DNA from: an uncultured Tateyamaria sp.
Lineage (GTDB): Bacteria; Pseudomonadota; Alphaproteobacteria; Rhodobacterales; Rhodobacteraceae
Length of the DNA: 64,000 nucleotides
Direction of reading: 5' to 3'
NCBI RefSeq assembly: GCF_947487805.1
Contig: NZ_CANKXW010000008.1
Coordinates: forward strand, 1-64,000
Shown: one piece after another, positions 1-64,000 of the stretch
How positions within the stretch are numbered: the stretch's first letter is position 1
Layout: each line of letters begins with the position of its first letter
Notes under the pieces: model-generated
Seen by the model: the letters and a program-made list of their open reading frames with translations, nothing else
Databases searched by the model: none
Told to the model about the DNA's origin: nothing
Program-made: the position numbers and the translations under genes

Positions 1-74
1 TGAAACCATCGTCCAGATGGACCAAAGGCCGATCATGCACTAACAATCAAATTGGACCACTCAAGTGGGGCTGA
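1..74. mobile_element. Putative terminus of an insertion sequence (family uncertain, possibly IS21-like) that interrupts the adjacent integrase
   Basis: The integrase ORF at 75-1022 loses homology-like sequence at this junction. The flank has two TGGACCA repeats (18-24, 53-59), resembling multiple terminal repeats of an IS end. Confidence 0.4.
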
Positions 75-1022
75 TCACTCGCTCATAGGACGTTGGAAAG
101 ATCGCAGGCTTGGAAACAGGTATCGCCCGTTGCCATTGATACGCCGGAGATCATCAAGCAATGCGAGTGCCTGCTTTGGAAGCGGAACGCTATGGGGGCG
201 ACGCATCTTCATTCGTTCCGCTGGGATCGTCCAAACCGCGTTGGCGAAGTCAATTTCGATCCATTCTGCGTGACGCAATTCCCCCGGGCGCTGGGCAAGC
301 AATGCCTGCAACTGCAAAGCAATGCGCGTCGTCACCTGCCCTTCAAAACCGTCAAGCGCGCGCAGCAATGCCCCCAGCGCAACTTTTTCGGTGATCGCCG
401 CACGGGATTTAGGCTTTGGGCGGATCAACGCATCGTGCAACGGCTGCGCTGGGTCGAACTCAGCTATGCCACTGGCCACAGCAAGCCGAAACACTGCGCT
501 GATCTTAGCGCGTAGCCTTTGTGCTGTTTCATAGTTTCCTTTTGCTTCGACCTTGCGAAGGCAATCCAAGATCATTGGCGACTTGATGTCCGTGATCGCC
601 ATCTTACCAAAGTCGGCCTTGGCCATGTCCAAGAGCCAAGAGTTTTTGGTTTGCGTGGCTTTTGCACGCCCTTCCTGCCGCCCTTTATCCAAGAAGGCAT
701 CAGCTATTTTTTCAAATGTATGTTCTGAAACGGCGCGACGTGCTTGCTTTTCCGCCCGTTTTGCTGCGCCCGGGTCTATCCCTTTGGCCAGCAGGGCCTT
801 GGCACTTTCACGGGCCTCTCTTGCATCCGCTAACGAAACAGCAGGATACGCACCGAAGGATAATCTCTTTTCACGTCCCTCAAAGCGGTATTTCAATCGC
901 CAGAGCCGGGACCCGGTCCGCGTCACCTCGATGTACAAGCCGCCAGAGTCGCTGACCTTGTAGGTCTTTTCCTTCGATTTGAGGTTCCGAAGTTTTGCAT
1001 CGTTCAAAGACATTGGGGGCAT
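75..1022 (-). pseudogene. P4/DUF4102-type tyrosine integrase, C-terminally truncated
   Basis: N-terminal DUF4102-like sequence (LSFGAYPAVSLADAREARESAKALLAKGIDP) and the first catalytic Arg region (LLAQRPGELRHAEW). The ORF stops at LFPSLRSFQRPMSE, before the HxxR/Tyr part of the catalytic domain. Confidence 0.85.
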
Positions 1023-1043
1023 CCTACAATCAACCTATCCGAA

Positions 1044-1077
1044 CATGCCCCCAATCATGCCCCCAAGATGGGGGCAT
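1044..1077. repeat. CATGCCCCC direct repeats plus inverted copy; putative integrase arm-type or operator sites
   Basis: CATGCCCCC at 1044-1052 and 1056-1064 and inverted ATGGGGGCAT at 1068-1077, between the integrase start and the att repeat. Confidence 0.5.
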
Positions 1078-1177
1078 TCGGCTGGACGATAGAGATCCAC
1101 ATCGGACAACCAGAAGCACAAAAGCCCTTTGTTATTGGGCTTTATCGTATGTAGTTGCTTACTTTCGGATGTTGAAG

Positions 1178-1222
1178 TGGTGCCCGGGGGCGGAATCGAA
1201 CCACCGACACGAGGATTTTCAA
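1178..1222. repeat. att site: 45-bp duplication of the tRNA-Phe 3' half
   Basis: TGGTGCCCGGGGGCGGAATCGAACCACCGACACGAGGATTTTCAA is identical to 33549-33593 and 17905-17949. Confidence 0.93.
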
Positions 1223-1336
1223 ACCGAAGCTTATTGATAAGGCCCAACAGGTTAGGTTCGGAAAACCTGTCAAACCCGCCACGACGCATCAAGCACTTAG
1301 CCGCGAATTGTCAAACCTTGACCCCGAGGCCATCCG

Positions 1337-2191
1337 ATGAGCTGGCGGGTGGCAAATGCTTGCGCCGAACGGAAGTTCGGGAGTGCGACGCGCAAGCAGA
1401 TCATCATGTTTCTGGCGGACAAGGCCTCGGATGATGGCTCGGGCATCTGGTGTTCCAAAGGAACGATCCAGCGGCACACCGAACTGGGCGAGACCACCGT
1501 CAAGCGCACGATCCGCGACTTCCTAAAGGAAGGCATCCTGGTCGAGACCGGCGCGCGCGGGTGCAAGAACGGATTCACGGTTGTCTACCGGATCGATCTG
1601 GCACGGATCGAGGCGCTGGAACTCACCGCAGAACCCGAGATTGAGACGGGGGCCACAGTGGACCCCGTCCAGACTGGACCCGGAACGGGGGCCACAGTGG
1701 CCGGGGTACCGGGGCCACCACGGCCCCCAAACCATCCTAAAACCATCCATAAACCTCCTACGCACGAGCGTGTGGTGGCGGAGGATGAAGAGGCTGAGAA
1801 GATATTGGCTGCGTATCCGCCCGACAGATTACGGGGCAAAGCGGTGTGCTTTGCCCAAATCGAAGACGCCGTGAAGGAAGGGATTGCACCGGAGGACTTG
1901 CTGAAAGCCGTCCAAGCCTACGCCACCGACAGCGCGGGATTCACCCGTTCCAAGGTCTGCTTTTCCGACAACTGGTTTCAGTCGAAGCGATGGCAGGCCT
2001 ATGTCGAGAGGCAGGCGGAAGACCGGGAGAAGGCGGCAGCGTTGCAGGCTGATCACCTTGCACGGCTGGCCTGCTGGATCAATGACCGCAGCCCGATGTG
2101 CAAGCACATCACGGCCCCGCAAGTCTCGGAATTACTCGCCTCAAAGCTGGTGACAGAGACGCAGATTCAAAGCGCAGGCCTCAGATCATGA
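1337..2191 (+). CDS. HTH-domain replication/initiator-like protein
   Basis: N-terminal winged-helix-like sequence (KQIIMFLADKASDDGSGIWCSKGTIQRHTELGETTVKRTIRDFLKEGIL), placed directly before mobC and the relaxase. Confidence 0.65.
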   Translation: MSWRVANACAERKFGSATRKQIIMFLADKASDDGSGIWCSKGTIQRHTELGETTVKRTIRDFLKEGILVETGARGCKNGFTVVYRIDLARIEALELTAEPEIETGATVDPVQTGPGTGATVAGVPGPPRPPNHPKTIHKPPTHERVVAEDEEAEKILAAYPPDRLRGKAVCFAQIEDAVKEGIAPEDLLKAVQAYATDSAGFTRSKVCFSDNWFQSKRWQAYVERQAEDREKAAALQADHLARLACWINDRSPMCKHITAPQVSELLASKLVTETQIQSAGLRS

Positions 2192-2661
2192 GCACCACCA
2201 GACCAACCGAAGCGCAAACAGCAAGGCGACCCATGTCATACGCTGGCGCTGCTGACACGGGACCTTGCGAGGGGCGGCACGCCTCCCCTTCGAACCCCAC
2301 CGGCGCGGGCAAAGCCCCCGCCAAAGAGCCGCTGACCGAGACCTTCGTCTTTCGCTGCACCGCGTCCGAGAAGGCCCAGTTGCGCGCCAAGGCAGAGGCC
2401 GCTGGACTGCCTGCTTCGACGGTCCTGCGCGAGGCGCTTGGCCTGACTGACGCGCGCCGCCGCAAGCCCATCCCCCGCGTTGATCCCGCGCTTGTGCTGG
2501 CTGTCGGGCGCATTGGCGGCAACCTCAACCAGATCGCGCGCTGGCTGAACCACGCCATGAAAGTTGGACGCACCGACCTCGACACGCTGACCGTCGCCCG
2601 CCGCCTCGTGGTGATCGAACGCCAGCTCGCCGCGCTCCTCGATGAGGCGCGGCGGTGCTGA
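2188..2661 (+). CDS. mobC: MobC-family relaxosome accessory protein
   Basis: RCTASEKAQLRAKAEAAGLPASTVLREALGL...RIGGNLNQIARWLN is a MobC signature. ATG at 2188 overlaps the upstream stop. Confidence 0.85.
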   Translation: MSTTRPTEAQTARRPMSYAGAADTGPCEGRHASPSNPTGAGKAPAKEPLTETFVFRCTASEKAQLRAKAEAAGLPASTVLREALGLTDARRRKPIPRVDPALVLAVGRIGGNLNQIARWLNHAMKVGRTDLDTLTVARRLVVIERQLAALLDEARRC

Positions 2662-4208
2662 TCAAGTTCTTTCCCAATGGCAAAGGCGCGGGCGCGGGGC
2701 CGGTCGGCTATCTCGTGGCCGAGCGCGTGCTGACCTACGATAGTAACCGCGACCTGATCCGCGATGCCGAAGGCCAGCCCGTGACCGTTAACCGCGACCC
2801 TCTGCCTGAGGTCCTGCGCGGGAACCCCGAGCGCACCGAGGCCCTGATTGACGCCAGCCGCCACCAATGGACCTACCGCGCGGGCGTGATCAGCTTTGCG
2901 GATAGCGATGATCCTTCCGAGGACCAGCAGGCCGAGGTCATGGACGGGTTCGAGCGGCTGGCCTTTGCGGGGCTGGACCCCGAGCAATATGAAGTGCTCT
3001 GGGTCCGCCATCGCCACGAAGGCCGGGTCGAGCTGCACTTCTGCACGCCGCGCCTTGAACTGACCACGGGAAAGAGCCTCAACATCGCGCCGCCGGGCTA
3101 CCAGGACGCCTATGACAGCCTGCGGGACGTCATGAACCGGCGTCATGGCTGGGCCGATCCGATGGATGTGGAGCGCGCGCAGGAGGTCCGCGACACCATT
3201 GAGACCCCGACACGCGCCCAAGGCCGGGACGAGCTGCACGCCTGGATACAGCACCAGATCGATATGGGCCTGATCACCAACCGCGCCACTATGGTCGACG
3301 CGCTCGCTGATGCGGGCTTCGACCTGCCGCGCACCGGCAAGGCCTACATCACCGCCCGCGATCCCGGCACCGGCGAGCGCTGGCGGCTGAAAGGAGAGAT
3401 TTTCCATGAAGACTGGCAAGCCGACCCGGCTGAGCGAGAAGCTGAACGCGGAGCTCGACACGATCCGGGCCGAGCACGTCGCCTCGATCTCATCCCAGCT
3501 CAAGAGCTTCAGGATCGATTTGAAGAACATTGTGGGCACCGCGCAGCATACCATCGCGAGCGATACGCGCAGCTTCCAGACCGAGACGGCGAGTTTGTTC
3601 GAGACACGGCTGAAATCGATCCGCCTCTGGCTGACGATCTCGCCTTGGCTGATCGCGGGGATGGTGTTGACGGGGATCGCCTTGATGATGGCCGCGAGCT
3701 TTTTCTGGACAGTGCATCTGACACGCTCGGAGCTGAACGAGATGGGCCTGACGCGGATCGAACGGCCCGAGGGGACGTGGCTGATCCTGGACCCGTTGAA
3801 GACGCGCCTGCGCACCTGCACGATGGGCGAGAGACACGTCACCTGCATTCGGATCGAGGAGAATTAGATGACCCAACTGACAGCCTTGGAACGCGACTTG
3901 CTCGCCTACGTCGAGCGGTTGGTGACGGCCTCCGAAGCCTCCGCGAAGGATTTGACCGCTTTGGAGACACGCTCGACCGGCAGGATCGAGAGGGAACTGG
4001 CTGGCTTGAAAGACTGCGTGACCTTGCTCATTCGTTCACAGACCGCATCCATGAAGGCCTTGAACGGATTGCTGAACGACGAGGCGAGCTACAAGACGCT
4101 GGACGAGAGCTTGCAGCAGAGCTTGACCTTAGCGAAAGCCGCCGCCGAGAGATTGAGGGACAGCTAGACAGCCAGGAAGCGCACGCGGAACGGGGGTTGC
4201 GGCATTGA
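2655..4208 (+). CDS. mobA: Relaxase/mobilization nuclease (HEN, ColE1-like MOBP5 type)
   Basis: N-terminal MLIKFFPNGKGAGAGPVGYL and RHEGRVELHFCTPRLELTTGKSLN, matching the (D/E)KGRxELNxxxPxxxLxxGK motif of HEN relaxases. Confidence 0.8.
   Translation: MLIKFFPNGKGAGAGPVGYLVAERVLTYDSNRDLIRDAEGQPVTVNRDPLPEVLRGNPERTEALIDASRHQWTYRAGVISFADSDDPSEDQQAEVMDGFERLAFAGLDPEQYEVLWVRHRHEGRVELHFCTPRLELTTGKSLNIAPPGYQDAYDSLRDVMNRRHGWADPMDVERAQEVRDTIETPTRAQGRDELHAWIQHQIDMGLITNRATMVDALADAGFDLPRTGKAYITARDPGTGERWRLKGEIFHEDWQADPAEREAERGARHDPGRARRLDLIPAQELQDRFEEHCGHRAAYHRERYAQLPDRDGEFVRDTAEIDPPLADDLALADRGDGVDGDRLDDGRELFLDSASDTLGAERDGPDADRTARGDVADPGPVEDAPAHLHDGRETRHLHSDRGELDDPTDSLGTRLARLRRAVGDGLRSLREGFDRFGDTLDRQDREGTGWLERLRDLAHSFTDRIHEGLERIAERRGELQDAGRELAAELDLSESRRREIEGQLDSQEAHAERGLRH
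3406..3867 (+). CDS. Small membrane protein nested out of frame in the relaxase gene (MbeB/MobB-like position)
   Basis: 153-aa ORF in a different frame from 2655-4208, with a predicted TM helix (LWLTISPWLIAGMVLTGIALMMAASFFWTV). Its stop abuts the next start (TAGATG). Confidence 0.65.
   Translation: MKTGKPTRLSEKLNAELDTIRAEHVASISSQLKSFRIDLKNIVGTAQHTIASDTRSFQTETASLFETRLKSIRLWLTISPWLIAGMVLTGIALMMAASFFWTVHLTRSELNEMGLTRIERPEGTWLILDPLKTRLRTCTMGERHVTCIRIEEN
3868..4167 (+). CDS. Small coiled-coil-like protein nested out of frame in the relaxase gene (MbeD-like position)
   Basis: 99-aa ORF starting immediately after 3406-3867, with heptad-rich helical sequence. Confidence 0.6.
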   Translation: MTQLTALERDLLAYVERLVTASEASAKDLTALETRSTGRIERELAGLKDCVTLLIRSQTASMKALNGLLNDEASYKTLDESLQQSLTLAKAAAERLRDS

Positions 4209-4223
4209 GGGCAATGGCTTTGG

Positions 4224-5801
4224 TCATCTTCGCTTCGATTTCCGGCGTCTAGCAGCCTGCTTTCGTCGCTCTTTCCTGTTTGGCACTTCCATCCCGGCCA
4301 AGTCGGGACGAGTGAAGACGACTTGGGTCAGTTCAGGGTACTCGTCGTCGTCCACCGGTCGCATTTTCAGAGGGCTCTGCAAGATTCCAAGTTCCTTGCA
4401 GTTTTCTCTAATTCTCCTTCTATCTTCCGCCGTCCAATCGCTCTGCTCTGCGTAAATTAGGTCTTCTGATACGCCACGACCTTGCTCAGGTGGCTCCCGA
4501 GATATGCCCACAATCCGTTTCAGATGCGGATACCGCTCCAAAACCCCCTGAGCATAGATTGTCGCCCTCTCAGTACGTTTACGCCGATACTGCTCATACC
4601 CACCTTTTTTCTCCATCCAGTCCAGATATTTGAAGGTCATGATGAAAAAGGCGGTTTCGTTGTCTTTTGCCCCTTCTGGGGCAAGCATCATGCGAAAGAA
4701 TGCATCTTCGGTGATCCCTCGCTTGAGAGCTCCCATAATCGCTTCGCCATGGCTGCGCCTTCTGAACCGCATCTCGAGCGCCATATGCCGTACTGCAAGT
4801 TCATTTTTTGTGAGTTCGAAAGTGTGATCATCTATTGTTATCGAGGTGCCGCCGAGCATGTGATCTGTGAACAATGTTATGAATTTGTCCCAGACGTATG
4901 AGATTTTGTCCGCTTCCTTTTTTGCTAGGTACTGCGGATCAGAAACCCAGTTTGCGTAATGATCTCGTTCGATGGTTAATGGGGGTTCAGAGGCGTCGAC
5001 GACAAAATCGTGGTCACCGTCGTCGTTGATCCTGATGGCATAGTAGGCCAGCAAGTTTTCTTCGCCATGAGCCAACTTCAAGCGGCCAGATCGTACAAAC
5101 TCCTTTTTCTTTTCAAGGTAGTCTGTGAAGTCGCGAATCGTATCCAGTTCTTGCAAGATGATATCAAGTGAGACGTCATCAAGAACGTGTACGAACGAGC
5201 CCTCGGGGCTTACATCACCTATAGCGAACGGTTCGGATTTGCTTGGGTCCTTTGGCCAATTCATTTCACCTTTCAAACTAGGTTGGATCATGAGACTGCC
5301 AGAATGGCCCTCTCGGTGCTTTCTAAATGCATCCGAAGCACCGCGTGCGACGATTACATGATGAAATTTGCAGACGTTTGGCGACGGTAACTCTATGGGG
5401 AAAGGGTGTTTGCAGTTCCGATCTAGGAAAATCCGGTCGGGGTGCTCGGTTATCCATCGTTCCGCTCCTTTGGCTTGTTTTGCTGCCGCTGATACGGCGC
5501 GCTTGACCCATCGACCCCACGCGACAGACAGCTCCCCGGATGGCCAATCAATACTCTTTTCTGAGAAAATGATGATGTGATCACCGCACACAACTAGCAG
5601 GTCGCAAAGTTCTTTGCCGTCACCACGGCCATTGCCGCCAACTTTCTGATCTCTGTAGGGACTGGGATATGACCAGAGGTTCAAAAAGGTCTTGTCAGCG
5701 AGGTTAGCCAAGTACCTTTCACTTTCAGTGACACCCACTTCTTTGACTACTGGAGGGCGAAGCTGTTCCGGGCGCTCATCTATTCCAACGGGTTTCTTCA
5801 T
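4224..5801 (-). CDS. Hypothetical protein with candidate PD-(D/E)XK nuclease motif
   Basis: 525-aa ORF. The N-terminal segment GKELCDLLVVCGDHIIIFSEKS fits a D-(x)n-(E/S)xK restriction-like core. Confidence 0.6.
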   Translation of the reverse strand: MKKPVGIDERPEQLRPPVVKEVGVTESERYLANLADKTFLNLWSYPSPYRDQKVGGNGRGDGKELCDLLVVCGDHIIIFSEKSIDWPSGELSVAWGRWVKRAVSAAAKQAKGAERWITEHPDRIFLDRNCKHPFPIELPSPNVCKFHHVIVARGASDAFRKHREGHSGSLMIQPSLKGEMNWPKDPSKSEPFAIGDVSPEGSFVHVLDDVSLDIILQELDTIRDFTDYLEKKKEFVRSGRLKLAHGEENLLAYYAIRINDDGDHDFVVDASEPPLTIERDHYANWVSDPQYLAKKEADKISYVWDKFITLFTDHMLGGTSITIDDHTFELTKNELAVRHMALEMRFRRRSHGEAIMGALKRGITEDAFFRMMLAPEGAKDNETAFFIMTFKYLDWMEKKGGYEQYRRKRTERATIYAQGVLERYPHLKRIVGISREPPEQGRGVSEDLIYAEQSDWTAEDRRRIRENCKELGILQSPLKMRPVDDDEYPELTQVVFTRPDLAGMEVPNRKERRKQAARRRKSKRR

Positions 5802-5945
5802 TTAACATCAATTTCCAAAATCGAATTTCAATCGGTTAAGTGGCGAGCTTTCGTACAAAGCTTTCCACTAATTCTGTAGCGCGTATGTCTACAGAAGCAT
5901 TCTTCCGGCTTAATGCTGATTTAACTTTAGGTCTGTCGCAATTCT

Positions 5946-6236
5946 CTAAGTTGCAACAAGCGGTTCAATGTTCGAAACATCGATCTCCTTCGCCGCAAGC
6001 GCCATGTCGTGGTTCGTCTGCAAGTTCACCCAGTAGGCCGGGGTCGTATTGAACACACGAGCCAGGCGTAGTGCCGTGTCAGGTGTGATCCCGGTCGTGC
6101 CCTTGATCAACCGCTCGATCCGCGTCCGAGGCACACCCAGACGCCGCGCAAATGCGATGGCCCCCATCTCCAGGGGATCAAGGTAAAGCTCTTTCAGGAC
6201 TTCACCGGGGTGCATCGGGTCTTCAAGCAGGCTCAT
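5946..6236 (-). CDS. HigA-family addiction-module antitoxin-like protein
   Basis: MHPGEVLKELYLDPLEMGAIAFARRLGVPRTRIERLIKGTTGITPDTALRLARVFNTTPAYWVNLQTNHDM is a canonical HigA/VapI-like HTH. Confidence 0.88.
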   Translation of the reverse strand: MSLLEDPMHPGEVLKELYLDPLEMGAIAFARRLGVPRTRIERLIKGTTGITPDTALRLARVFNTTPAYWVNLQTNHDMALAAKEIDVSNIEPLVAT

Positions 6237-6250
6237 TGCCAGATACTTCC

Positions 6251-6838
6251 TCAGGCCGCGCCAGTTCGCGTTTCAGCGTTCATGCCATCGGCGTAGATGA
6301 ATTGCTTGGCATCCTCACGCACTTCGAGCGTCGCCCCATCAATCGCGCCAACGGCAAGGCCTGCGTTCACCCGCCGCGCAGGTTTCCCCGCACTCAGCCA
6401 CTTCCCCGCCTTGTCCACTGCAAAGCGCCCTTTGCGCGCTCCAGTGCCCTTGCCTTCAGCCGCGTCCATGATGACCAAAGCGACCTCTTCCATCCGAAAC
6501 AGCCCTCCCTGGCTGGCCGGGGGCATCTTGCGCTTTTGCAGGGATTGGCGCGAAACGTCCAACCGCTTGGCAACGTCGGCCAAGCTGACAAGGTCAGGCC
6601 GCACTTCCCGCAAAACCGAGCCCTCAGGCAATTGCTTTTGGATCGCACGCGCTGCATCCAGAATCGCATCTTCCGCGCGATGACTCGCCGCTTCCAGCGC
6701 AACGCCAAGCATGCCAGGCACGCCAGTACCGACGATGGCATCCTCGAAGCCAGCCTCGAAGACTGCGTCCACCAGATCGAACGCTTCATGTTCACCCTCA
6801 GGAAGGGCGAAGATCAGTTCAAACTCGATTTCTGCCAT
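6251..6838 (-). CDS. DNA-binding protein of a three-gene TA-like operon
   Basis: Acidic N-terminus (MAEIEFELIFALPEGEHEAFDLVDAVFEAGFEDAIVGTG) and a C-terminal HTH-like segment (SLADVAKRLDVSRQSLQKRKMPP). The start lies 1 bp after the upstream stop. Confidence 0.65.
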   Translation of the reverse strand: MAEIEFELIFALPEGEHEAFDLVDAVFEAGFEDAIVGTGVPGMLGVALEAASHRAEDAILDAARAIQKQLPEGSVLREVRPDLVSLADVAKRLDVSRQSLQKRKMPPASQGGLFRMEEVALVIMDAAEGKGTGARKGRFAVDKAGKWLSAGKPARRVNAGLAVGAIDGATLEVREDAKQFIYADGMNAETRTGAA

Positions 6839-6839
6839 A

Positions 6840-7118
6840 TTATTCATCCTCTTGCGGGCCATCGTTCGTGTCGTCGAGCTTGGTGCAACCAAGCGCCCGA
6901 CTTCTCAATTGCCGCGCGAAGCGGCCCGGATTTTGAGGCGTCGACCAGACGCCCATCTGACAAAACTCACCGCACCTACAGTCAGGATCGTTGTTCGGGC
7001 ATCGGATCAGGCCCCACGCATGTCCGCGCCCCGGACGTAAAGTGACGGTCCAACCCAGGGCCTCCAACTCGCGCAAGACCGCCTCAATCTCCTTGGACTT
7101 GTGCGGCTTTCTGGACAT
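6840..7118 (-). CDS. HicA-like small protein (candidate toxin)
   Basis: KEIEAVLRELEALGWTVTLRPGRGHAWGLIRCP resembles the HicA dsRBD-like fold with the GxHxx core. First gene after a 24-bp palindrome. Confidence 0.5.
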   Translation of the reverse strand: MSRKPHKSKEIEAVLRELEALGWTVTLRPGRGHAWGLIRCPNNDPDCRCGEFCQMGVWSTPQNPGRFARQLRSRALGCTKLDDTNDGPQEDE

Positions 7119-7135
7119 TAAATAGGCCTCTTTCT

Positions 7136-7159
7136 TTAAGTTGTCAATTGACAACTTAA
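7136..7159. promoter_or_regulatory. Perfect 24-bp palindrome, candidate operator
   Basis: TTAAGTTGTCAATTGACAACTTAA, 17 bp upstream of the start at 7118. Confidence 0.7.
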
Positions 7160-7182
7160 CATCACTTCGAGTCTTCCCTGTT

Positions 7183-10100
7183 TTATGCCGCTTGCGGCAT
7201 CTCTCGAGCTAGGACTTCAGCTTGCTTCACGACCTTTTTCACCGCCTCTGACTGCAAGTCTGGTGGGAAGCCGTGCTTACGCAGGATGCGCTTGATAACA
7301 ACACGCATCTTGGTTCGCACATTTTGCTTTCGCCACCAATCGACGGACGAGGTGCTCTGCACAGCATTCACAAGTTCCTGCGCTATCACGCGCAGCTCTT
7401 CGTTGCCCATCAGCTGCACCGCACTGTCGTTCTGAGCCAGAGCATCGTAGAAAGCGACCTCTTCAGCGGAAAGCCCATCTTCAGGCTGCGACTGAAGTTC
7501 CTTGGCCATCTCGATCATTTCTTGGATCACTTGAATCGCATCGATACTTCGGTTGTGGTACCGCGCCATCGCATCTTGAAGACGTTTGGAAAACGCTTCG
7601 TTCTGGGCTTTGTTGGTTCGGGTCCGCGAACTGATTTCACCGTTCAGCAGCTTCTTCAGAGCCTCAACCGCGAGGTTCTTATGGGGACTATTTTGTAGTC
7701 CCATTAAGAAGTCCTCACTCAGCACACTGAGGTCCGGCGCGTCCACGCCCGCAGCTTCGAGAATGTCGATCACTTCGGTCGAAGCGACAGCCCGATTGAG
7801 CAACTGAGCGATTGCCAGTTCTGCCTCCTCGGCCGTCCTGGCCTTACTCGACGAAGCATCCATTTTTCGTATTGCGGCTTGAACTGCGATGAAAAAGCCA
7901 ACTTCGTCTTTGACCTCCCGAGCGTCCGACGTTCCAGAAGCAATCCTGAAAGCTTTGACCAAGCCCGCAACCGCAGTCATGAAACGCTTCTTTGAGGCTT
8001 CGCGATCCTTGGGCTCTTGACCATCAATTTTGAGTGTCAACGCATGTTCGATAGCCGTGGGAAGCAAGCGAATTCTGTCCGCGGCGCTTCCTTTGACTGC
8101 CTCCATGTACGGAATGCCATGGAACATCGATCTCATGACGTCCAACTGCGTTAGCAACGCGTGGGCGGCCTCGCCTTGGTCTACGCCTGTCTGCTTCTGG
8201 TCGGCGTTCGAATAGTGCTTAAGAGCCTTCTTAAGGTCTGCCGCAAGACCAATGTAGTCCACAACAAGCCCAGAAGGTTTGGCCCCAAACACGCGATTGA
8301 TGCGTGTGATGGCCTGCATAAGACCGTGCCCCTTCATTGGCTTGTCCACGTACAGGGTGTGCATACAAGGCGCATCGAACCCCGTTAGCCACATGTCTCG
8401 CACTATCACCAGCTTCAGACCGTCTGACGCATCACGGTATCGGGTTCCAAGAGTTTCCAGACGAGCTTTTGACCTAATATGCGGCTGGAAGTCAGCAGGG
8501 TCTTGCGCAGCTCCGGTCATGACAACCTTTACTGCACCTGCACCATCTTCGTCCGAATGCCAGTCAGGTCGCGCCTCAGCGATCCGCTTGTACACCTCTA
8601 CGCAGATACGGCGTGACATGCAGACAATCATAGCTTTGCCGCCGTCCATTGCCTCTAGGCGTGCATCAAAATGCTCCAAGATATCCGCAACAACTGCGTC
8701 AAGACGCTTCTCGGAGCCAACCAGTTTTTCGATTTGCGTCCACTTGGTCGTCATGGAGCCTTTGGCGTCTTCGTCGAAAACGCCTCCATCCGCTTCGGCG
8801 TCTTCGATGATCTCATCGAATTCTGCGTCGAGCAGATCGCCGGCTTCCTCGCTCATCTCAATCTTCGCGACCCGGCCTTCATAGTAGATGGGTACGGTTG
8901 CCCCATCGGCGACAGCCTGGGCGATATCATAGACATCGATGTAGTCACCGAAGACCGCCTGCGTGTCCGCACCAACAAGAGAAATAGGTGTCCCCGTGAA
9001 GCCGACATGAACAGCATTTGGCAACGCGGTCCGCATATGATGCGCAAAGCCGTATTTGGTCTCACCAGTCTCCCGGTTCAGTTTTGCATCAAAACCGTAC
9101 TGCGAACGGTGCGCCTCATCCGCAAAGACGATGACATTCGAGCGGTCGGTCAATAGTCCGAAATCTGTCTGCCCTTTCTCCGGTCGAAACTTTTGGATCG
9201 TGGCAAAGATCACGCCCCCTACCTTGCGATCACCTAGCTTTTTTCGAAGATCTGGAACGTCCTCTGCCTGTACGGGCATTTCACCGAACAAGGCTGAGCA
9301 TCGCGAAAACGTTGCAAACAACTGATTGTCCAGATCGTTGCGGTCCGTGATGATCACCAAAGTCGGGTTTTCTAGCCTGGGGTCTCGCATCAAGCGGCCA
9401 CCGAGAAAGGCCATCAGCAAGGACTTGCCGGAACCCTGCGTGTGCCACATCACGCCGCCACGCCCATCGTTTCCACGGGCGCGGGCGACTGCGGCAACGC
9501 CTTTGCGCACAGCATGAAACTGATGATAACCCGCGATCTTCTTGATGGGGCCTTTGCCTTCATCCTCAAAGACGGTGCAAAACCGCAGCATGTCCATAAT
9601 GACGACCGGATCGAGAAGACCTTGAATGAGCGTTTGCAAAGCTAGGGCTGAGCCATCCTCGACCAGCGTGTCTCCATCGACCGTGCGCCAACGCATGAAA
9701 CGATCATAATTTGCGGAGAGTGAACCGAACCGCGCAGTCACACCTTCTGAAATGACATTGAATGCGTTTGTCCGGAACAGATCCGGAACCTGCGTCTTGT
9801 AGGTTTCGATCTGGTTGTAGGCCCCCTTGAGACTTCCGCTCTCGGTTCCTTTCAACTCGACCACGACGAGAGGAAGGCCGTTGAGGAAAAGGATGATATC
9901 GGGACGTCGTGCTGTCTGACCAACCACCTCAAATTGATTGACCGCCAACCAATCATTCTCCCGGTTTTCCCAATCGACCAAGCGCGCGATATCTGACCGT
10001 TCCGTGCCGCCCTCGAACCACGAGACAGGGACACCGGCCACAAGCACCTCATGGATGCGTCGGTTTTCCGACATTAGATCCCCGGCAAATTCAGTGTCGC

Positions 10101-10323
10101 GCACCTTGTTGAGTGCGGCCCGGATCGCGTCATCCGGTAGGTCTGGGTTCAGCCGCCGCAGGCTTTCGTCAAGACGTCCAAGGAGCAGCACCTCGCGAAA
10201 ACTCTCCCGCGCGGGCGCTTCATTCTCAGGCGACAGCTCTGAGCCATGCAGATAGGCAAAGCCCAAGCCCTGCAACTCTTCCAGCGCCCATTGTTCGAGA
10301 TCGTCTTCGGAAGCGAAAGCCAT
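7183..10323 (-). CDS. hsdR: Type I restriction endonuclease subunit R
   Basis: 1046-aa ORF with [19 protein letters not shown] (nuclease), [15 protein letters not shown] (Walker A) and [12 protein letters not shown] (DEAH box). Confidence 0.97.
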
Positions 10324-11465
10324 CAGTCCACCTCCTCACCAAGCGACAGGTCAGGAATATCCAGACCATTCAGGCGTTCACCCAATACGTGTTCCAGTTT
10401 TTGGATATGCGAAGCCAACCAGCTCGCCATATCTGCCCAGGCGTCGCGGTTATATCCGTCAAACTCTTCCGAATAGACGATCAGGCTCTGCTTCTTGTCG
10501 TCCATCCGACGCCAGATCAATTCCGCCCCGAACTCAGCCTCAATCTGTTGTTTCTGTTCATACAACTGATCGAACAACCACTTGTTCTCCGCAGCATTCG
10601 CCCGCTCGAAACTCAACTGAACCCGCGCTTCCTTGCGCAGGAACACCAACTGAAATGGGCAAGACCGAACGCCAGAACCTGCACTCAACCAATGGCTTCT
10701 CGTTGGGCTGATGCTTCCGAAAAGCCCTGCACCATCTGCGCGCAGCTGATCCAGCGCCACCTCCCAGAAGTCGAGCCGCAACTTGTGACGCTTCTTCTGG
10801 GTGTCCTGAACCGCCTTCTCCTCGTTTTCCTTGCTCGACATCCCGATCATGAAATCCGCCGCTTCCGGCGTCGGGATGATCTGCTGGATGTCCACCATTA
10901 GCTCCTCGCCAAAGGAAAACGGCGTCACCTTGAAGCATTGCGCGCGAATGCCCCGGCTCAGAAGCCACAGCACCGTCGCCGTCACCTCACGCCGGAAATT
11001 GGCAGCGATAAAGATCATCCGCTGATCGTTGCCTGGGTTAAGGACGGTCTCCTCCAATTCCTCAACTTCCATGAACTCGCAAATCCGCACCGCCGCATTG
11101 CCGCCGCCCTCGTAGCGGTCGAGGTATTGCTGGTAGATGTCCACGATCTGCGTCTTGGTCAGGCCCGAGACATAGGCCGTGTATTTCAGCGCCTGCCAGG
11201 TCACATCCCGCCCGCTGTCATCGAGCTTGTTCTCGATCACAACCAGATTGCCGTCCTTGTCGAGCGCCAGAAGGTCCAGCCGCTCGCGCGTCTCGTCAAA
11301 CCCGTCGAACTCCTTCTGGATGATCAACAGCTCTTCCCCGAGCGCGTCGGGCTGGTTGGCCAACCATTCCTGCAAATGATCCCGCTCGCGCAGGTTCAGA
11401 TCAGCAAAGCGTTTCTGGACTAAGCGGGACAATCGGTTTTGGTTCAAATCAACGCGGAACATCAA
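10323..11465 (-). CDS. DUF4268/NucS-like domain protein in the R-M operon
   Basis: [40 protein letters not shown] is a nuclease-like core; the C-terminus resembles DUF4268. Confidence 0.75.
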
Positions 11466-12205
11466 TCACCTCTGAAATCGGAAAAATCTAAGATCGCGAC
11501 GCCAGCTAGGTCGCGCTGAAGAACATACTGCGACATGAAATCACGCTCGCGGATACGCTCGAAAACCTCACGTCTGTCCTGTGGCATTGAACGTTCCGCT
11601 CCACCAACATCAATGCCCAAGCCCGATTTGGCATCACATTTGCCAGAACTTGTGACCAGGCGATGCCACGGCTTCATATGCTTCTTGAGCTTGCTCAGAG
11701 CATTGGTTTTTTCCGCCTTAACTTTCTTGGCGCAGGCGACCGAGCAGCCCCAATAGCTTCGCCCGCGATAGGGATATTCGCCGCCGCCATGCAGTAGCTT
11801 GGAGTTTGAACCGTGGTCGTGGTTGAAGAAGACATATAGCGGGATGCAAGTCCCAGCATTCGCAATCAATTTGGCGGATTGGCCCGATGCCGGATCAAGG
11901 CCGCCATAGTCCGATCCTTTGCTGGAATGGTAGAGCCGCTTTGCCTGAACACGCAAACCCAGATCGCACCAAGGCGTGCGAACGATCCATTCCCAATCCG
12001 CGCCGTTGATGCCTTCCTCTGTCTTATTGAACATGGTCACGGTCAGTCCATGCTTGGCGTGATCGCGTGCCATGCGCAGCAAGAGCATTTCGGTGAGCGT
12101 CTCTTCCTGAAGGGCCAACCCACGTTTGAAAGCATGACCTTGCTCGTTCCAAACCCAAGCGGCTCGCCTGCGGAGATAGTCACGGAGAGTGATCGATGCA
12201 GCCAT
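11462..12205 (-). CDS. DUF6615-like protein, candidate PD-(D/E)XK enzyme
   Basis: LTEMLLLRMARDH...KTEEGINGADWEWIV...LGLRVQAKRLYH. The start ATG at 12205 overlaps the upstream stop (ATGA). Confidence 0.65.
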   Translation of the reverse strand: MAASITLRDYLRRRAAWVWNEQGHAFKRGLALQEETLTEMLLLRMARDHAKHGLTVTMFNKTEEGINGADWEWIVRTPWCDLGLRVQAKRLYHSSKGSDYGGLDPASGQSAKLIANAGTCIPLYVFFNHDHGSNSKLLHGGGEYPYRGRSYWGCSVACAKKVKAEKTNALSKLKKHMKPWHRLVTSSGKCDAKSGLGIDVGGAERSMPQDRREVFERIRERDFMSQYVLQRDLAGVAILDFSDFRGD

Positions 12206-12666
12206 CACCAAACCTCGAACCGATCCATGGATCGCTTGCTCGCCGCCTCTGTCACAACCTGCCGCACGACCGCGCAGATGTCGTCGTCGCTGCGGGCGGG
12301 CATGTGGTCCTGGTCTTCGCAAACGCCGCAGCTGATCAGGACGGCTTCGGAATGGGGGAGTTCAGAGACCGTTCCGGCGACCATGCTGTCGAGGGTTTCT
12401 TCGAAACCATCGGAGAGCATGCCAGTGTCGCTATCGTATTTCTCTTGGTACCAGCACCACTCGTCCCAAACGGTTTTGAGCGGCTCTGCCGTGTCTTCAA
12501 ACATGCCTACGGCGGGCATCCGTTGCAGGCGGATGATGACGCGTTTGGCGAGCGCCTCGATGCGCTCGGCGGCAAAGACTTGGATGGGGTGGAAATAGTC
12601 CACCTCCGGGCCCGCCTCGGCCATCAGGAACGGGGCGGAGACGTCATAGGGTTTCGGTGCACTCAT
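12205..12666 (-). CDS. Hypothetical protein in the R-M operon
   Basis: 153-aa ORF overlapping both neighbours by 1-4 bp, same strand. Confidence 0.7.
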   Translation of the reverse strand: MSAPKPYDVSAPFLMAEAGPEVDYFHPIQVFAAERIEALAKRVIIRLQRMPAVGMFEDTAEPLKTVWDEWCWYQEKYDSDTGMLSDGFEETLDSMVAGTVSELPHSEAVLISCGVCEDQDHMPARSDDDICAVVRQVVTEAASKRSMDRFEVW

Positions 12667-13901
12667 AACATCGCCTCCACTTCCGCCTCAGCGGCTTTGA
12701 CGCGCAGGGTGCCGGACATGAGGCGGGGCAGCAGGGTGTCGCGGAGGGTGGCGAGGGTTTGGTTTTCCTTCGTTAGCTCAAGAACCTTTCGAAACATCGG
12801 ATCGACGATGCTTTCGAACGCAGCAGATACAGAACGAGGCGGCGAAACGACCGTGGCAGCTTGGAGTGTCTTGGTTGTTATGGTGTCAAAAACAGAACCA
12901 TGCGCTGCAAGCGTTATGCCCAATATTTCCGTCATGAACATGCAATTTGCGAAGAATGGTTTGCCCTCTCTGGAATTCAACGCATAGCAAGTTTGGTTCA
13001 TCGCGATCTGCTCTCCAAACATGCACGCACGGCCAGTGGTTGCGCCACGCGCGACAACAACTGTGGCGTACTTTGGGATCAGTTTCGTACTGCTCTTGGA
13101 CAGCCCCAGCTCGGTAATTCTGCGCTCTGTGGAAATCAAAAACGCTTGGCCGCATTGGCTTACATCTTTGGCGCTAGCCCATGGAATATAGCCGTCCCAA
13201 TAGTCCTCGATCGAAGTTTTTGGCGTCCCACCGGAGATAAGCTCTACGACCTCCAAAAGAGCTTTTTCTCCCCACCCCTCCGGCAGGCCGTTTTCGCCGA
13301 AGCGGTCGGGGAAGAGAGCGGCGGTTTCGGGGGCCATGTGGGCGGGGGGACGGTTTTGGGATTTGGCGTGGACGGGGTCGAACGTGACGAACCACGACCG
13401 ATAGAGCGCCCGCGCCATCTCTTCCAGGCAGGCCGAGGCCTTCCGGTTCGCCTCGATCTTGTCATCCAGCGCCCCCAATATCCCCGCAATCTCGCGTTGT
13501 TCTGGAAGTGGTGGCAAGACCACTGCTTCTTGGTGAGCATCGTTTCGGTTAACGCCAGGAACACCGCTCTTGTCGTTGAATTTTTCCCAATCCAAGGTCT
13601 GCAGAAAGTAGTAGCAAAACTTCGGATCATTCCCTTTGAAATCGCGGACGTACAGCGCAGTGTTCAAAGGCCAAAAGTCACTTTCAGAGAAGAAAACTTG
13701 GCCGATCGTTCCATAGCGACCTGTTATTACACCCGGCCCATTGACCTTTGCCTCTGAGTGAAGATCAGTTGGTCCAGACGAAGAAATTATTGGGACATCG
13801 CCGGGCTTGCGCTTGGCATGCGGCAAGTCATAACCACGTTTCAGCTCCAGCACGTCGCCCAGTTCAACGTCGGCCCAGCTCACACCAAGCCCCCCAACCA
13901 C
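12663..13901 (-). CDS. hsdS: Type I restriction specificity subunit S
   Basis: Two target-recognition-like halves separated by LPPLPEQREIAGILGALDDKIEANRKASACLEEMARALYRSWF. Confidence 0.95.
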   Translation of the reverse strand: MVGGLGVSWADVELGDVLELKRGYDLPHAKRKPGDVPIISSSGPTDLHSEAKVNGPGVITGRYGTIGQVFFSESDFWPLNTALYVRDFKGNDPKFCYYFLQTLDWEKFNDKSGVPGVNRNDAHQEAVVLPPLPEQREIAGILGALDDKIEANRKASACLEEMARALYRSWFVTFDPVHAKSQNRPPAHMAPETAALFPDRFGENGLPEGWGEKALLEVVELISGGTPKTSIEDYWDGYIPWASAKDVSQCGQAFLISTERRITELGLSKSSTKLIPKYATVVVARGATTGRACMFGEQIAMNQTCYALNSREGKPFFANCMFMTEILGITLAAHGSVFDTITTKTLQAATVVSPPRSVSAAFESIVDPMFRKVLELTKENQTLATLRDTLLPRLMSGTLRVKAAEAEVEAML

Positions 13902-15406
13902 GCCTCGATCTCGGTCTCCAGCCGTCGGCCTTCCTCGAAATGCCCCTGCAACTCGGCCCGCAGCCGCGTAAATTTTTCCTCAAACGGCTCGTCGTCCTCT
14001 TCCACCGCGCCCGCGCCCACGTAGCGGCCCGGGGTCAGCACGTAGTTGTGCTTGGCAATCTCCTCGACCTTCACGCTTGCGCAGAAGCCCGGCTCGTCTG
14101 CGTAAGGCCCCTCTGCCTCCTCCCCCCGCCAGGCATGGTAGGTGGTGGCGATCTTGGCGATCTCGTCCTCTGACAGTTCCTTTTGCTTGCGCGACCCTGC
14201 GATCAGCGCGCCCATCTTGCGGGCGTCGATGAACAGCACCTCGCCGCGCCGGTCGCGAAGCGTGCCGCCCGCCGCCGTGCCGTTGGATTTGTCCTTTGCC
14301 AGAAACCACAGGCAGGCGGGGATCTGTGTGCCAAAGAACAACTGTCCCGGCAGCGCCACCATGCAATCCACCGCGTCCTGTTCGACCATCGCCTTTCGAA
14401 TGTCGCCCTCGCCCGATTGCATGGACGACATCGACCCGTTAGCCATGACCACCCCTCCAATGCCGTTGGCGCTGAGGTGGTGGTGGATATGGGACATCCA
14501 AGCAAAGTTCGCATTGCCCGTCGGCGGCGTGCCATAGCGCCAGCGCGTGTCCTCGCGTAGCGCCTCGCCGTTCCAGTCCGAGATGTTGAAAGGCGGGTTG
14601 GCGAGGATAAAGTCAAACCGTTCATCCGGGAAGGCGTTGCGGGTCAGCGTGCCCTCCTGGTTCCAGCGCAGATCGCCAAAGATGCCCCGGATGGCAAGGT
14701 TCATGCGGGCGAGGCGAAAGGTCGTGTGGTTGCGTTCTTGCCCATAGACCGCGATGTCATCGACCCGGCCTTGGTGGGCGGCGATGAATTTCTCGGACTG
14801 GACGAAGAAGCCTCCGGTGCCGCAGCAGGGGTCATAGACGCGGCCATGGGTCGGCTCCATCATCTCAACCATGACCGAGACGATAGATTTAGGCGTATAG
14901 AACTCCCCGCCGCGCTTGCCCTCGGACGAGGCGAATTCCCCAATGAAGTATTCGTAGATGCGCCCGATCAGGTCGAAGTCGGATTTGGTACCGTGCAGTT
15001 CGAGGTTGGTGAACATCTCGATCAGGCCGGTGACGATGGCCCGGTCGAGGTTGGCGCGGCCAAAGACCTTTGGCAGCGCGTCTTGCAGCGAGGGGTTCGA
15101 TTTCTCAATCTCGCGCATGGCGTCGTCCACCTGCACGCCTATGTCGTTTGCTTTGGCATTGGCGGCGAGCCGATCCCAGCGGGCTTTTTCGGGCACCCAG
15201 AAGATGTTTTCGGCCTCGTATTCTTCGGGGTCTTCGAGGTCGATGTATTCATCCTTGGCGAATTCGGCCCGCTTGGCTTCGAACGCGGCAGAGACATAAC
15301 GGAGGAAGAGAAGGCCCAGGGCAACGTGTTTGTATTCGCCCGCGTCCATCGCCCCGCGCATCTTGTCAGCGGCGGCGAAGAGGGTCTTTTCAATGCGTTC
15401 TGCCAT
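13880..15406 (-). CDS. hsdM: Type I DNA methyltransferase subunit M
   Basis: VYDPCCGTGGFF and DFILANPPFN (N-6 adenine methylase motifs I and IV). Confidence 0.97.
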   Translation of the reverse strand: MAERIEKTLFAAADKMRGAMDAGEYKHVALGLLFLRYVSAAFEAKRAEFAKDEYIDLEDPEEYEAENIFWVPEKARWDRLAANAKANDIGVQVDDAMREIEKSNPSLQDALPKVFGRANLDRAIVTGLIEMFTNLELHGTKSDFDLIGRIYEYFIGEFASSEGKRGGEFYTPKSIVSVMVEMMEPTHGRVYDPCCGTGGFFVQSEKFIAAHQGRVDDIAVYGQERNHTTFRLARMNLAIRGIFGDLRWNQEGTLTRNAFPDERFDFILANPPFNISDWNGEALREDTRWRYGTPPTGNANFAWMSHIHHHLSANGIGGVVMANGSMSSMQSGEGDIRKAMVEQDAVDCMVALPGQLFFGTQIPACLWFLAKDKSNGTAAGGTLRDRRGEVLFIDARKMGALIAGSRKQKELSEDEIAKIATTYHAWRGEEAEGPYADEPGFCASVKVEEIAKHNYVLTPGRYVGAGAVEEDDEPFEEKFTRLRAELQGHFEEGRRLETEIEAWLGGLV

Positions 15407-15441
15407 TCGAAATTCTTTCTACTCGGTATGAAATTGGGTCG

Positions 15442-15738
15442 TCAGTTGGACATCAGGCGGTCAAGCCTCCGGCTGGTGAAATGCAGCGTCAGGACGGAGC
15501 CGGTTAGGATTGGCAGCAGGAAGCCGGAGAGAGCGATGGCAAGTACGCCTGCGCCTGTGATCCATGTGAAATCTTGCGGTTGGCTCGCGAAGGTCAGCCG
15601 TAGAAAGCCGATCAGGTAGAGCGCACTGGCTGCTAGCAGAATCGCGTGGAGCGGCTCCAGTGTTTCAACGATATTGCGGCGCGCACGCTCTAAGGTGGCC
15701 TGGCGCAGTTTCTTCCATTGGTCGCTTGGTTTTTGCAT
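15442..15738 (-). CDS. Small membrane protein
   Basis: 98-aa ORF with two hydrophobic segments, between the HTH regulator and hsdM. Confidence 0.55.
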   Translation of the reverse strand: MQKPSDQWKKLRQATLERARRNIVETLEPLHAILLAASALYLIGFLRLTFASQPQDFTWITGAGVLAIALSGFLLPILTGSVLTLHFTSRRLDRLMSN

Positions 15739-15742
15739 TTGC

Positions 15743-16165
15743 TTACTCCCTTACGAGTTCGATCCAAGTGTGAACGTCATCATCCGTTACTTCCCGCCCC
15801 TCGACATGCGACTGGTACCAACGCGCGACGATGGCCCCGCGCTTTTCACTCTTTATTTTGATGTCTTCTTCATTCAGGTGCTGATCGAGCGAAGTCTCGA
15901 TCCGCTTCAGCGCCTCGAAGTCATGCGCCGCGCGGACAGCCTTGGTGCCGAGCAGAATCCACGCTGCATCCACTTCGAACCGGTCCGCTATCGCCACGAG
16001 AGCCTCGACGGGCAACCCGCGCTGACCCTTTTCGTAGCTGTGATAGGCACGATGGGAGACGCCAATCGCCTCCGCCATGGCTGTTTGTGTCAGGCCAACT
16101 TCATTGCGCGCGATTGCGAGCCGCGCGCCCATAGAAGCGAAAACTGACCTATTGTCCTGTGGCAT
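15743..16165 (-). CDS. XRE-family HTH regulator
   Basis: MGARLAIARNEVGLTQTAMAEAIGVSHRAYHSYEKGQRGLPVEALVAIADRFEVDAAWILLG. Confidence 0.88.
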   Translation of the reverse strand: MPQDNRSVFASMGARLAIARNEVGLTQTAMAEAIGVSHRAYHSYEKGQRGLPVEALVAIADRFEVDAAWILLGTKAVRAAHDFEALKRIETSLDQHLNEEDIKIKSEKRGAIVARWYQSHVEGREVTDDDVHTWIELVRE

Positions 16166-16302
16166 GCGAGGTTCCCATTGACGCAACCGTCATAACGAGC
16201 GAAACTGCACAAAATGACGTTATTCCTATCCTCTTGCCATCTGAGCATGTCAAAAGGTGCGGAACAAGCGATTCCATTCATATCCAGCAGTGGAGGCTGA
16301 AA

Positions 16303-16509
16303 TTGACCCAGGAACGTCTTCTCTCTCCCAAACAGCTCAGCGAGATCGTGGGGCTCAGCCCTGCGCAAATTCGCGGCCTCATGAACACAGGGAAACTGGA
16401 GTTCGTGGAGATATCATCGAAGACCAAGATGCTGACGATGAGCGGTTGGGAGCGGTTTCAGAAGAACGCGACCAAGGTCAAAGGGGCTGAGGGTTCGGCA
16501 GCGAATTGA
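16303..16509 (+). CDS. Small HTH/excisionase-like protein
   Basis: LTQERLLSPKQLSEIVGLSPAQIRGLMNTGKLEFVEI is a MerR/Xis-like HTH. The start codon is uncertain (TTG). Confidence 0.55.
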   Translation: MTQERLLSPKQLSEIVGLSPAQIRGLMNTGKLEFVEISSKTKMLTMSGWERFQKNATKVKGAEGSAAN

Positions 16510-16524
16510 TGGGGGTGTCAGGTC

Positions 16525-16761
16525 ATGGCGACGACAAATCTCAATTTCAACGTGGTAGATAAGCGCATGTTTAAGCAGTCCGAGGCCGCAAGCTATGCCG
16601 GATTGCCAGTCAAGCATTTCAAGGCCGCTTGCCCGGTGCGCCCGGTGGAGTTGATACGAGGTGCACGTCTTTGGGATCGCAGGGACCTCGACCTCTGGAT
16701 TGACGATGTGAAGTCTGGGTCCGTGACCGACACGCGCGAAACCATTCTGGACCGCCTTTAA
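16525..16761 (+). CDS. Excisionase-like HTH protein
   Basis: MFKQSEAASYAGLPVKHFKAACPVRPVELIRGARLWDRRDLDLWIDDV; overlaps the start of the integrase. Confidence 0.7.
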   Translation: MATTNLNFNVVDKRMFKQSEAASYAGLPVKHFKAACPVRPVELIRGARLWDRRDLDLWIDDVKSGSVTDTRETILDRL

Positions 16762-17873
16762 TGACACAGGTGCGGGTCAAGGGGTTCAAGATTTTCAAAG
16801 ACCGGCACGGCAAGCAACGATGCTATCACCGCGAGACCGGCCACAAAGTTGACCTTGCCCGCGCGCCCATTGGTTCCGCCGAGTTCTTTGCTGAATGTGA
16901 GACGATCCGCGCCATCGCTGAGGCGCAGCGAGCGAAGGCTCCAAAGGCCGGAACGCTTGGCGGGCTAATCCAGTCCTACTTTGAAACCGAGCACTACCAG
17001 AACCTCGCTGAAGCCACTCGGCGAGACTATCGCAAATGCGCCGACTTCCTTGAGCCGATCCGCGACACGCCGATCCATGTGATCGACACGCCTCTGATTG
17101 CAGGCATCCACGACAAGGCTGCGAAGAAAATTGGCTGGCGGCGGGCGAACATGGTCCGCACACTTCTGAGTGAGGTGTTTCGCGACAACATCCCGAAGGG
17201 GCTCATCTCAGCCAACTTCGCGAAGGATGTCATTCCCAAGCGCCGCCCGCGCGACCGCGCCTATGCGAACCGCCCTTGGGCCATCGAAGAACGCGACACT
17301 GTCCTGGGCAAAGCCAAGCCTCATGTACGTGTTGCGCTCGCTTTGATGATGAACACTGGCCTCGATCCGTCAGATGCCCTGCGACTGCGAAAGGATCAAG
17401 TCGATGACGGCACCATCTGGGGCGTGCGCGGCAAGACAGGCGAAGAAGTCGCGATTCCGGTCAGCCCGACCCTCCAAGCGGCGCTTGACCGCATGCCTAA
17501 CCACGACGCCGAGACCGTGCTTTCTAACTCGCGCGGTGAGCCATGGACCTACAACGGCTTTTCAACCGTTTGGCACCGCTTCAAGACCGCCCTTGAGAAA
17601 GAAGGCCTTATCGAAAAAGGCCTGACCCTCAAGGGCTTGCGGCACACGGTCGCCACGACTTTGCGCGAAGCAGGGCTGGATGAACGCCGCATCGCGGACC
17701 TTCTGGGGCAGAAAACCCCGTCCATGGCCCGGCACTATTCGCGCTCTGCGAACCTCGCCGATAAGAACCGCGAGACCATGGCGGCACTGGAAGAAGAGAA
17801 CCGAAGGCGGGCCGAAAGTGTCAAACCTTCGCACAAAAGCGTCAAACCTGAACGAAACGAGGATCAGCCATGA
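16761..17873 (+). CDS. Tyrosine integrase of element A
   Basis: Catalytic motifs MMNTGLDPSDALRLRKDQV, LTLKGLRHTVATTLREAGLDERRIADLLGQKTPSMARHY. Ends 31 bp before the att repeat. Confidence 0.95.
   Translation: MTQVRVKGFKIFKDRHGKQRCYHRETGHKVDLARAPIGSAEFFAECETIRAIAEAQRAKAPKAGTLGGLIQSYFETEHYQNLAEATRRDYRKCADFLEPIRDTPIHVIDTPLIAGIHDKAAKKIGWRRANMVRTLLSEVFRDNIPKGLISANFAKDVIPKRRPRDRAYANRPWAIEERDTVLGKAKPHVRVALALMMNTGLDPSDALRLRKDQVDDGTIWGVRGKTGEEVAIPVSPTLQAALDRMPNHDAETVLSNSRGEPWTYNGFSTVWHRFKTALEKEGLIEKGLTLKGLRHTVATTLREAGLDERRIADLLGQKTPSMARHYSRSANLADKNRETMAALEEENRRRAESVKPSHKSVKPERNEDQP
17819..17849 (+). repeat. GTCAAACC arm-type-site-like repeats, right end of element A
   Basis: GTCAAACC at 17820-17827 and 17841-17848. 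Matching copies at the left end at 1269-1276 and 1310-1317. Confidence 0.55.
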
Positions 17874-17904
17874 GCAGAAAATGCGTACATATCAGCTTGT
17901 TAAG

Positions 17905-17950
17905 TGGTGCCCGGGGGCGGAATCGAACCACCGACACGAGGATTTTCAAT
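17905..17950. repeat. att site: 46-bp duplication of the tRNA-Phe 3' half
   Basis: Identical to 33549-33594. Confidence 0.93.
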
Positions 17951-18081
17951 TAGCCTCGTGATCTGCACACGCTGTTGCAAGATCGCTCAACCCGTAACGT
18001 AGCCGCTTGAAAACCTTGTTCTTTGTGAATGGCAGATCGTCTCGCCCTGTCTCAAACCAAAGCATTCAAGCACGCTACTCC

Positions 18082-18100
18082 TGCTACCCCAGCGATACCC
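18082..18100 (+). repeat. NGMTACCC repeats with 11-bp period, left end of element B
   Basis: TGCTACCC 18082-18089 and CGATACCC 18093-18100. Compare TGATACCC x2 with the same 11-bp period at 33462-33480. Confidence 0.35.
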
Positions 18101-18312
18101 GGGGTGCTTGAGGAGAACACGCCACTTCCGTTTGCGTGTCAGTTCCCGGCAATTGGGCGAAGACAGCATACTTGAATGCCGCTACTATCCAAACTCCGTC
18201 GTAGGTGCGAAGCCTATTCAAACCTCACCAAAATCTCTCTAGGGTTGCATCACGCGGCTATAGACCAAACCCAATGTAGCTGTCGTTTGATCCAATTCTC
18301 AAGGAACGGCAA

Positions 18313-20436
18313 TTGTACGATTTATCAAACTGGCGACAGCTGTCTGCGGACTATGGTTTTGTGCTTCCTGATGTAGAATGTCCAATCTCGGTGCCGCAGA
18401 TTCCGGGATTGCTGGTTGAATTGAACAACCTACAAGCTGCTGCTCAGGCCACATCGTTTGACGAACTCCATCGAGTCAGTGCCACAGTTGCGGAAGAGAT
18501 CATTCAAGCTCAGGCGAACGCGACCGGCGACGTCGAACGCGTTCTACTTGAATATGTTCAGTTCGAAGTGTCGATTGCGCCAATGATGGCTGCGATTAAG
18601 CGAGGTCGCTTCGATAGTGCATTTGACTGGATACACAACGGCCTAAGTGACAGCATAGAATCTAGTGCTCAACGAAAGTTTTTTGACGGACGACCATTTC
18701 GTTTCATCGGAGTTTTAGTTGACATGCTGCCAAACAGCTTTCCGAACACGTTTTTGGAATGGGCGGACGGTTTTTTCTATTATTGCCGCAATCAGTCCGC
18801 GCTATTTGCCCCGGCAGCTCAGATTGCTCCGCTCTTAGAAGAGACGATTTTCAGGTTGCCAGCCGATGGAAGCCTAGCAGTTAAAGCTGCTGTGAGCCTG
18901 ATGTGCTGGGGTAGAGATGTGGGGCATCAAAGCGCGGTTGGCGTCGCGACCGTTCTGAGACGCTTGTACGATAACGATGCACTACCCAGAGAAAACAAAG
19001 CTCAGATCGCCAAAGCATTTTCAACACGGAGCTGCGACTTGGTCGGAGATCCACACCACAGGTGGGCCAAGATCGTAATACGTGATTACGCCGACTTTTT
19101 GCTTCAGCACGAACCCTTTCAGTACCACTTCGCTTCATTCGAAAACGTGGGGGATTGGGATGAAAACGTAGTGTGGTTGATTGAAGCCGCCAAAGAATAC
19201 TCAGATGGAGTTCGCAATAGTTTCCCATCCTACACAGACTGGTTGATTTCTCTCGATCAACGATCCAGCTTATTGAGTCCGGTGGCAAAATTCGCGTTGG
19301 ACAATGATCGGTCGGCAGACTTCGCAAAAATTCTGGCCGCTTGGTATGACGGTGAAATTGAAACGGCTTCTGCTGGGTGCAGTGTCGTTTTGCCCACTGC
19401 TATTTCCGGTGTTGGGTTTCTCGGGAACGACACTGAAATGGTCAGTTTTCGGGGGAAATTTTCCGGCGAAACCGAAGTAGTGGAAGCGATGAATGAAACT
19501 ACCAACAATGCATTGGGAACAACGAGAACTGTACAAGCCGGTCCTGAGCTTGATGCAGCACCGGAGCGTCCCGGGCAGCCAAACAGAGATTGTGCAAGCG
19601 CATTCGAGGGAGCATTGTTCGACTTTTACAATGTTCCAGTTTTAGCCGAGAAACTGGCTGGATCGCCCGCTTTTACATGTTTTCCCCACAACCTTCACCC
19701 GCTTCAGGCGCTGCTGTCGCGGGAGACGAATGAATGCCGGCCTTTGAGTTCGAGTCTACGGACACCGCTTCCAGATCGCCCAATTCGGCGGGCAGCCATA
19801 TGGGCTTCATGTGATGATTGGTATTCTGAAATGGAGGCGGCCTCGGCGTCGGATTTTCTTCAACGGCACGGTGTCGAAGCACATGTCTATCTTGGGCGGG
19901 AGAGTGGTCGAGATGACTTTTTGGCAATGTACCGCGATCCTGCCTATGACTTCATTCATATAATTGGGCATGGAGCTTTCGATCACTGGCAACTCGGTTC
20001 GTCAAAAATCCTCGTAAATCAGGGTGAGGTTCTTGCTGTAGACGACCTAGTTGACCTCCACCCAGAAAAGGAAAGGAGGCGCCTTCTTTGTTTGAACATT
20101 TGTGATGGCGGCGTTTCAGATGGCTTGGGTGGGATACAAAAATTGGGGCTCGCACCTTCATTGGCCTCACCAGCGCAAGCGGCTGTTTCTCATCTTTGGC
20201 CCGTTGAACCCCGAGTGGCTTCAGCCTTTGGTTTGACAATTTGCTCCGAGTTGGTGGCGGCCCAAAATGACCATTTTGGTGCTTTTGCTGAAACTCTAAA
20301 AAGAGTTCGAGAACCTTGGGTGCAACGTGTTACGGCGCTGCGAGAACAGTTCGACGGCGAAATCATGGATCGCCTAGAAATCTTCAATGCACCAGATGAC
20401 ATTTTCGATTGGGCTTCACCCGTGTTCTTTCAGTAG
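18313..20436 (+). CDS. CHAT-domain (caspase-like) protein with long helical N-terminus
   Basis: C-terminus FIHIIGHGAFDHWQLGSSKILVNQGEVLAVDDLVDL...RRRLLCLNICDGGVSD, with the His (GHG) and Cys (NIC) of a CHAT dyad. TTG start with AAGGAA upstream. Confidence 0.78.
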   Translation: MYDLSNWRQLSADYGFVLPDVECPISVPQIPGLLVELNNLQAAAQATSFDELHRVSATVAEEIIQAQANATGDVERVLLEYVQFEVSIAPMMAAIKRGRFDSAFDWIHNGLSDSIESSAQRKFFDGRPFRFIGVLVDMLPNSFPNTFLEWADGFFYYCRNQSALFAPAAQIAPLLEETIFRLPADGSLAVKAAVSLMCWGRDVGHQSAVGVATVLRRLYDNDALPRENKAQIAKAFSTRSCDLVGDPHHRWAKIVIRDYADFLLQHEPFQYHFASFENVGDWDENVVWLIEAAKEYSDGVRNSFPSYTDWLISLDQRSSLLSPVAKFALDNDRSADFAKILAAWYDGEIETASAGCSVVLPTAISGVGFLGNDTEMVSFRGKFSGETEVVEAMNETTNNALGTTRTVQAGPELDAAPERPGQPNRDCASAFEGALFDFYNVPVLAEKLAGSPAFTCFPHNLHPLQALLSRETNECRPLSSSLRTPLPDRPIRRAAIWASCDDWYSEMEAASASDFLQRHGVEAHVYLGRESGRDDFLAMYRDPAYDFIHIIGHGAFDHWQLGSSKILVNQGEVLAVDDLVDLHPEKERRRLLCLNICDGGVSDGLGGIQKLGLAPSLASPAQAAVSHLWPVEPRVASAFGLTICSELVAAQNDHFGAFAETLKRVREPWVQRVTALREQFDGEIMDRLEIFNAPDDIFDWASPVFFQ

Positions 20437-20474
20437 CCACAAACAGTTGTCATCAGCCCCCTTTCCCCTTCGGC

Positions 20475-21482
20475 TCAGCAGTAGTCATCCATACAGTTTT
20501 CGTAACTATCTCCGGTCAGCTCGCAAAAGGTCTTTAGCGCGCCCTGCAAAGAGAAATACTGGTGTTCACTCCGATGGTAGAAAAACTCGCCACGAACCGA
20601 AATCTGAGCGACGGCCCAGTCTTTGATTGCGTTGGGGGCTGGGTTGTGTGTCAAGACGATCAAGGCATCTTCGGCAAGTGACCGTTGAACAACCAAGCTC
20701 TGATAGATGTCATTCCGTGCGAACACTTTTCCGAAGACGAGGTTTTCTGCATAGCGAGCCAACGCATCAACGGTCACTTCCGATGGGCATTCGGGAAACT
20801 CCGTGGGTATCCTCCAGCGAACTTGAACGACCGAAGGCGTGAGTGACTCGTACTCTTCTGGGTCCGGCTCGAAGTCAGCACGTTCAGCAGTTCCGTACAG
20901 CCATTCACCAATTGCACCACCGCTCGGAACCGCTCCGCTTCGCGCCCACGTTTCGAAGCGTGATTTTGCTTTGGCGGCCTCGTCCTTCGACACGGTTCGC
21001 ATCCAAGATACATCTGGATAGGAAGCGTCGCTTTGGACCTTCGACGGATCAGCAAGGAAAGCTTCGATTGAACCGTAGACCAGTTCTATTCGACGCACAG
21101 TGATCTCGTTCAATAGGGCGTTTTCCAATCGCGTTAGCCACCGCAGGTTTTCCGGTCGGTTGTTCGCACGGTTCGTGTCAATGTGATCTACGACATGCTG
21201 ATCGGTGGGTGGTTTACCGTGAAACGCGGAGCAAACAATGCGGTGCACAGGGACGCCCGCCAAATATTGGTATCCGGTTGTCAGGCTTTGGCGTCCGAAT
21301 GTCCAAGTTTTGTCGAGAGGACGGGCGCGCTTTCGATATTCATTGAAGCGAAAAACCGCCCCGTTGTCGCGAACGAGATACCGCTCACCCCGATATTCAA
21401 CTTCGATTTCGTTTTCGTAAACTTCAAGCAGGTGATCTTGATCGCCTAATGGCAATTTTGTTTGGTCCAAAGATGGCATCAC
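20475..21482 (-). CDS. HNH endonuclease
   Basis: VHRIVCSAFHGKPPTDQHVVDHIDTNRANNRPENLRWLTRLENALLN. Confidence 0.88.
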   Translation of the reverse strand: MMPSLDQTKLPLGDQDHLLEVYENEIEVEYRGERYLVRDNGAVFRFNEYRKRARPLDKTWTFGRQSLTTGYQYLAGVPVHRIVCSAFHGKPPTDQHVVDHIDTNRANNRPENLRWLTRLENALLNEITVRRIELVYGSIEAFLADPSKVQSDASYPDVSWMRTVSKDEAAKAKSRFETWARSGAVPSGGAIGEWLYGTAERADFEPDPEEYESLTPSVVQVRWRIPTEFPECPSEVTVDALARYAENLVFGKVFARNDIYQSLVVQRSLAEDALIVLTHNPAPNAIKDWAVAQISVRGEFFYHRSEHQYFSLQGALKTFCELTGDSYENCMDDYC

Positions 21483-21754
21483 ACTCTCCAGTGCAAAATT
21501 GCCTCGGCCTTCCCCAGACTACTCGATCTGGTGCCGGTTGTTGTTGGCAGACATGAAACACGGCGTCAGGCGCTGCCTTATGCTCCGAAACGCAACCGAA
21601 GAATGTCGTGCATATTGTCACGAAGTCAAACAACGATTGAATTCGTTCAAAAGCACCAAGCTCACCATACAGCCAGTGCAGAGCGAACCAAAACCCTGCA
21701 AGCCTTCTAGAGTTGTCCCTGACGCAGCACGGCCGCCCATCTTATCATGGGCTT

Positions 21755-22948
21755 ATGAAACGCAAACTAACCACCAAGTTCATCGAAGGGCAAAAGCCTG
21801 ATCAGTCAAAGCGCCTCGATTTTCGGGACGAGCTGATGCCGGGTCTTGTCCTGCGCATCAGCACGTCCGGCACCAAGACGTTCTGCCTGCACAAGCGCAT
21901 CAACGGCAAAATGCGCCGCCTGACCATCGGACGGTTCGGCGTCGTGTCGCTGGCCGAGGCGCGTGAACGAGTGCGACAGGTTCTTTACGAAATCGAGACT
22001 GGGCGCTTTGAGGAACGCACCGGCATTGAGGTCGAAACCAAACCAACGCTGGGTGACGTGATCCCCGACTACATCGAAAAGCACGCCAAGGTTCACAACC
22101 GCGACTGGAAACGCAAGGCAGCCCTGCTGGCAAAGTTCACCACCCTGCACGGCAAAAGGATCGACGAGATCAAGCGCGCCGATGTCGTGAAAGCCTGCGA
22201 CGTGATCCACAAATCCGCGCCGGTCAGCGCGAACCGCGCGCTGGCCCACCTCAAGCACCTGATGGGCTGGTGTGTAGAGCGCGGTATGATCGATGCCTCC
22301 CCCATCGCCGGGATGAAACCGCTGTCCAAGGAACGGTCGCGCGAGCGCGTGCTGACAGAAGATGAGCTGGGCGCGCTATGGGCAGCCTGTGGCGCCGAAG
22401 GCTATCCTTTCGGGGATTGCATGAAGCTGTTGATCCTCAGCGGCCAGAGGCGCGCCGAGGTCGCTGAAATGCGCTGGTCGGAACTCGACGTCGAAAAACG
22501 CCTGTGGACCCTGCCCTCGCAGCGCGCGAAGAACGGCAGGCAGCACACGGTGCCGATCACCGACGCGATGATGGACGTGCTGCGCAGGGTGCCGAGGTTC
22601 ATTGGGTCGGACTACGTGTTCACGACCACCGGCAAATCGCCCGTGTCGGGCTTCGGTCGCCTGAAAGACCGGCTCGACAAGGCGCTGCCCGAAGGCACGG
22701 AACCGTGGATCATTCACGACCTGCGCCGCACGATGTCCACCAACATGGCGATGCTGGGCGTCCCCCAGCCCGTCACCGAAGCCCTATTGAACCACAAGAC
22801 GGGTGTGGTCTCGGGCGTGGCCGCTATCTACAATGTCTATTCATACGCGGACGAGAAGCGCGAGGCATTGGGCAAGTGGAATGAGCGTATCGAAAAAATC
22901 ACAGCGACCAAGAATGATCAGCAAGCTGAAAGGCGACATCACGCCTGA
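21755..22948 (+). CDS. DUF4102-type tyrosine integrase (complete)
   Basis: GLVLRISTSGTKTFCLHKRINGKMRRLTIGRFGVVSLAEARERV; catalytic LSGQRRAEVAEMRW, WIIHDLRRTMSTNMAMLGV, IYNVYSY. Confidence 0.95.
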   Translation: MKRKLTTKFIEGQKPDQSKRLDFRDELMPGLVLRISTSGTKTFCLHKRINGKMRRLTIGRFGVVSLAEARERVRQVLYEIETGRFEERTGIEVETKPTLGDVIPDYIEKHAKVHNRDWKRKAALLAKFTTLHGKRIDEIKRADVVKACDVIHKSAPVSANRALAHLKHLMGWCVERGMIDASPIAGMKPLSKERSRERVLTEDELGALWAACGAEGYPFGDCMKLLILSGQRRAEVAEMRWSELDVEKRLWTLPSQRAKNGRQHTVPITDAMMDVLRRVPRFIGSDYVFTTTGKSPVSGFGRLKDRLDKALPEGTEPWIIHDLRRTMSTNMAMLGVPQPVTEALLNHKTGVVSGVAAIYNVYSYADEKREALGKWNERIEKITATKNDQQAERRHHA

Positions 22949-23648
22949 GCGTTGGGTTGGTGAAGCCAGCAAGGACTTCCCTTGCGGTCATAATCCGTGG
23001 TCCGAAATCTACACCGATGACGCTGCGCTCAAGATTGCAGGCACGTTGAGGCTTGAGAACCGAGCCGACATCACTGCGTTGCGCCTCCAACTCGCCGCCA
23101 CAGCCGAATACCTTCTGTCTGTTTTCAATTTCGCAGGTGGGGCCGCGACCCCGGCCCAAAAATACGCTTGGGCCGCAAAGATCGATACTACCTCTCGCCG
23201 CCTATTAACAGAATTGGCCGAGTCCGACGACCTGTTGTCATCGGTGATTGTCCGCTCCGGGCGGAACAAAACCTCTCGCCTCGTTCCTGCGTCCGAAATG
23301 CGGCAAAGGGTGCATGAGGCAAGAAATGCCGTTTCGGCTCTTCTTGAATTGCTTCAGGCGGTTTCCGCCACACCCAAAGAAGACGGGATTGCGACGGCAT
23401 ATGCCGAAACAATTCAATTGACTGTCGATGGAATGACAGAGGTTTTCATCGCCTTCAAGGGGATCGAAAACGTGAAACGTTCGGCATCATCCGGCCATAT
23501 CGATGGTGAGTTTCCAGAGTTCATCCGAGCGTCAGCGCGTCCACTTCTTGCCGCCTATTTTTCCAAAACCTCGAAAGATGCGAAGCGGTTCGAAAACTTG
23601 AATAGACAGATACAAGCGGCTGTGGCTGCCTACCGCCTCTACGATTGA
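22914..23648 (+). CDS. Hypothetical protein
   Basis: ATG at 22914 (MISKLKGDITPERW...), overlapping the integrase 3' end. Confidence 0.6.
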   Translation: MISKLKGDITPERWVGEASKDFPCGHNPWSEIYTDDAALKIAGTLRLENRADITALRLQLAATAEYLLSVFNFAGGAATPAQKYAWAAKIDTTSRRLLTELAESDDLLSSVIVRSGRNKTSRLVPASEMRQRVHEARNAVSALLELLQAVSATPKEDGIATAYAETIQLTVDGMTEVFIAFKGIENVKRSASSGHIDGEFPEFIRASARPLLAAYFSKTSKDAKRFENLNRQIQAAVAAYRLYD

Positions 23649-23761
23649 ACAAAACGGCTTCAAATGGACCTATCCCGTTCATAGTGCCGAAATGACACGC
23701 CCTGAAATCCATGCGACTGCTTTGTCAGGAACCGGTTCCCTTTAGTCAGAAAGGGAAAATC

Positions 23762-23986
23762 ATGACAGACGACAAAGCAAGTAAGATGCTGGCAACGCGC
23801 GACGACTTGAAGCGCATGGGCATCAAAGTCTCCAACGTTACGCTGCTTCGCTGGGAGGCACGCGGACGGTTCCCGCGCAGAATCCGTATGGCGGGCACCA
23901 CTGTCGCGTGGTTCCTGTCTGAGATCGAGGACTGGCTGAAAGAGCGTGCCAAGGAACGCGCTCGCACGCACTACGCCGACTACTAA
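23762..23986 (+). CDS. AlpA-family regulator
   Basis: LATRDDLKRMGIKVSNVTLLRWEARGRFPRRIRMAGTTVAWFLSEIEDWLKER. Confidence 0.9.
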   Translation: MTDDKASKMLATRDDLKRMGIKVSNVTLLRWEARGRFPRRIRMAGTTVAWFLSEIEDWLKERAKERARTHYADY

Positions 23987-24009
23987 TCACCCAGATAAGG
24001 AGAACCGGG

Positions 24010-25782
24010 ATGCGAAAGGCATTTCGTTTCGAGGGTGATATGCTGTCATCTTCGATAATCAAGGCCGCGCTCGCTTGGGCGCGGAACGGCGGCAAAATCG
24101 TCGCTTTGCATGGCATTGGCGATGACGGCCAATGCACATGCGGCAAGCCTGATTGCAAGAGTCCGGGCAAGCATCCTATCGCGGAATTGTTTCCGAAGGG
24201 GCAGCATAGTGCCACGAGTAGCGCGGTTAAAATCCGTCGCGCGTTCAAGAAGCACCCCAATGCCAACTTCGGCGTGATCCTGCCGCCGGGGTTGGTGGTG
24301 CTCGATGTTGACGGCCCGGAGGGGGCCGAAACCTTCAAGAGGCTGAACCTCCCACCGACTCTGTCGGTTCGAACGGGTCGCGGAACACACTACTACTTCC
24401 GCGCCTCGGAGGCTCTACCCAAGAGGAAAGCGCGGCTAGCTGGCATAGACATCAAGGACAACGCCAGTGGATATCTCGTTGGCCCGCCCAGCATGCACAA
24501 ATGCGGTAGCCGGTATCGCGTACAGCGCGGAGAGGACCGCTTGGCGGCGTTGCCTGCCGACTTCGTGCGAGCGCTTGCGCGCGACAAAAGCCGCACAGAG
24601 AACTTCGACACGGTTGGTGCCTTCAAAGCTGGAAGCCGTAACATTGAACTGACCAAAATTGCCGGATCACTCAGATTTCGCGGGCTGACCGAAACGGCAA
24701 TCGAAGGCGCTTTGCAGGCGATCAACGCTGCGGCGTGTAGTCCACCCCTCGACGACAATGAGGTCGAGCGTATTGCCTCCAGTGTCGGCAAATACGAAGC
24801 CGGGCATGAAGAGGCTTTTGGCTGGCTCGGAGACGTCGAGGAATCCACGCCGCAATTCTCGATGTATCCTTATGTCGTGAAAGGTGCCTTGACTGTCCTC
24901 GACGGGAACATGGGGCAAGGGAAATCCACCTTCACCTGCGCCATCGCGGCCGCCGTGACGACAGGGAAGCCCCCGCCGTTCGTGGATGACATCGAAAAAG
25001 GCTCAGTCCTTTTCATGTCTGCGGAGGACGATCCGTCGCGGGTGCTGAAACCCCGCCTCATGCAGGCCGGGGCCGATGTCTCGAAAGTCCGCTTCCAACA
25101 GGAGCCGTTTTCCTTGGACGAGCGCGGCTTGGCGTTGCTCCGGCAAGAACTGTCGGCGAACACACCCGCCCTTGTCGTGATCGATCCGATAATCGCTTTC
25201 ATGAAGGAAGGTGCGGACGGGAACAAGGCGACGGAGACCATGCACTTCATGGTGCAGATCGACCAACTGGCGCGCGAGTTCGACACGGCCATCCTGATCG
25301 TGCGGCACCTTCGGAAGGCGCGGGCTGACCATGCCATGCACCAAGGTATCGGGTCGATTTCGATATCGGCTCGAGTGCGGTCGGGCCTGATCCTCGCGCC
25401 GCATCCCGACGACCCGCGCTTGCGCGCGGTAGCCCATGCCAAGTCGAACTATGCCGAACCCGGGCCGACAATCGTGTTCGAGATGCAGAGCACTGGCCCG
25501 CGCTCGCATCCCCGCGTGAAATGGCATGCCTGTGAGCCTGAGTTGACGGTGGGCGAACTACTCGCGCCTTCCGAGGCCGAACGGGGTCGACCACCACGGG
25601 AACGTGACACAGCGACCGCGTGGCTGAAAAGCGTGCTGCGCAAAGGCCCAGTCAAGAAGAAGGTGCTAGACGGCTGGGCCAAGGAGGAAGGGGTTTCACT
25701 CCCGACGCTCCGGCGCGCAGGCGAAGCACTCGGCGTGGTGAAGTCCAAGGACGGGAAAGCTTCTGTTTGGGCGCTGCCCTGA
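24010..25782 (+). CDS. Bifunctional primase-polymerase / RepA-like AAA helicase
   Basis: Prim-pol-like N-terminus (VLDVDGPEGAETFKRL...SVRTGRGTHYYF) plus VLDGNMGQGKSTFTCAIAAAV and GSVLFMSAEDDPSRVLKPRL. Confidence 0.88.
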   Translation: MRKAFRFEGDMLSSSIIKAALAWARNGGKIVALHGIGDDGQCTCGKPDCKSPGKHPIAELFPKGQHSATSSAVKIRRAFKKHPNANFGVILPPGLVVLDVDGPEGAETFKRLNLPPTLSVRTGRGTHYYFRASEALPKRKARLAGIDIKDNASGYLVGPPSMHKCGSRYRVQRGEDRLAALPADFVRALARDKSRTENFDTVGAFKAGSRNIELTKIAGSLRFRGLTETAIEGALQAINAAACSPPLDDNEVERIASSVGKYEAGHEEAFGWLGDVEESTPQFSMYPYVVKGALTVLDGNMGQGKSTFTCAIAAAVTTGKPPPFVDDIEKGSVLFMSAEDDPSRVLKPRLMQAGADVSKVRFQQEPFSLDERGLALLRQELSANTPALVVIDPIIAFMKEGADGNKATETMHFMVQIDQLAREFDTAILIVRHLRKARADHAMHQGIGSISISARVRSGLILAPHPDDPRLRAVAHAKSNYAEPGPTIVFEMQSTGPRSHPRVKWHACEPELTVGELLAPSEAERGRPPRERDTATAWLKSVLRKGPVKKKVLDGWAKEEGVSLPTLRRAGEALGVVKSKDGKASVWALP

Positions 25783-25798
25783 ACCATGCCACCAGCAT

Positions 25799-25842
25799 CA
25801 CTTGCTCAGAAGTCGCACACGTATGGGATTTTTGAGCAAGTG
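25799..25842. repeat. 10-bp perfect inverted repeat after the primase-helicase
   Basis: CACTTGCTCA 25799-25808 / TGAGCAAGTG 25833-25842. Confidence 0.55.
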
Positions 25843-25901
25843 TTCATCCCCACAAAAAACCGCGCTCCGACGAGTGCAAATTGGAAGAGAAAGAGGACAA
25901 A

Positions 25902-26120
25902 ATGCCCGAACGTGCAGAACACCTAACCCAACTAGGAAATGCAATTTTTGACGCTATTGAGATCGAGTTGGAGCGGCAGGAAAACTTGCAGATCGATTTG
26001 ACCTGTATGGAAATCGCGAAAATCTTGATCGAGATTGCACACGCCCACATGTCATTTGATATGATGAGCGACGAAGAGCTTTCCGAATATGGATGTGTCG
26101 ATGGGCAGAAATTGAACTGA
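25902..26120 (+). CDS. Small acidic hypothetical protein
   Basis: MPERAEHLTQLGNAIFDAIEIELERQENLQIDLTCMEIAKILIEIAHAHMSFD. Confidence 0.5.
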   Translation: MPERAEHLTQLGNAIFDAIEIELERQENLQIDLTCMEIAKILIEIAHAHMSFDMMSDEELSEYGCVDGQKLN

Positions 26121-26512
26121 CCCATAGATCAGCTTCAGAAACTAAAATCATGGCGGGGGCTGTCATCCGAGGTGGCCTGCGCCCAATTCTCTACTGGCGG
26201 ATGGCCTATGACGAAACGAGCGGCTGAGGGTTGATAACCTCGGCAGTCGATATGACCCCTTGCCCGTCCAAAGGGCGCGCGCCGTTAAAAAAACGCCTCC
26301 CCCCATGCCCCTGTGGTCGCCTTTCGCCGGTGCCGCTTCCGGCAGTGCGCGGAACACGTCAGACCGACCCGTTGACTATCTATCAGTCTGTCGGACGCAA
26401 GCCGGAGACAAATTGCCGAGCCTTTTCATGCGGTCCGCATTGGCAAGAGGTTTCAGCAGCGCTCGCCGGGTTCCACTCGGGTGGCAAACTGCTTGGGCGG
26501 AGGTGCTGGCGG

Positions 26513-26743
26513 TCATCCCTGCACCCACCCCATGCGATGGTAGTGGCGCAGCACGATGGCGCGATTGAACAGGGGGAAGCCGACCCACAGCCCGCTGGCC
26601 GTGATCAGCGACAAGAGCGCCCACCAGAACATGCCCTTGAACAGGTAATACAGGGGACCGAACAATAGACACCATAGCCGGTGCCAGTTGCCCAAGATGG
26701 TTTTCGTCTGGCCGTTGAAGGCCCACATCGAGCGGATCGTCAT
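26513..26743 (-). CDS. Small DUF2628-like membrane protein
   Basis: MTIRSMWAFNGQTKTILGNWHRLWCLLFGPLYYLFKGMFWWALLSLITASGLWVGFPLFNRAIVLRHYHRMGW. Confidence 0.6.
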   Translation of the reverse strand: MTIRSMWAFNGQTKTILGNWHRLWCLLFGPLYYLFKGMFWWALLSLITASGLWVGFPLFNRAIVLRHYHRMGWVQG

Positions 26744-27217
26744 ATCCGTCTCCTTGTTTTCGGGTTCGACGCAAGCGCGATAAGATCCAAGGTAGCTCCG
26801 TGTCAGGGCAATTCCTGCGGCGACGAGGAAGGCCGTGTCCGTCCCGGCAGCCATCAGGAGGTCGGCACCCCTGCACGCTCTGTAACGGGCGCACCGGGGC
26901 GGGAGGGCGATTTCTGCTAGGTCGAGGCGGTCTAGCGCATGGATCACTCTCAGCGGCGCTCTCCGTGGCTCTGGCGAGCGGCATGGCCCTCTGGGCCTGC
27001 GCCCCACATCCCGCGCAGAACAAGCACGCCTCGGCGCGGCGCCCAGCGCGCCAGCCGGGATTGCGACGGGATCACCACGTCTGAGGCACGCCCCGGCGCT
27101 CCTGGCTCAACACAACACCGCCGCGCACGCGTTTGACCGCGCCTGCCAGGGCTTGGTTTGGGATCATCCAGCGTTGGCGACTTGCAGCGCCGCTTGGCCT
27201 CTCGACTATTTTTTTAA

Positions 27218-27679
27218 TCAGGCCGCATCGAAGTTCGCTGGATCGCTAAAGAAAGCTTCAACCCTCGCTTTAGTAAAAGGTTTTCCCCCAAACCAATGCT
27301 GCTTGAAGCTCTTCATCATGTGCTTGCACCCTAGCTTGTCGTACTGCTGGACTTTTCGAGGGAACTCGATGTTGAGAAAAGGGCGGCGCGCTTCCGAACT
27401 CGACCCATGATGCGGCCCTTGCGTGGTCTCAATTAGTTCGAAACCATGGTATTTTCCATCGAACGATAGCCAATGCCGTACGCAATGCGTCCCCGCCAAC
27501 GCTGGAGGAAGCCTTATCGCGCGGGCTCGATCTGCCAGTGTCTCAGCCTGCGCCGCGAGGGGGCCTTTGAACGCACCGTTTTCTAGAGCCCAGAAAAACC
27601 AATCCGGATCAGCAACAAGGACTTGCGGCAAGGATTTACCTTTGCCTTTCCACTTTCCGAAGTCGACCACATTCCACAA
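27218..27679 (-). CDS. Hypothetical protein
   Basis: 153-aa ORF beginning MWNVVDFGKWKGKGKSLPQVLVADPDWFFWALENGAF. Confidence 0.55.
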   Translation of the reverse strand: MWNVVDFGKWKGKGKSLPQVLVADPDWFFWALENGAFKGPLAAQAETLADRARAIRLPPALAGTHCVRHWLSFDGKYHGFELIETTQGPHHGSSSEARRPFLNIEFPRKVQQYDKLGCKHMMKSFKQHWFGGKPFTKARVEAFFSDPANFDAA

Positions 27680-27925
27680 GGGGCCCGCCCTCCCGGCAAC
27701 CTATTAATGTTTTGCTTACTGTCGTCGAAAACCGGTTGCCCAACAAGTATTGGCTGCCATCCAACCTGTTCACGGCCTATGCGCAAAAATGCTCCAAGAC
27801 TTAGATGTTGCATCCGCTGTTCGACCACAGGGCATCACTGGAGCAAAAATTTGTAGTTGGGATTGTCCCTGACACGCTCAAGGCCTTCGTCTTATCGATC
27901 TTCATCAGCAACTTAGGAGATCGAA

Positions 27926-28126
27926 ATGACCGACATCGTGACGCTCAAGGCCATCTGCGAAGAACTCAAGATCGACCCGCGCGAAGCCCGCGAACGCCTA
28001 CGCGCTGTTGCCAGTGATGCCAAGGCGAACCCCGAACTGGCAAAGGCGAGGAAACCGCGCACACCGTGGCAGTGGGTTAAGGGCTCCGCCGCCGAGAAGG
28101 AGGCCCTTAGAGCTCTTCGCAAGTAG
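27926..28126 (+). CDS. Small conserved-looking protein
   Basis: MTDIVTLKAICEELKIDPREARERLRAVASDAK..., with a ribosome-binding-site-like AGGAG upstream. Confidence 0.6.
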   Translation: MTDIVTLKAICEELKIDPREARERLRAVASDAKANPELAKARKPRTPWQWVKGSAAEKEALRALRK

Positions 28127-28149
28127 GTTACACAAGTTCAAAGGATCGA

Positions 28150-28223
28150 CTTCGGGGCCCCGAAGCAGACGCGAAGCACGTTGAAGGCGAGCCTATTTCT
28201 CAATAGTCTACTAAGTGAGAAAT
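28150..28223. promoter_or_regulatory. Regulatory-like region upstream of the STAND gene: one palindrome and one inverted repeat
   Basis: CTTCGGGGCCCCGAAG 28150-28165; ATTTCTCA 28195-28202 / TGAGAAAT 28216-28223. Confidence 0.45.
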
Positions 28224-28246
28224 GAGCAGAAGAGTGAACAAAAAGT

Positions 28247-31200
28247 ATGCCCGCGAGCCCCGAGGCAACAGGTGGCGTCGGCTACACCTTTGAAGATTCA
28301 GTAGTGGCGTCCTATTTGACCGGCCTCCTTGTTGAAGGTGGTGCGCGGGGTATCTCTGAAGCGACTACTGACGGCGTCTTTCTCCAGCGCGCGGCGCTTG
28401 GTGAGCCACTAGACGATATTATCGTGGAAGCGTCGGATCGATACGGCCAACCTTCCAAATTAGCTCTGCAAGTGAAGCAAAGCCCAACGCTGAGTTCTGC
28501 TGAAACTAATACCGACTTTCGAGACGTCATTTCGGCTAGCTGGCGAGAATTCCAGAAAGACGGCTTCAGAATAGGTCGGGACCGTGTTGGCTTAGCTGCT
28601 GCAAATATCGCGCAGTCCACACTCCGGGCAGCCCGCTCTACGCTTGAATGGGCTCGTATATCCAAGTCGGCAGACGACTTTTTTCGGCGGCTCGAAACTG
28701 AGAATTTCGCAAGCGACGCACAAAGAAGGTTTGTGAGCGATGTCCAATCTCTGCTCCCTGCAGGGGCGCAAGATGAGGAAAATTCGTGGCAATTTCTAAG
28801 GCATTTTGTCATCCTCGTCTTTGATACGCTTTCAGAAGGAGCGTCAGGTTCATTCGAGGCAATTGAACGTCTGCGGAATGCGCTACCAACTGGAGAGCGT
28901 CATCGTGCCGAAGAGCTTTGGGTACGATTTTCCCAGATATCACGACAAGCGTCGGGCGCAGCAGGTAGCTTTTCCAGGGCAACATTGGTTGAGCAGCTCA
29001 AGGGAGCGTTTGATCTTTCGTCTCTTCCAAGCATGCGCAGCGATCTGGTGAAAGTAGCAGAAGAAACAAGATACGCTCTTCAAGGTATCCGAATGGACAT
29101 CTCTGGGCTGGTTATTCCACGAAATAGTATTCTGGACACGATTAACGGCATTGTGGATGGCAAGAGATTTATCCAATTGGCGGGCGAGGCCGGTTCGGGA
29201 AAGTCGGCGGTGTTACGTGCGATGGCCGAAGAGCACACCCGGCACGGTTTCGCTCTTGTTCTGACCGATAAGCGTCTCGTCGGCCCCGGCTGGCCCTCAC
29301 TGGCCACGCACCTGCGCCTAGAAACGGAACGGCTCGCTGACCTCCTTTTTGAGCTAGCCACACTGGGAAAGCCGACTCTCTTCATCGACGGGATAGATCG
29401 CTTGGGTAATGAGGCCCGTCAGACAGTTTCAGACATCGTGACTACTCTTCTTGATGATCCAAGGCTTGCGGACTGGCGCGTTGTGGCATCTACCCGGTCG
29501 TCACACCTCGAAGACTTGAGGATATGGCTCCCTCATCAACTCATTGAGGACGACCAAGCACATATCGTCGAGATCGATGGATTTGATGACAATGAGGCTG
29601 GCATCCTTGCTGAGCGGTTTCCAGCGATGCACGAAGTCCTGTTCGCCGAGGGTCAAGAGAAGGAATTTGCAAGGCGCCCTTTCTTTGCTCAGGTTTTGGC
29701 ACAGCGTTCAGTGAGCACTGATGGAGCGGCGAGCAAGTTTTCCGAGATTTCGCTAGCGCAGATTTGGCTAGAAGGACCGCACGGTCTACATGAAAAGGCC
29801 GCTTCGATTGAGCGCCGCCACGCGATGGGTGAGCTGGCCGCGAGATGCGCTCAAGCAACCAATAGAAGCGCCGCAGTAGAAGGCATTTCCGCTCAAGCTC
29901 TGACGGCACTAGTACAAGAACGAGCGATAGCGGAGGTTGCGGGTAGCGGACGATATTCCTTTACCCACGACATATTTCTTGAATGGGCGATGTTCGGTTT
30001 GTGCCGCCAAAATGGTCCAGATTGGCCGAGCACCCTCACCGCCGCTGGAGACAGGCCCGGAATGATCCGGGTAGTGGAGCTACTGTCACAGTTTGAATTC
30101 GAGACCGGAGACAACTGGTCAGAAACTCAATTGGCACTGGAACAGCAGGAAGCGTGGCGTCATTGGAGCAGGGTTTGGCTCCTTGCCCCATTTGCCTCGC
30201 CAGCGTTCTTTGATCGCAAAGATGCGATTTCGGCTTTTTTGAGCGAATACCACCGTCTCATCCGGCTCCTTTCTTCTTTCCGAGCACACAAGACTATCGA
30301 AAACCTTCTAGTCGTCCATGGCGCGTTCGAACTCGGCGAGAAAACTAAATTCGAAAAATTCAGAATAGCTGATTTTTTGTCATGGCCCCGTCCCGTTCGG
30401 AACTGGAGGCGGCTTCTAATCTGGCTACTTTCTCTAGATTGGAATGAGGAAACAATCGAGGACATAGTCGACACGTTCGATGTCTGGCTTAACCTGTTCC
30501 AAGATTATCCCGACAGGATCAAAGATCGTTTTGCTCAAAGAATCGATCAAATTCTGACTGAGTGGGATGCTTATGACTATTGGGACCGGACCAAAAAGAC
30601 CAGACCGTTGGGGTTTCATAAGGACGGTTTAGGCGGCAAACTTCGACAGGCTTTCCTAAGGTCCTCGCTCACCAACACGGACCTACTAAGTCGGAGGCTT
30701 CAAGCGTGGACGAGCGAACGGATTGACGACAAGGTCCAATCCAGCGTCTTTGAATGGAGCGTGCGTCTTGCCAGTGTTGTCCCTGAAGCCCTAGCTGACT
30801 TTTCCTTCCAGGCGTTCATCGACCCACTACCATCAGAGTCAGCCGAGAGGTCGCGGGGGCAGATGATCGGTTGGTCGCCCCATATGAATGATTGGGATTC
30901 TCCGGGCATTAGCAACTATTCGCGCCACTGCCATCCAGCTTCTCCTATTCAACAACCATTCGCAGCCCTTTTCGAGCACGCACCTCAGGAAGGTCTTCGT
31001 TTAGTTCGCAGGCTGCTTAGCCGGACCGTTGTCGCGTGGAGAGAGCTACCCCAATACGACTATCGCAACCGCGAAATTCCAATCCCATTCAGCGTGGATT
31101 TCCCCTGGGGAACTCAAACGTTCTGGGGCGACCAAAGGATTCATGGTTGGTATCGAGGTCTGTTTTCTTGCGACATCCTCGGGTCGGCACTTATGGCGCT

Positions 31201-33475
31201 GGAAAACTGGGCGTTCTCCGAGCTTGAAGCCGGACGGGACGTTGATGAGATCGTACGGGAGCTTGTTACAGGACACGAAAGCGTGGCCACGCTGGGCATC
31301 GCCTTGGGAGTCTTGTTGGACAAGGACGCGCTGTCGCCTGCGGCAGCCGCTCTCGTAGGCTGCCAGCACATCTGGGCCATGGACGAGTACCGCTGGCAAC
31401 ACGATGTCCAAGGCCTTCACTCAAATGAAATCGGAGCGAGCTTCGGCTTGTCTATCGATACAACTCATCTTGAAGCACTGAAACGCCTCAACTCGCGGCC
31501 TTCCCGGAAAAAGAACATCAGGTGGCTCGCGACAGCATTTATTCTCACAGCTAACGACCAACGCGAAAAGGTAGCGGAAAAGCTTACCAGCTTTCCAACT
31601 GAGCTACCCTTCACCCACGAAGGCCAAGAAGATGATGATAAGCTAGTCGCATATCTTCTGCATCGAGCCGAGGAGTGGGCCGCGATGGCAGACCTTTCGA
31701 ACTATGCTCAGGTGGAGACCGATGATGGGAAAGTCGGCGTCGCATTTCAGCCGTCAGACGAACGAGTGCAACAAGCTGAAGAAGCAGGTGAGCGGCTAGC
31801 CCATTGGAACAAAGGCTTCCAACTGCTTAAACAATGTGAGGCTTGGTTTGAGAGCGGTAAAATTGGTGATGAGACGCGAGATGAAATTGTAGCGCTCGCA
31901 CGCCAGGTCGACAACGAGGACCTGTTCAAATCTGGTTTTGATGCCGGAGACCCCGGCAGCCGCCGCGCTGGCGGAGTAGCAGCCGTGTCAGCAGCGATCC
32001 TGAGTTTGAAGCCCGATCTTCCACATGATCAAGTGGAATGGGCCGAAAGCGTTGCATTTCGCGCCGCCAGTACTGTTCCGGCAAACGATGAGTTTTTTCA
32101 CGCTGATGCTCCTGCCGACGACAGACCCGAAACATTTGCATCAAAGGGATTGGCGGCGATAGTTGCGGGTCGCGGACCATTAGCAAGTTCGGCACAGGAA
32201 GAACTGGTTCGGTTGTGCTTTCATCCCTACAAGGGCGTGCAGTTAGCTGCCTTGTCAAACGCCGCGTCATGTTGGCGAGAGCATAAGGACTTCGCGGACA
32301 AGTGCACGGCACTTGCTTTCAAGCTGACGACTCTTGAATTGGATCGTGGTTCGCCTGATTGGTACCGGCGACGCGATGAGAGAGACAGCCATCTGGCCGC
32401 CGAAAAACAACGGCTGTTTGAGGCGACTATACAAGGTATAGCCTCCGGCGACTGGAACGGGCTGTCTGAGACGTATGCCGAAATCGGGCCGGAACACTTA
32501 GATCAATGGCGCGTCAAAGACTTCGCATCGATGTTGTCGATCATCCCGAAAGACAGGTTCAACGAAGATCATGCTTTTCGTGACGACCTATTAGCTCTTC
32601 TGCATAGCTTCGTTGAAAAGCTCACTGCGGCAATTGGCGCAGCTGACGAAGCCGAGCACCGTTCAGGCTCAAGCCTAAGTTTGGAGTTTTCCAGTTGCAT
32701 TTGGGACTTGGCAGCGCTGTGCGAGAAATTGCCAATTGAAAATATTCGTAGTGCAATCATACCCATACTGTCTCAGTTGCCCCATAAGCCGAAGAGCGAA
32801 GTTCTCTCGACTTTCGCAAATGCGTACTCCTGCATGCGACTTCTGGATTCACCGACAGTTCCAGCGGGCATTGTTAATGTTTTTCTCGACATCTTTGAGG
32901 CAGTCGCTGATGACCCGGATTGGAAGCGTCCCGAGTGGCGGGAGGACTATGGACTTCCCGAGCAGCTTCACAAATTGGTTCGTATCGCAATGGGGGCAAA
33001 TTGGGATCGGCCAGCAATGGGTGCGGCCCGCTTCGCTAACAATGATTGGTCCGATGCAAAGCTACTGGACCCATTGATTGATTTGATGCTCCAAAGATTT
33101 GGCCATCTACCGCAGGTCATGCAAGCATTCTTGCTCCATGTTGAAAGGTCATTCGATCACCGCAGCAGCGAATTCCTCGCTTCGAGGTTGGGAGGCATCG
33201 CGCCCGCAGTTTGGCAGTCTAGAGGGTTTTGGTCCGGGGGAAGAACTGCGCAACTCGCCGGTCTAATTCAATCCTTTGCCGAACGCGACGCCCCATTGCA
33301 GCCTGATGTCCACGTTCAGTTCTTGGAGATTCTCGATCACTTGATTGAACTTGGGGATCGTCGCGCAGCAGCGCTTCAAATTAGCTCGCTCTTTGATCTT
33401 CCGCGCAGGCAAACACCGCAGAGTGTTTCTTCGATAGGCCCCGCAAGCGGCCTGCCGAGATTGATACCCGAATGA
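28247..33475 (+). CDS. Large nuclease-STAND NTPase-helical repeat protein (Avs-like defence protein candidate)
   Basis: 1742 aa. N-terminal GGVGYTFEDSVVASYLTGLL...LDDIIVEA...LALQVKQS (PD-(D/E)XK/Cap4-like), Walker A LAGEAGSGKSAV, Walker B PTLFIDGIDRL, and a roughly 1200-aa helical C-terminus. Confidence 0.75.
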   Translation: MPASPEATGGVGYTFEDSVVASYLTGLLVEGGARGISEATTDGVFLQRAALGEPLDDIIVEASDRYGQPSKLALQVKQSPTLSSAETNTDFRDVISASWREFQKDGFRIGRDRVGLAAANIAQSTLRAARSTLEWARISKSADDFFRRLETENFASDAQRRFVSDVQSLLPAGAQDEENSWQFLRHFVILVFDTLSEGASGSFEAIERLRNALPTGERHRAEELWVRFSQISRQASGAAGSFSRATLVEQLKGAFDLSSLPSMRSDLVKVAEETRYALQGIRMDISGLVIPRNSILDTINGIVDGKRFIQLAGEAGSGKSAVLRAMAEEHTRHGFALVLTDKRLVGPGWPSLATHLRLETERLADLLFELATLGKPTLFIDGIDRLGNEARQTVSDIVTTLLDDPRLADWRVVASTRSSHLEDLRIWLPHQLIEDDQAHIVEIDGFDDNEAGILAERFPAMHEVLFAEGQEKEFARRPFFAQVLAQRSVSTDGAASKFSEISLAQIWLEGPHGLHEKAASIERRHAMGELAARCAQATNRSAAVEGISAQALTALVQERAIAEVAGSGRYSFTHDIFLEWAMFGLCRQNGPDWPSTLTAAGDRPGMIRVVELLSQFEFETGDNWSETQLALEQQEAWRHWSRVWLLAPFASPAFFDRKDAISAFLSEYHRLIRLLSSFRAHKTIENLLVVHGAFELGEKTKFEKFRIADFLSWPRPVRNWRRLLIWLLSLDWNEETIEDIVDTFDVWLNLFQDYPDRIKDRFAQRIDQILTEWDAYDYWDRTKKTRPLGFHKDGLGGKLRQAFLRSSLTNTDLLSRRLQAWTSERIDDKVQSSVFEWSVRLASVVPEALADFSFQAFIDPLPSESAERSRGQMIGWSPHMNDWDSPGISNYSRHCHPASPIQQPFAALFEHAPQEGLRLVRRLLSRTVVAWRELPQYDYRNREIPIPFSVDFPWGTQTFWGDQRIHGWYRGLFSCDILGSALMALENWAFSELEAGRDVDEIVRELVTGHESVATLGIALGVLLDKDALSPAAAALVGCQHIWAMDEYRWQHDVQGLHSNEIGASFGLSIDTTHLEALKRLNSRPSRKKNIRWLATAFILTANDQREKVAEKLTSFPTELPFTHEGQEDDDKLVAYLLHRAEEWAAMADLSNYAQVETDDGKVGVAFQPSDERVQQAEEAGERLAHWNKGFQLLKQCEAWFESGKIGDETRDEIVALARQVDNEDLFKSGFDAGDPGSRRAGGVAAVSAAILSLKPDLPHDQVEWAESVAFRAASTVPANDEFFHADAPADDRPETFASKGLAAIVAGRGPLASSAQEELVRLCFHPYKGVQLAALSNAASCWREHKDFADKCTALAFKLTTLELDRGSPDWYRRRDERDSHLAAEKQRLFEATIQGIASGDWNGLSETYAEIGPEHLDQWRVKDFASMLSIIPKDRFNEDHAFRDDLLALLHSFVEKLTAAIGAADEAEHRSGSSLSLEFSSCIWDLAALCEKLPIENIRSAIIPILSQLPHKPKSEVLSTFANAYSCMRLLDSPTVPAGIVNVFLDIFEAVADDPDWKRPEWREDYGLPEQLHKLVRIAMGANWDRPAMGAARFANNDWSDAKLLDPLIDLMLQRFGHLPQVMQAFLLHVERSFDHRSSEFLASRLGGIAPAVWQSRGFWSGGRTAQLAGLIQSFAERDAPLQPDVHVQFLEILDHLIELGDRRAAALQISSLFDLPRRQTPQSVSSIGPASGLPRLIPE

Positions 33476-33480
33476 TACCC
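33462..33480 (+). repeat. TGATACCC x2 (11-bp period), right end of element B
   Basis: TGATACCC 33462-33469 and 33473-33480, overlapping the last codons of the upstream ORF. Confidence 0.5.
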
Positions 33481-33548
33481 AAGACTATTTGGGTCAGGTG
33501 CTCATCCGCAGTAATGTCATGCAAGTATTTGATTTCGCTTTGTTTTAA

Positions 33549-33623
33549 TGGTGCCCGGGGGCGGAATCGAACCACCGACACGAGGATTTTCAATCCACTG
33601 CTCTACCCCTGAGCTACCCGGGC
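33549..33623 (-). tRNA. tRNA-Phe(GAA)
   Basis: Reverse complement GCCCGGGTAGCTCAGGGGTAGAGCAGTGGATTGAAAATCCTCGTGTCGGTGGTTCGATTCCGCCCCCGGGCACCA: full cloverleaf, anticodon GAA, encoded CCA. Confidence 0.98.
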
Positions 33624-33720
33624 ACGGGAGACGGCTCTGCCGTCAGGTCGCAGCGTGATAGGCCGATGCGCAAACACTGTCCATAGGAAAACCGACAAAA
33701 AATCGCGGCAAGCGCAACAT

Positions 33721-33891
33721 TCAATGGCGCGGCTCTTCGTCGATGTCGGACAGGTCCTGATCTTCCTCGCGTTGCGACGGTACGGCGTAGCTGCCGCTCA
33801 TCCATCGGGCAAGGTCGATATCCGCGCAGCGCCGCGAGCAGAACGGCCGGTATCTGGGCTGCGTTTCATTCTGGCAGATGGGACAGCTCAT
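33721..33891 (-). CDS. yacG: DNA gyrase inhibitor YacG
   Basis: Hand translation [56 protein letters not shown] (CxxC...CxxxC zinc ribbon). Too short for the ORF track. Confidence 0.92.
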   Translation of the reverse strand: MSCPICQNETQPRYRPFCSRRCADIDLARWMSGSYAVPSQREEDQDLSDIDEEPRH

Positions 33892-34910
33892 CCCAGAACC
33901 TCCGCCAAAGGCAACCTCGCGCGTTTGCGTTGCAGCTCAAAGTGACCCAGCGGCGTCCAACCGGCGAAGACAGTGTCAATGTCATCGTCGCGGAACGCCG
34001 CGCGCAGGGCATTTTCGAAACTGCGGCGTTCCTTCTTGGGCATGGGCGCCAGATCGAGGGTGATCTGCCCGCCCAAACCACGTACACGAAGCGCCGCCGG
34101 CAAGGCGCGCGCACAGGCGATATTTGCGCGCAAACCTGCGGCAAAGGATCCGTCGGTGCCGGTGTTCACGTCAACCGCCACGAGCGCGCGGGTTTCTTCG
34201 ACGTAGAACGATGCGCCCTGGGGCAGGTCGACATGGGCACCGCGCCCGGCATCGACTGCGTCCAAGACCCCATATTCTTCGAAACAGCCTGTTGTTGTCA
34301 CCACCTCTGCCGGCGCGACCCAGTCGCGCCAGGCCAACACATGCGGACCATCGCCCTGGACCAGCACGTCCACGCCTTGCCCCGCGTCCGCCACGACCTG
34401 CTCGGCCAGTTCGCGCATCGCGGCAATGTCCTCGGCCACCGCGTCACGGTCGGCCTCTGCCGCGGCTGAGCGCAGGATCAGACCCATCTCGCACCCGTCC
34501 ATGACTTCGTGTGCGACCTCCAGAAGGACGTCACGGATATCCTCGTCCCGGATGCGGCGCGAGAGATTCAACCCGGGCGCGTCGGGTGTGACGATGGCGT
34601 AGCGGCTTTTGAAGAGGAGCTTGTGGCTGACCGGGATGGCTTTGCCCGGCTCGGCATAGCCTGTCACCTGGACCTGAACCGTTTCGCCCGCGCCAATGCC
34701 TTTGACCCCGCGCAAATAGGCGGCCCCGTCCGGCGTCTTGAGAAATATCCCTCCCTGCCCCGGAACCGGGCGGTCCGTGATGGCACGGTAAACCGTACCA
34801 GACCGCGGCGCATCGCCATCGATCAACAGGTCATGCAATGCCCCATCAACCATGAGCGCAGCCGCTTCGCGGCCATCAATATGATCAAGACAAATCTGAC
34901 GCCCCTTCAT
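33888..34910 (-). CDS. rng: Ribonuclease E/G family protein
   Basis: [11 protein letters not shown] start at 34910; [21 protein letters not shown]...[15 protein letters not shown]-type RNase E/G core. Confidence 0.88.
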
Positions 34911-35506
34911 CGTGATCCCTTCTCGCTGTTTGGTGCACGCGCCCAGATGTCCACGCCTGCGGCGGTCAAGAGCCCGCCTGTTTCCGCCAGAGGCAATCCG
35001 ACGATCGCGGTGTATGAGCCGGAAATCCAGGGGATCAGTGCGCTTGCAGGCCCTTGGATACCATAGCCACCAGCCTTGCCACGCCAATCTTCAGTGGCGA
35101 TATATCCCGCAATCTCGGCATGGGACAGCGACTTCATGCGCACCGTGCTGACGACATCTGTCTGCCAGATCCGATCCGCACGGCGCACGGCCACGGCTGT
35201 GATGACCCGGTGCCTCCGGCCAGACATCAGGCGCAGGAACGCGGCCGCTTCCACTGCATCGGCGGCCTTGCCCAGAATACGGCGCCCCACCGCAACGGTT
35301 GTGTCGGCGCACAGCACGATGTCCTGCGCATCGGCCTCGACGGCCACGACTTTTTCACGGGCGATACGGGTGCAATAGGCTCGCGGCAATTCCCCCGGTT
35401 TCGGGTCTTCGTCGATATCCGGAGGGCGTACAGCATCCGGCACAACGCCGATCTGCCCGAGCAGCTCAAGTCGCCGCGGGCTTCCCGATCCCAGTACAAA
35501 TGCCAT
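34907..35506 (-). CDS. maf: Maf-family nucleotide pyrophosphatase
   Basis: [19 protein letters not shown]...CADTTVAVG...[12 protein letters not shown]. Confidence 0.95.
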
Positions 35507-35515
35507 CTGGAGCGG

Positions 35516-35734
35516 TTACTTGAACCGATAGTTGATGCGGCCCTTGGTCAGGTCGTAGGGGGTCATCTCGACCTGTACCTTGTCGCCTGCCAGAACACGG
35601 ATCCGGTTCTTGCGCATCTTGCCTGCCGTATGTGCGATGATCTCATGGCCATTTTCAAGCTCGACCCGGAACGTCGCATTTGGCAGGAGCTCCTTAACGA
35701 CACCGGGAAATTCGAGCGTATCTTCCTTGGCCAT
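35516..35734 (-). CDS. infA: Translation initiation factor IF-1
   Basis: [72 protein letters not shown]. Confidence 0.99.
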
Positions 35735-35816
35735 GGTCTCTCCTTTGTAGCACCGTCCGCAATGCGCGCGGACGCGCCACTAAATGCGCCGCCGTGCCCC
35801 ATAATTCAAGGGCTAA

Positions 35817-36701
35817 TCAAGACAGTCTCGTGGTTTTGACCTCTTGGGCGCGCGCAATTGTGTGTGTGCGGTCACGGGCATTCAGCACGCCGCCATCGCG
35901 GCGCACCTCGTGGACCTGCGTCAGATCGACATCCGCGTAAATCCATCCGGGCGCGTTCAACACGCCCAGCGCGATGATTCCGGTGTCGGGAAATCCCCGG
36001 TCAGGCGGGGCAAAGACGCCCCCGGCCCCGGTCGAAATATCGACAGCTTCGGACCATGGCGCCGCCCCGACAACGGACGACATCACCGTCACACACTGAT
36101 TTTCCAGCGCGCGGGCCTGCGCCCCGATACGGACACGGGAATATCCCGACATCGCCTCGGTCACGGACGGGACTAGGATCATGTCCGCCTCGCGCAGCGC
36201 CTGCCCCAACAGGGGGAATTCGCTGTCATAGCAGATAAGGATGCCGATCTTGCCCAAAGCCGTGTCAAACAGATGCAGCGGACCGCCCGGAACAACATCC
36301 CATACCTCTGCCTCAAAGCGCGTCATGACCTGCTTGTCCTGAATGCCGACCAAACCTGTCGGGGTGAAAAGACGCGCGCGGTTCACCGGGCGCGCACCGT
36401 CGACGTCGTTGGTTGCCGGGCCGGATGCCGCCAGAATGTGGACGTCGAATTGTGCGGCGAGGTGACGGTGCAGCGCATCGGCCTCCGCCAACCGATCCGC
36501 GACGGCAAAAAGTGATTGCTCCAGATCTCCCGCAATGTCAGGCCCCGCGAGGGTCGCCAATTCCATTGCACCGTATTCGGGAAAAACCAACAGGTCGGCG
36601 CCATGACTGGCGGCATCGTCGACCCAGCGTGTCAACTTGTCTTCATAGGCTGCCCAATTCGGCAGGACATCCAGCGGGTAAGAGGCCGTTGCAATTTTCA
36701 T
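35817..36701 (-). CDS. Carbon-nitrogen hydrolase family protein
   Basis: MKIATASYPLDVL...DLLVFPEYGAMELATL...ILICYDSEFP: Glu-Lys-Cys nitrilase motifs. Confidence 0.92.
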   Translation of the reverse strand: MKIATASYPLDVLPNWAAYEDKLTRWVDDAASHGADLLVFPEYGAMELATLAGPDIAGDLEQSLFAVADRLAEADALHRHLAAQFDVHILAASGPATNDVDGARPVNRARLFTPTGLVGIQDKQVMTRFEAEVWDVVPGGPLHLFDTALGKIGILICYDSEFPLLGQALREADMILVPSVTEAMSGYSRVRIGAQARALENQCVTVMSSVVGAAPWSEAVDISTGAGGVFAPPDRGFPDTGIIALGVLNAPGWIYADVDLTQVHEVRRDGGVLNARDRTHTIARAQEVKTTRLS

Positions 36702-36857
36702 GCCCCCAGTTTGCCCGCGATGCACCAAAAGGTGCAATGACCCCGTTTGGCGGTAACCAGTTTTACAGATATCGAAAATACAGCGCGAAATTTCCATATT
36801 TTCATTGACGAAAGGGCGTCTTGGTTTCAATAAAACGGAAACTACTAGGGGCTTGTC

Positions 36858-37820
36858 ATGTTGACCAAGGGCGTCACCCTGCGGGGACTTGAGGTGTTCG
36901 AGGCGCTTGCCGCAACCGGATCGGTGGCGCAGGCGGCGACGGTGACCGGCCTCAGCCAACCTGCGGTCAGCCAGCAATTGCGCAATCTGGAAACCGCGCT
37001 GGCCACGGATCTGATCGACCACGGCAAGCGGCCTATGCGCCTGACCCCGGCGGGGCACAGTTTTCTCATCCGGGCCGAGGCGGCGCTGTCGCAGCTGCGC
37101 CTAGCGCAATCCGAACTGACCGTGATGGACCTTGCACACCTGTCGGCGCTGGCGATCGGCGTCATCGATGATTTTGAAAACGATCTGACCCCGCGGCTGG
37201 TCACGATCCTGGCCGACAGCCTCACACGCTGCAAATTCACGCTGGCCACCGCGCCCAGCCACGAAATCCTGCAATCCATCGCGGACAAGCGTCTGCACAT
37301 CGCCATTTCCGCCAGTGACGGCACCATGCGGGACGGCGTGCTGGAATACCCACTTGCGCGCGATCCCTTTATCCTCGTGGCGCCCAAGGGCGTGGTGCGC
37401 GGCCCCGACCCGCTCGACGTGCTGCGCGATCTGCCGTTTCTGCGCTACGAAAGGGACCAGCTTATTTCCCGCCAGATCGAGGCCCACCTCGCGCGCCAGA
37501 AGCTCGACCTGGCCGACCGGTTCGAGATCGGCAGCCACCTTGCCCTGATGGCGATGGTCGCGCGCCGGATCGGATGGGCCGTCACCACACCGCTGGGATA
37601 CATGCGCGCCGGCCGCTTCCATGATCAGGTCGAGGCGTTTCCCCTGCCGGTCAAACCGTTCTCGCGCACCATTTCTCTTTACGCATCTGCCGATTGGGCG
37701 GGCAACGTGCCCACGGACGTGGCCAACACCATGCGCCGCCTCATATCGACCCACATGATCGAACCCGCGCTGGTCCAACTGCCCTGGCTCGCGGGCGAGT
37801 TGCGCCTGCTGGACAGCTAA
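36858..37820 (+). CDS. LysR-family transcriptional regulator
   Basis: LRGLEVFEALAATGSVAQAATVTGLSQPAVSQQLRNLE. Confidence 0.95.
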   Translation: MLTKGVTLRGLEVFEALAATGSVAQAATVTGLSQPAVSQQLRNLETALATDLIDHGKRPMRLTPAGHSFLIRAEAALSQLRLAQSELTVMDLAHLSALAIGVIDDFENDLTPRLVTILADSLTRCKFTLATAPSHEILQSIADKRLHIAISASDGTMRDGVLEYPLARDPFILVAPKGVVRGPDPLDVLRDLPFLRYERDQLISRQIEAHLARQKLDLADRFEIGSHLALMAMVARRIGWAVTTPLGYMRAGRFHDQVEAFPLPVKPFSRTISLYASADWAGNVPTDVANTMRRLISTHMIEPALVQLPWLAGELRLLDS

Positions 37821-37834
37821 GGAGCATAGGGCCC

Positions 37835-38533
37835 ATGACCCACCCTTCCATCGTCATCCTCACCGGCGCGGGCATCTCCGCAGAAAGCGGGCTGGGCACG
37901 TTTCGCGACGAGGGTGGCCTGTGGGCGCAGCACCGTATCGAGGACGTAGCAACACCCGAAGGGTTCGCGCGCAACCCGCAACTGGTCGTCGATTTCTACA
38001 ATGCCCGGCGCGCCCACGCCGCAACGGCCACGCCCAACGCGGCCCACGCCGCCCTCGCCCGGCTCGAGGCGGAATACCCCGGTGACGTTCTGCTCGTGAC
38101 GCAGAATGTGGACGGGCTGCATGAGATGGCGGGCAGTCAACGGGTGGTACACATGCACGGCGCGCTGAATGGGGCGCTCTGTGCGGCCTGCGATCACCGC
38201 TGGCCTGCGCCTTTGGAAATGTACGTGGGACAGGCCTGCCCCAGCTGCGGCCAACCCACCGCGCGGCCCGATATTGTCTGGTTCGGCGAGATCCCCTATC
38301 ACATGGACGAGATCCAAGAGACCCTGTCGCGCGCCGACATCTTTGCCGCGATTGGTACGTCCGGCAATGTCTATCCCGCCGCAGGCTTTGTGCAACTGGC
38401 CAGCCATGTGGGTGCAAAAACGGTCGAGATGAACCTTGATCCCTCCGAAACCGTTGCACTGTTTGAAGAGACACGCCCGGGCAAGGCGTCTGAGACCGTA
38501 CCACTTTGGGTCGACAGCTTGTTGAGACGATAG
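37835..38533 (+). CDS. cobB: SIR2-family NAD-dependent deacylase
   Basis: ILTGAGISAESGLGTFRDEGGLW...TQNVDGLH...CxxC zinc motif...PDIVWFGE. Confidence 0.96.
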   Translation: MTHPSIVILTGAGISAESGLGTFRDEGGLWAQHRIEDVATPEGFARNPQLVVDFYNARRAHAATATPNAAHAALARLEAEYPGDVLLVTQNVDGLHEMAGSQRVVHMHGALNGALCAACDHRWPAPLEMYVGQACPSCGQPTARPDIVWFGEIPYHMDEIQETLSRADIFAAIGTSGNVYPAAGFVQLASHVGAKTVEMNLDPSETVALFEETRPGKASETVPLWVDSLLRR

Positions 38534-38536
38534 GCC

Positions 38537-40945
38537 TCAGCGCCGTGGCTTGGCGCGCAGCGTTGGATCGGCCTGCGTCGGATCTTCAGGCCACGGATGT
38601 TTCGGATATTGCCCCCGCATATCCTTGCGCACATCCGCATAGCTCGTCGCCCAAAAGCGCGGCAGGTCAGAGGTGATCTGGATCGGGCGCTGAGCGGGCG
38701 AAAGCAGCGTCACCTGCAACGGAACGGTGCCCACAAACGGGTGCCGGTCCACACCGAACATCTCTTGCAACCGCACTGCAATGCCGGGCGTTCCACCCTC
38801 GTAGTCAATCGCGATGCGCCGCCCCAGCGGCGTTTCGAAATGACCCGGCACCGCGCGGTCCAGCGCTTGCAACCCGGCATAGCCCACATGGGCCTGCAAG
38901 GCCGGGAGGATGTCGAAAGCCTTCCAATCCGCCGCATTTGTCACCCCATCGAGAAAGGGCAAGAGCCAGGTATCAAGCGTCTCCATCAACGCTGCCTCGG
39001 ACAGATCAGGGAAATCATCTCCCATCAGTGCCGCCCGTGCCAGAAACCGCCGCGCGCCCTTGCTGGGTAGCAGCCCAAGCTGCCGCACGCCGTCCAGCAT
39101 GGCCGTGGCCACCGCATCAGACGGGGCATCATACCAAGCCGCGTCGTCCAGCACCAGCGCACCGAACTGGCGCTGTCGCCGCGCCCGCACGGCGCGTTCG
39201 CGCCTGCTCCATTCGCATACCGAAACATTCCTGATCTGATCGCCAAACAGCGCCTCGAATGCGCCTCGGTCCAGCCGGGCGGCCTGCCGGATGCGCGCCT
39301 CCCGCGGGTCGCCGTCCAGATCGGTGGCCACGATCAGACCCTGGCCCGACAGCGGGTCGCCCTGTGGCAGGACCGCACCCTTGCCCCCCGACAGGATATA
39401 ACGTGGCGCGTCACCTGCGCGGCGCAACCCGATCCGGTCCGGGTAGGCCAAAGCGGCCATCTCGCCCAGATCCATGGGCGCACCTTCGGGAGCGCGGCGG
39501 GCCAGCCGCTTGGCCTCATCCCGGACGCGCGTGATTACGCCGCGGTGCGCGTCTGCAAAGGCGCCGGGATCCCGCGCGGCCCGCAGGCGCAGGGACAGAT
39601 CGGTGCCGCGGTTGCGCAGCGGGTCGCGCTCGGCCAGCAGGGCCGCCAAGGTGGCCGCACCCTTGCCCGCCGTCTCCAGCATGTGAGCCAATCGCGGGTG
39701 CAACGGGTGGCGCGCCAGCGCGCGGCCATGATCCGTGATCCTGTCCGCATCATCCAGCGCTCCCAGCATCCGCAGCACGTTCCGCGCCTCGGCAAGGCGC
39801 CCGGCATGCGGTGCTGTGACAAAGCGTAGACTGTCCTCGCCGCCACCCCACAGGCTCAGCTCCAGCGCAAAGCCGGTCAGGTCCCCCGCCTCGATCTCCG
39901 GCGGCGGATAGGCGGCCAGAGCCCCGTCTTCGCCCCGCGTCCAGAGCTTGTAGGCTATGCCCGGCGCAACCCGCCCTGCGCGCCCCGCCCTTTGCACCGC
40001 CTCGGCGCGTGTCACCCGCTCGGTGACCAGCCGCGACATGCCCGACGCCGCATCAAACCGCGACCGGCGCGACCGCCCGCCATCAACCACCACCCGGACA
40101 TCCGGGATGGTCAGAGACGTCTCTGCGATTGCCGTGGCCAGAACGACCTTGCGCTGCGTGGACGGGGCAAGGGCCGCGCGCTGCGCCTTGATGTCCATGG
40201 CACCAAACAGCGGCAGAACTGCCACCCCGTCCGGCACCTTCCCTTGCAACAGGGCCGCGGTCCGCCGGATCTCGCCCTCACCGGGCAGGAACGCCAGTAC
40301 GCCACCTTCCTCTTCTGCAATCGCTGTTTGGATGAGGTCCGCCATTGCCGCCTCGAACCGCGCCTCACGCGCCAAGGGTTTCGGCAGCCAGCGCGGGGTG
40401 ACGTCAAAACTGCGCCCTTCGGACGTCAGAACGGAACAGCCCATGACCTCCGCCACCGGGGCGGCGTCCAGCGTCGCCGACATGGCCAGCAGGATCAGAT
40501 CGTCGCGCAGCGCCTCCGCCACCTCAAGGCAGAGGGCCAGACCAAGATCGGCGTTCAGTGACCGTTCGTGAAATTCGTCAAAGATCACTGCGCCGATGCC
40601 CGGCAGATCCGGTGCGTCCTGCAACATCCGGGTCAGGATGCCTTCGGTCACAACCTCGATCCGTGTGGCCTGCCCAACCTTGCTGTCGCCGCGAATGCGG
40701 TAGCCCACGGTTTGACCAACGCCTTCGCCGAGCGATGCCGCCATCCGCTCCGCCGCCGCGCGCGCCGCCAAACGGCGCGGTTCCAGCATCAGGATACGGC
40801 CCGGTGTGAGGCCCGCCTCCAGCATCGCCAACGGCACGCGTGTCGTCTTGCCCGCACCGGGCGGGGCCTGCAGCACGGCGCGGCCATCCCGCCGCAGCGT
40901 GGCCACAAGATCGGGCAGGATCGGGTCAATGGGCAAAGCGGTCAT
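38537..40945 (-). CDS. hrpB: ATP-dependent helicase HrpB
   Basis: LQAPPGAGKTTRVPLAML, VIFDEFHERSL, QRAGRAGR. Confidence 0.96.
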   Translation of the reverse strand: MTALPIDPILPDLVATLRRDGRAVLQAPPGAGKTTRVPLAMLEAGLTPGRILMLEPRRLAARAAAERMAASLGEGVGQTVGYRIRGDSKVGQATRIEVVTEGILTRMLQDAPDLPGIGAVIFDEFHERSLNADLGLALCLEVAEALRDDLILLAMSATLDAAPVAEVMGCSVLTSEGRSFDVTPRWLPKPLAREARFEAAMADLIQTAIAEEEGGVLAFLPGEGEIRRTAALLQGKVPDGVAVLPLFGAMDIKAQRAALAPSTQRKVVLATAIAETSLTIPDVRVVVDGGRSRRSRFDAASGMSRLVTERVTRAEAVQRAGRAGRVAPGIAYKLWTRGEDGALAAYPPPEIEAGDLTGFALELSLWGGGEDSLRFVTAPHAGRLAEARNVLRMLGALDDADRITDHGRALARHPLHPRLAHMLETAGKGAATLAALLAERDPLRNRGTDLSLRLRAARDPGAFADAHRGVITRVRDEAKRLARRAPEGAPMDLGEMAALAYPDRIGLRRAGDAPRYILSGGKGAVLPQGDPLSGQGLIVATDLDGDPREARIRQAARLDRGAFEALFGDQIRNVSVCEWSRRERAVRARRQRQFGALVLDDAAWYDAPSDAVATAMLDGVRQLGLLPSKGARRFLARAALMGDDFPDLSEAALMETLDTWLLPFLDGVTNAADWKAFDILPALQAHVGYAGLQALDRAVPGHFETPLGRRIAIDYEGGTPGIAVRLQEMFGVDRHPFVGTVPLQVTLLSPAQRPIQITSDLPRFWATSYADVRKDMRGQYPKHPWPEDPTQADPTLRAKPRR

Positions 40946-41018
40946 GCTCGCCTTATGCGCCATGACAGCGCCGCCGCCAACTCTGGACATTCCCACGTGT
41001 TTGCCGGAAATGTGCGGC

Positions 41019-42032
41019 ATGGATATCAGCGATCTGGCAAAACGTATCGCCGCAGGCGAAAGGCGCGCACTGGCCCGCGCCATCACGCTGGTCGAAAGCG
41101 GGCGTGCCGATCATCGGACGCAAGCCACCGCCCTCCTGAATGCGCTGCCCAAGGATCAACAAGCGCTGCGCATCGGCCTGTCCGGCACACCGGGCGTTGG
41201 CAAATCCACCTTTATCGAAGCGTTCGGCATGATGCTGGTGGGTCTGGGACTGCGGGTCGCTGTGCTCGCGGTTGATCCGTCCTCGGCCCGGTCCGGTGGA
41301 TCGATCCTTGGCGACAAGACCCGGATGGACCGGCTCAGCCGCGAAGCCGCCGCCTTTATCCGCCCCTCGCCCAGCCAGACCCATCTGGGAGGCGTCGCGC
41401 GCCGCACCCGCGAGGCAGTCGCACTGTGCGAGGCTGCGCGTTTTGACGTCGTGCTGATCGAAACCGTGGGCGTGGGGCAGTCCGAAACCGTCGTGGCGCA
41501 GATGTCGGACCTGTTCCTGCTGCTGCTCGCGCCCGCGGGCGGCGACGAGTTGCAGGGGGTCAAACGCGGCATCATGGAAATGGCCGACATGATCCTCATC
41601 AACAAGGCCGATGGCGACCTGAAGCCCGCCGCGACACGAACCTGCGCGGACTATGCCGGGGCGCTGCGGCTGTTGCGCAAGCGTCCGCAGGACCCCGCCG
41701 GATTTCCAAAGGCCACGATGGTGTCGGCGATGACCGATTTTGGCCTCGACACGACATGGGATGATATTCAGACCCTCATGACATGGAGGCGCGAAAACGG
41801 GTTTTTCGACCAGACCCGCGCCGATCAGTCGCGGTACTGGTTCGAACAGGACGTGCGCGCGGCCCTGCTCGCGCAGCTCGACACGCCCGACGCAAAACAG
41901 CTTATGTCACAGCTTGGATCCGCCGTGGCGACCGGTGCGATGGACCCCACCGCCGCTGCGGCGCAAATGCTGTCCGCGATGGCAGTGGATTTAGGTCTGG
42001 CGCGGGTTGACCCGGCCAGCGATTCCCCCTAA
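41019..42032 (+). CDS. meaB: MeaB/ArgK-type GTPase
   Basis: IGLSGTPGVGKSTFIEAFG, AVDPSSARSGGSILGDKTRM, ETVGVGQSE. Confidence 0.94.
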   Translation: MDISDLAKRIAAGERRALARAITLVESGRADHRTQATALLNALPKDQQALRIGLSGTPGVGKSTFIEAFGMMLVGLGLRVAVLAVDPSSARSGGSILGDKTRMDRLSREAAAFIRPSPSQTHLGGVARRTREAVALCEAARFDVVLIETVGVGQSETVVAQMSDLFLLLLAPAGGDELQGVKRGIMEMADMILINKADGDLKPAATRTCADYAGALRLLRKRPQDPAGFPKATMVSAMTDFGLDTTWDDIQTLMTWRRENGFFDQTRADQSRYWFEQDVRAALLAQLDTPDAKQLMSQLGSAVATGAMDPTAAAAQMLSAMAVDLGLARVDPASDSP

Positions 42033-42137
42033 AGCCACCAGACGAAATTCAATGGCGCCGCCCGAAACGCGCGGTGCCTCTGTCGTTCTAGGGCCAACCG
42101 TTGGTTCAGCGCGGCAAAATGCGAAGAGGATAAGCCA

Positions 42138-42428
42138 ATGTCGCGCGTATGCGAACTGACCGGTAAGGGCCCGATGACTGGCAACAATGTCAGCCACGCC
42201 AACAACAAGACCCGTCGGCGTTTCCTGCCGAACCTGAACGACGTGACGCTCCAGTCCGAGACACTGGGCCGTGGCGTGAAACTGCGGATTTCCGCAGCGG
42301 CACTGCGGTCTGTTGACCACCGTGGCGGTCTGGATGCGTACCTGGCCAAGGCCAAGGACGTCGAACTGTCCGACCGCGCGCTGAAGGTCAAAAAAGAGAT
42401 CGCCAAGGCGCAAGCCGCGGCAGCCTGA
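42138..42428 (+). CDS. rpmB: 50S ribosomal protein L28
   Basis: [33 protein letters not shown]. Confidence 0.99.
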
Positions 42429-42452
42429 TAAAGGCACCAAAGACTGACATGG

Positions 42453-42488
42453 CCCCGTCTGCACCCGCAGGCGGGGTCGTTTGCTTTG
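42453..42488 (+). terminator. Rho-independent-like terminator after rpmB
   Basis: Stem CCCCGTCTGC / GCAGGCGGGG with loop ACCC, followed by a T-rich tail. Confidence 0.65.
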
Positions 42489-42554
42489 TACATGCCCGCA
42501 TGCAGCCGATTGCCACAGTTGAGGCCCGCGCGCCCGTGCCCTAAACCTGCGGCC

Positions 42555-42896
42555 ATGACCCAAGCGCTCCAATCCATTCTGCTTAGCGTGATGTTGGTGA
42601 TGTCCAGCATCGGCTTTGCGACGGCACGCGGCGCAGATCCTGCCGTGGACCGGATGGTCATCTGCATCGGTGCATCGGCGCAGGTTGTCTATATCGATGC
42701 CGAAGGGCGCCCAACGGCGGCCCCGCATCTCTGCCCCGATTGCACGCTGCATGCGTTGGATGCGGTTTTGCCAACGCAGGGCCATGTGGCGCACCCCATG
42801 CGCTTGGCAAAAGGCAGTGGCCTGACCGGCAATGGGTCGGCGAAACAATCGCCCGACAGCACGACCCGTGTGCGGGGGCCCCCACTGACAGTGTGA
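42555..42896 (+). CDS. Small exported hypothetical protein
   Basis: Hydrophobic N-terminus and a CPDC motif, directly before a PCuAC gene. Confidence 0.6.
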   Translation: MTQALQSILLSVMLVMSSIGFATARGADPAVDRMVICIGASAQVVYIDAEGRPTAAPHLCPDCTLHALDAVLPTQGHVAHPMRLAKGSGLTGNGSAKQSPDSTTRVRGPPLTV

Positions 42897-42941
42897 CTAT
42901 TCCAACCTAAACACACACTTCATGTCAGAAAGGGACCAGAT

Positions 42942-43412
42942 ATGTCCTTTAAAACACTTGCCGCCGCCGCTGTCGCCACATGCGTTGCCTTGCCCGCATT
43001 TGCAGACCGGATCATGGTGATGGACCCCTACGCCCGTGCCGCGAGTGCGGCCGCCAAATCCGGGGCCGCGTTCATGACCCTGCACAACATGTCGGGCGAG
43101 GACGACCGCCTGATTGCCGCCAGTACGGACGCCGCCAAGCGCGTCGAACTGCACACCCATGTCGAGGTCAGCGATGGCGTCCTGCGCATGACCAAAATCG
43201 AAGGCGGCATCCCCCTGCCCGCCGGCGACATGCACGCGATGAAACGCGGCGCGGATCACGTCATGCTGATGGGTCTGACAGGGCCATTGGAACAAGGGGC
43301 CGAGATTGAGATGACACTGACCTTTGAAAAGGCGGGTGACATCGTGGTGACAGTACCGGTCGACAACGCCCGCAAGCCCGAAGCAGGCGCGCATGGCGGG
43401 CGCGGTCACTGA
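42942..43412 (+). CDS. PCuAC-type copper chaperone
   Basis: Signal peptide and H(M)x-type motif ELHTHVEVSDGVLRMTKIEG...VMLMGL. Confidence 0.9.
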   Translation: MSFKTLAAAAVATCVALPAFADRIMVMDPYARAASAAAKSGAAFMTLHNMSGEDDRLIAASTDAAKRVELHTHVEVSDGVLRMTKIEGGIPLPAGDMHAMKRGADHVMLMGLTGPLEQGAEIEMTLTFEKAGDIVVTVPVDNARKPEAGAHGGRGH

Positions 43413-43422
43413 AACAGTCAGG

Positions 43423-44409
43423 TCAGGGTCGGATATCACCCGGTGACAGACCGGGCGGTCCCTCCCCCTCGGCCTCGGCGGCCCTGATCAGCGCGTGCAT
43501 CCGCGCATTGAGCGGGGCCTGTCGCCCGTATCTGGCGGCAAGGTCGAGGATCGCGCCCTGCAGCGCGTCGATCTCGGTCTTCCGGCCCCGGTTCAGGTCG
43601 TCCCACATGGACGACCGGGCCTGCGCATCGATGGTCAGCATCTGCGCCGCGATCAGGCGGAAAAGCGGTGTCGGCAACCGCAGGATATGCGGGATCACCT
43701 GAGGCTTTGCCGCGGTCGATTTGAGTGGCGTGATGCCCGCAGCTTTGAGCACACGCAGCGCCTCGGCCATCTGGTCCGCCATCAGACGGCGCCAACGCCG
43801 GTCCTGCAACTGTTCGAGCAGTGGGATATCTGCCAACGCATTCACTGCATTGCCCAGATTGATCAGCAACTTGCCCCACTGGACCCCGGCAATGTCCGGA
43901 TGCCCCCGCCAGCGAAGCGTGGGCGCGTCGAGATCCGGCAAAGGCCCGGCCTCAAAGAGGATGTCGCCAGACGTCGCGCGGTGATACGCACCGGGCCCCG
44001 TGGGCACCACGTTGAACGGCACCATGGCCGCGCGTACATCGTGATGCGGCAGCAGATCGCGTAGGCACGCGGCGTTCGCCACACCGTTTTGCAGGCTGAT
44101 CACCACCGCGTCGGGGGCATGTTCGGCAATCTGCGCACCCATCTGCGCAGTATCGCCCGATTTGACGCAGACAAGCACGATATCCGCGCCACCAAGGCTT
44201 TGCGCGGCAGAGTTGGAGACTTTGGGCGCGCGCAGGTGCACGTCCAGTCCGGAGTAGTCCGTCAGGCGCAGCCCATGCGTCGCACAGGCCGCAACCGTCG
44301 ATGAGCGCCCGAGAAAGCGGACGTCGTGCCCCTGATCCGCGAGCAATCCGCCCACGAAGCACCCGATGCTGCCCGCACCGGCCACGGATATGCGCGGCGG
44401 ATGGGTCAC
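43423..44409 (-). CDS. 2-dehydropantoate 2-reductase family protein
   Basis: ISVAGAGSIGCFVGGLLADQGHDVRFLGR. GTG start at 44409 adjoining the argF stop. Confidence 0.9.
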   Translation of the reverse strand: MTHPPRISVAGAGSIGCFVGGLLADQGHDVRFLGRSSTVAACATHGLRLTDYSGLDVHLRAPKVSNSAAQSLGGADIVLVCVKSGDTAQMGAQIAEHAPDAVVISLQNGVANAACLRDLLPHHDVRAAMVPFNVVPTGPGAYHRATSGDILFEAGPLPDLDAPTLRWRGHPDIAGVQWGKLLINLGNAVNALADIPLLEQLQDRRWRRLMADQMAEALRVLKAAGITPLKSTAAKPQVIPHILRLPTPLFRLIAAQMLTIDAQARSSMWDDLNRGRKTEIDALQGAILDLAARYGRQAPLNARMHALIRAAEAEGEGPPGLSPGDIRP

Positions 44410-44410
44410 G

Positions 44411-45316
44411 TCATTTGCCAAGACACCAGCGCATGATCGCCTTTTGCGCGTGCAGCCGGTTCTCGGCCTCGTCAAAGATCACGGAATGCGGGCCGTCCAT
44501 GACCTCGCTGGTCGCTTCGTCGTCCCGGTGGGCGGGCAGGCAGTGCATGAAAAGGCTGTCATCCTTGGTGCGCGCCATGAGATCGGCGTTGACCTGATAG
44601 CCCCGCAACTGGTTGTGCCGCCGCTCGCGGGCCGATTGCGGATCGTGCATCGACACCCAGGTGTCCGTGACCACCAGATCGGCCCCCTCCACCGCCCGCA
44701 GCGGATCGCGTTCGGTCGTGTAAAGCCCGTCAAGCGCGCGCTCGGGGTCGAGCGGCTCGGGACCTGTAAAGACGAGGTCGAACTCGAATTGTTTCGCCGC
44801 ATGGGCAAAGCTGGCAAAGACGTTGTTGCCGTCGCCCGACCACACGACCTTCTTGCCTTTGATGGGGCCGCGATGCTCTTCGAACGTCATCACGTCTGCC
44901 ATGATCTGGCAGGGGTGCGTCCGGTTGGTGAGGCCATTGATCACCGGCACGGTCGCGTATTCGGCCATTTCCAGCAATGTTGCCTCTTCAAAGGTGCGGA
45001 TCATGATGAGATCGACATAGCGGCTGAGCACGCGGGCAGTGTCGGCGATGGTCTCGCCGTGGCCCAGTTGCATGTCGGACCCCGACAGCACCATCGTCTG
45101 CCCACCCATCTGGCGCACGCCGACGTCAAAGGACACGCGGGTCCGTGTGGACGGTTTTTCAAAGATGAGCGCGACCATGTGGCCGTCGAGCGGGCAGTCA
45201 TCGTCGCGCATGCCCTTGGGACGGCCTGCGCGCGCGGTTTTGATGTCTTGTGCCGTGTCGATGATGCGCCGCAGGTCGGATGGGGCGGTGGTGTGGATGT
45301 CGAGGAAATGGGTCAT
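44411..45316 (-). CDS. argF: Ornithine carbamoyltransferase
   Basis: [31 protein letters not shown]. Confidence 0.98.
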
Positions 45317-45339
45317 ATCTGTTCTCTTGCTGCGGAGCG

Positions 45340-45360
45340 CCGGGGGCTGTCTGCCCCCGG
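45340..45360 (-). repeat. GC-rich hairpin between argD and argF
   Basis: CCGGGGGC TGTCT GCCCCCGG, followed by ACCCCCGAAGGTATTTCAGGCGAAAGGAAGA. Confidence 0.6.
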
Positions 45361-45391
45361 ACCCCCGAAGGTATTTCAGGCGAAAGGAAGA

Positions 45392-46564
45392 TCAGGCGCC
45401 AAGCGCGGTTGCTGTTGCGTCGAGCCGGTCGACCGCCGTCGCGATTTCATCGTCCGTGATGTTGAGCGGTGGCAGGAGGCGGACGGTGTTGTCCGCGGCT
45501 GGCACCGTGATCACCTGCTGTGCGTATCCGCCCGAGACCACGTCTCCGCAGGCCACCTTGCATTTGATGCCAAGCATCAGCCCCGCACCGCGGACGGTCT
45601 CAAAAACATCCGGGTGGGATGCGACGAGGCCTTCGAGTTTCTGACGCAAGAGACCGGCCTTGCGGTTTACATCCGCGAGGAAATCCACATCGGAGACGAT
45701 GTCCAGCACGGCACAGCCTACGGCACAGCCCAGCGGGTTGCCGCCATATGTCGAGCCGTGAGTGCCTGCGGTCATGCCGCTCGCCGCGTCTTCGGTGGCA
45801 AGGACGCAGCCCAGGGGGAAGCCGCCACCGATGCCTTTGGCGACCATCATGATCTCCGGCGCGATCCCGGCCCACTCGTGGGCAAAAAGCTTGCCCGTCC
45901 GGCCCACACCGCATTGCACCTCGTCGAGGATCAGAAGGATCCCCTTTTGGTCACACAGATCCCGCAGGCCCTTGAGGCATTGATCTGGCACCGGGATGAT
46001 CCCACCCTCGCCCTGGACGGGTTCCATCAGGATCGCGGCGGTGGTGTCGGTGATTGCCGGTTCCAGCGCGTCATGATCGGCAAAGGGCAAGTGCACGAAC
46101 CCGGGTAGCAAGGGACCGAACCCCTTGGTCATTTTTTCGGAACCGGCGGCCGCAATGCCCGCCGAGGACCGGCCGTGGAAACTGCCCGAGAAGGTAATGA
46201 TATCGACCTTGTCAGGCTGGCCTTTGTCATACCAGTATTTGCGCGCCATCTTGACGGCCAGTTCGCAGGCCTCTGTGCCCGAGTTGGTGAAAAATACCGT
46301 ATCGGCGAATGTCGCCTGCACCAGCTTGTCCGCCAGGGCCTGTTGCTGCGGAATGTGGTAGAGGTTGGAGGTGTGCCAGAGCGCGCCTGCCTGATCGGTC
46401 AGCGCCTGAGTGAGCGCAGGATGCGCATGGCCCAACGCATTCACGGCAATACCTGCACCCAGATCCAGAAAACGTCGGCCATCCGCCTCGATCAGCCATG
46501 CGCCTTCGCCTTTGACAAAGGTCAAAGGGGCGCGGTTGTAGGTCGGCAGAACGGACGTGATCAT
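45392..46564 (-). CDS. argD: Acetylornithine aminotransferase family protein
   Basis: DGRRFLDLGAGIAVNALGHAHP...FTNSGTEACELAVKMAR...LILDEVQCGVGRTG. Confidence 0.96.
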   Translation of the reverse strand: MITSVLPTYNRAPLTFVKGEGAWLIEADGRRFLDLGAGIAVNALGHAHPALTQALTDQAGALWHTSNLYHIPQQQALADKLVQATFADTVFFTNSGTEACELAVKMARKYWYDKGQPDKVDIITFSGSFHGRSSAGIAAAGSEKMTKGFGPLLPGFVHLPFADHDALEPAITDTTAAILMEPVQGEGGIIPVPDQCLKGLRDLCDQKGILLILDEVQCGVGRTGKLFAHEWAGIAPEIMMVAKGIGGGFPLGCVLATEDAASGMTAGTHGSTYGGNPLGCAVGCAVLDIVSDVDFLADVNRKAGLLRQKLEGLVASHPDVFETVRGAGLMLGIKCKVACGDVVSGGYAQQVITVPAADNTVRLLPPLNITDDEIATAVDRLDATATALGA

Positions 46565-46809
46565 GGGGATCATCCTTTTGGTAGGCCAAAAACATCAAAG
46601 CACGTTGGTGCATGACGCATCGGCAGGGGTCAACAGATTTGAAAGGGTGGTGTGCGCAATTCCGGTCGCGCACGGGTGATCACCGGCTGGTTCAGCCGCG
46701 CAAGCGAAGTCGTCGGAGGCGCAAAACGGTGATCATGCGGGATGCCATAGCGCAGGAATTGGCCCGGCACCAGTTGAAATTGCTTGCGCCTGTGCGGAGA
46801 GGGGCGCAG

Positions 46810-47724
46810 ATGGCGCATATGTTTTCGCCCAAGGCACAAAACCCTGCGCTGGCCGCCACGCTGATCTGCATTGCCTGTGCGTTCATCGCGGCCACAACGC
46901 TGTTTGCCAAGGCGCTTGGCACGGACCAGTTCGGCACGCCGCTGCATCCGTTCCAGATCAGCTTTGGCCGCTTTGTTTTCGCCTTTCTGGCACTGGGCAC
47001 GGCCGCTGCGATCCTGCGGCCCGAGTTCCAGCGCCCGCATCTGGGCCTTCATCTGGCGCGCACGGTGTCCGGGTGGTTGGGTGTCACGCTGATGTTTGCC
47101 AGTGTCGTTTATATCCCGCTGGCCGATGCCACGGCGATTTCCTTTCTCAACCCGGTGTTCGGGATGATCCTTGCCATTCCGCTTCTGGGGGAGCGGGTGG
47201 GCAAGTGGCGCTGGTTGGCGGCGGCAATTGCATTTGCCGGGGCGATGATCCTTTTGCGGCCCACACCGGCCAGCTTTCAACCAGCGGCGCTTCTGGCGCT
47301 GGGGGCGGCGATGGTGCTGGGGTTCGAATTGAGCATCATCAAGAAACTCACCGGGCGCGAAGGCCCGTTTTCCATACTCGTCGTGAACAACCTGTTGGGG
47401 ATGATCGTGGCCGGTCTGGCGGTGATCTGGGTCTGGACCGCGCCCACCGCGCAGCAATGGGCGTTGATGGCCGGGATCGGCGGAGCAATGGCCGTGGCGC
47501 AGACCTGCTTTGTCAACGCGATGGCACGGGCCGATGCCAGCTTTGTCGCGCCGTTCAGCTATGGGACCCTCATTTTCGCGGCCCTTTACGACATCCTGTT
47601 CTACGGCGTCATCCCCGATCACATCACTATCCTGGGCGCGGCGATCATCATCGCGGGCGCGCTTTTGCTGGCATGGCGCGAAGGGCGCAGACAGCGGCGC
47701 GAACCTGACCAAGCTCCCTTGTAA
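46810..47724 (+). CDS. DMT/EamA-family transporter
   Basis: Ten hydrophobic segments; EamA repeats. Confidence 0.9.
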   Translation: MAHMFSPKAQNPALAATLICIACAFIAATTLFAKALGTDQFGTPLHPFQISFGRFVFAFLALGTAAAILRPEFQRPHLGLHLARTVSGWLGVTLMFASVVYIPLADATAISFLNPVFGMILAIPLLGERVGKWRWLAAAIAFAGAMILLRPTPASFQPAALLALGAAMVLGFELSIIKKLTGREGPFSILVVNNLLGMIVAGLAVIWVWTAPTAQQWALMAGIGGAMAVAQTCFVNAMARADASFVAPFSYGTLIFAALYDILFYGVIPDHITILGAAIIIAGALLLAWREGRRQRREPDQAPL

Positions 47725-47769
47725 CTTCGCCGCATGTGACTAGAATAGATGGCTGACACGAAATTTCAG

Positions 47770-47795
47770 GGCGGCCCCTCGGGAGGCCGCCTTTT
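47770..47795 (+). terminator. Rho-independent-like terminator
   Basis: GGCGGCC CCTCGGGA GGCCGCC TTTT between the DMT gene and gcrA. Confidence 0.75.
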
Positions 47796-47813
47796 AGCTA
47801 GGAAAGCCTGCCG

Positions 47814-48389
47814 ATGTCCTGGACCGACGAGCGCGTTGAACTACTCAAGAAAATGTGGGGCGAGGGGCAATCCGCGAGCCAGATCGCAAAGGAACTGGGC
47901 GGCGTCACCCGCAACGCCGTGATCGGCAAGGTGCACCGGCTCGGTCTGTCGAACCGCGCAGGCAGCGGCGGGGCCGCATCGCCGGCCAAGGCCGAAGCCA
48001 AGCCAAAGCCCGCCCCCAAGGCCAAGGCCGAGCCAAAGGTGCAGCCCAAGACCGAACCAGCGATCAAACCGGTGCCCGCGCCCGAGACGAAATCCACCCT
48101 GCCTGCCCGCAAGCAGATCATTCCCGCAGGCCAGCCCCTGCCGCCGCAACCCTCGGCCAACGAGATCAGCCCCGAGGCCTTGGCCAAGGTCAACGAGATC
48201 GAGAAGAAGGCCAAGAAGATCAGCCTGATGGAACTGACCGAGCGGACGTGCAAGTGGCCGGTCGGTGATCCGGCGACAGACAATTTCTGGTTCTGCGGCC
48301 TGCCTGTGCAACAGGGCAAACCCTATTGCGAGGCGCATGTGGGCGTGGCGTTCCAGCCGATGTCGTCGCGCCGGGATCGCCGCCGCTGA
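47814..48389 (+). CDS. gcrA: GcrA cell-cycle regulator
   Basis: MSWTDERVELLKKMWGEGQSASQIAKELGGVTRNAVIGKVHRLGLSNRAG. Confidence 0.97.
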   Translation: MSWTDERVELLKKMWGEGQSASQIAKELGGVTRNAVIGKVHRLGLSNRAGSGGAASPAKAEAKPKPAPKAKAEPKVQPKTEPAIKPVPAPETKSTLPARKQIIPAGQPLPPQPSANEISPEALAKVNEIEKKAKKISLMELTERTCKWPVGDPATDNFWFCGLPVQQGKPYCEAHVGVAFQPMSSRRDRRR

Positions 48390-48519
48390 TACCACATCGC
48401 CGGGAAACGGGACGCGCGCCGCGTATTGAAACAATGCGCCACGCAGGTGTGAGTTGTGCGTCACCCCCGTCCCGTGACAGGAAGGCCCGGTGACGCGAAC
48501 CGACCAGAAGGCCCACCTC

Positions 48520-50169
48520 ATGCGAGACCTGCCCCCTACCCCGCCACGCGCTGCTGATGTGCTGGCATCGCGGCTTTACGATGCCGGGTGCCGTCTGGCC
48601 TTTGGCATGCCCGGCGGAGAAGTCCTGACACTGGTGGATGCGCTGGAGCGTGCCGGTATCCGGTTCATTCTGTGCAAACACGAAAATGCCGCCGCCTTCA
48701 TGGCCGAAGGGGCGTGGCACCGTACCGGCGCGCCGGGCATTCTGGTGGCGACTGTTGGTCCCGGCGCGCTGAACGGCGTGAACGCGGTCGCCAACGCACA
48801 TCAGGACCGGGTGCCCATGATCGTTCTGGCCGGGTGCGTCGACGCGGACGAGGCGCAGACCTATACCCACCAGGTGCTCGATCAGACCCAGGTGTTCCGC
48901 CCGATCACAAAGGCGACGTTCACGCTCAACACCGGTGCGGCGCATGTGATTGCGGACAAGGCCGTCAGCATCGCCACCGAGGGACGCCCCGGTCCGGTCC
49001 ATATCGATGTCCCCATCACGGTCGCGGTGACGCCCGTGACACCTGAAATCCCGGCGCGCCGGGCGGTTGCCACACCCACCGTGCCCGCCCCAGACGTGCT
49101 CGCGGACATGCGCACGCAGCTGGCAAAGGCGCAGCGCCCCGTGCTGATTGTCGGTGTCGATGCGATCAACCAGGGCTTTGATACCCGCCGCCGGGACATG
49201 GCGCAGCAACTGCGCACCTTTGTCGAAACATATAATGTGCCTGTCATCACCACCTACAAGGCCAAGGGCCTGCTGCCCGAGGATCACCCCCTGTCGCTGG
49301 GCGGGGCGGGCCTGTCGCCCAAGGCGGACAAGATCCTGCTGCCGCTGGTCCAGCGCGCCGACCTGATCATCGGCCTGGGCTACGACCCGATCGAGATGCG
49401 CACCGGCTGGCGCGATTTCTACTTTCCGGGCATCCAGACGATGTTCGACATTACTGCCGAACCAAACCACCACTACATGCACCAGGCCTCCGTCAATGTG
49501 GTGGGCGACTGCGCCGCGACGCTGAGTGCGATCTCGGACGGAGTAGCTCCCCGCGACACCTGGACAGACGGTGACATCGCGACGGCCAAGGCTGATCTCG
49601 ATGCCGCCTTTCCGACCGATGATCCATGGGGCCCCGCCGCCGTCATCGACACCTGCCGCGCGGTCCTGCCGCGCGATACGCTCGCCACGGCCGACAGCGG
49701 CGCGCACCGCATCCTGCTGAGCCAGATGTGGCAGTGCTATGAACCGCGTGGCCTGATGCAATCTTCGGCGCTGTGCACGATGGGCTGCGCCATCCCGCTG
49801 GCCATGGGCGCACAAGTCGCCGACCCCGACCGCACCGTCGTCAGCTTCTCCGGCGATGCCGGGTTCCTGATGGTCGCTGGCGAGTTGTCCACCGCGGCCG
49901 AACTCGGCCTCAAGACGATCTTTGTCGTCTTCGTTGACGCGTCCCTCGCATTGATCGAACTCAAACAGCGCCAGCGGCAACTGACCAACGCAGGCGTCGA
50001 TTTCGCCAAACACGACTTTGCCGCGATGGGCCGCGCCTTTGGCGGTGCCGGGCACACGGTGACCTCGCGCGACGAACTGCGCGCCGCACTGGATGCCGCA
50101 CAGAACGCCGATGGCTTTACCGTCATCGCCGCCGTGATCGACCGGGGGGCCTATGATGGCCGCATCTGA
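48520..50169 (+). CDS. Thiamine-pyrophosphate-dependent enzyme (acetolactate synthase superfamily)
   Basis: RLAFGMPGGEVLTLVDALERAGIRFILCKHENAAAFMAEG...GDAGFLMVAGELSTAAELGLKTIFVVFVD. Confidence 0.93.
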   Translation: MRDLPPTPPRAADVLASRLYDAGCRLAFGMPGGEVLTLVDALERAGIRFILCKHENAAAFMAEGAWHRTGAPGILVATVGPGALNGVNAVANAHQDRVPMIVLAGCVDADEAQTYTHQVLDQTQVFRPITKATFTLNTGAAHVIADKAVSIATEGRPGPVHIDVPITVAVTPVTPEIPARRAVATPTVPAPDVLADMRTQLAKAQRPVLIVGVDAINQGFDTRRRDMAQQLRTFVETYNVPVITTYKAKGLLPEDHPLSLGGAGLSPKADKILLPLVQRADLIIGLGYDPIEMRTGWRDFYFPGIQTMFDITAEPNHHYMHQASVNVVGDCAATLSAISDGVAPRDTWTDGDIATAKADLDAAFPTDDPWGPAAVIDTCRAVLPRDTLATADSGAHRILLSQMWQCYEPRGLMQSSALCTMGCAIPLAMGAQVADPDRTVVSFSGDAGFLMVAGELSTAAELGLKTIFVVFVDASLALIELKQRQRQLTNAGVDFAKHDFAAMGRAFGGAGHTVTSRDELRAALDAAQNADGFTVIAAVIDRGAYDGRI

Positions 50170-51367
50170 CGCAAGCACACCCGGCGCGCTGGACGGCCTC
50201 TTTGTTCTCGACCTGTCGCGCATCTTGGCTGGCCCCACCGCCACACAAATGCTGGGCGATCTGGGCGCTACCGTGATCAAGGTGGAAAACCCCAAAACGG
50301 GCGGCGATGATACGCGCGGATGGGGACCGAACTATGCCAAGGGGCTCGACGGTCAACCCACGGACCTGTCCGCCTATTTCATGTGTGCCAATCGTAACAA
50401 GCAATCCATCGCCGTGGACCTTTCCACCGAGGATGGACAGGACACCATCCGGCAACTCGCCGCGCGCGCCGACGTGGTGATTGAAAATTACAAACCCGGC
50501 GGCCTGACCAAATACGGCCTCGACCACCAGACGCTGTGCGCCGCGCATCCGGGTCTCGTTTACTGCTCCATCTCCGGCTTTGGCCAGACCGGGCCGAACC
50601 GGGACCAGCCCGGCTATGACCTCATGGCGCAGGGCTATGGGGGGATCATGTCACTGACCGGGGCCCCGGATGGCGCGCCGATGAAGGTTGGCGTCGGCAT
50701 CGCGGATGTGATGTGCGGCATGTACGCAACCATCGGCATCCTTGCCGCCTTGCGTCACCGCGATGCCACCGGCGAGGGCCAGCACATCGACCTCAGCCTT
50801 GTGGACGCCCAGATGGCGTGGCTGATCAACGAAGGGTGCAACTTTCTGACCAGTGGGCAGGTGCCCGAACGGCGCGGCAATGCCCACCCCAATATCGTCC
50901 CTTATGACGCGTTCGAGGCCAGCGACGGCCACGTTCTGGTCGCCGTGGGCAATGACGCGCAATTCGTGCGGTTCTGCGATGCGGTCGGCGCGTCCGAACT
51001 GGGGGCCGACCCCAGGTTTGCCACGAACCTACTACGCATCGAAAACCGGACCACTCTGATCCCCGCGCTGCGCATGCAGCTGGCGACCTTGACCAAGGAT
51101 GATATCCTGACCCGCCTGCGCGCGGCCAAGGTGCCTTGCGGCCCGATCCATGATGTCGCCGAGGCGCTCGGGTCGGATCAGGCGCGCGCGCGTGGCACGG
51201 TGGTGGATGTTCCACGCGACGACGTGGCGGACGGCGCAGTGCAGCTTTTGGCGAATCCCCTGAAATTTTCCGCCACACCAGTCCGTTACAGGCGGCCTCC
51301 GCCGCGCTTTGGGCAGGATACAGACGCCGTTCTTGCAACATTGGCGTCTCAAAAAAAGCAAGATTAG
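50153..51367 (+). CDS. Family III CoA-transferase (CaiB/BaiF)
   Basis: VLDLSRILAGPTATQMLGDLGATVIKVENP...ANRNKQSIAVDL. Confidence 0.95.
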   Translation: MMAASDASTPGALDGLFVLDLSRILAGPTATQMLGDLGATVIKVENPKTGGDDTRGWGPNYAKGLDGQPTDLSAYFMCANRNKQSIAVDLSTEDGQDTIRQLAARADVVIENYKPGGLTKYGLDHQTLCAAHPGLVYCSISGFGQTGPNRDQPGYDLMAQGYGGIMSLTGAPDGAPMKVGVGIADVMCGMYATIGILAALRHRDATGEGQHIDLSLVDAQMAWLINEGCNFLTSGQVPERRGNAHPNIVPYDAFEASDGHVLVAVGNDAQFVRFCDAVGASELGADPRFATNLLRIENRTTLIPALRMQLATLTKDDILTRLRAAKVPCGPIHDVAEALGSDQARARGTVVDVPRDDVADGAVQLLANPLKFSATPVRYRRPPPRFGQDTDAVLATLASQKKQD

Positions 51368-51546
51368 CCTTCCGTTCCCAAGCGCTTTGGCCGTTTTTCG
51401 CCTGCTTGGGGCATGCGCGCTCACGTTTTGGTCACGGAACCGCCCACCACCCTTCACGGTTGCGTGTGTCGGCCCGACAATCAGTACCAATCGGGCCTAG
51501 ATGCAGTACACCCGATGCAACAACTTTCGTAAGAGGTACCGCACGC

Positions 51547-52893
51547 ATGCTGCACGACATTTGCCAAGCCCCGGTCAGCCTGGACGACCCCGAGCTGGTT
51601 GCCGAATGGAACGGCATGATCCGCGCCTTCATGGCCCATGGAACCGCCACTCCGACGCATCTGGGTGCGGTGCTGTCCGGCGCACCGGACTTTGCGATGG
51701 GGCACGCAGCCAAGGGGCTGTTTTCCTTGATGATGGGCCGCAAGGAACTCAACGCCGTGGCGCGTGAGGCAGGCACCACCGCTGTCGCAGCCCTTGCCAC
51801 TTCGGGCGGCACCGCCCGCGAACGCCTCTGGGTGCGCGCGCTGGGCGAATGGCTGGACGGTCGCCCGTCCGGTGCAATCGCCGCGATGGAGCGTGTTCTG
51901 GCAGAACATCCCACCGATACGCTGTCGGCCAAGGTCAGCCACGCAATCCGTTTCATCCTCGGTGACGGTGTGGGCATGCGCGCCTCGATCGAAAACGTGC
52001 TGGACGCGCACAAGGGCCACGCACTCGAAGGCTACGTGCATGGTTGCCATGCGTTCACACTGGAAGAAACAGGCGACTATGACGGAGCCGAAGCCGCAGG
52101 CCTCAAGGGTCTGCAACTGGCCACGGACGACGCATGGGGCCTGCACGCGGTGGCCCACGTCTACGACATGACCGCCCGCCCCGATCACGGCATCGCACTG
52201 ATTGAAAACAACTGCGCGGCCTGGGATCACTGCAACAACTTCCGCTACCACGTGTGGTGGCACAAGGCGCTTCTGCACCTCGACCGCGGCGAGAATGACA
52301 TCGTTCTGGCCCTCTATGATCAACAGATCCGCGCCGACAAGACCGACGACTACCGCGACATTGCGAATGCAACGTCCCTGCTGATGCGGCTTGAGCTCGA
52401 AGGCACAGCCGTAGGCGACCGCTGGGACGAACTGGCCGATTTCGCCCAGGGGCGGACTGACGATGGCTGCCTCGTCTTTGCCGATCTGCATTACCAACTG
52501 GCGCTGGGTGCCGCGGGACGCGATGGCGCACAGTCGTCGCTGGCCGCACGCTTTGCCGTGGATGCCGCGCGCCAGGGCGAAATGCCCGCCCGCGTGGCCG
52601 ATCCGGGCAAGGCCGCCCTGACCGGGCTCAACGCTTTTGCCGAAGGGCGCTATGACGACGCGTTCCGCAATTTGGCCGCGGCCCGCCCGGGCATGCAGAC
52701 CATCGGCGGCAGCCACGCCCAGCGCGACGTGTTCGAACGCATGACCATCGATGCGGGCCTGCGCTCTGGGATGTATGACGCGACCGAAGCCCTTCTCGAG
52801 GACCGGATCGCACGCCGTGCCGGTGCCATCGACCGGTTCTCGGCCACACGTCTGGCGAATATCAGCGATGCTCGCCGCATCCCCGCGCAGTAA
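51547..52893 (+). CDS. Tetratricopeptide-repeat-like protein
   Basis: Long helical protein: LHAVAHVYDMTARPDHGIALIENN...NFRYHVWWHKALLHLDRGENDIVLALYD. Confidence 0.85.
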   Translation: MLHDICQAPVSLDDPELVAEWNGMIRAFMAHGTATPTHLGAVLSGAPDFAMGHAAKGLFSLMMGRKELNAVAREAGTTAVAALATSGGTARERLWVRALGEWLDGRPSGAIAAMERVLAEHPTDTLSAKVSHAIRFILGDGVGMRASIENVLDAHKGHALEGYVHGCHAFTLEETGDYDGAEAAGLKGLQLATDDAWGLHAVAHVYDMTARPDHGIALIENNCAAWDHCNNFRYHVWWHKALLHLDRGENDIVLALYDQQIRADKTDDYRDIANATSLLMRLELEGTAVGDRWDELADFAQGRTDDGCLVFADLHYQLALGAAGRDGAQSSLAARFAVDAARQGEMPARVADPGKAALTGLNAFAEGRYDDAFRNLAAARPGMQTIGGSHAQRDVFERMTIDAGLRSGMYDATEALLEDRIARRAGAIDRFSATRLANISDARRIPAQ

Positions 52894-52902
52894 GCCGCGC
52901 GC

Positions 52903-52926
52903 GCCCGACGTGACTGCGCGTCGGGC
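52903..52926 (+). terminator. Hairpin after the TPR-like gene
   Basis: GCCCGACG TGACTGCG CGTCGGGC. Confidence 0.5.
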
Positions 52927-52961
52927 CTGACTCTTTGACCAAAGAAGACTAAACACCGGCC

Positions 52962-54224
52962 ATGACCTTTGCCGATCCTACTCAGAGCCCCGCCGCACCC
53001 ATCGCCGCCGCCGCCGCGGCACCCGTCCGCGTGCGCGACATCCGGCTGGATTTCTTTCGCGGGCTGGCGATGTTCATCATCCTCTTTGCCCACACGCCGG
53101 GCAACTTCCTGACCTCGTGGATCCCTGCGCGGTTCGGATTTTCAGACGCGACCGAGATCTTTGTCTTCTGTTCCGGCATGGCCTCGGCCATTGCCTTCGG
53201 CGCAACCTTTGACCGGGCCGGGTGGCTCTTGGGGACGGCGCGCGTCATCTACCGCATCTGGCAAGTCTACTGGGCGCATATCGGCCTTTTCTTTGCGACC
53301 GCCGCGATGCTGGCGTTCCTGACCAACCTCGATGCGACCACGCGCAACTACTGGGGCCAGCTGAACCTCTGGATGCTCTTTGTCGAACACTCCGAAGGCC
53401 TTTGGGAAACGCCGGACATGCTGTTCAGGTTCATGACGCTGCAATGGGTGCCGAACCTGTTCGACATCCTGCCCATGTACATGGTGATTCTCGCGATGAT
53501 GCCGGTGGTGATCGTGCTGGGCAGGATCCATATCGGCCTGCTCGCCGCGGCCAGCCTGACGCTGTGGTTCTTTGGCCAACGCGCATTCACCGAGGCGCTC
53601 GGCCTGCCCTACCTGAACTTTACCGCCGAACCCTGGGTCGGCAGTGACGACTGGCAGCGCCGCTGGTTCCTCAACCCGTTCGGCTGGCAACTGGTGTTCT
53701 TCACCGGCTTTGCGTTCATGCGCGGCTGGATCCCCAAGCCACCCGTGACACCGATCCTCATCGGGCTGACCGCATTCATCGTACTGGCCAATGTGCCGCT
53801 CTCCAATATCGGCGTGCGCGAGTTTGGCTTTGACTGGGCCCGCGAATGGCGGGTCGAGAACCGCCAGTGGATCTCCAAGACCGACTTCGGCATCCTGCGC
53901 TATGTGCAGTTCCTGTCACTGGCCTACCTCGCCTGGGTCATCGCAGGGGACAAGGGCAATCGCATCCGCGCGGGCGTCAGTACGCTGGGCCGCATCTGGG
54001 GCGGTATCCTTGCCGTGATCCTCAAGGTGGGCCAACAGTCTCTTGCCGTCTTCGTGGTGTCGATCTTCGTGGCGCGCTTCAACGGCTTTGCCATGGACAT
54101 GCTGGGCCGCGACACCGGAACCGTTCTGGCCGTAAATGCGTTCGGCTGTGGATGCCTGATCCTCACAGCCTATCTGGCAGGATGGTTCAAGACGACCCCA
54201 TGGAAACCAAAGGTGGCCCGCTGA
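52962..54224 (+). CDS. opgC: OpgC-like membrane acyltransferase
   Basis: VRDIRLDFFRGLAMFIILFAHTPGNFLTSWIPARFGFSDATEIFVFCSGMASA. Confidence 0.92.
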   Translation: MTFADPTQSPAAPIAAAAAAPVRVRDIRLDFFRGLAMFIILFAHTPGNFLTSWIPARFGFSDATEIFVFCSGMASAIAFGATFDRAGWLLGTARVIYRIWQVYWAHIGLFFATAAMLAFLTNLDATTRNYWGQLNLWMLFVEHSEGLWETPDMLFRFMTLQWVPNLFDILPMYMVILAMMPVVIVLGRIHIGLLAAASLTLWFFGQRAFTEALGLPYLNFTAEPWVGSDDWQRRWFLNPFGWQLVFFTGFAFMRGWIPKPPVTPILIGLTAFIVLANVPLSNIGVREFGFDWAREWRVENRQWISKTDFGILRYVQFLSLAYLAWVIAGDKGNRIRAGVSTLGRIWGGILAVILKVGQQSLAVFVVSIFVARFNGFAMDMLGRDTGTVLAVNAFGCGCLILTAYLAGWFKTTPWKPKVAR

Positions 54225-55756
54225 TGCTGAGACGCGAATTCCTTGCCAGCCTTGCAGCCCTCGCCGCCGCACCCCGCGCATCCTGGGCGCAGGAAGCCGC
54301 GGAACCCGGCCTGCAACTGGGTGATGCGACTGCATTTGCGCCGTCCGACGTGGCCGACATGGCACGCGAAATGGCCGCACGCGCCTACACACCGCGCCCG
54401 CTCATCCCCGAGCCGTGGCGCAACCTGACCTATGACCAGTACCGCAAGATCTGGTTCGACAGTCGCAATGCTCTCTGGGAAGGGTCCGACGCACCACAAC
54501 GCGTCGACGTGTTCCCACCCGGCCTCTACTTTCCACGGGCCATCCGCACCTATGTGGTGGACGGCGATCAGGCGCGCCCGCTCCGCTTTGACATGGGCGT
54601 GTTCGACACCACTGACAAATTCCCCGATGTGCCAATCGATGACACGCTGGGTTATTCCGGCCTGCGCCTGCGCGCCGAACTGCGCCAGCCCGGCATTTAC
54701 GAGGAATACGCGGTCTTTCAGGGCGCCAGCTATTTCCGTGGCATCGGCACCGGCGACATCTATGGTCTGTCCGCGCGTGGCCTTGCCCTGAAAACCGGCG
54801 ATCCGTCGGGCGAGGAATTTCCCGACTTCACCCATTTCTGGCTCGAACGCCCGCTGGCAGGTGCAGCCGAGATTGTCCTGCACGCGCTGCTCGACAGCCC
54901 GTCCTGCACAGGTGCCTACCGGTTCGAGATCATGCCCGGCCAGCCCCTGAAAATGCGCGTCGAGGCCGAGATTTTCGCGCGCAGCACGCTGACCCATGTG
55001 GGGATCGCACCGCTGACATCCATGTTCCTTTACGACGACATGGACCGCCAACGCTTTGACGATTTCCGTCCCGCCGTGCACGACAATGACGGGCTGATGA
55101 TCCACAACGGCGCGGGCGAAGTGATCTGGCGTCCTCTCGCCAACCCGCTCACACTTCAGATCAGTGCGTTTGGCGATAACAACCCGCGCGGGTTTGGCCT
55201 GATGCAACGGGCGCGCAAGTTCGAGGATTTCAACGACCTCGAGGCGCTGTATCACCGCCGTCCGGGCCTCTGGGTGACACCGGGCGAGGGCTGGGGGCGC
55301 GGCAACGTGCAACTGGTCGAGATCCCCGCCGACCGCGAAATCTATGACAACATTGTCGCCTACTGGCGTCCCTCTGCGGACATCGAGGCAGGCAGCTCGC
55401 ATCGCATCACCTACCAGCTTGATTGGGGATCCGATCCCGCACCCAAGGCGGCCATGCCACTGCGCGTGCTGAACACCGCAGCGGGTGGGCGACCCGAGGG
55501 CGGGCGCATCTTTGCCATCGACTTCGAAAATGCCGATCACGTGCCAACGGATCTGGGCAAGGTTGACCGCCTCGTGCGGTCAAGCGCGGGCGAAGTGACC
55601 GAGGGCATCATTCAACGCAACCCCGCCACCGGCGGGCCGCGTCTGGCGTTCACATTCATGCCGGGCGACGCGACCTGGGCCGAGTTCCGGGCGCAGCTGC
55701 GCCTTGATGGCGAGGCGCTCAGCGAGGTCTGGCTGTACCGGTGGACCCAATCGTGA
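54224..55756 (+). CDS. opgG: Periplasmic glucan biosynthesis protein OpgG/OpgD
   Basis: Tat-like leader MLRREFLASLAALAAAPRASWA; FPPGLYFPRAIRTYVVDG...YFRGIGTGDIYGLSARGLAL. Confidence 0.93.
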   Translation: MLRREFLASLAALAAAPRASWAQEAAEPGLQLGDATAFAPSDVADMAREMAARAYTPRPLIPEPWRNLTYDQYRKIWFDSRNALWEGSDAPQRVDVFPPGLYFPRAIRTYVVDGDQARPLRFDMGVFDTTDKFPDVPIDDTLGYSGLRLRAELRQPGIYEEYAVFQGASYFRGIGTGDIYGLSARGLALKTGDPSGEEFPDFTHFWLERPLAGAAEIVLHALLDSPSCTGAYRFEIMPGQPLKMRVEAEIFARSTLTHVGIAPLTSMFLYDDMDRQRFDDFRPAVHDNDGLMIHNGAGEVIWRPLANPLTLQISAFGDNNPRGFGLMQRARKFEDFNDLEALYHRRPGLWVTPGEGWGRGNVQLVEIPADREIYDNIVAYWRPSADIEAGSSHRITYQLDWGSDPAPKAAMPLRVLNTAAGGRPEGGRIFAIDFENADHVPTDLGKVDRLVRSSAGEVTEGIIQRNPATGGPRLAFTFMPGDATWAEFRAQLRLDGEALSEVWLYRWTQS

Positions 55757-57606
55757 CCACATCCCCCCGCGATATGCCGCCAAAGGCGCCTCTGGATATG
55801 CCAGAGCAGAACTTTGACGTGGCCCCTGTTGCGGCGGTCCCGACCGTGGGAGCTCATGATCGTCTGTGGCGCGTCGCGGTCTTTTTGCCTGCGCTGGTGA
55901 TTACCGGGCTGATGGTCTGGGCGCTGCACGGGCTGTTCGAGACGGCGGGCATGACCGGGTTTGAATATGTGCTGCTGGTGCTGATCGGGATGACCTTTGT
56001 GTGGGTGACCCTGTCGGTGTCCACTGTGGCCGTAGGTCTGGCCGGGCGGCTTGAACCCGCAGACACCCTGCCGGATGCGCCGCCGCTTGACGTGGCGCTT
56101 CTGGTGCCGGTCTACAACGAAACGCCGTGGGATGTGTTTGGGAACGCGGCCGCGATGTTGCAGGACCTGACCCAACAGCGCGGCGGCCACCGCTACGCGC
56201 TTTTTGTGCTGAGCGACACGCGCGACGACGCCATCGCCGCCCAAGAATGGCGGGCGTTTCAGGCGCTCAAGGCCCAGGCACCGTTTCCCGTGCACTACCG
56301 CCGCCGGACGGACAACACCGACAAGAAGGTCGGCAATATCGTCGACTGGATTACCGGCTGGGGCGCCGATCACGAGGCCATGCTGGTTCTGGATGCCGAC
56401 AGCCTGATGTCCGGACGCGCCATTGACCGCCTTGCCTCCGAGCTTGCCGCCGACCCGCAGGCGGGCCTGATCCAGAGCTTTCCTCAACTGATCGGCGCCA
56501 ATACCCTCTTTGGCCGAATGCAGCAGTTTTCCGGCGTGGCCTATGGATGGCTCCTGGCCGAAGGGCTGGCCCACTGGTCGCGGACCGAGGCGAACTATTG
56601 GGGTCACAACGCCATCATCCGCACCCGCGCCTTTGCTTCGTCTGCGGGGCTGCCGCATCTGCGCAGCCTGTCGGGCCGCAGCGACCTGATCCTCAGCCAT
56701 GATTTCGTAGAAGCCTCTCTCTTGCGGCGCGCAGGCTGGCGCGTGCGGTTCCTGCCCCGCATCGCAGGAAGTTTCGAGGAAACCCCCGCCACGCTGATCG
56801 ACTACGTGCTGCGTGACCAGCGCTGGTGCCGCGGCAACCTGCAACACCTGCGCCTGCTGGCGACACGTGGCTTGCACCCGGTCAGCCGCTTTCACCTCTT
56901 TCAAGGGGCCGCCGCCTACCTGATGTCACCTGCGTGGTTCGTGCTGCTGGTGTTCTGGGCCCTGCTCGGGCGCGACGCAGAGACCAACGTGATCTCCTAT
57001 TTCAACGAGGCGAACCCGCTGTTCCCGAACTGGCCACCCGCCATGACCCATATCGACAGCGCCATTTTCCTCGTCGTGATGTACGCGATGCTGCTGACGC
57101 CCAAGATCACCAGCGCGGTCATCATCGCCAGCCACCGCAAAGCCGCGCGCCTCTTTGGCGGGCGGAGGGCGTTTCTGACGGCTGTGCTGGTCGAACTGGC
57201 CCTGTCCGTGGCCTATGCGCCGATCATGATGATCCAGCAGACCCGCGCGGTGCTGCGGTCCCTGACGGGACGCGGATCGGGCTGGCAGCCGCAATCGCGC
57301 GACGCCCAGCGCCGCAGCCTGCGCACGCTGGCCGCCTTCCACTGGGTCGAGACCATGCTTGGGATCCTGTTGCTCGCCGGTCTGTTGGCCGGGCTTGTGT
57401 CGTGGTGGCTGTTCCCGATCATGGCGAGCCTGCTGCTGGCCGTGCCGCTCTCGGCGCTCAGCGCGCGGCCCGCATCGGCCATGTCGCGCGTGCTCAGCCT
57501 CGACAACCCGCTCACCTTGCGCGAACCGACCATCGTGTCCAACGCGCGCACCGCGCGGGCGGAATTGCGCGCCCATATCGACACGCCGAACATCGCTGCG
57601 GAATAG
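55741..57606 (+). CDS. opgH: Glucans biosynthesis glucosyltransferase OpgH/MdoH
   Basis: LLVPVYNETPWDVFGNAAAML...MLVLDADSLMSG...DQRWCRGNLQHLRLL. Confidence 0.95.
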   Translation: MDPIVTTSPRDMPPKAPLDMPEQNFDVAPVAAVPTVGAHDRLWRVAVFLPALVITGLMVWALHGLFETAGMTGFEYVLLVLIGMTFVWVTLSVSTVAVGLAGRLEPADTLPDAPPLDVALLVPVYNETPWDVFGNAAAMLQDLTQQRGGHRYALFVLSDTRDDAIAAQEWRAFQALKAQAPFPVHYRRRTDNTDKKVGNIVDWITGWGADHEAMLVLDADSLMSGRAIDRLASELAADPQAGLIQSFPQLIGANTLFGRMQQFSGVAYGWLLAEGLAHWSRTEANYWGHNAIIRTRAFASSAGLPHLRSLSGRSDLILSHDFVEASLLRRAGWRVRFLPRIAGSFEETPATLIDYVLRDQRWCRGNLQHLRLLATRGLHPVSRFHLFQGAAAYLMSPAWFVLLVFWALLGRDAETNVISYFNEANPLFPNWPPAMTHIDSAIFLVVMYAMLLTPKITSAVIIASHRKAARLFGGRRAFLTAVLVELALSVAYAPIMMIQQTRAVLRSLTGRGSGWQPQSRDAQRRSLRTLAAFHWVETMLGILLLAGLLAGLVSWWLFPIMASLLLAVPLSALSARPASAMSRVLSLDNPLTLREPTIVSNARTARAELRAHIDTPNIAAE

Positions 57607-57648
57607 AGAGGCGAGGACGGGCGCACACAAGGCGCACGCCCCGCACAC

Positions 57649-58161
57649 TCACTCGGCGGCCCAGGTCACCGTGGGCAGGCCACGTTTCAGCCACCCCGGG
57701 CCCGCACCTGATCCCAACATGCCTTCCGGCACATCAATGATGGTCGTGAACCCGGCGGCGGTCAGCCGTTCGGTCATCCGGCGCGACCGCACCCCGCGGG
57801 CACAGATCAAGGCCACGGGCGCGTCCGTCTGCCCGGCGGTATGTTGCAACAGGACATCCGTGAAATCATCGCGGCGCATGTCGATGGTGACGGCACCCTC
57901 GCCCACGCCCGTGCGCTCCCACTCGTCCGGCCTGCGGATATCGACCAGCACAATCTCGCCCGACACGGCCGCGCGGTGCGCATCAGGTGTACTTAGCGTG
58001 CCGTCCACCCCCGCCTGCGCGGAGATGTTGTACCAGCGAGAGGCAAATACGGCCCCGCCGACAATCATGGTGCCCGCTGCAATGCCAAAACCCCGGCGCG
58101 ACATGCGCACCGGGGCCCGGCCTGAGGCTTGGGTCTTGGAGGTCTCAGGGTCTTGTGTCAT
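57649..58161 (-). CDS. Rhodanese-domain protein
   Basis: EIVLVDIRRPDEWERTGVGEGAVTID...LICARGVRSRRM. Confidence 0.88.
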   Translation of the reverse strand: MTQDPETSKTQASGRAPVRMSRRGFGIAAGTMIVGGAVFASRWYNISAQAGVDGTLSTPDAHRAAVSGEIVLVDIRRPDEWERTGVGEGAVTIDMRRDDFTDVLLQHTAGQTDAPVALICARGVRSRRMTERLTAAGFTTIIDVPEGMLGSGAGPGWLKRGLPTVTWAAE

Positions 58162-58167
58162 GTCGCC

Positions 58168-58695
58168 TCAACTGTTGGGGGCCGTGCTGGTGAATTTGGG
58201 GATGGTCCGGTCGGATGCTGGCGTGGGGTCCAGCGACACCCAGTTGCTTTCCGACAGGGTCAGGTTGCCGGGAATGTCCTCTTCCCAAAAGCCCACGACG
58301 ACGTCGGTGATGTTCAGGTACAGCTTGCCATCGACAATACGCCACAGATAGGGGTTGGCCGGAACCTTGCCGCCCTGGGCCACGCCATAGGCACAGTGCC
58401 CGTCATATTGCGGCGCGTATTTGGCGGGGTTGGCGACAAACGCATCCCGGTTGGCCTCGGTCGAAAAGGCAAAGGTCGCGCCGTTGTAGTCCGCAGTGAT
58501 GGACGCTTCACCCGGCACCGCGGCGGGCTGCGATTGGCCGACCGGGTTCTGATCCAGGCTGAAATAGGCAACCACGTCGTAACCGGACACGGCAAACCCT
58601 GTCTCATCAACATATTGATCGCCGGCAAAGGCCGCACTGGCCATGGTCAGCGCACTCGCGGCGGCGGCAACTGTCAGGGTAAATCGGTTCATCAT
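58168..58695 (-). CDS. YHS-domain exported protein
   Basis: Signal peptide; FAVSGYDVVAYFSLDQNPVGQ...FAFSTEANRDAFVANPAKYAPQYDGHCAYGVA. Confidence 0.93.
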   Translation of the reverse strand: MMNRFTLTVAAAASALTMASAAFAGDQYVDETGFAVSGYDVVAYFSLDQNPVGQSQPAAVPGEASITADYNGATFAFSTEANRDAFVANPAKYAPQYDGHCAYGVAQGGKVPANPYLWRIVDGKLYLNITDVVVGFWEEDIPGNLTLSESNWVSLDPTPASDRTIPKFTSTAPNS

Positions 58696-58847
58696 CGGGC
58701 TTTGGTCCTCCGGGACATCGGGTGAGGGTCATGTCGCGTCACCGGCCCACATCATGCTCGGCAACACTGCGAGAATAGGCGCGCCCTGTCCAGCTTGGCA
58801 GGGCCGCTCGCGCCGATGTGACCGCGCGCCAGACTGGCGTGATCCCC

Positions 58848-59636
58848 CTAGCGCAGCTTCGGGGGGCGGTCCGGATCGGATCCCGGTGCGGACGGTGCCG
58901 GGGCGGATGTGGGCGCAGGCTGCGGCAGGTCAAACCGCAACCCCACCCGCGCCAGCCGCGCCGTCACAGGGTCGGAAGCATCGAAAAAGCCCACATCCAT
59001 CGCGCCCGCCTCGATCCCGGAAAAGGTCAACGCCTCCGCCGCCGCACGGGCCAACGCGTCCTCGGCACCGGGGGCCGCGCCAATCACGGCCAGCAGGTGG
59101 CCGCGCGCGCCATCGGTGTCCGTCGTGCCCACCAGATAGGCCATATGCGCCAGCCCCGTCGCCGTCGCCAGCTTGGTATCGAGCGCGGAAATCAGTACGT
59201 CGGGCAACCCTGTCGGGGCCGACACCTCCGCCAACCGCGCCTCGATCTCGTCCGGCCCATGGCTCAGCGTCTGGGCCAGCCAGCGCACCCCGTCCGCATC
59301 CAGCAGGAAGGACGAGGGCGCCACATCAAGGTTCAAACCCAGCCCCAGCCCCTGTTCGGCCAGCAGGCCAGCAATCACCCGGCCCGACAGCGCGGCATAG
59401 GGGGCTTCGGCCCCCACGAAAGCCGCCAGCCGTTCCTCACGGTCAAAGACCAGCACCAGCGGGCCAGCGCCGGGATCAAAGACTTGCGGCGTGACCTGAT
59501 CCCCTTCGGCCTCCGACTCCAGCAGTAGGAACAGTTCCGCATCGCCCAGACGCTCAAAGAACCGCAGGCGTGCCGCGTCCTCGTCCGGTGCCGCCTCCAT
59601 GGCCGCGTGGGCCTGATCCAATGCCGTATCCGTCAT
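58848..59636 (-). CDS. SseB-family protein
   Basis: RLRFFERLGDAELFLLLE...TPQVFDPGAGPLVLVFDREERLAAFVG. Confidence 0.85.
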   Translation of the reverse strand: MTDTALDQAHAAMEAAPDEDAARLRFFERLGDAELFLLLESEAEGDQVTPQVFDPGAGPLVLVFDREERLAAFVGAEAPYAALSGRVIAGLLAEQGLGLGLNLDVAPSSFLLDADGVRWLAQTLSHGPDEIEARLAEVSAPTGLPDVLISALDTKLATATGLAHMAYLVGTTDTDGARGHLLAVIGAAPGAEDALARAAAEALTFSGIEAGAMDVGFFDASDPVTARLARVGLRFDLPQPAPTSAPAPSAPGSDPDRPPKLR

Positions 59637-59714
59637 GTCTGTCCCTCTTGCGCACTGCCAGATGTCTGGTGCCCACCGGGTATTGCGCCACGCCGGGTGA
59701 GGCAAGGGGGCTGA

Positions 59715-60296
59715 TCACTGCAACAGCCGCGCCACCCGTCGCTGGATCCGTGGCACGATCTCGGCCTCGAACCAGTCGTTCTGCTTCAGCCAGCGATTGT
59801 TGCGCGGGCTCGGGTGCGGCAGGACGAACACTCCGTCCTCGCCCGCGCCCGACGTTCGCACCGCGTCCCGCACGGAGTACCCCTTGAGGTAGGGCGCGTG
59901 CCACGCGATCGCATAAGCCCCGAGGATCAGGGTAAGTTCGACGTCCTCCAGCATCTCCATCACCGGCGCGCGCCAAGTGGCGGCGCATTCGGGCCGGGGC
60001 GGTGCATCCCCGCCGGGAGCGCTGCCGGGAAAGCACAGGCCCATCGGAAAAATGCCGATGCGCGGGTCGGTGTAGAACGCATCCCGGTCGATCCCCATCC
60101 ATGCACGCAGCCGTTCGCCCGACGGATCATCAAAGGGTCGATTCTTGTAATGCGTGATCCGCCCCGGCGCCTGCCCCACGATCAAAATACGTGCGCCCGC
60201 CGACAGCTGAAAGATCGGGTTCGGCCCCAGTGGCAGCCCCTCGCAAACGGTGCAGGCGCGCATTTTGGTCGTCAGGCTGTCAAAATCGCGCGTCAT
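59715..60296 (-). CDS. Uracil-DNA glycosylase family protein
   Basis: CTVCEGLPLGPNPIFQLSAGARILIVGQAPGRITHYKNRPFDDPSGERLRAWMG. Confidence 0.93.
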   Translation of the reverse strand: MTRDFDSLTTKMRACTVCEGLPLGPNPIFQLSAGARILIVGQAPGRITHYKNRPFDDPSGERLRAWMGIDRDAFYTDPRIGIFPMGLCFPGSAPGGDAPPRPECAATWRAPVMEMLEDVELTLILGAYAIAWHAPYLKGYSVRDAVRTSGAGEDGVFVLPHPSPRNNRWLKQNDWFEAEIVPRIQRRVARLLQ

Positions 60297-60449
60297 TCCT
60301 GCAAGGCCTCTGTTATGTTCCAAACCCTTGAGGACAATAGGCATTGGCGCAGCACAGGCAAATCACATCCTTCGCCTGAGATCAGGACGTTTCGAACTTT
60401 TTCGAAATAAAGCTTGCGAGAAACCGTTCATTTCAATATTTCTAGAATC

Positions 60450-60788
60450 ATGAAATTGAATGACGCCCCCACCCTCGACCTCACCCGCGCCGCCGCCGCC
60501 TTTGCAGCCCTCGGTTCCGAACAACGCCTCTCCGTCCTGCGCACGCTTGTCCGGGCCGGGCCCGACGGGCTCAGCATCGGAGAGCTGGGCACGCGTACCG
60601 GCGTGACCGGCTCCACCCTGACGCATCACATGAAAATCCTCACCACCGCCGGCCTCGTCACCCAGGCCCGGCAGGGGCGCTCGATCATCTGCGCGGCAGT
60701 TGCCTTTGACGAGGTGACCAGCCTGTCGACTTTCCTGCTCACCGAATGCTGCGCCGACAGCCCCAACACGGATCATGACCATGGCTGA
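60450..60788 (+). CDS. ArsR-family HTH regulator
   Basis: AAFAALGSEQRLSVLRTLVRAGPDGLSIGELGTRTGVTGSTLTHHMKILTTAGLV. Confidence 0.94.
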   Translation: MKLNDAPTLDLTRAAAAFAALGSEQRLSVLRTLVRAGPDGLSIGELGTRTGVTGSTLTHHMKILTTAGLVTQARQGRSIICAAVAFDEVTSLSTFLLTECCADSPNTDHDHG

Positions 60789-61809
60789 TACCACGACCCA
60801 AACGCCGCAAGAGTGGCGCAAATACCTCGACGGCGCATGGATCGCGTCAGCGTCCGTTCTGCTGATCGTCGCAATTCTGGACCCAGCGCAACTCTGGCCA
60901 ACCGTCCAGTTTGCCGCCTCCGCTCTGCTGGGCACTGCACCCTTTATCGCCTTTGCCGTGCTGGCCGTGGCGTACCTCAAGGCGACAGGGGCCGAAAACC
61001 TGCTGGCCAAGGCGTTCGAGGGCAATCCCGCCCGCATGATCGTCATGGCGGCCCTTCTGGGCGGGCTATCACCTTTTTGTTCCTGCGAAGTGATCCCCTT
61101 CATCGCCGCCCTGCTGGCCGTGGGCGCACCGCTGGGGGCCGTGATGGCCTTCTGGCTCGCCTCACCGCTGATGGATCCCGCAATGTTCGCCATCACCACC
61201 GGCGCCATCAGCCTCGAATTTGCGCTGGCCAAGACCGTGGCCGCCGTAGCGCTCGGGATGTTGGGCGGATTTGGCACGCTGATGCTGGCGGGCACCCCGG
61301 TCTTTGCCGACCCCTTGCGCGAGAAACCCAGCGTCAGCGGATGCTGCGGCGTCAAACAACCCTTCTCCGCCACACCGGTCTGGCGCTTCTGGACGCAGGC
61401 CCCGCGCCGCGACACGTTCCGCAGCACAGCCCTCGAAAACGCCGTTTTCCTGCTGAAATGGCTGACACTGGCCTATGTGATCGAGGCGGTGATGGTGCAC
61501 TACATGCCCGCCGACCTGATCGCCACGGTGCTGGGCGGCACGGGCATCGGCACTGTGATCCTCGGGGCGTTGGTGGGCATGCCCGCCTACCTGAATGGCT
61601 ATGCCGCGGCACCCCTGGTTGCAGAACTGCTGGATCAGGGCATGTCGAACGGGGCCGCAATGTCGTTCATGCTTGCCGGCGGCGTCAGCTGCATCCCCGC
61701 CGCCATCGCGGTCTGGGCACTGGTCAAACCGCGTGTCTTTGCCGCCTATCTCGGCTTTGCCCTCGCCGGGTCGGTTCTGGCGGGCATCACGTGGCAAATG
61801 CTCACCTGA
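60781..61809 (+). CDS. Permease, putative metal/metalloid efflux
   Basis: LLGGLSPFCSCEVIPFIAALLAVGAPLGAVMAFWLASPLMDPAMF; overlaps the ArsR gene. Confidence 0.9.
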   Translation: MADTTTQTPQEWRKYLDGAWIASASVLLIVAILDPAQLWPTVQFAASALLGTAPFIAFAVLAVAYLKATGAENLLAKAFEGNPARMIVMAALLGGLSPFCSCEVIPFIAALLAVGAPLGAVMAFWLASPLMDPAMFAITTGAISLEFALAKTVAAVALGMLGGFGTLMLAGTPVFADPLREKPSVSGCCGVKQPFSATPVWRFWTQAPRRDTFRSTALENAVFLLKWLTLAYVIEAVMVHYMPADLIATVLGGTGIGTVILGALVGMPAYLNGYAAAPLVAELLDQGMSNGAAMSFMLAGGVSCIPAAIAVWALVKPRVFAAYLGFALAGSVLAGITWQMLT

Positions 61810-61867
61810 ACGTGCGCGGGCGACAGTCTCCGCTCGCGCAACAATACACCAGCAATCCTGTACATTT

Positions 61868-61905
61868 GTCACCGACTTGGACATAATGTTGCCCAAGTCG
61901 GTGAC
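61868..61905. promoter_or_regulatory. 13-bp perfect inverted repeat upstream of the capsule-export operon
   Basis: GTCACCGACTTGG 61868-61880 / CCAAGTCGGTGAC 61893-61905. Confidence 0.6.
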
Positions 61906-61993
61906 TAGACCATTAAGACACCTCTGTTAAGGAGGGCACAGGCACCCCACCTGTTATCAGGGGATCATGGAAGGCAATCCGCGGAGCAACGGG

Positions 61994-62653
61994 ATGCTAG
62001 AGTTCGAAAACGTATCCAAGTCCTTCTGGACAGGCACACAGCGCAAGGTGATCCTTGACCGTGTGTCTTTCCGGGTGGAATTGGGCCATTCCTTCGGCGT
62101 GCTGGCGCCCAATGGCACCGGCAAGACGACGTTGATCAACATGATGGCGGGCCTCGAAAAACCGGACGAGGGCGAAATCCGCCGCATGTGCAACATCTCG
62201 TTCCCGCTGGGGTTCATGGGCGGGGTGATCCCGAAAATCTCCGCACATGAAAACTCGCGCTATATCGCGCGGCTCTACGGGCTCGACCCCGATTATGTCG
62301 AAAGCTTCTGCCGCTGGCTCTGCAATCTGGGCGAATATTTCGACCAACCCATCGGCACCTACTCCTCGGGCATGCGGGCGCGGTTTTCCTTTGCGCTGAT
62401 GCTGGCCCTCGACTTTGACATCTACCTGATCGACGAAGGCATGCCGTCCTCCACGGATGTCGACTTCAATCGAAAAGCAGGCGAAGTGTTGCAGGAACGT
62501 CTGCGCACGACCACAATCATCATCGTGTCACATCAGGCGCAGACGCTCGAAAAATTCGCGCGCTCCGCGGCGGTCCTTCTGGATGGCAAACTGCACATGT
62601 TCGACACGCTGGAAGAGGCGAAACGGCTCTATGACTACGAAACCCAAAGCTAG
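61994..62653 (+). CDS. kpsT: ABC-2 polysaccharide export ATPase (KpsT-like)
   Basis: LAPNGTGKTTLINMMAGLEKPDEGEI...TYSSGMRARFSFALMLALDFDIYLIDEG. Confidence 0.94.
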   Translation: MLEFENVSKSFWTGTQRKVILDRVSFRVELGHSFGVLAPNGTGKTTLINMMAGLEKPDEGEIRRMCNISFPLGFMGGVIPKISAHENSRYIARLYGLDPDYVESFCRWLCNLGEYFDQPIGTYSSGMRARFSFALMLALDFDIYLIDEGMPSSTDVDFNRKAGEVLQERLRTTTIIIVSHQAQTLEKFARSAAVLLDGKLHMFDTLEEAKRLYDYETQS

Positions 62654-64000
62654 AAAATTCCGCATCAAGCGGTCGGCACCCAGCCTGGGCAGCGCAGCAG
62701 CGGCCCAGACCCAAGACCAGCAACCGGCGCCTGCGCCGCGTCCCGCCGCCCCCGCTCCGCAACCCGCAGCACAGGCGCCGCAGCCCCCCCGCCCACAGGC
62801 GCAAACGGGCGAAGTCGCCTCGGCCGGTCAGGTCGCGGGCGAGAACACCATCGACGCCATCCGCCAGGAGGGGCTGACAGGCCGCCAATTGCGCATGGCA
62901 CGCCGCGTGGCCCAGAAACACAACCTGCCCGCCACATCGGATTTCGATGCGGTGCGCCTGTTGCGGGACAAGGGGATTGACCCGTTCCAGCGCTCGAACA
63001 TGCTCGAGCTTGTCGTGCCGCAGGCCGGGGCCGAACAGCACGAGGGCGGCGCACCGGACGCCTTCGCCAGCCTGCCCGCCACCACGGGTGGCGCAGGCGC
63101 GCAACAGGGCAAGGTGCAACTGCCCCAGACCGTGCCCGTCAAGAAACAGCAGCTGCCCTCTACCGAAGTCAGCCCCGCCGAACGCCGCGCTGCCGAAATC
63201 CGCAACATCCAGCGCGATATCGGCCGCCGTCGCCGCAAGAAAACCGGCCTTTTGCTGGTGCGGCTCGCGTTCTTTGTGATGCTGCCCACGTTCCTTGCGG
63301 GCTACTACTTCTACAGCATCGCCACACCGATGTACGCGACCAAATCCGAATTCCTGATCATCCAGAACGAGGGATCAGGCGGTGCCGGTCCGCTGGGTGG
63401 CCTCTTGCCGACGCAATTCGCCACCAACGCCGACAGCATCGCGGTGCAGGGCTTTTTGCAATCCAAGGACGCGATGCTCAGGTTGGACCGGGATGTCGGT
63501 TTCAAGTCGCACTTTACCCAGGGCTGGATCGATCCGATCCAGCGGCTGAGCGAAGAGCCCACCAACGAAGAGGCCTACAAGGTCTATAAAAAGAATGTCA
63601 AAATCGGCTATGACCCGACCGAAGGCATGATCCGCATGGAGGTCGCCGCCGCCGATCCGCAAGTTTCCGCCGAGTTCTCGCGCCAGCTGATCGACTATGC
63701 CGAAGAGCGGGTGAACAACCTGTCCGCCCAGAAACGCGACGACCAGATGCGCGACGCCCGCGAAGGGTTCGAACGCGCCGAAGGTGAACGGCGCGCGGCA
63801 CAAGAGGATCTCGTACGTCTTCAGATCGAGGGATCGACCCTCGACCCCGAGGGCGTCATTGCATCCTTGCGGACACAGATCGGACAGCTCGAGACGCAGA
63901 TCATCGAAAAACGGATCGAACTGCAAAGCCTGCTCAACAACGCGCGTCCCAACCAGTCGCGCGTGGATGGCGCGCGCGGCACGCTGCAAATCCTCGAAGA
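62631..64000 (+). CDS. kpsE: Capsule polysaccharide export inner-membrane protein (KpsE-like), 3' end outside window
   Basis: Hand translation from ATG 62631 (MTTKPKARKFRIKRSAPS...); TM LLLVRLAFFVMLPTFLAGYYFYSIATPMYATKSEFLI and a periplasmic coiled coil. Not in the ORF track because it runs off the end. Confidence 0.9.
   Translation, partial: MTTKPKARKFRIKRSAPSLGSAAAAQTQDQQPAPAPRPAAPAPQPAAQAPQPPRPQAQTGEVASAGQVAGENTIDAIRQEGLTGRQLRMARRVAQKHNLPATSDFDAVRLLRDKGIDPFQRSNMLELVVPQAGAEQHEGGAPDAFASLPATTGGAGAQQGKVQLPQTVPVKKQQLPSTEVSPAERRAAEIRNIQRDIGRRRRKKTGLLLVRLAFFVMLPTFLAGYYFYSIATPMYATKSEFLIIQNEGSGGAGPLGGLLPTQFATNADSIAVQGFLQSKDAMLRLDRDVGFKSHFTQGWIDPIQRLSEEPTNEEAYKVYKKNVKIGYDPTEGMIRMEVAAADPQVSAEFSRQLIDYAEERVNNLSAQKRDDQMRDAREGFERAEGERRAAQEDLVRLQIEGSTLDPEGVIASLRTQIGQLETQIIEKRIELQSLLNNARPNQSRVDGARGTLQILE

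Follow-up and report, generated by a model that had tools for sequence, protein, structure and literature searches.

A widespread two-gene, HicAB-like candidate toxin-antitoxin module with a non-HicB partner and a palindromic operator in an uncultured Tateyamaria sp.

Organization of the locus

The window analysed here comprises 64,000 nucleotides of contig NZ_CANKXW010000008.1 (positions 1 to 64,000) of an uncultured Tateyamaria sp. It carries three minus-strand genes, named A, B and higA in this study, and a palindrome upstream of the first of them. The features are the following:

6840..7118, minus strand: gene A, HicA-like candidate toxin of 92 aa, PADLOC PDC-M06A
6251..6838, minus strand: gene B, candidate antitoxin/autorepressor of 195 aa from ATG, PDC-M06B
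5946..6236, minus strand: higA, 96 aa, orphan HigA antitoxin gene, accessory and outside the conserved module
7136..7159, no strand: perfect 24-bp palindromic operator (on comparative grounds), with the family core TTGTC-N4-GACAA at 7141-7154
7142..7147, minus strand: TTGACA, -35-like hexamer within the right half of the operator
7119..7124, minus strand: TATTTA, possible weak -10 hexamer, 17 bp from TTGACA

A gap of 1 bp separates genes A and B, and one of 14 bp separates B from higA. Between the palindrome and the ATG of A there are 17 bp; on the other side, the stop codon of hsdR (7183), a gene whose identity was upheld by Pfam, precedes it by 23 bp. The tight packing of the genes, their coordinates and the perfect palindrome in this position are as given in the first-pass annotation of the window, which read the three genes as a hybrid or three-component toxin-antitoxin system.

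Within the window no perfect palindrome is longer than TTAAGTTGTCAATTGACAACTTAA (7136-7159), the runner-up measuring 16 bp, and the naive expectation for such a palindrome is about 0.004 (64000/4^12). With up to three mismatches allowed, the 24-mer occurs once in the window (0 in shuffles) and once in the 4.14-Mb genome. The motif GTTGTC-N4-GACAAC is also found once in the genome and is the only class-1 site there (classes are described below). The spacer ends in TT (NNTT) in 91 of the 96 distinct class-1 sites, and this creates the TTGACA -35 box within the operator. A sigma-70 consensus scan of the window gave no plain promoter; for this reason, and because it abuts the ATG, TATTTA is regarded as a weak -10 box.

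Products of genes A and B

The gene A product has no match in Pfam or NCBIfam, and the HicA family PF07927 was matched by only 1 of 49 A-family members (E 0.21) and not by the A of the window. It matches PADLOC model PDLC04383 with an E-value of 2.9e-29. Its AlphaFold2 model, built from 49 alignment rows and of mediocre pLDDT (73.6), displays an alpha-beta-beta-beta-alpha order with the predicted strand order of HicA, and at this level of predicted fold order the earlier suggestion that the first gene resembles HicA is borne out. When the model was searched with VIA-align, HicA chains ranked 1, 3 and 6 with low Z scores of 4.3, 4.2 and 3.9, covering 58/58, 59/60 and 54/57 HicA residues at an rmsd of 2.9-3.5; the unrelated proteins T7 gp1.2 and PafA tied with HicA in Z among these matches, and Foldseek returned no HicA within its top 50. 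Profile matches of A to PDB sequences included none that was convincing.

Comparison of the A alignment with three HicA sets by hhalign gave weak matches (E 0.001, 0.011 and 0.031), those at 0.001 and 0.031 placing H33 of A on the conserved HicA histidine (GSH). In a control with the first HicA set, 40 column-shuffled alignments scored at most 16.5 versus 22.2 for the real one (21.1 when the A alignment, A3, was put in the control script's own format). H33 is kept in 48 of the 49 members. The protein also has a Cys-rich loop, not seen in the aligned HicA rows, in which C40 and C78 are present in 49/49 and C53 in 46/49 members. The invariance of H6, K9, E10, I11 and A13 is partly by construction, since the A-seeded scans used the motif H-x-x-K-E-I.

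For gene B, Pfam and NCBIfam gave weak helix-turn-helix matches only and no HicB, while PADLOC model PDLC04388 was matched at E 3.7e-24. The B model (pLDDT 90.1) consists of a ferredoxin-like domain (residues 1-81), a helix-turn-helix (about 84-128) and a helical C-terminus. Structural matches of the ferredoxin-like domain were generic (best Z 6.8), with ACT domains among them and PII proteins in a second search. Of 48 B members, 17 matched Phage_AlpA with E-values no higher than 1, the best being 0.00027. The HicB family was absent from the matches listed for these 48 members (25 of 36 families), and HicB-type folds from the structural matches listed for B, which in itself excludes nothing. 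As had been proposed for the second gene, B is a DNA-binding type of protein unlike HicB: it is not HicB, and it combines a ferredoxin-like domain with an AlpA-like helix-turn-helix.

Conservation and distribution of the A-B pair

The starting loci were the best 80 of 162 genome loci and 11 viral loci from the A-seeded scans, to which 8 plasmid loci (out of 19 and 15 plasmid records) and genome samples were added. A is carried by 142 loci, of which 119 are distinct by A plus 60 bp upstream; fragments L121 and L122 gave no A. B accompanies A at 117 of the 119 distinct loci, in proteobacteria, cyanobacteria, plasmids and phages, and is missing at L101 and L145 only. The distance between the two genes is -60 to 150 bp at 115/119 loci and 164 bp in L144. 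In L047 (4995-5816) A and B share a single open reading frame, which is either a natural fusion or possibly a sequencing slip, and which gives the only hint that B might neutralize A through binding. Judged by sequence comparison, A and B are one conserved two-gene unit. Across these loci the pair forms a two-gene operon behind an operator of its own, a trait of type II toxin-antitoxin systems.

The distribution of the pair is sporadic. It was present in 20 of 390 genomes of the order to which the window belongs, and among the genomes listed from the window's own genus it was found in 0/8 others. It was present in 24/398 genomes of the phylum, 12/385 of the class and 78/392 sampled from the gammaproteobacterial family of G713 (class name inferred from Escherichia homologues); these order, phylum, class and family draws overlap. 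In Escherichia coli the B part was matched in 110 of 5426 genomes, over 41% of the query and at about 68% identity. Every match was on a plasmid; the plasmids measure about 107-218 kb among the matches listed (ten rows), and the plasmid region L234 carries both A and B. When a class-1 pair served as query, E. coli gave no match.

Operator classes follow the recognition helix of B

Two palindromic cores were found upstream of A. The class-1 core TTGTC-N4-GACAA occurs without mismatch at 96/119 loci, where shuffled upstream regions would be expected to give 0.008, and the class-2 core GTTGAC-N4-GTHAAC at 11/119 (0.004 expected). Both are linked to the helix of B. Within this first set, the helix RQ[SANY][LMIV][RQHA][KQ] goes with a class-1 operator (at most one mismatch) in 98 of 100 cases, L135 and L140 having class-1 helices without such an operator, and the helix [RK][QA]A[IV] goes with a class-2 operator in 11/11.

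The helix classes were defined after these 119 loci had been seen, and only the test on new loci is prospective. The helix-operator rule was fixed in writing before the new loci were fetched, at a time when L157-L192 had been located but their sequence was still unread. Seventy-six loci were fetched, two of which (L186 and L188) were already in the first set, leaving 74. Class-1 operators were found with at most one mismatch at 31/31 loci (28 perfect), and a perfect class-2 site at 38 of 39, L229 having one mismatch. The rule was correct at 69 of the 70 classifiable loci; the strict script tally is 68/70 (class 2 = 37 + 1 + 1), L209 being scored as class 1 by the script because a one-mismatch class-1 site is also present. 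Three new loci with a helix outside both rules carry a class-2 site and L195 neither site. The class-2 site is also present at the pair of the phage-plasmid Escherichia phage Cyrano and at an E. coli plasmid pair. The operator class changes only twice on the A tree (83 columns, weakly resolved), and the helix-operator agreements are therefore largely inherited and reflect long conservation rather more than separate switches. On comparative grounds the palindrome is the operator of the family, the site that matches the recognition helix of B, and its role as operator of this operon, expected from its position by the first-pass annotation, gains support from this helix-linked site upstream of A across loci.

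Other palindromes were seen near some pairs. At L006, L093, L094 and L195, and at L097-L100, the B helices read KATLSRYS and KGTLDHYA, with GGTTAC-N4-GTTACC and TGTAGA...TCTACA nearby, respectively; these loci possibly represent further operator classes. At L052, L053, L055, L058, L066 and L071 the operator arms, which lie about 40-90 bp ahead of A, are perfect for up to 20 bp each, and their outer sequence varies by locus. Pairing of the outer arms was in excess in 29 distinct non-Rhodobacterales class-1 operators (136 versus 77.8 expected, 0/20000 shuffles) and weakly so in 34 class-2 operators (108 versus 90.5, z 2.4). There was no excess in 14 Rhodobacterales-type class-1 operators (z -1.1), nor was the excess replicated in 23 held-out class-1 operators (68 versus 63.6, z 0.7). 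The test on these 23 and the 34 class-2 operators retained L186 and L188 from the first set. A selected hairpin in the arms was dropped on account of this held-out failure, and the excess is regarded as a lineage-limited oddity.

Genomic neighbourhood

A type I restriction operon (window 7183-15406) lies directly ahead of the pair. Additional open reading frames are present between its hsdR and hsdS, one of them with DUF4268 (10323-11465). In close relatives the genes flanking A and B differ while far genes of the element recur, the pattern that a cargo site within a mobile element would produce. An open reading frame of 517-518 aa (window 2655-4208), relaxase-like by eye, recurs beside the pair in L011, L014, L015, L018, L019 and L022, with differing cargo in between. 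We read window 1-4208 and these six loci as a mobile element with a slot in which defence-type cargo is swapped. Type I HsdR was matched near the pair in L012, L014, L015 and L022, and other restriction or methylase neighbours were read by eye. The GC content shifts from about 0.54 to 0.60-0.65 at a tRNA-Phe gene (33549-33623), which probably marks an island boundary.

A scan of 103 neighbour proteins, hand-picked from the 153 nearest and a few second neighbours with near-copies removed, and made with no control set and no per-locus counts, gave a mixed picture: no Type I restriction model was matched by more than 4 of them, next to 5 integrases and 4 TrbL. Since the scanned neighbours are mixed, a restriction-linked module is not claimed.

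Proposed function of the pair and alternative explanations

The pair shares with HicAB the toxin-first gene order, a small candidate toxin of predicted alpha-beta-beta-beta-alpha order with a conserved His that weak alignments place at the HicA position, a two-domain partner with a DNA-binding part, and an upstream operator. It differs in that A falls outside PF07927 and has the extra Cys-rich loop and a WSTP motif, and in the make-up of B, with its ferredoxin-like and AlpA-like parts and no HicB match. It is fairly probable that A and B constitute an autoregulated HicAB-like type II toxin-antitoxin pair with a non-HicB antitoxin, to which HigA is a passenger. A dimer of B would bind the palindrome with its 4-bp spacing, as the comparison across loci strongly suggests; it would cover the -35 box, so that the operon would be repressed, and would hold A inactive. 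A would be a HicA-like ribonuclease with a double-stranded-RNA-binding fold that cuts RNA, and may be freed once B has disappeared or been titrated, as might happen upon loss of the mobile element or phage infection. In HicAB of Sinorhizobium meliloti, one domain of the partner is reported to inhibit HicA and the other to bind the operator (PMC6327479); by analogy, the two-domain build of B is compatible with such a division of tasks.

The toxin-antitoxin label is not new, since the homologous pair CYRAN_51/CYRAN_50 of Escherichia phage Cyrano is already annotated as HicA/HicB and counted among the toxins of that phage (PMC9928086). That pair shares the class-2 operator, whereas its HicA/HicB assignment is by annotation only and its A is 33% identical over 69 residues. 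Neither a family-wide operator with helix-linked classes nor the non-HicB build of B was found in literature searches.

A second explanation, tentative but with a real claim to attention, is that the pair is a dedicated phage-defence (abortive-infection) module, the PADLOC candidate PDC-M06, and not an addiction module. Both proteins carry PADLOC names and match the two models of this candidate as adjacent genes; the type I restriction operon directly ahead, the restriction genes and methylases beside the pair in close relatives, and the homologues in a phage-plasmid and viral contigs point the same way. The neighbours scanned, however, are mixed and lack a control set, and PDC-M06 is a candidate only and carries no mechanism. 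In a Bacillus cereus survey the PDC sets of Payne et al. 2021 are referred to as unpublished candidates (PMC11811056), and two other PDCs are reported to have given no defence when tested (PMC12409345). A full-text literature search of main texts found no description of PDC-M06.

It is rather unlikely that A is no toxin at all, being a co-factor of B or a partner that, like Shi, needs another protein for plasmid or element control. The Cys-rich loop speaks for this reading, as does the case of Shi itself (ICEclc alpA-parA-shi-parB), described as a HicA-derived small protein, harmless alone, from a mobile element that also carries an AlpA gene (PMC6812849). By analogy, Shi warns that HicA-derived proteins can have other jobs. 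Shi is described, however, as acting with ParA, and the comparison with it is one of descriptions; no ParA or ParB gene was seen in the pair, whose gene order and operator are HicAB-like. A similarly doubtful proposal is that the pair represents a distinct toxin-antitoxin family, with an ACT/PII-like sensory domain joined to an AlpA-type head, in which a small molecule or phage signal, once bound by the ferredoxin-like domain of B, would free a HicA-type nuclease and helix and operator would change together. If true, helix and operator changing in step would amount to a readable repressor-operator code.

The third gene

The third gene had been called a canonical HigA without HigB, and this description holds: the protein scores 94.6 bits with TIGR02607 (cut-off 47.7), and the HigB family PF05015 was not found in its own genome; 4 of 14 control genomes were positive. 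No HicA family member was found in this genome either, and one ParE/RelE-type toxin gene lies on another contig. The locus thus shares with HigBA a canonical HigA gene, but HigB is missing and HigA follows another pair.

HigA follows B at 5/119 distinct loci (the window, L011, L012, L014 and L113), with a gap of 14 bp at four of them, and at 0/74 of the later loci. The gene is intact at all five. Its dN/dS over the shared 81 codons (window, L011, L012, L014 and L022; L113 excluded) is 0.08-0.31, which rules out a decayed pseudogene; A and B gave 0.04-0.19 and 0.07-0.11, respectively. A role of HigA in shaping the operator was also ruled out, as arm length and operator form are independent of its presence. 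Being intact, under purifying selection and yet absent at most loci, HigA is maintained by selection yet optional, and it may still act in its small clade.

That HigA is an extra regulator or second antitoxin for A in a three-component system, for which its shared position at the five loci, the selection on its 81-codon core and the lack of HigB in the genome could be invoked, is very improbable, because it is missing at 114/119 and 74/74 loci, because L015, with 88% DNA identity over A-B, stops at the stop codon of B without HigA, and because the form of the operator does not vary with its presence. The hybrid or three-component reading is not upheld on conservation, the search for the triad across genomes having found a complete two-gene module without a conserved third gene. 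On the best explanation, HigA is a local passenger of rare occurrence; it would be co-transcribed in a single small clade and would not be a component of the module.

Significance

The absence of the third gene elsewhere clears away a misleading three-part reading, and a widespread pair without a Pfam or NCBIfam model now has a concrete, testable mechanism. The natural variants of helix and operator offer a ready set for studying how specificity changes in antitoxin repressors.

Follow-up and report, generated by a model that had tools for sequence, protein, structure and literature searches.

The defense system Borvo was reportedly described by Millman et al. in 2022. Published reports list Borvo among the CHAT protease systems (PMC10952713), name its subunit BovA (PMC12322248), and treat it as a single-gene system that occurs in 0.78% of 22,803 complete genomes (PMC10975372). 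Furthermore, two reports indicate that phage DNA polymerase mutations escape Borvo and that abortive infection is suspected (PMC10975372, PMC11348598).

The window analyzed here (the whole stretch of 64,000 nucleotides) encodes a protein of this type. The gene, referred to below as bovA (18313-20436, forward strand), is an open frame of 707 amino acids (aa) with a TTG start, preceded 7 bases upstream by AAGGA, and its product consists of a helical N-terminal region and a C-terminal CHAT domain. Residues 505-703 match the Pfam CHAT family above the curated cutoff (E 9.6e-11), and the presumed catalytic residues are His553 within GHG and Cys597 within NIC, in agreement with the original prediction of a CHAT-like domain carrying GHG and NIC dyad residues. 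Compared with the PADLOC BovA model, the protein scored 449.9 bits (E 6.2e-135), with residues 36-707 aligned to positions 38-711 of the 711-position model. This was its sole PADLOC match, and every other CHAT protein in 399 genomes of the phylum scored 28 bits or less against the same model. Judged by this profile match, the 707-aa CHAT protein is a full-length member of the BovA family, the single protein of Borvo. This membership upholds the likely defense role that had been proposed. Two other claims had to be given up: the locus is not a new defense locus, as its CHAT protein belongs to the published Borvo system, and the N terminus is not simply uncharacterized, as the BovA model covers the protein from residue 36. 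We consider it approximately 85% probable that bovA, exchangeable cargo located near att in an ~15.6-kb tRNA-Phe island, acts as a one-gene Borvo system in which the neighboring HNH endonuclease gene is not involved; this estimate includes the sensor-protease proposal set out below.

The window protein resembles Borvo in being a single ~700-aa protein with a C-terminal CHAT domain, a His/Cys pair, and a near whole-length match to the family model. It also shares with TPR-CHAT Csx29 of type III-E CRISPR (Craspase) an architecture in which a CHAT cysteine protease lies behind a helical region. However, its family match is to BovA and not to Csx29, and family scans of the island genes detected no Cas7-11/gRAMP, Csx30, or CRISPR genes. 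Likewise, the idea of a caspase-like protease is common to the gasdermin-activating bacterial proteases, which include CHAT types. Unlike in a gasdermin-CHAT pair, the neighbors of bovA are the HNH gene and an integrase gene, and the open reading frame (ORF) list contains no small gasdermin-like gene adjacent to it. In the same list, no ORF of at least 80 aa lies wholly inside the 360 bases upstream of bovA.

The closest relatives of the window BovA were found in Martelella (L002, 77% identity), a MAG (L003, 74%), and a partial locus (L004, 84%). More distant relatives are encoded on two plasmids (L032 and L033), in a P2-like prophage (L039), and in a genome of the same family (L050). Scanning of the relatives other than L004 with the BovA model gave 462 bits for L002, 444 for L003, 501 for L032, 739 for L039, 287 for P0001/L033, and 672 for L050. 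His553 and Cys597 are invariant in a seven-sequence alignment, the GHG and NIC motifs are also present in the L050 protein, and sequence conservation within the family reaches upstream of the CHAT domain. Hence, the expectation that homologues would keep the His/Cys pair holds even for the distant members, which are 22-27% identical to the window BovA over the aligned parts. On these comparisons, the window BovA is part of an alphaproteobacterial clade (L002 to L004, 74-84% identical), which differs from the other BovA proteins found in sharing only ~25% identity with them. Because of this divergence and the lower model score (450 bits versus 739 for L039 and 672 for L050), the trigger or substrate of the clade may differ. 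The same ~25% identity to other BovA groups would fit a protein that is BovA-like but functionally distinct, that is, a CHAT protease or non-defense regulator with a trigger other than phage replication. However, the model match spans the helical region, the dyad is intact, and the mobile-element setting is rich in defense genes, which makes such a separate function unlikely. These proteins add to the BovA family a divergent group of full-length members in which the His/Cys pair is invariant, and they help in choosing mutants and conserved surfaces in Borvo.

A bovA-type gene was present in 1 of 101 genomes among relatives, a rarity that could be taken as a sign of a degenerate or inactive CHAT gene. 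However, decay of the gene is extremely improbable given the full-length open frame, the intact dyad, and full-length relatives with 74-77% identity in two other organisms. Scans of viral collections for BovA returned only L039, while a search of phage records found no BovA and a DNA search of Escherichia coli genomes with the L039 gene as the query produced no match.

The surroundings of the relatives provided several further observations. In the slot of the P2-like prophage (L039, 733-8498), genes for a SIR2-TPR protein, BovA, and a PDC-S06-type ATPase stand in a row. On the IncP plasmid pRSB223 (L032, 7411-9539), BovA is divided between two frames that overlap and are annotated as two genes; for comparison, one report mentions a two-gene "Borvo-like" system in S. 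thermophilus (PMC12322248). Downstream of bovA in the MAG (L003, 10737-13059) is a ubiquitin-like operon of the E1/JAB type that has E1-E2 matches in PADLOC. In the partial locus (L004, 3029-8722), BovA is located beside what looks by sequence reading like a Tn7-like transposition set (TnsA/B/C, TniQ-like).

Structure prediction yielded models of low confidence, with pLDDT values of 49-50 in two AlphaFold runs on the CHAT protein. In caspase-like proteases, the catalytic His and Cys directly follow strands. In the model (pLDDT ~50), His553 is located just after strand E547-552 and Cys597 just after strand E591-596, and this strand order, with the two residues at strand ends, would agree at low confidence with a caspase-like fold. 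A Foldseek search of the model against the PDB gave no match at E <= 0.001 (caspase-11 appeared at E 0.44), and searches of solved structures by sequence and by profile found no credible relative. The N-terminal part is helical in the same low-pLDDT model and has no TPR family match in Pfam.

Most likely, BovA is a sensor-protease that responds to phage replication by aborting the infection, with its trigger and substrate inferred from the literature. The helical N-terminal part would sense a component of phage replication, for which the published escape mutations point to the phage DNA polymerase. Sensing would unleash the caspase-like CHAT protease of BovA, which would in turn cleave a cellular protein and bring about a growth stop or cell death before phage release. 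The HNH gene would have no part in BovA action.

A tRNA-Phe(gaa) gene (33549-33623, reverse strand) and the right att copy, which starts at 33541, together occupy 33541-33623, and the core-genome sequence to the right of the tRNA is shared by 20/20 same-genus genomes. A stretch of 56 bases of the tRNA-Phe 3' part recurs as a left att copy at 17897-17952 and as a third copy at 1170-1225. The copies at 1170, 17897, and 33541 are 89-93% identical in register and share an exact 26-base core, for which 0 occurrences are expected by chance. From these three copies it follows that two islands are inserted in tandem at tRNA-Phe. The left att copy forms the boundary between them, the third copy is the outer end of island 1, and bovA and the HNH gene reside in the second island (~17.9-33.6 kb). 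The backbone of the latter comprises, on the forward strand, a tyrosine integrase (Arm-DNA-bind_3, 21713-22948) and an AlpA-like regulator (23711-23986), both identified by family scan, and a Prim-Pol primase with a helicase-like ATPase domain (24010-25782). As predicted, bovA and the HNH gene are both located between the att copy and the integrase. A gene for a 1742-aa NACHT/STAND ATPase (28247-33475, forward strand) adjoins tRNA-Phe. Its PADLOC matches to PDC-M54A and Avs4 are weak, and it is probably a second, Avs-like defense cargo. The inverted repeats of the region are short and imperfect and were taken as chance. Island 1 contains a type I restriction-modification operon (7183-15406; R, S, and M subunits), inside which lie genes of the PDC-S11 type (10323-11465) and for a DUF6615 protein (11462-12322). 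A truncated-looking integrase gene (75-1022, reverse strand) adjoins the third att copy (window positions 1-1225), which hints that another element lies past the start of the contig.

A sister island (L053), with att copies at both ends, is present at the tRNA-Phe of G1191, which belongs to another genus of the family. Its integrase (90% identity), the product of ORF 22803 (92.5%), AlpA (94.5%), and primase (89%) are highly similar to those of the window. DNA similarity between the two islands extends from att to 18101 and resumes at 21688, so that positions 18102-21687 form a variable slot, flanked by conserved sequence on both sides, that holds other genes in L053. The equivalent interval of L053 (13584-16263) holds two small genes and the gene for a 565-aa protein that carries a P-loop-like motif; none of the three matched a Pfam family. 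As the slot content is swapped while integrase, AlpA, and primase stay, the bovA/HNH pair is interchangeable cargo, and the cargo position assumed for the two genes is confirmed. The base composition of bovA (GC 50.5%, GC3 48%; integrase GC3 78%; core GC 64%) fits recent acquisition as cargo. The tRNA-Phe islands thus present Borvo as swappable cargo in a slot of defined position. At the tRNA end of L053, the NACHT gene is replaced by genes for a Shedu-like protein, a thymidylate synthase, a member of the amino acid:DNA transferase/thymine pyrophosphorylase family, and an HTH-peptidase. Together, the slot swap and the Shedu-like gene at the other end support the reading of the slot content as defense cargo. 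The first three of these proteins are encoded side by side (1653-6070), and the thymidylate synthase and transferase/pyrophosphorylase genes are possibly DNA-base hypermodification genes beside a defense nuclease.

The HNH gene (20475-21482, reverse strand) is an open frame of 335 aa and is convergent with bovA, as originally predicted. Residues 78-122 match Pfam HNH_3 (E 2.5e-18), and the HNH core (residues ~76-122) is shared with the phage HNH_3 homing-type endonucleases (PHROG 59, E 9.8e-20; PADLOC HEase). The window protein differs from the latter in a conserved C-terminal extension (213-335), which is common to its full-length bacterial relatives (~40-43% identity), four of them from other genomes of the class and one from a Chryseobacterium plasmid. 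Scans of viral collections with the window HNH protein found nothing. The two genes are adjacent and convergent and occupy one cargo slot, as might be expected of a two-gene defense module whose HNH nuclease is activated by the protease or holds it in check. However, an HNH relative was absent from 7/7 BovA loci (by tblastn at all seven and by motif scan at all but L050; L004 stops at the bovA gene, so that only its downstream side is visible for the neighbor check), and a BovA relative was absent near 5/5 full-length HNH loci (~8-10 kb on most sides). In addition, the convergent orientation speaks against an operon, and one report presents Borvo as acting through a single gene (PMC10975372). 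We therefore regard such a module as highly improbable, and CHAT and HNH are not retained as a conserved pair, which disposes of a false "new CHAT plus HNH system." Very unlikely, too, is a version in which the trigger or substrate is peculiar to the alphaproteobacterial BovA clade and HNH provides a second layer through phage DNA degradation or slot protection. As in Borvo, the window gene has no fixed partner, and no partner gene is shared by the seven BovA loci. The suggestion that HNH may be an independent gene agrees with this lack of co-occurrence; from the sequence comparisons, it is most likely a mobile-element passenger unrelated to bovA. Indeed, one HNH relative (L021) directly adjoins an integrase gene at a locus without CHAT, and the C-terminal extension is also found alone in Agrobacterium plasmid proteins.
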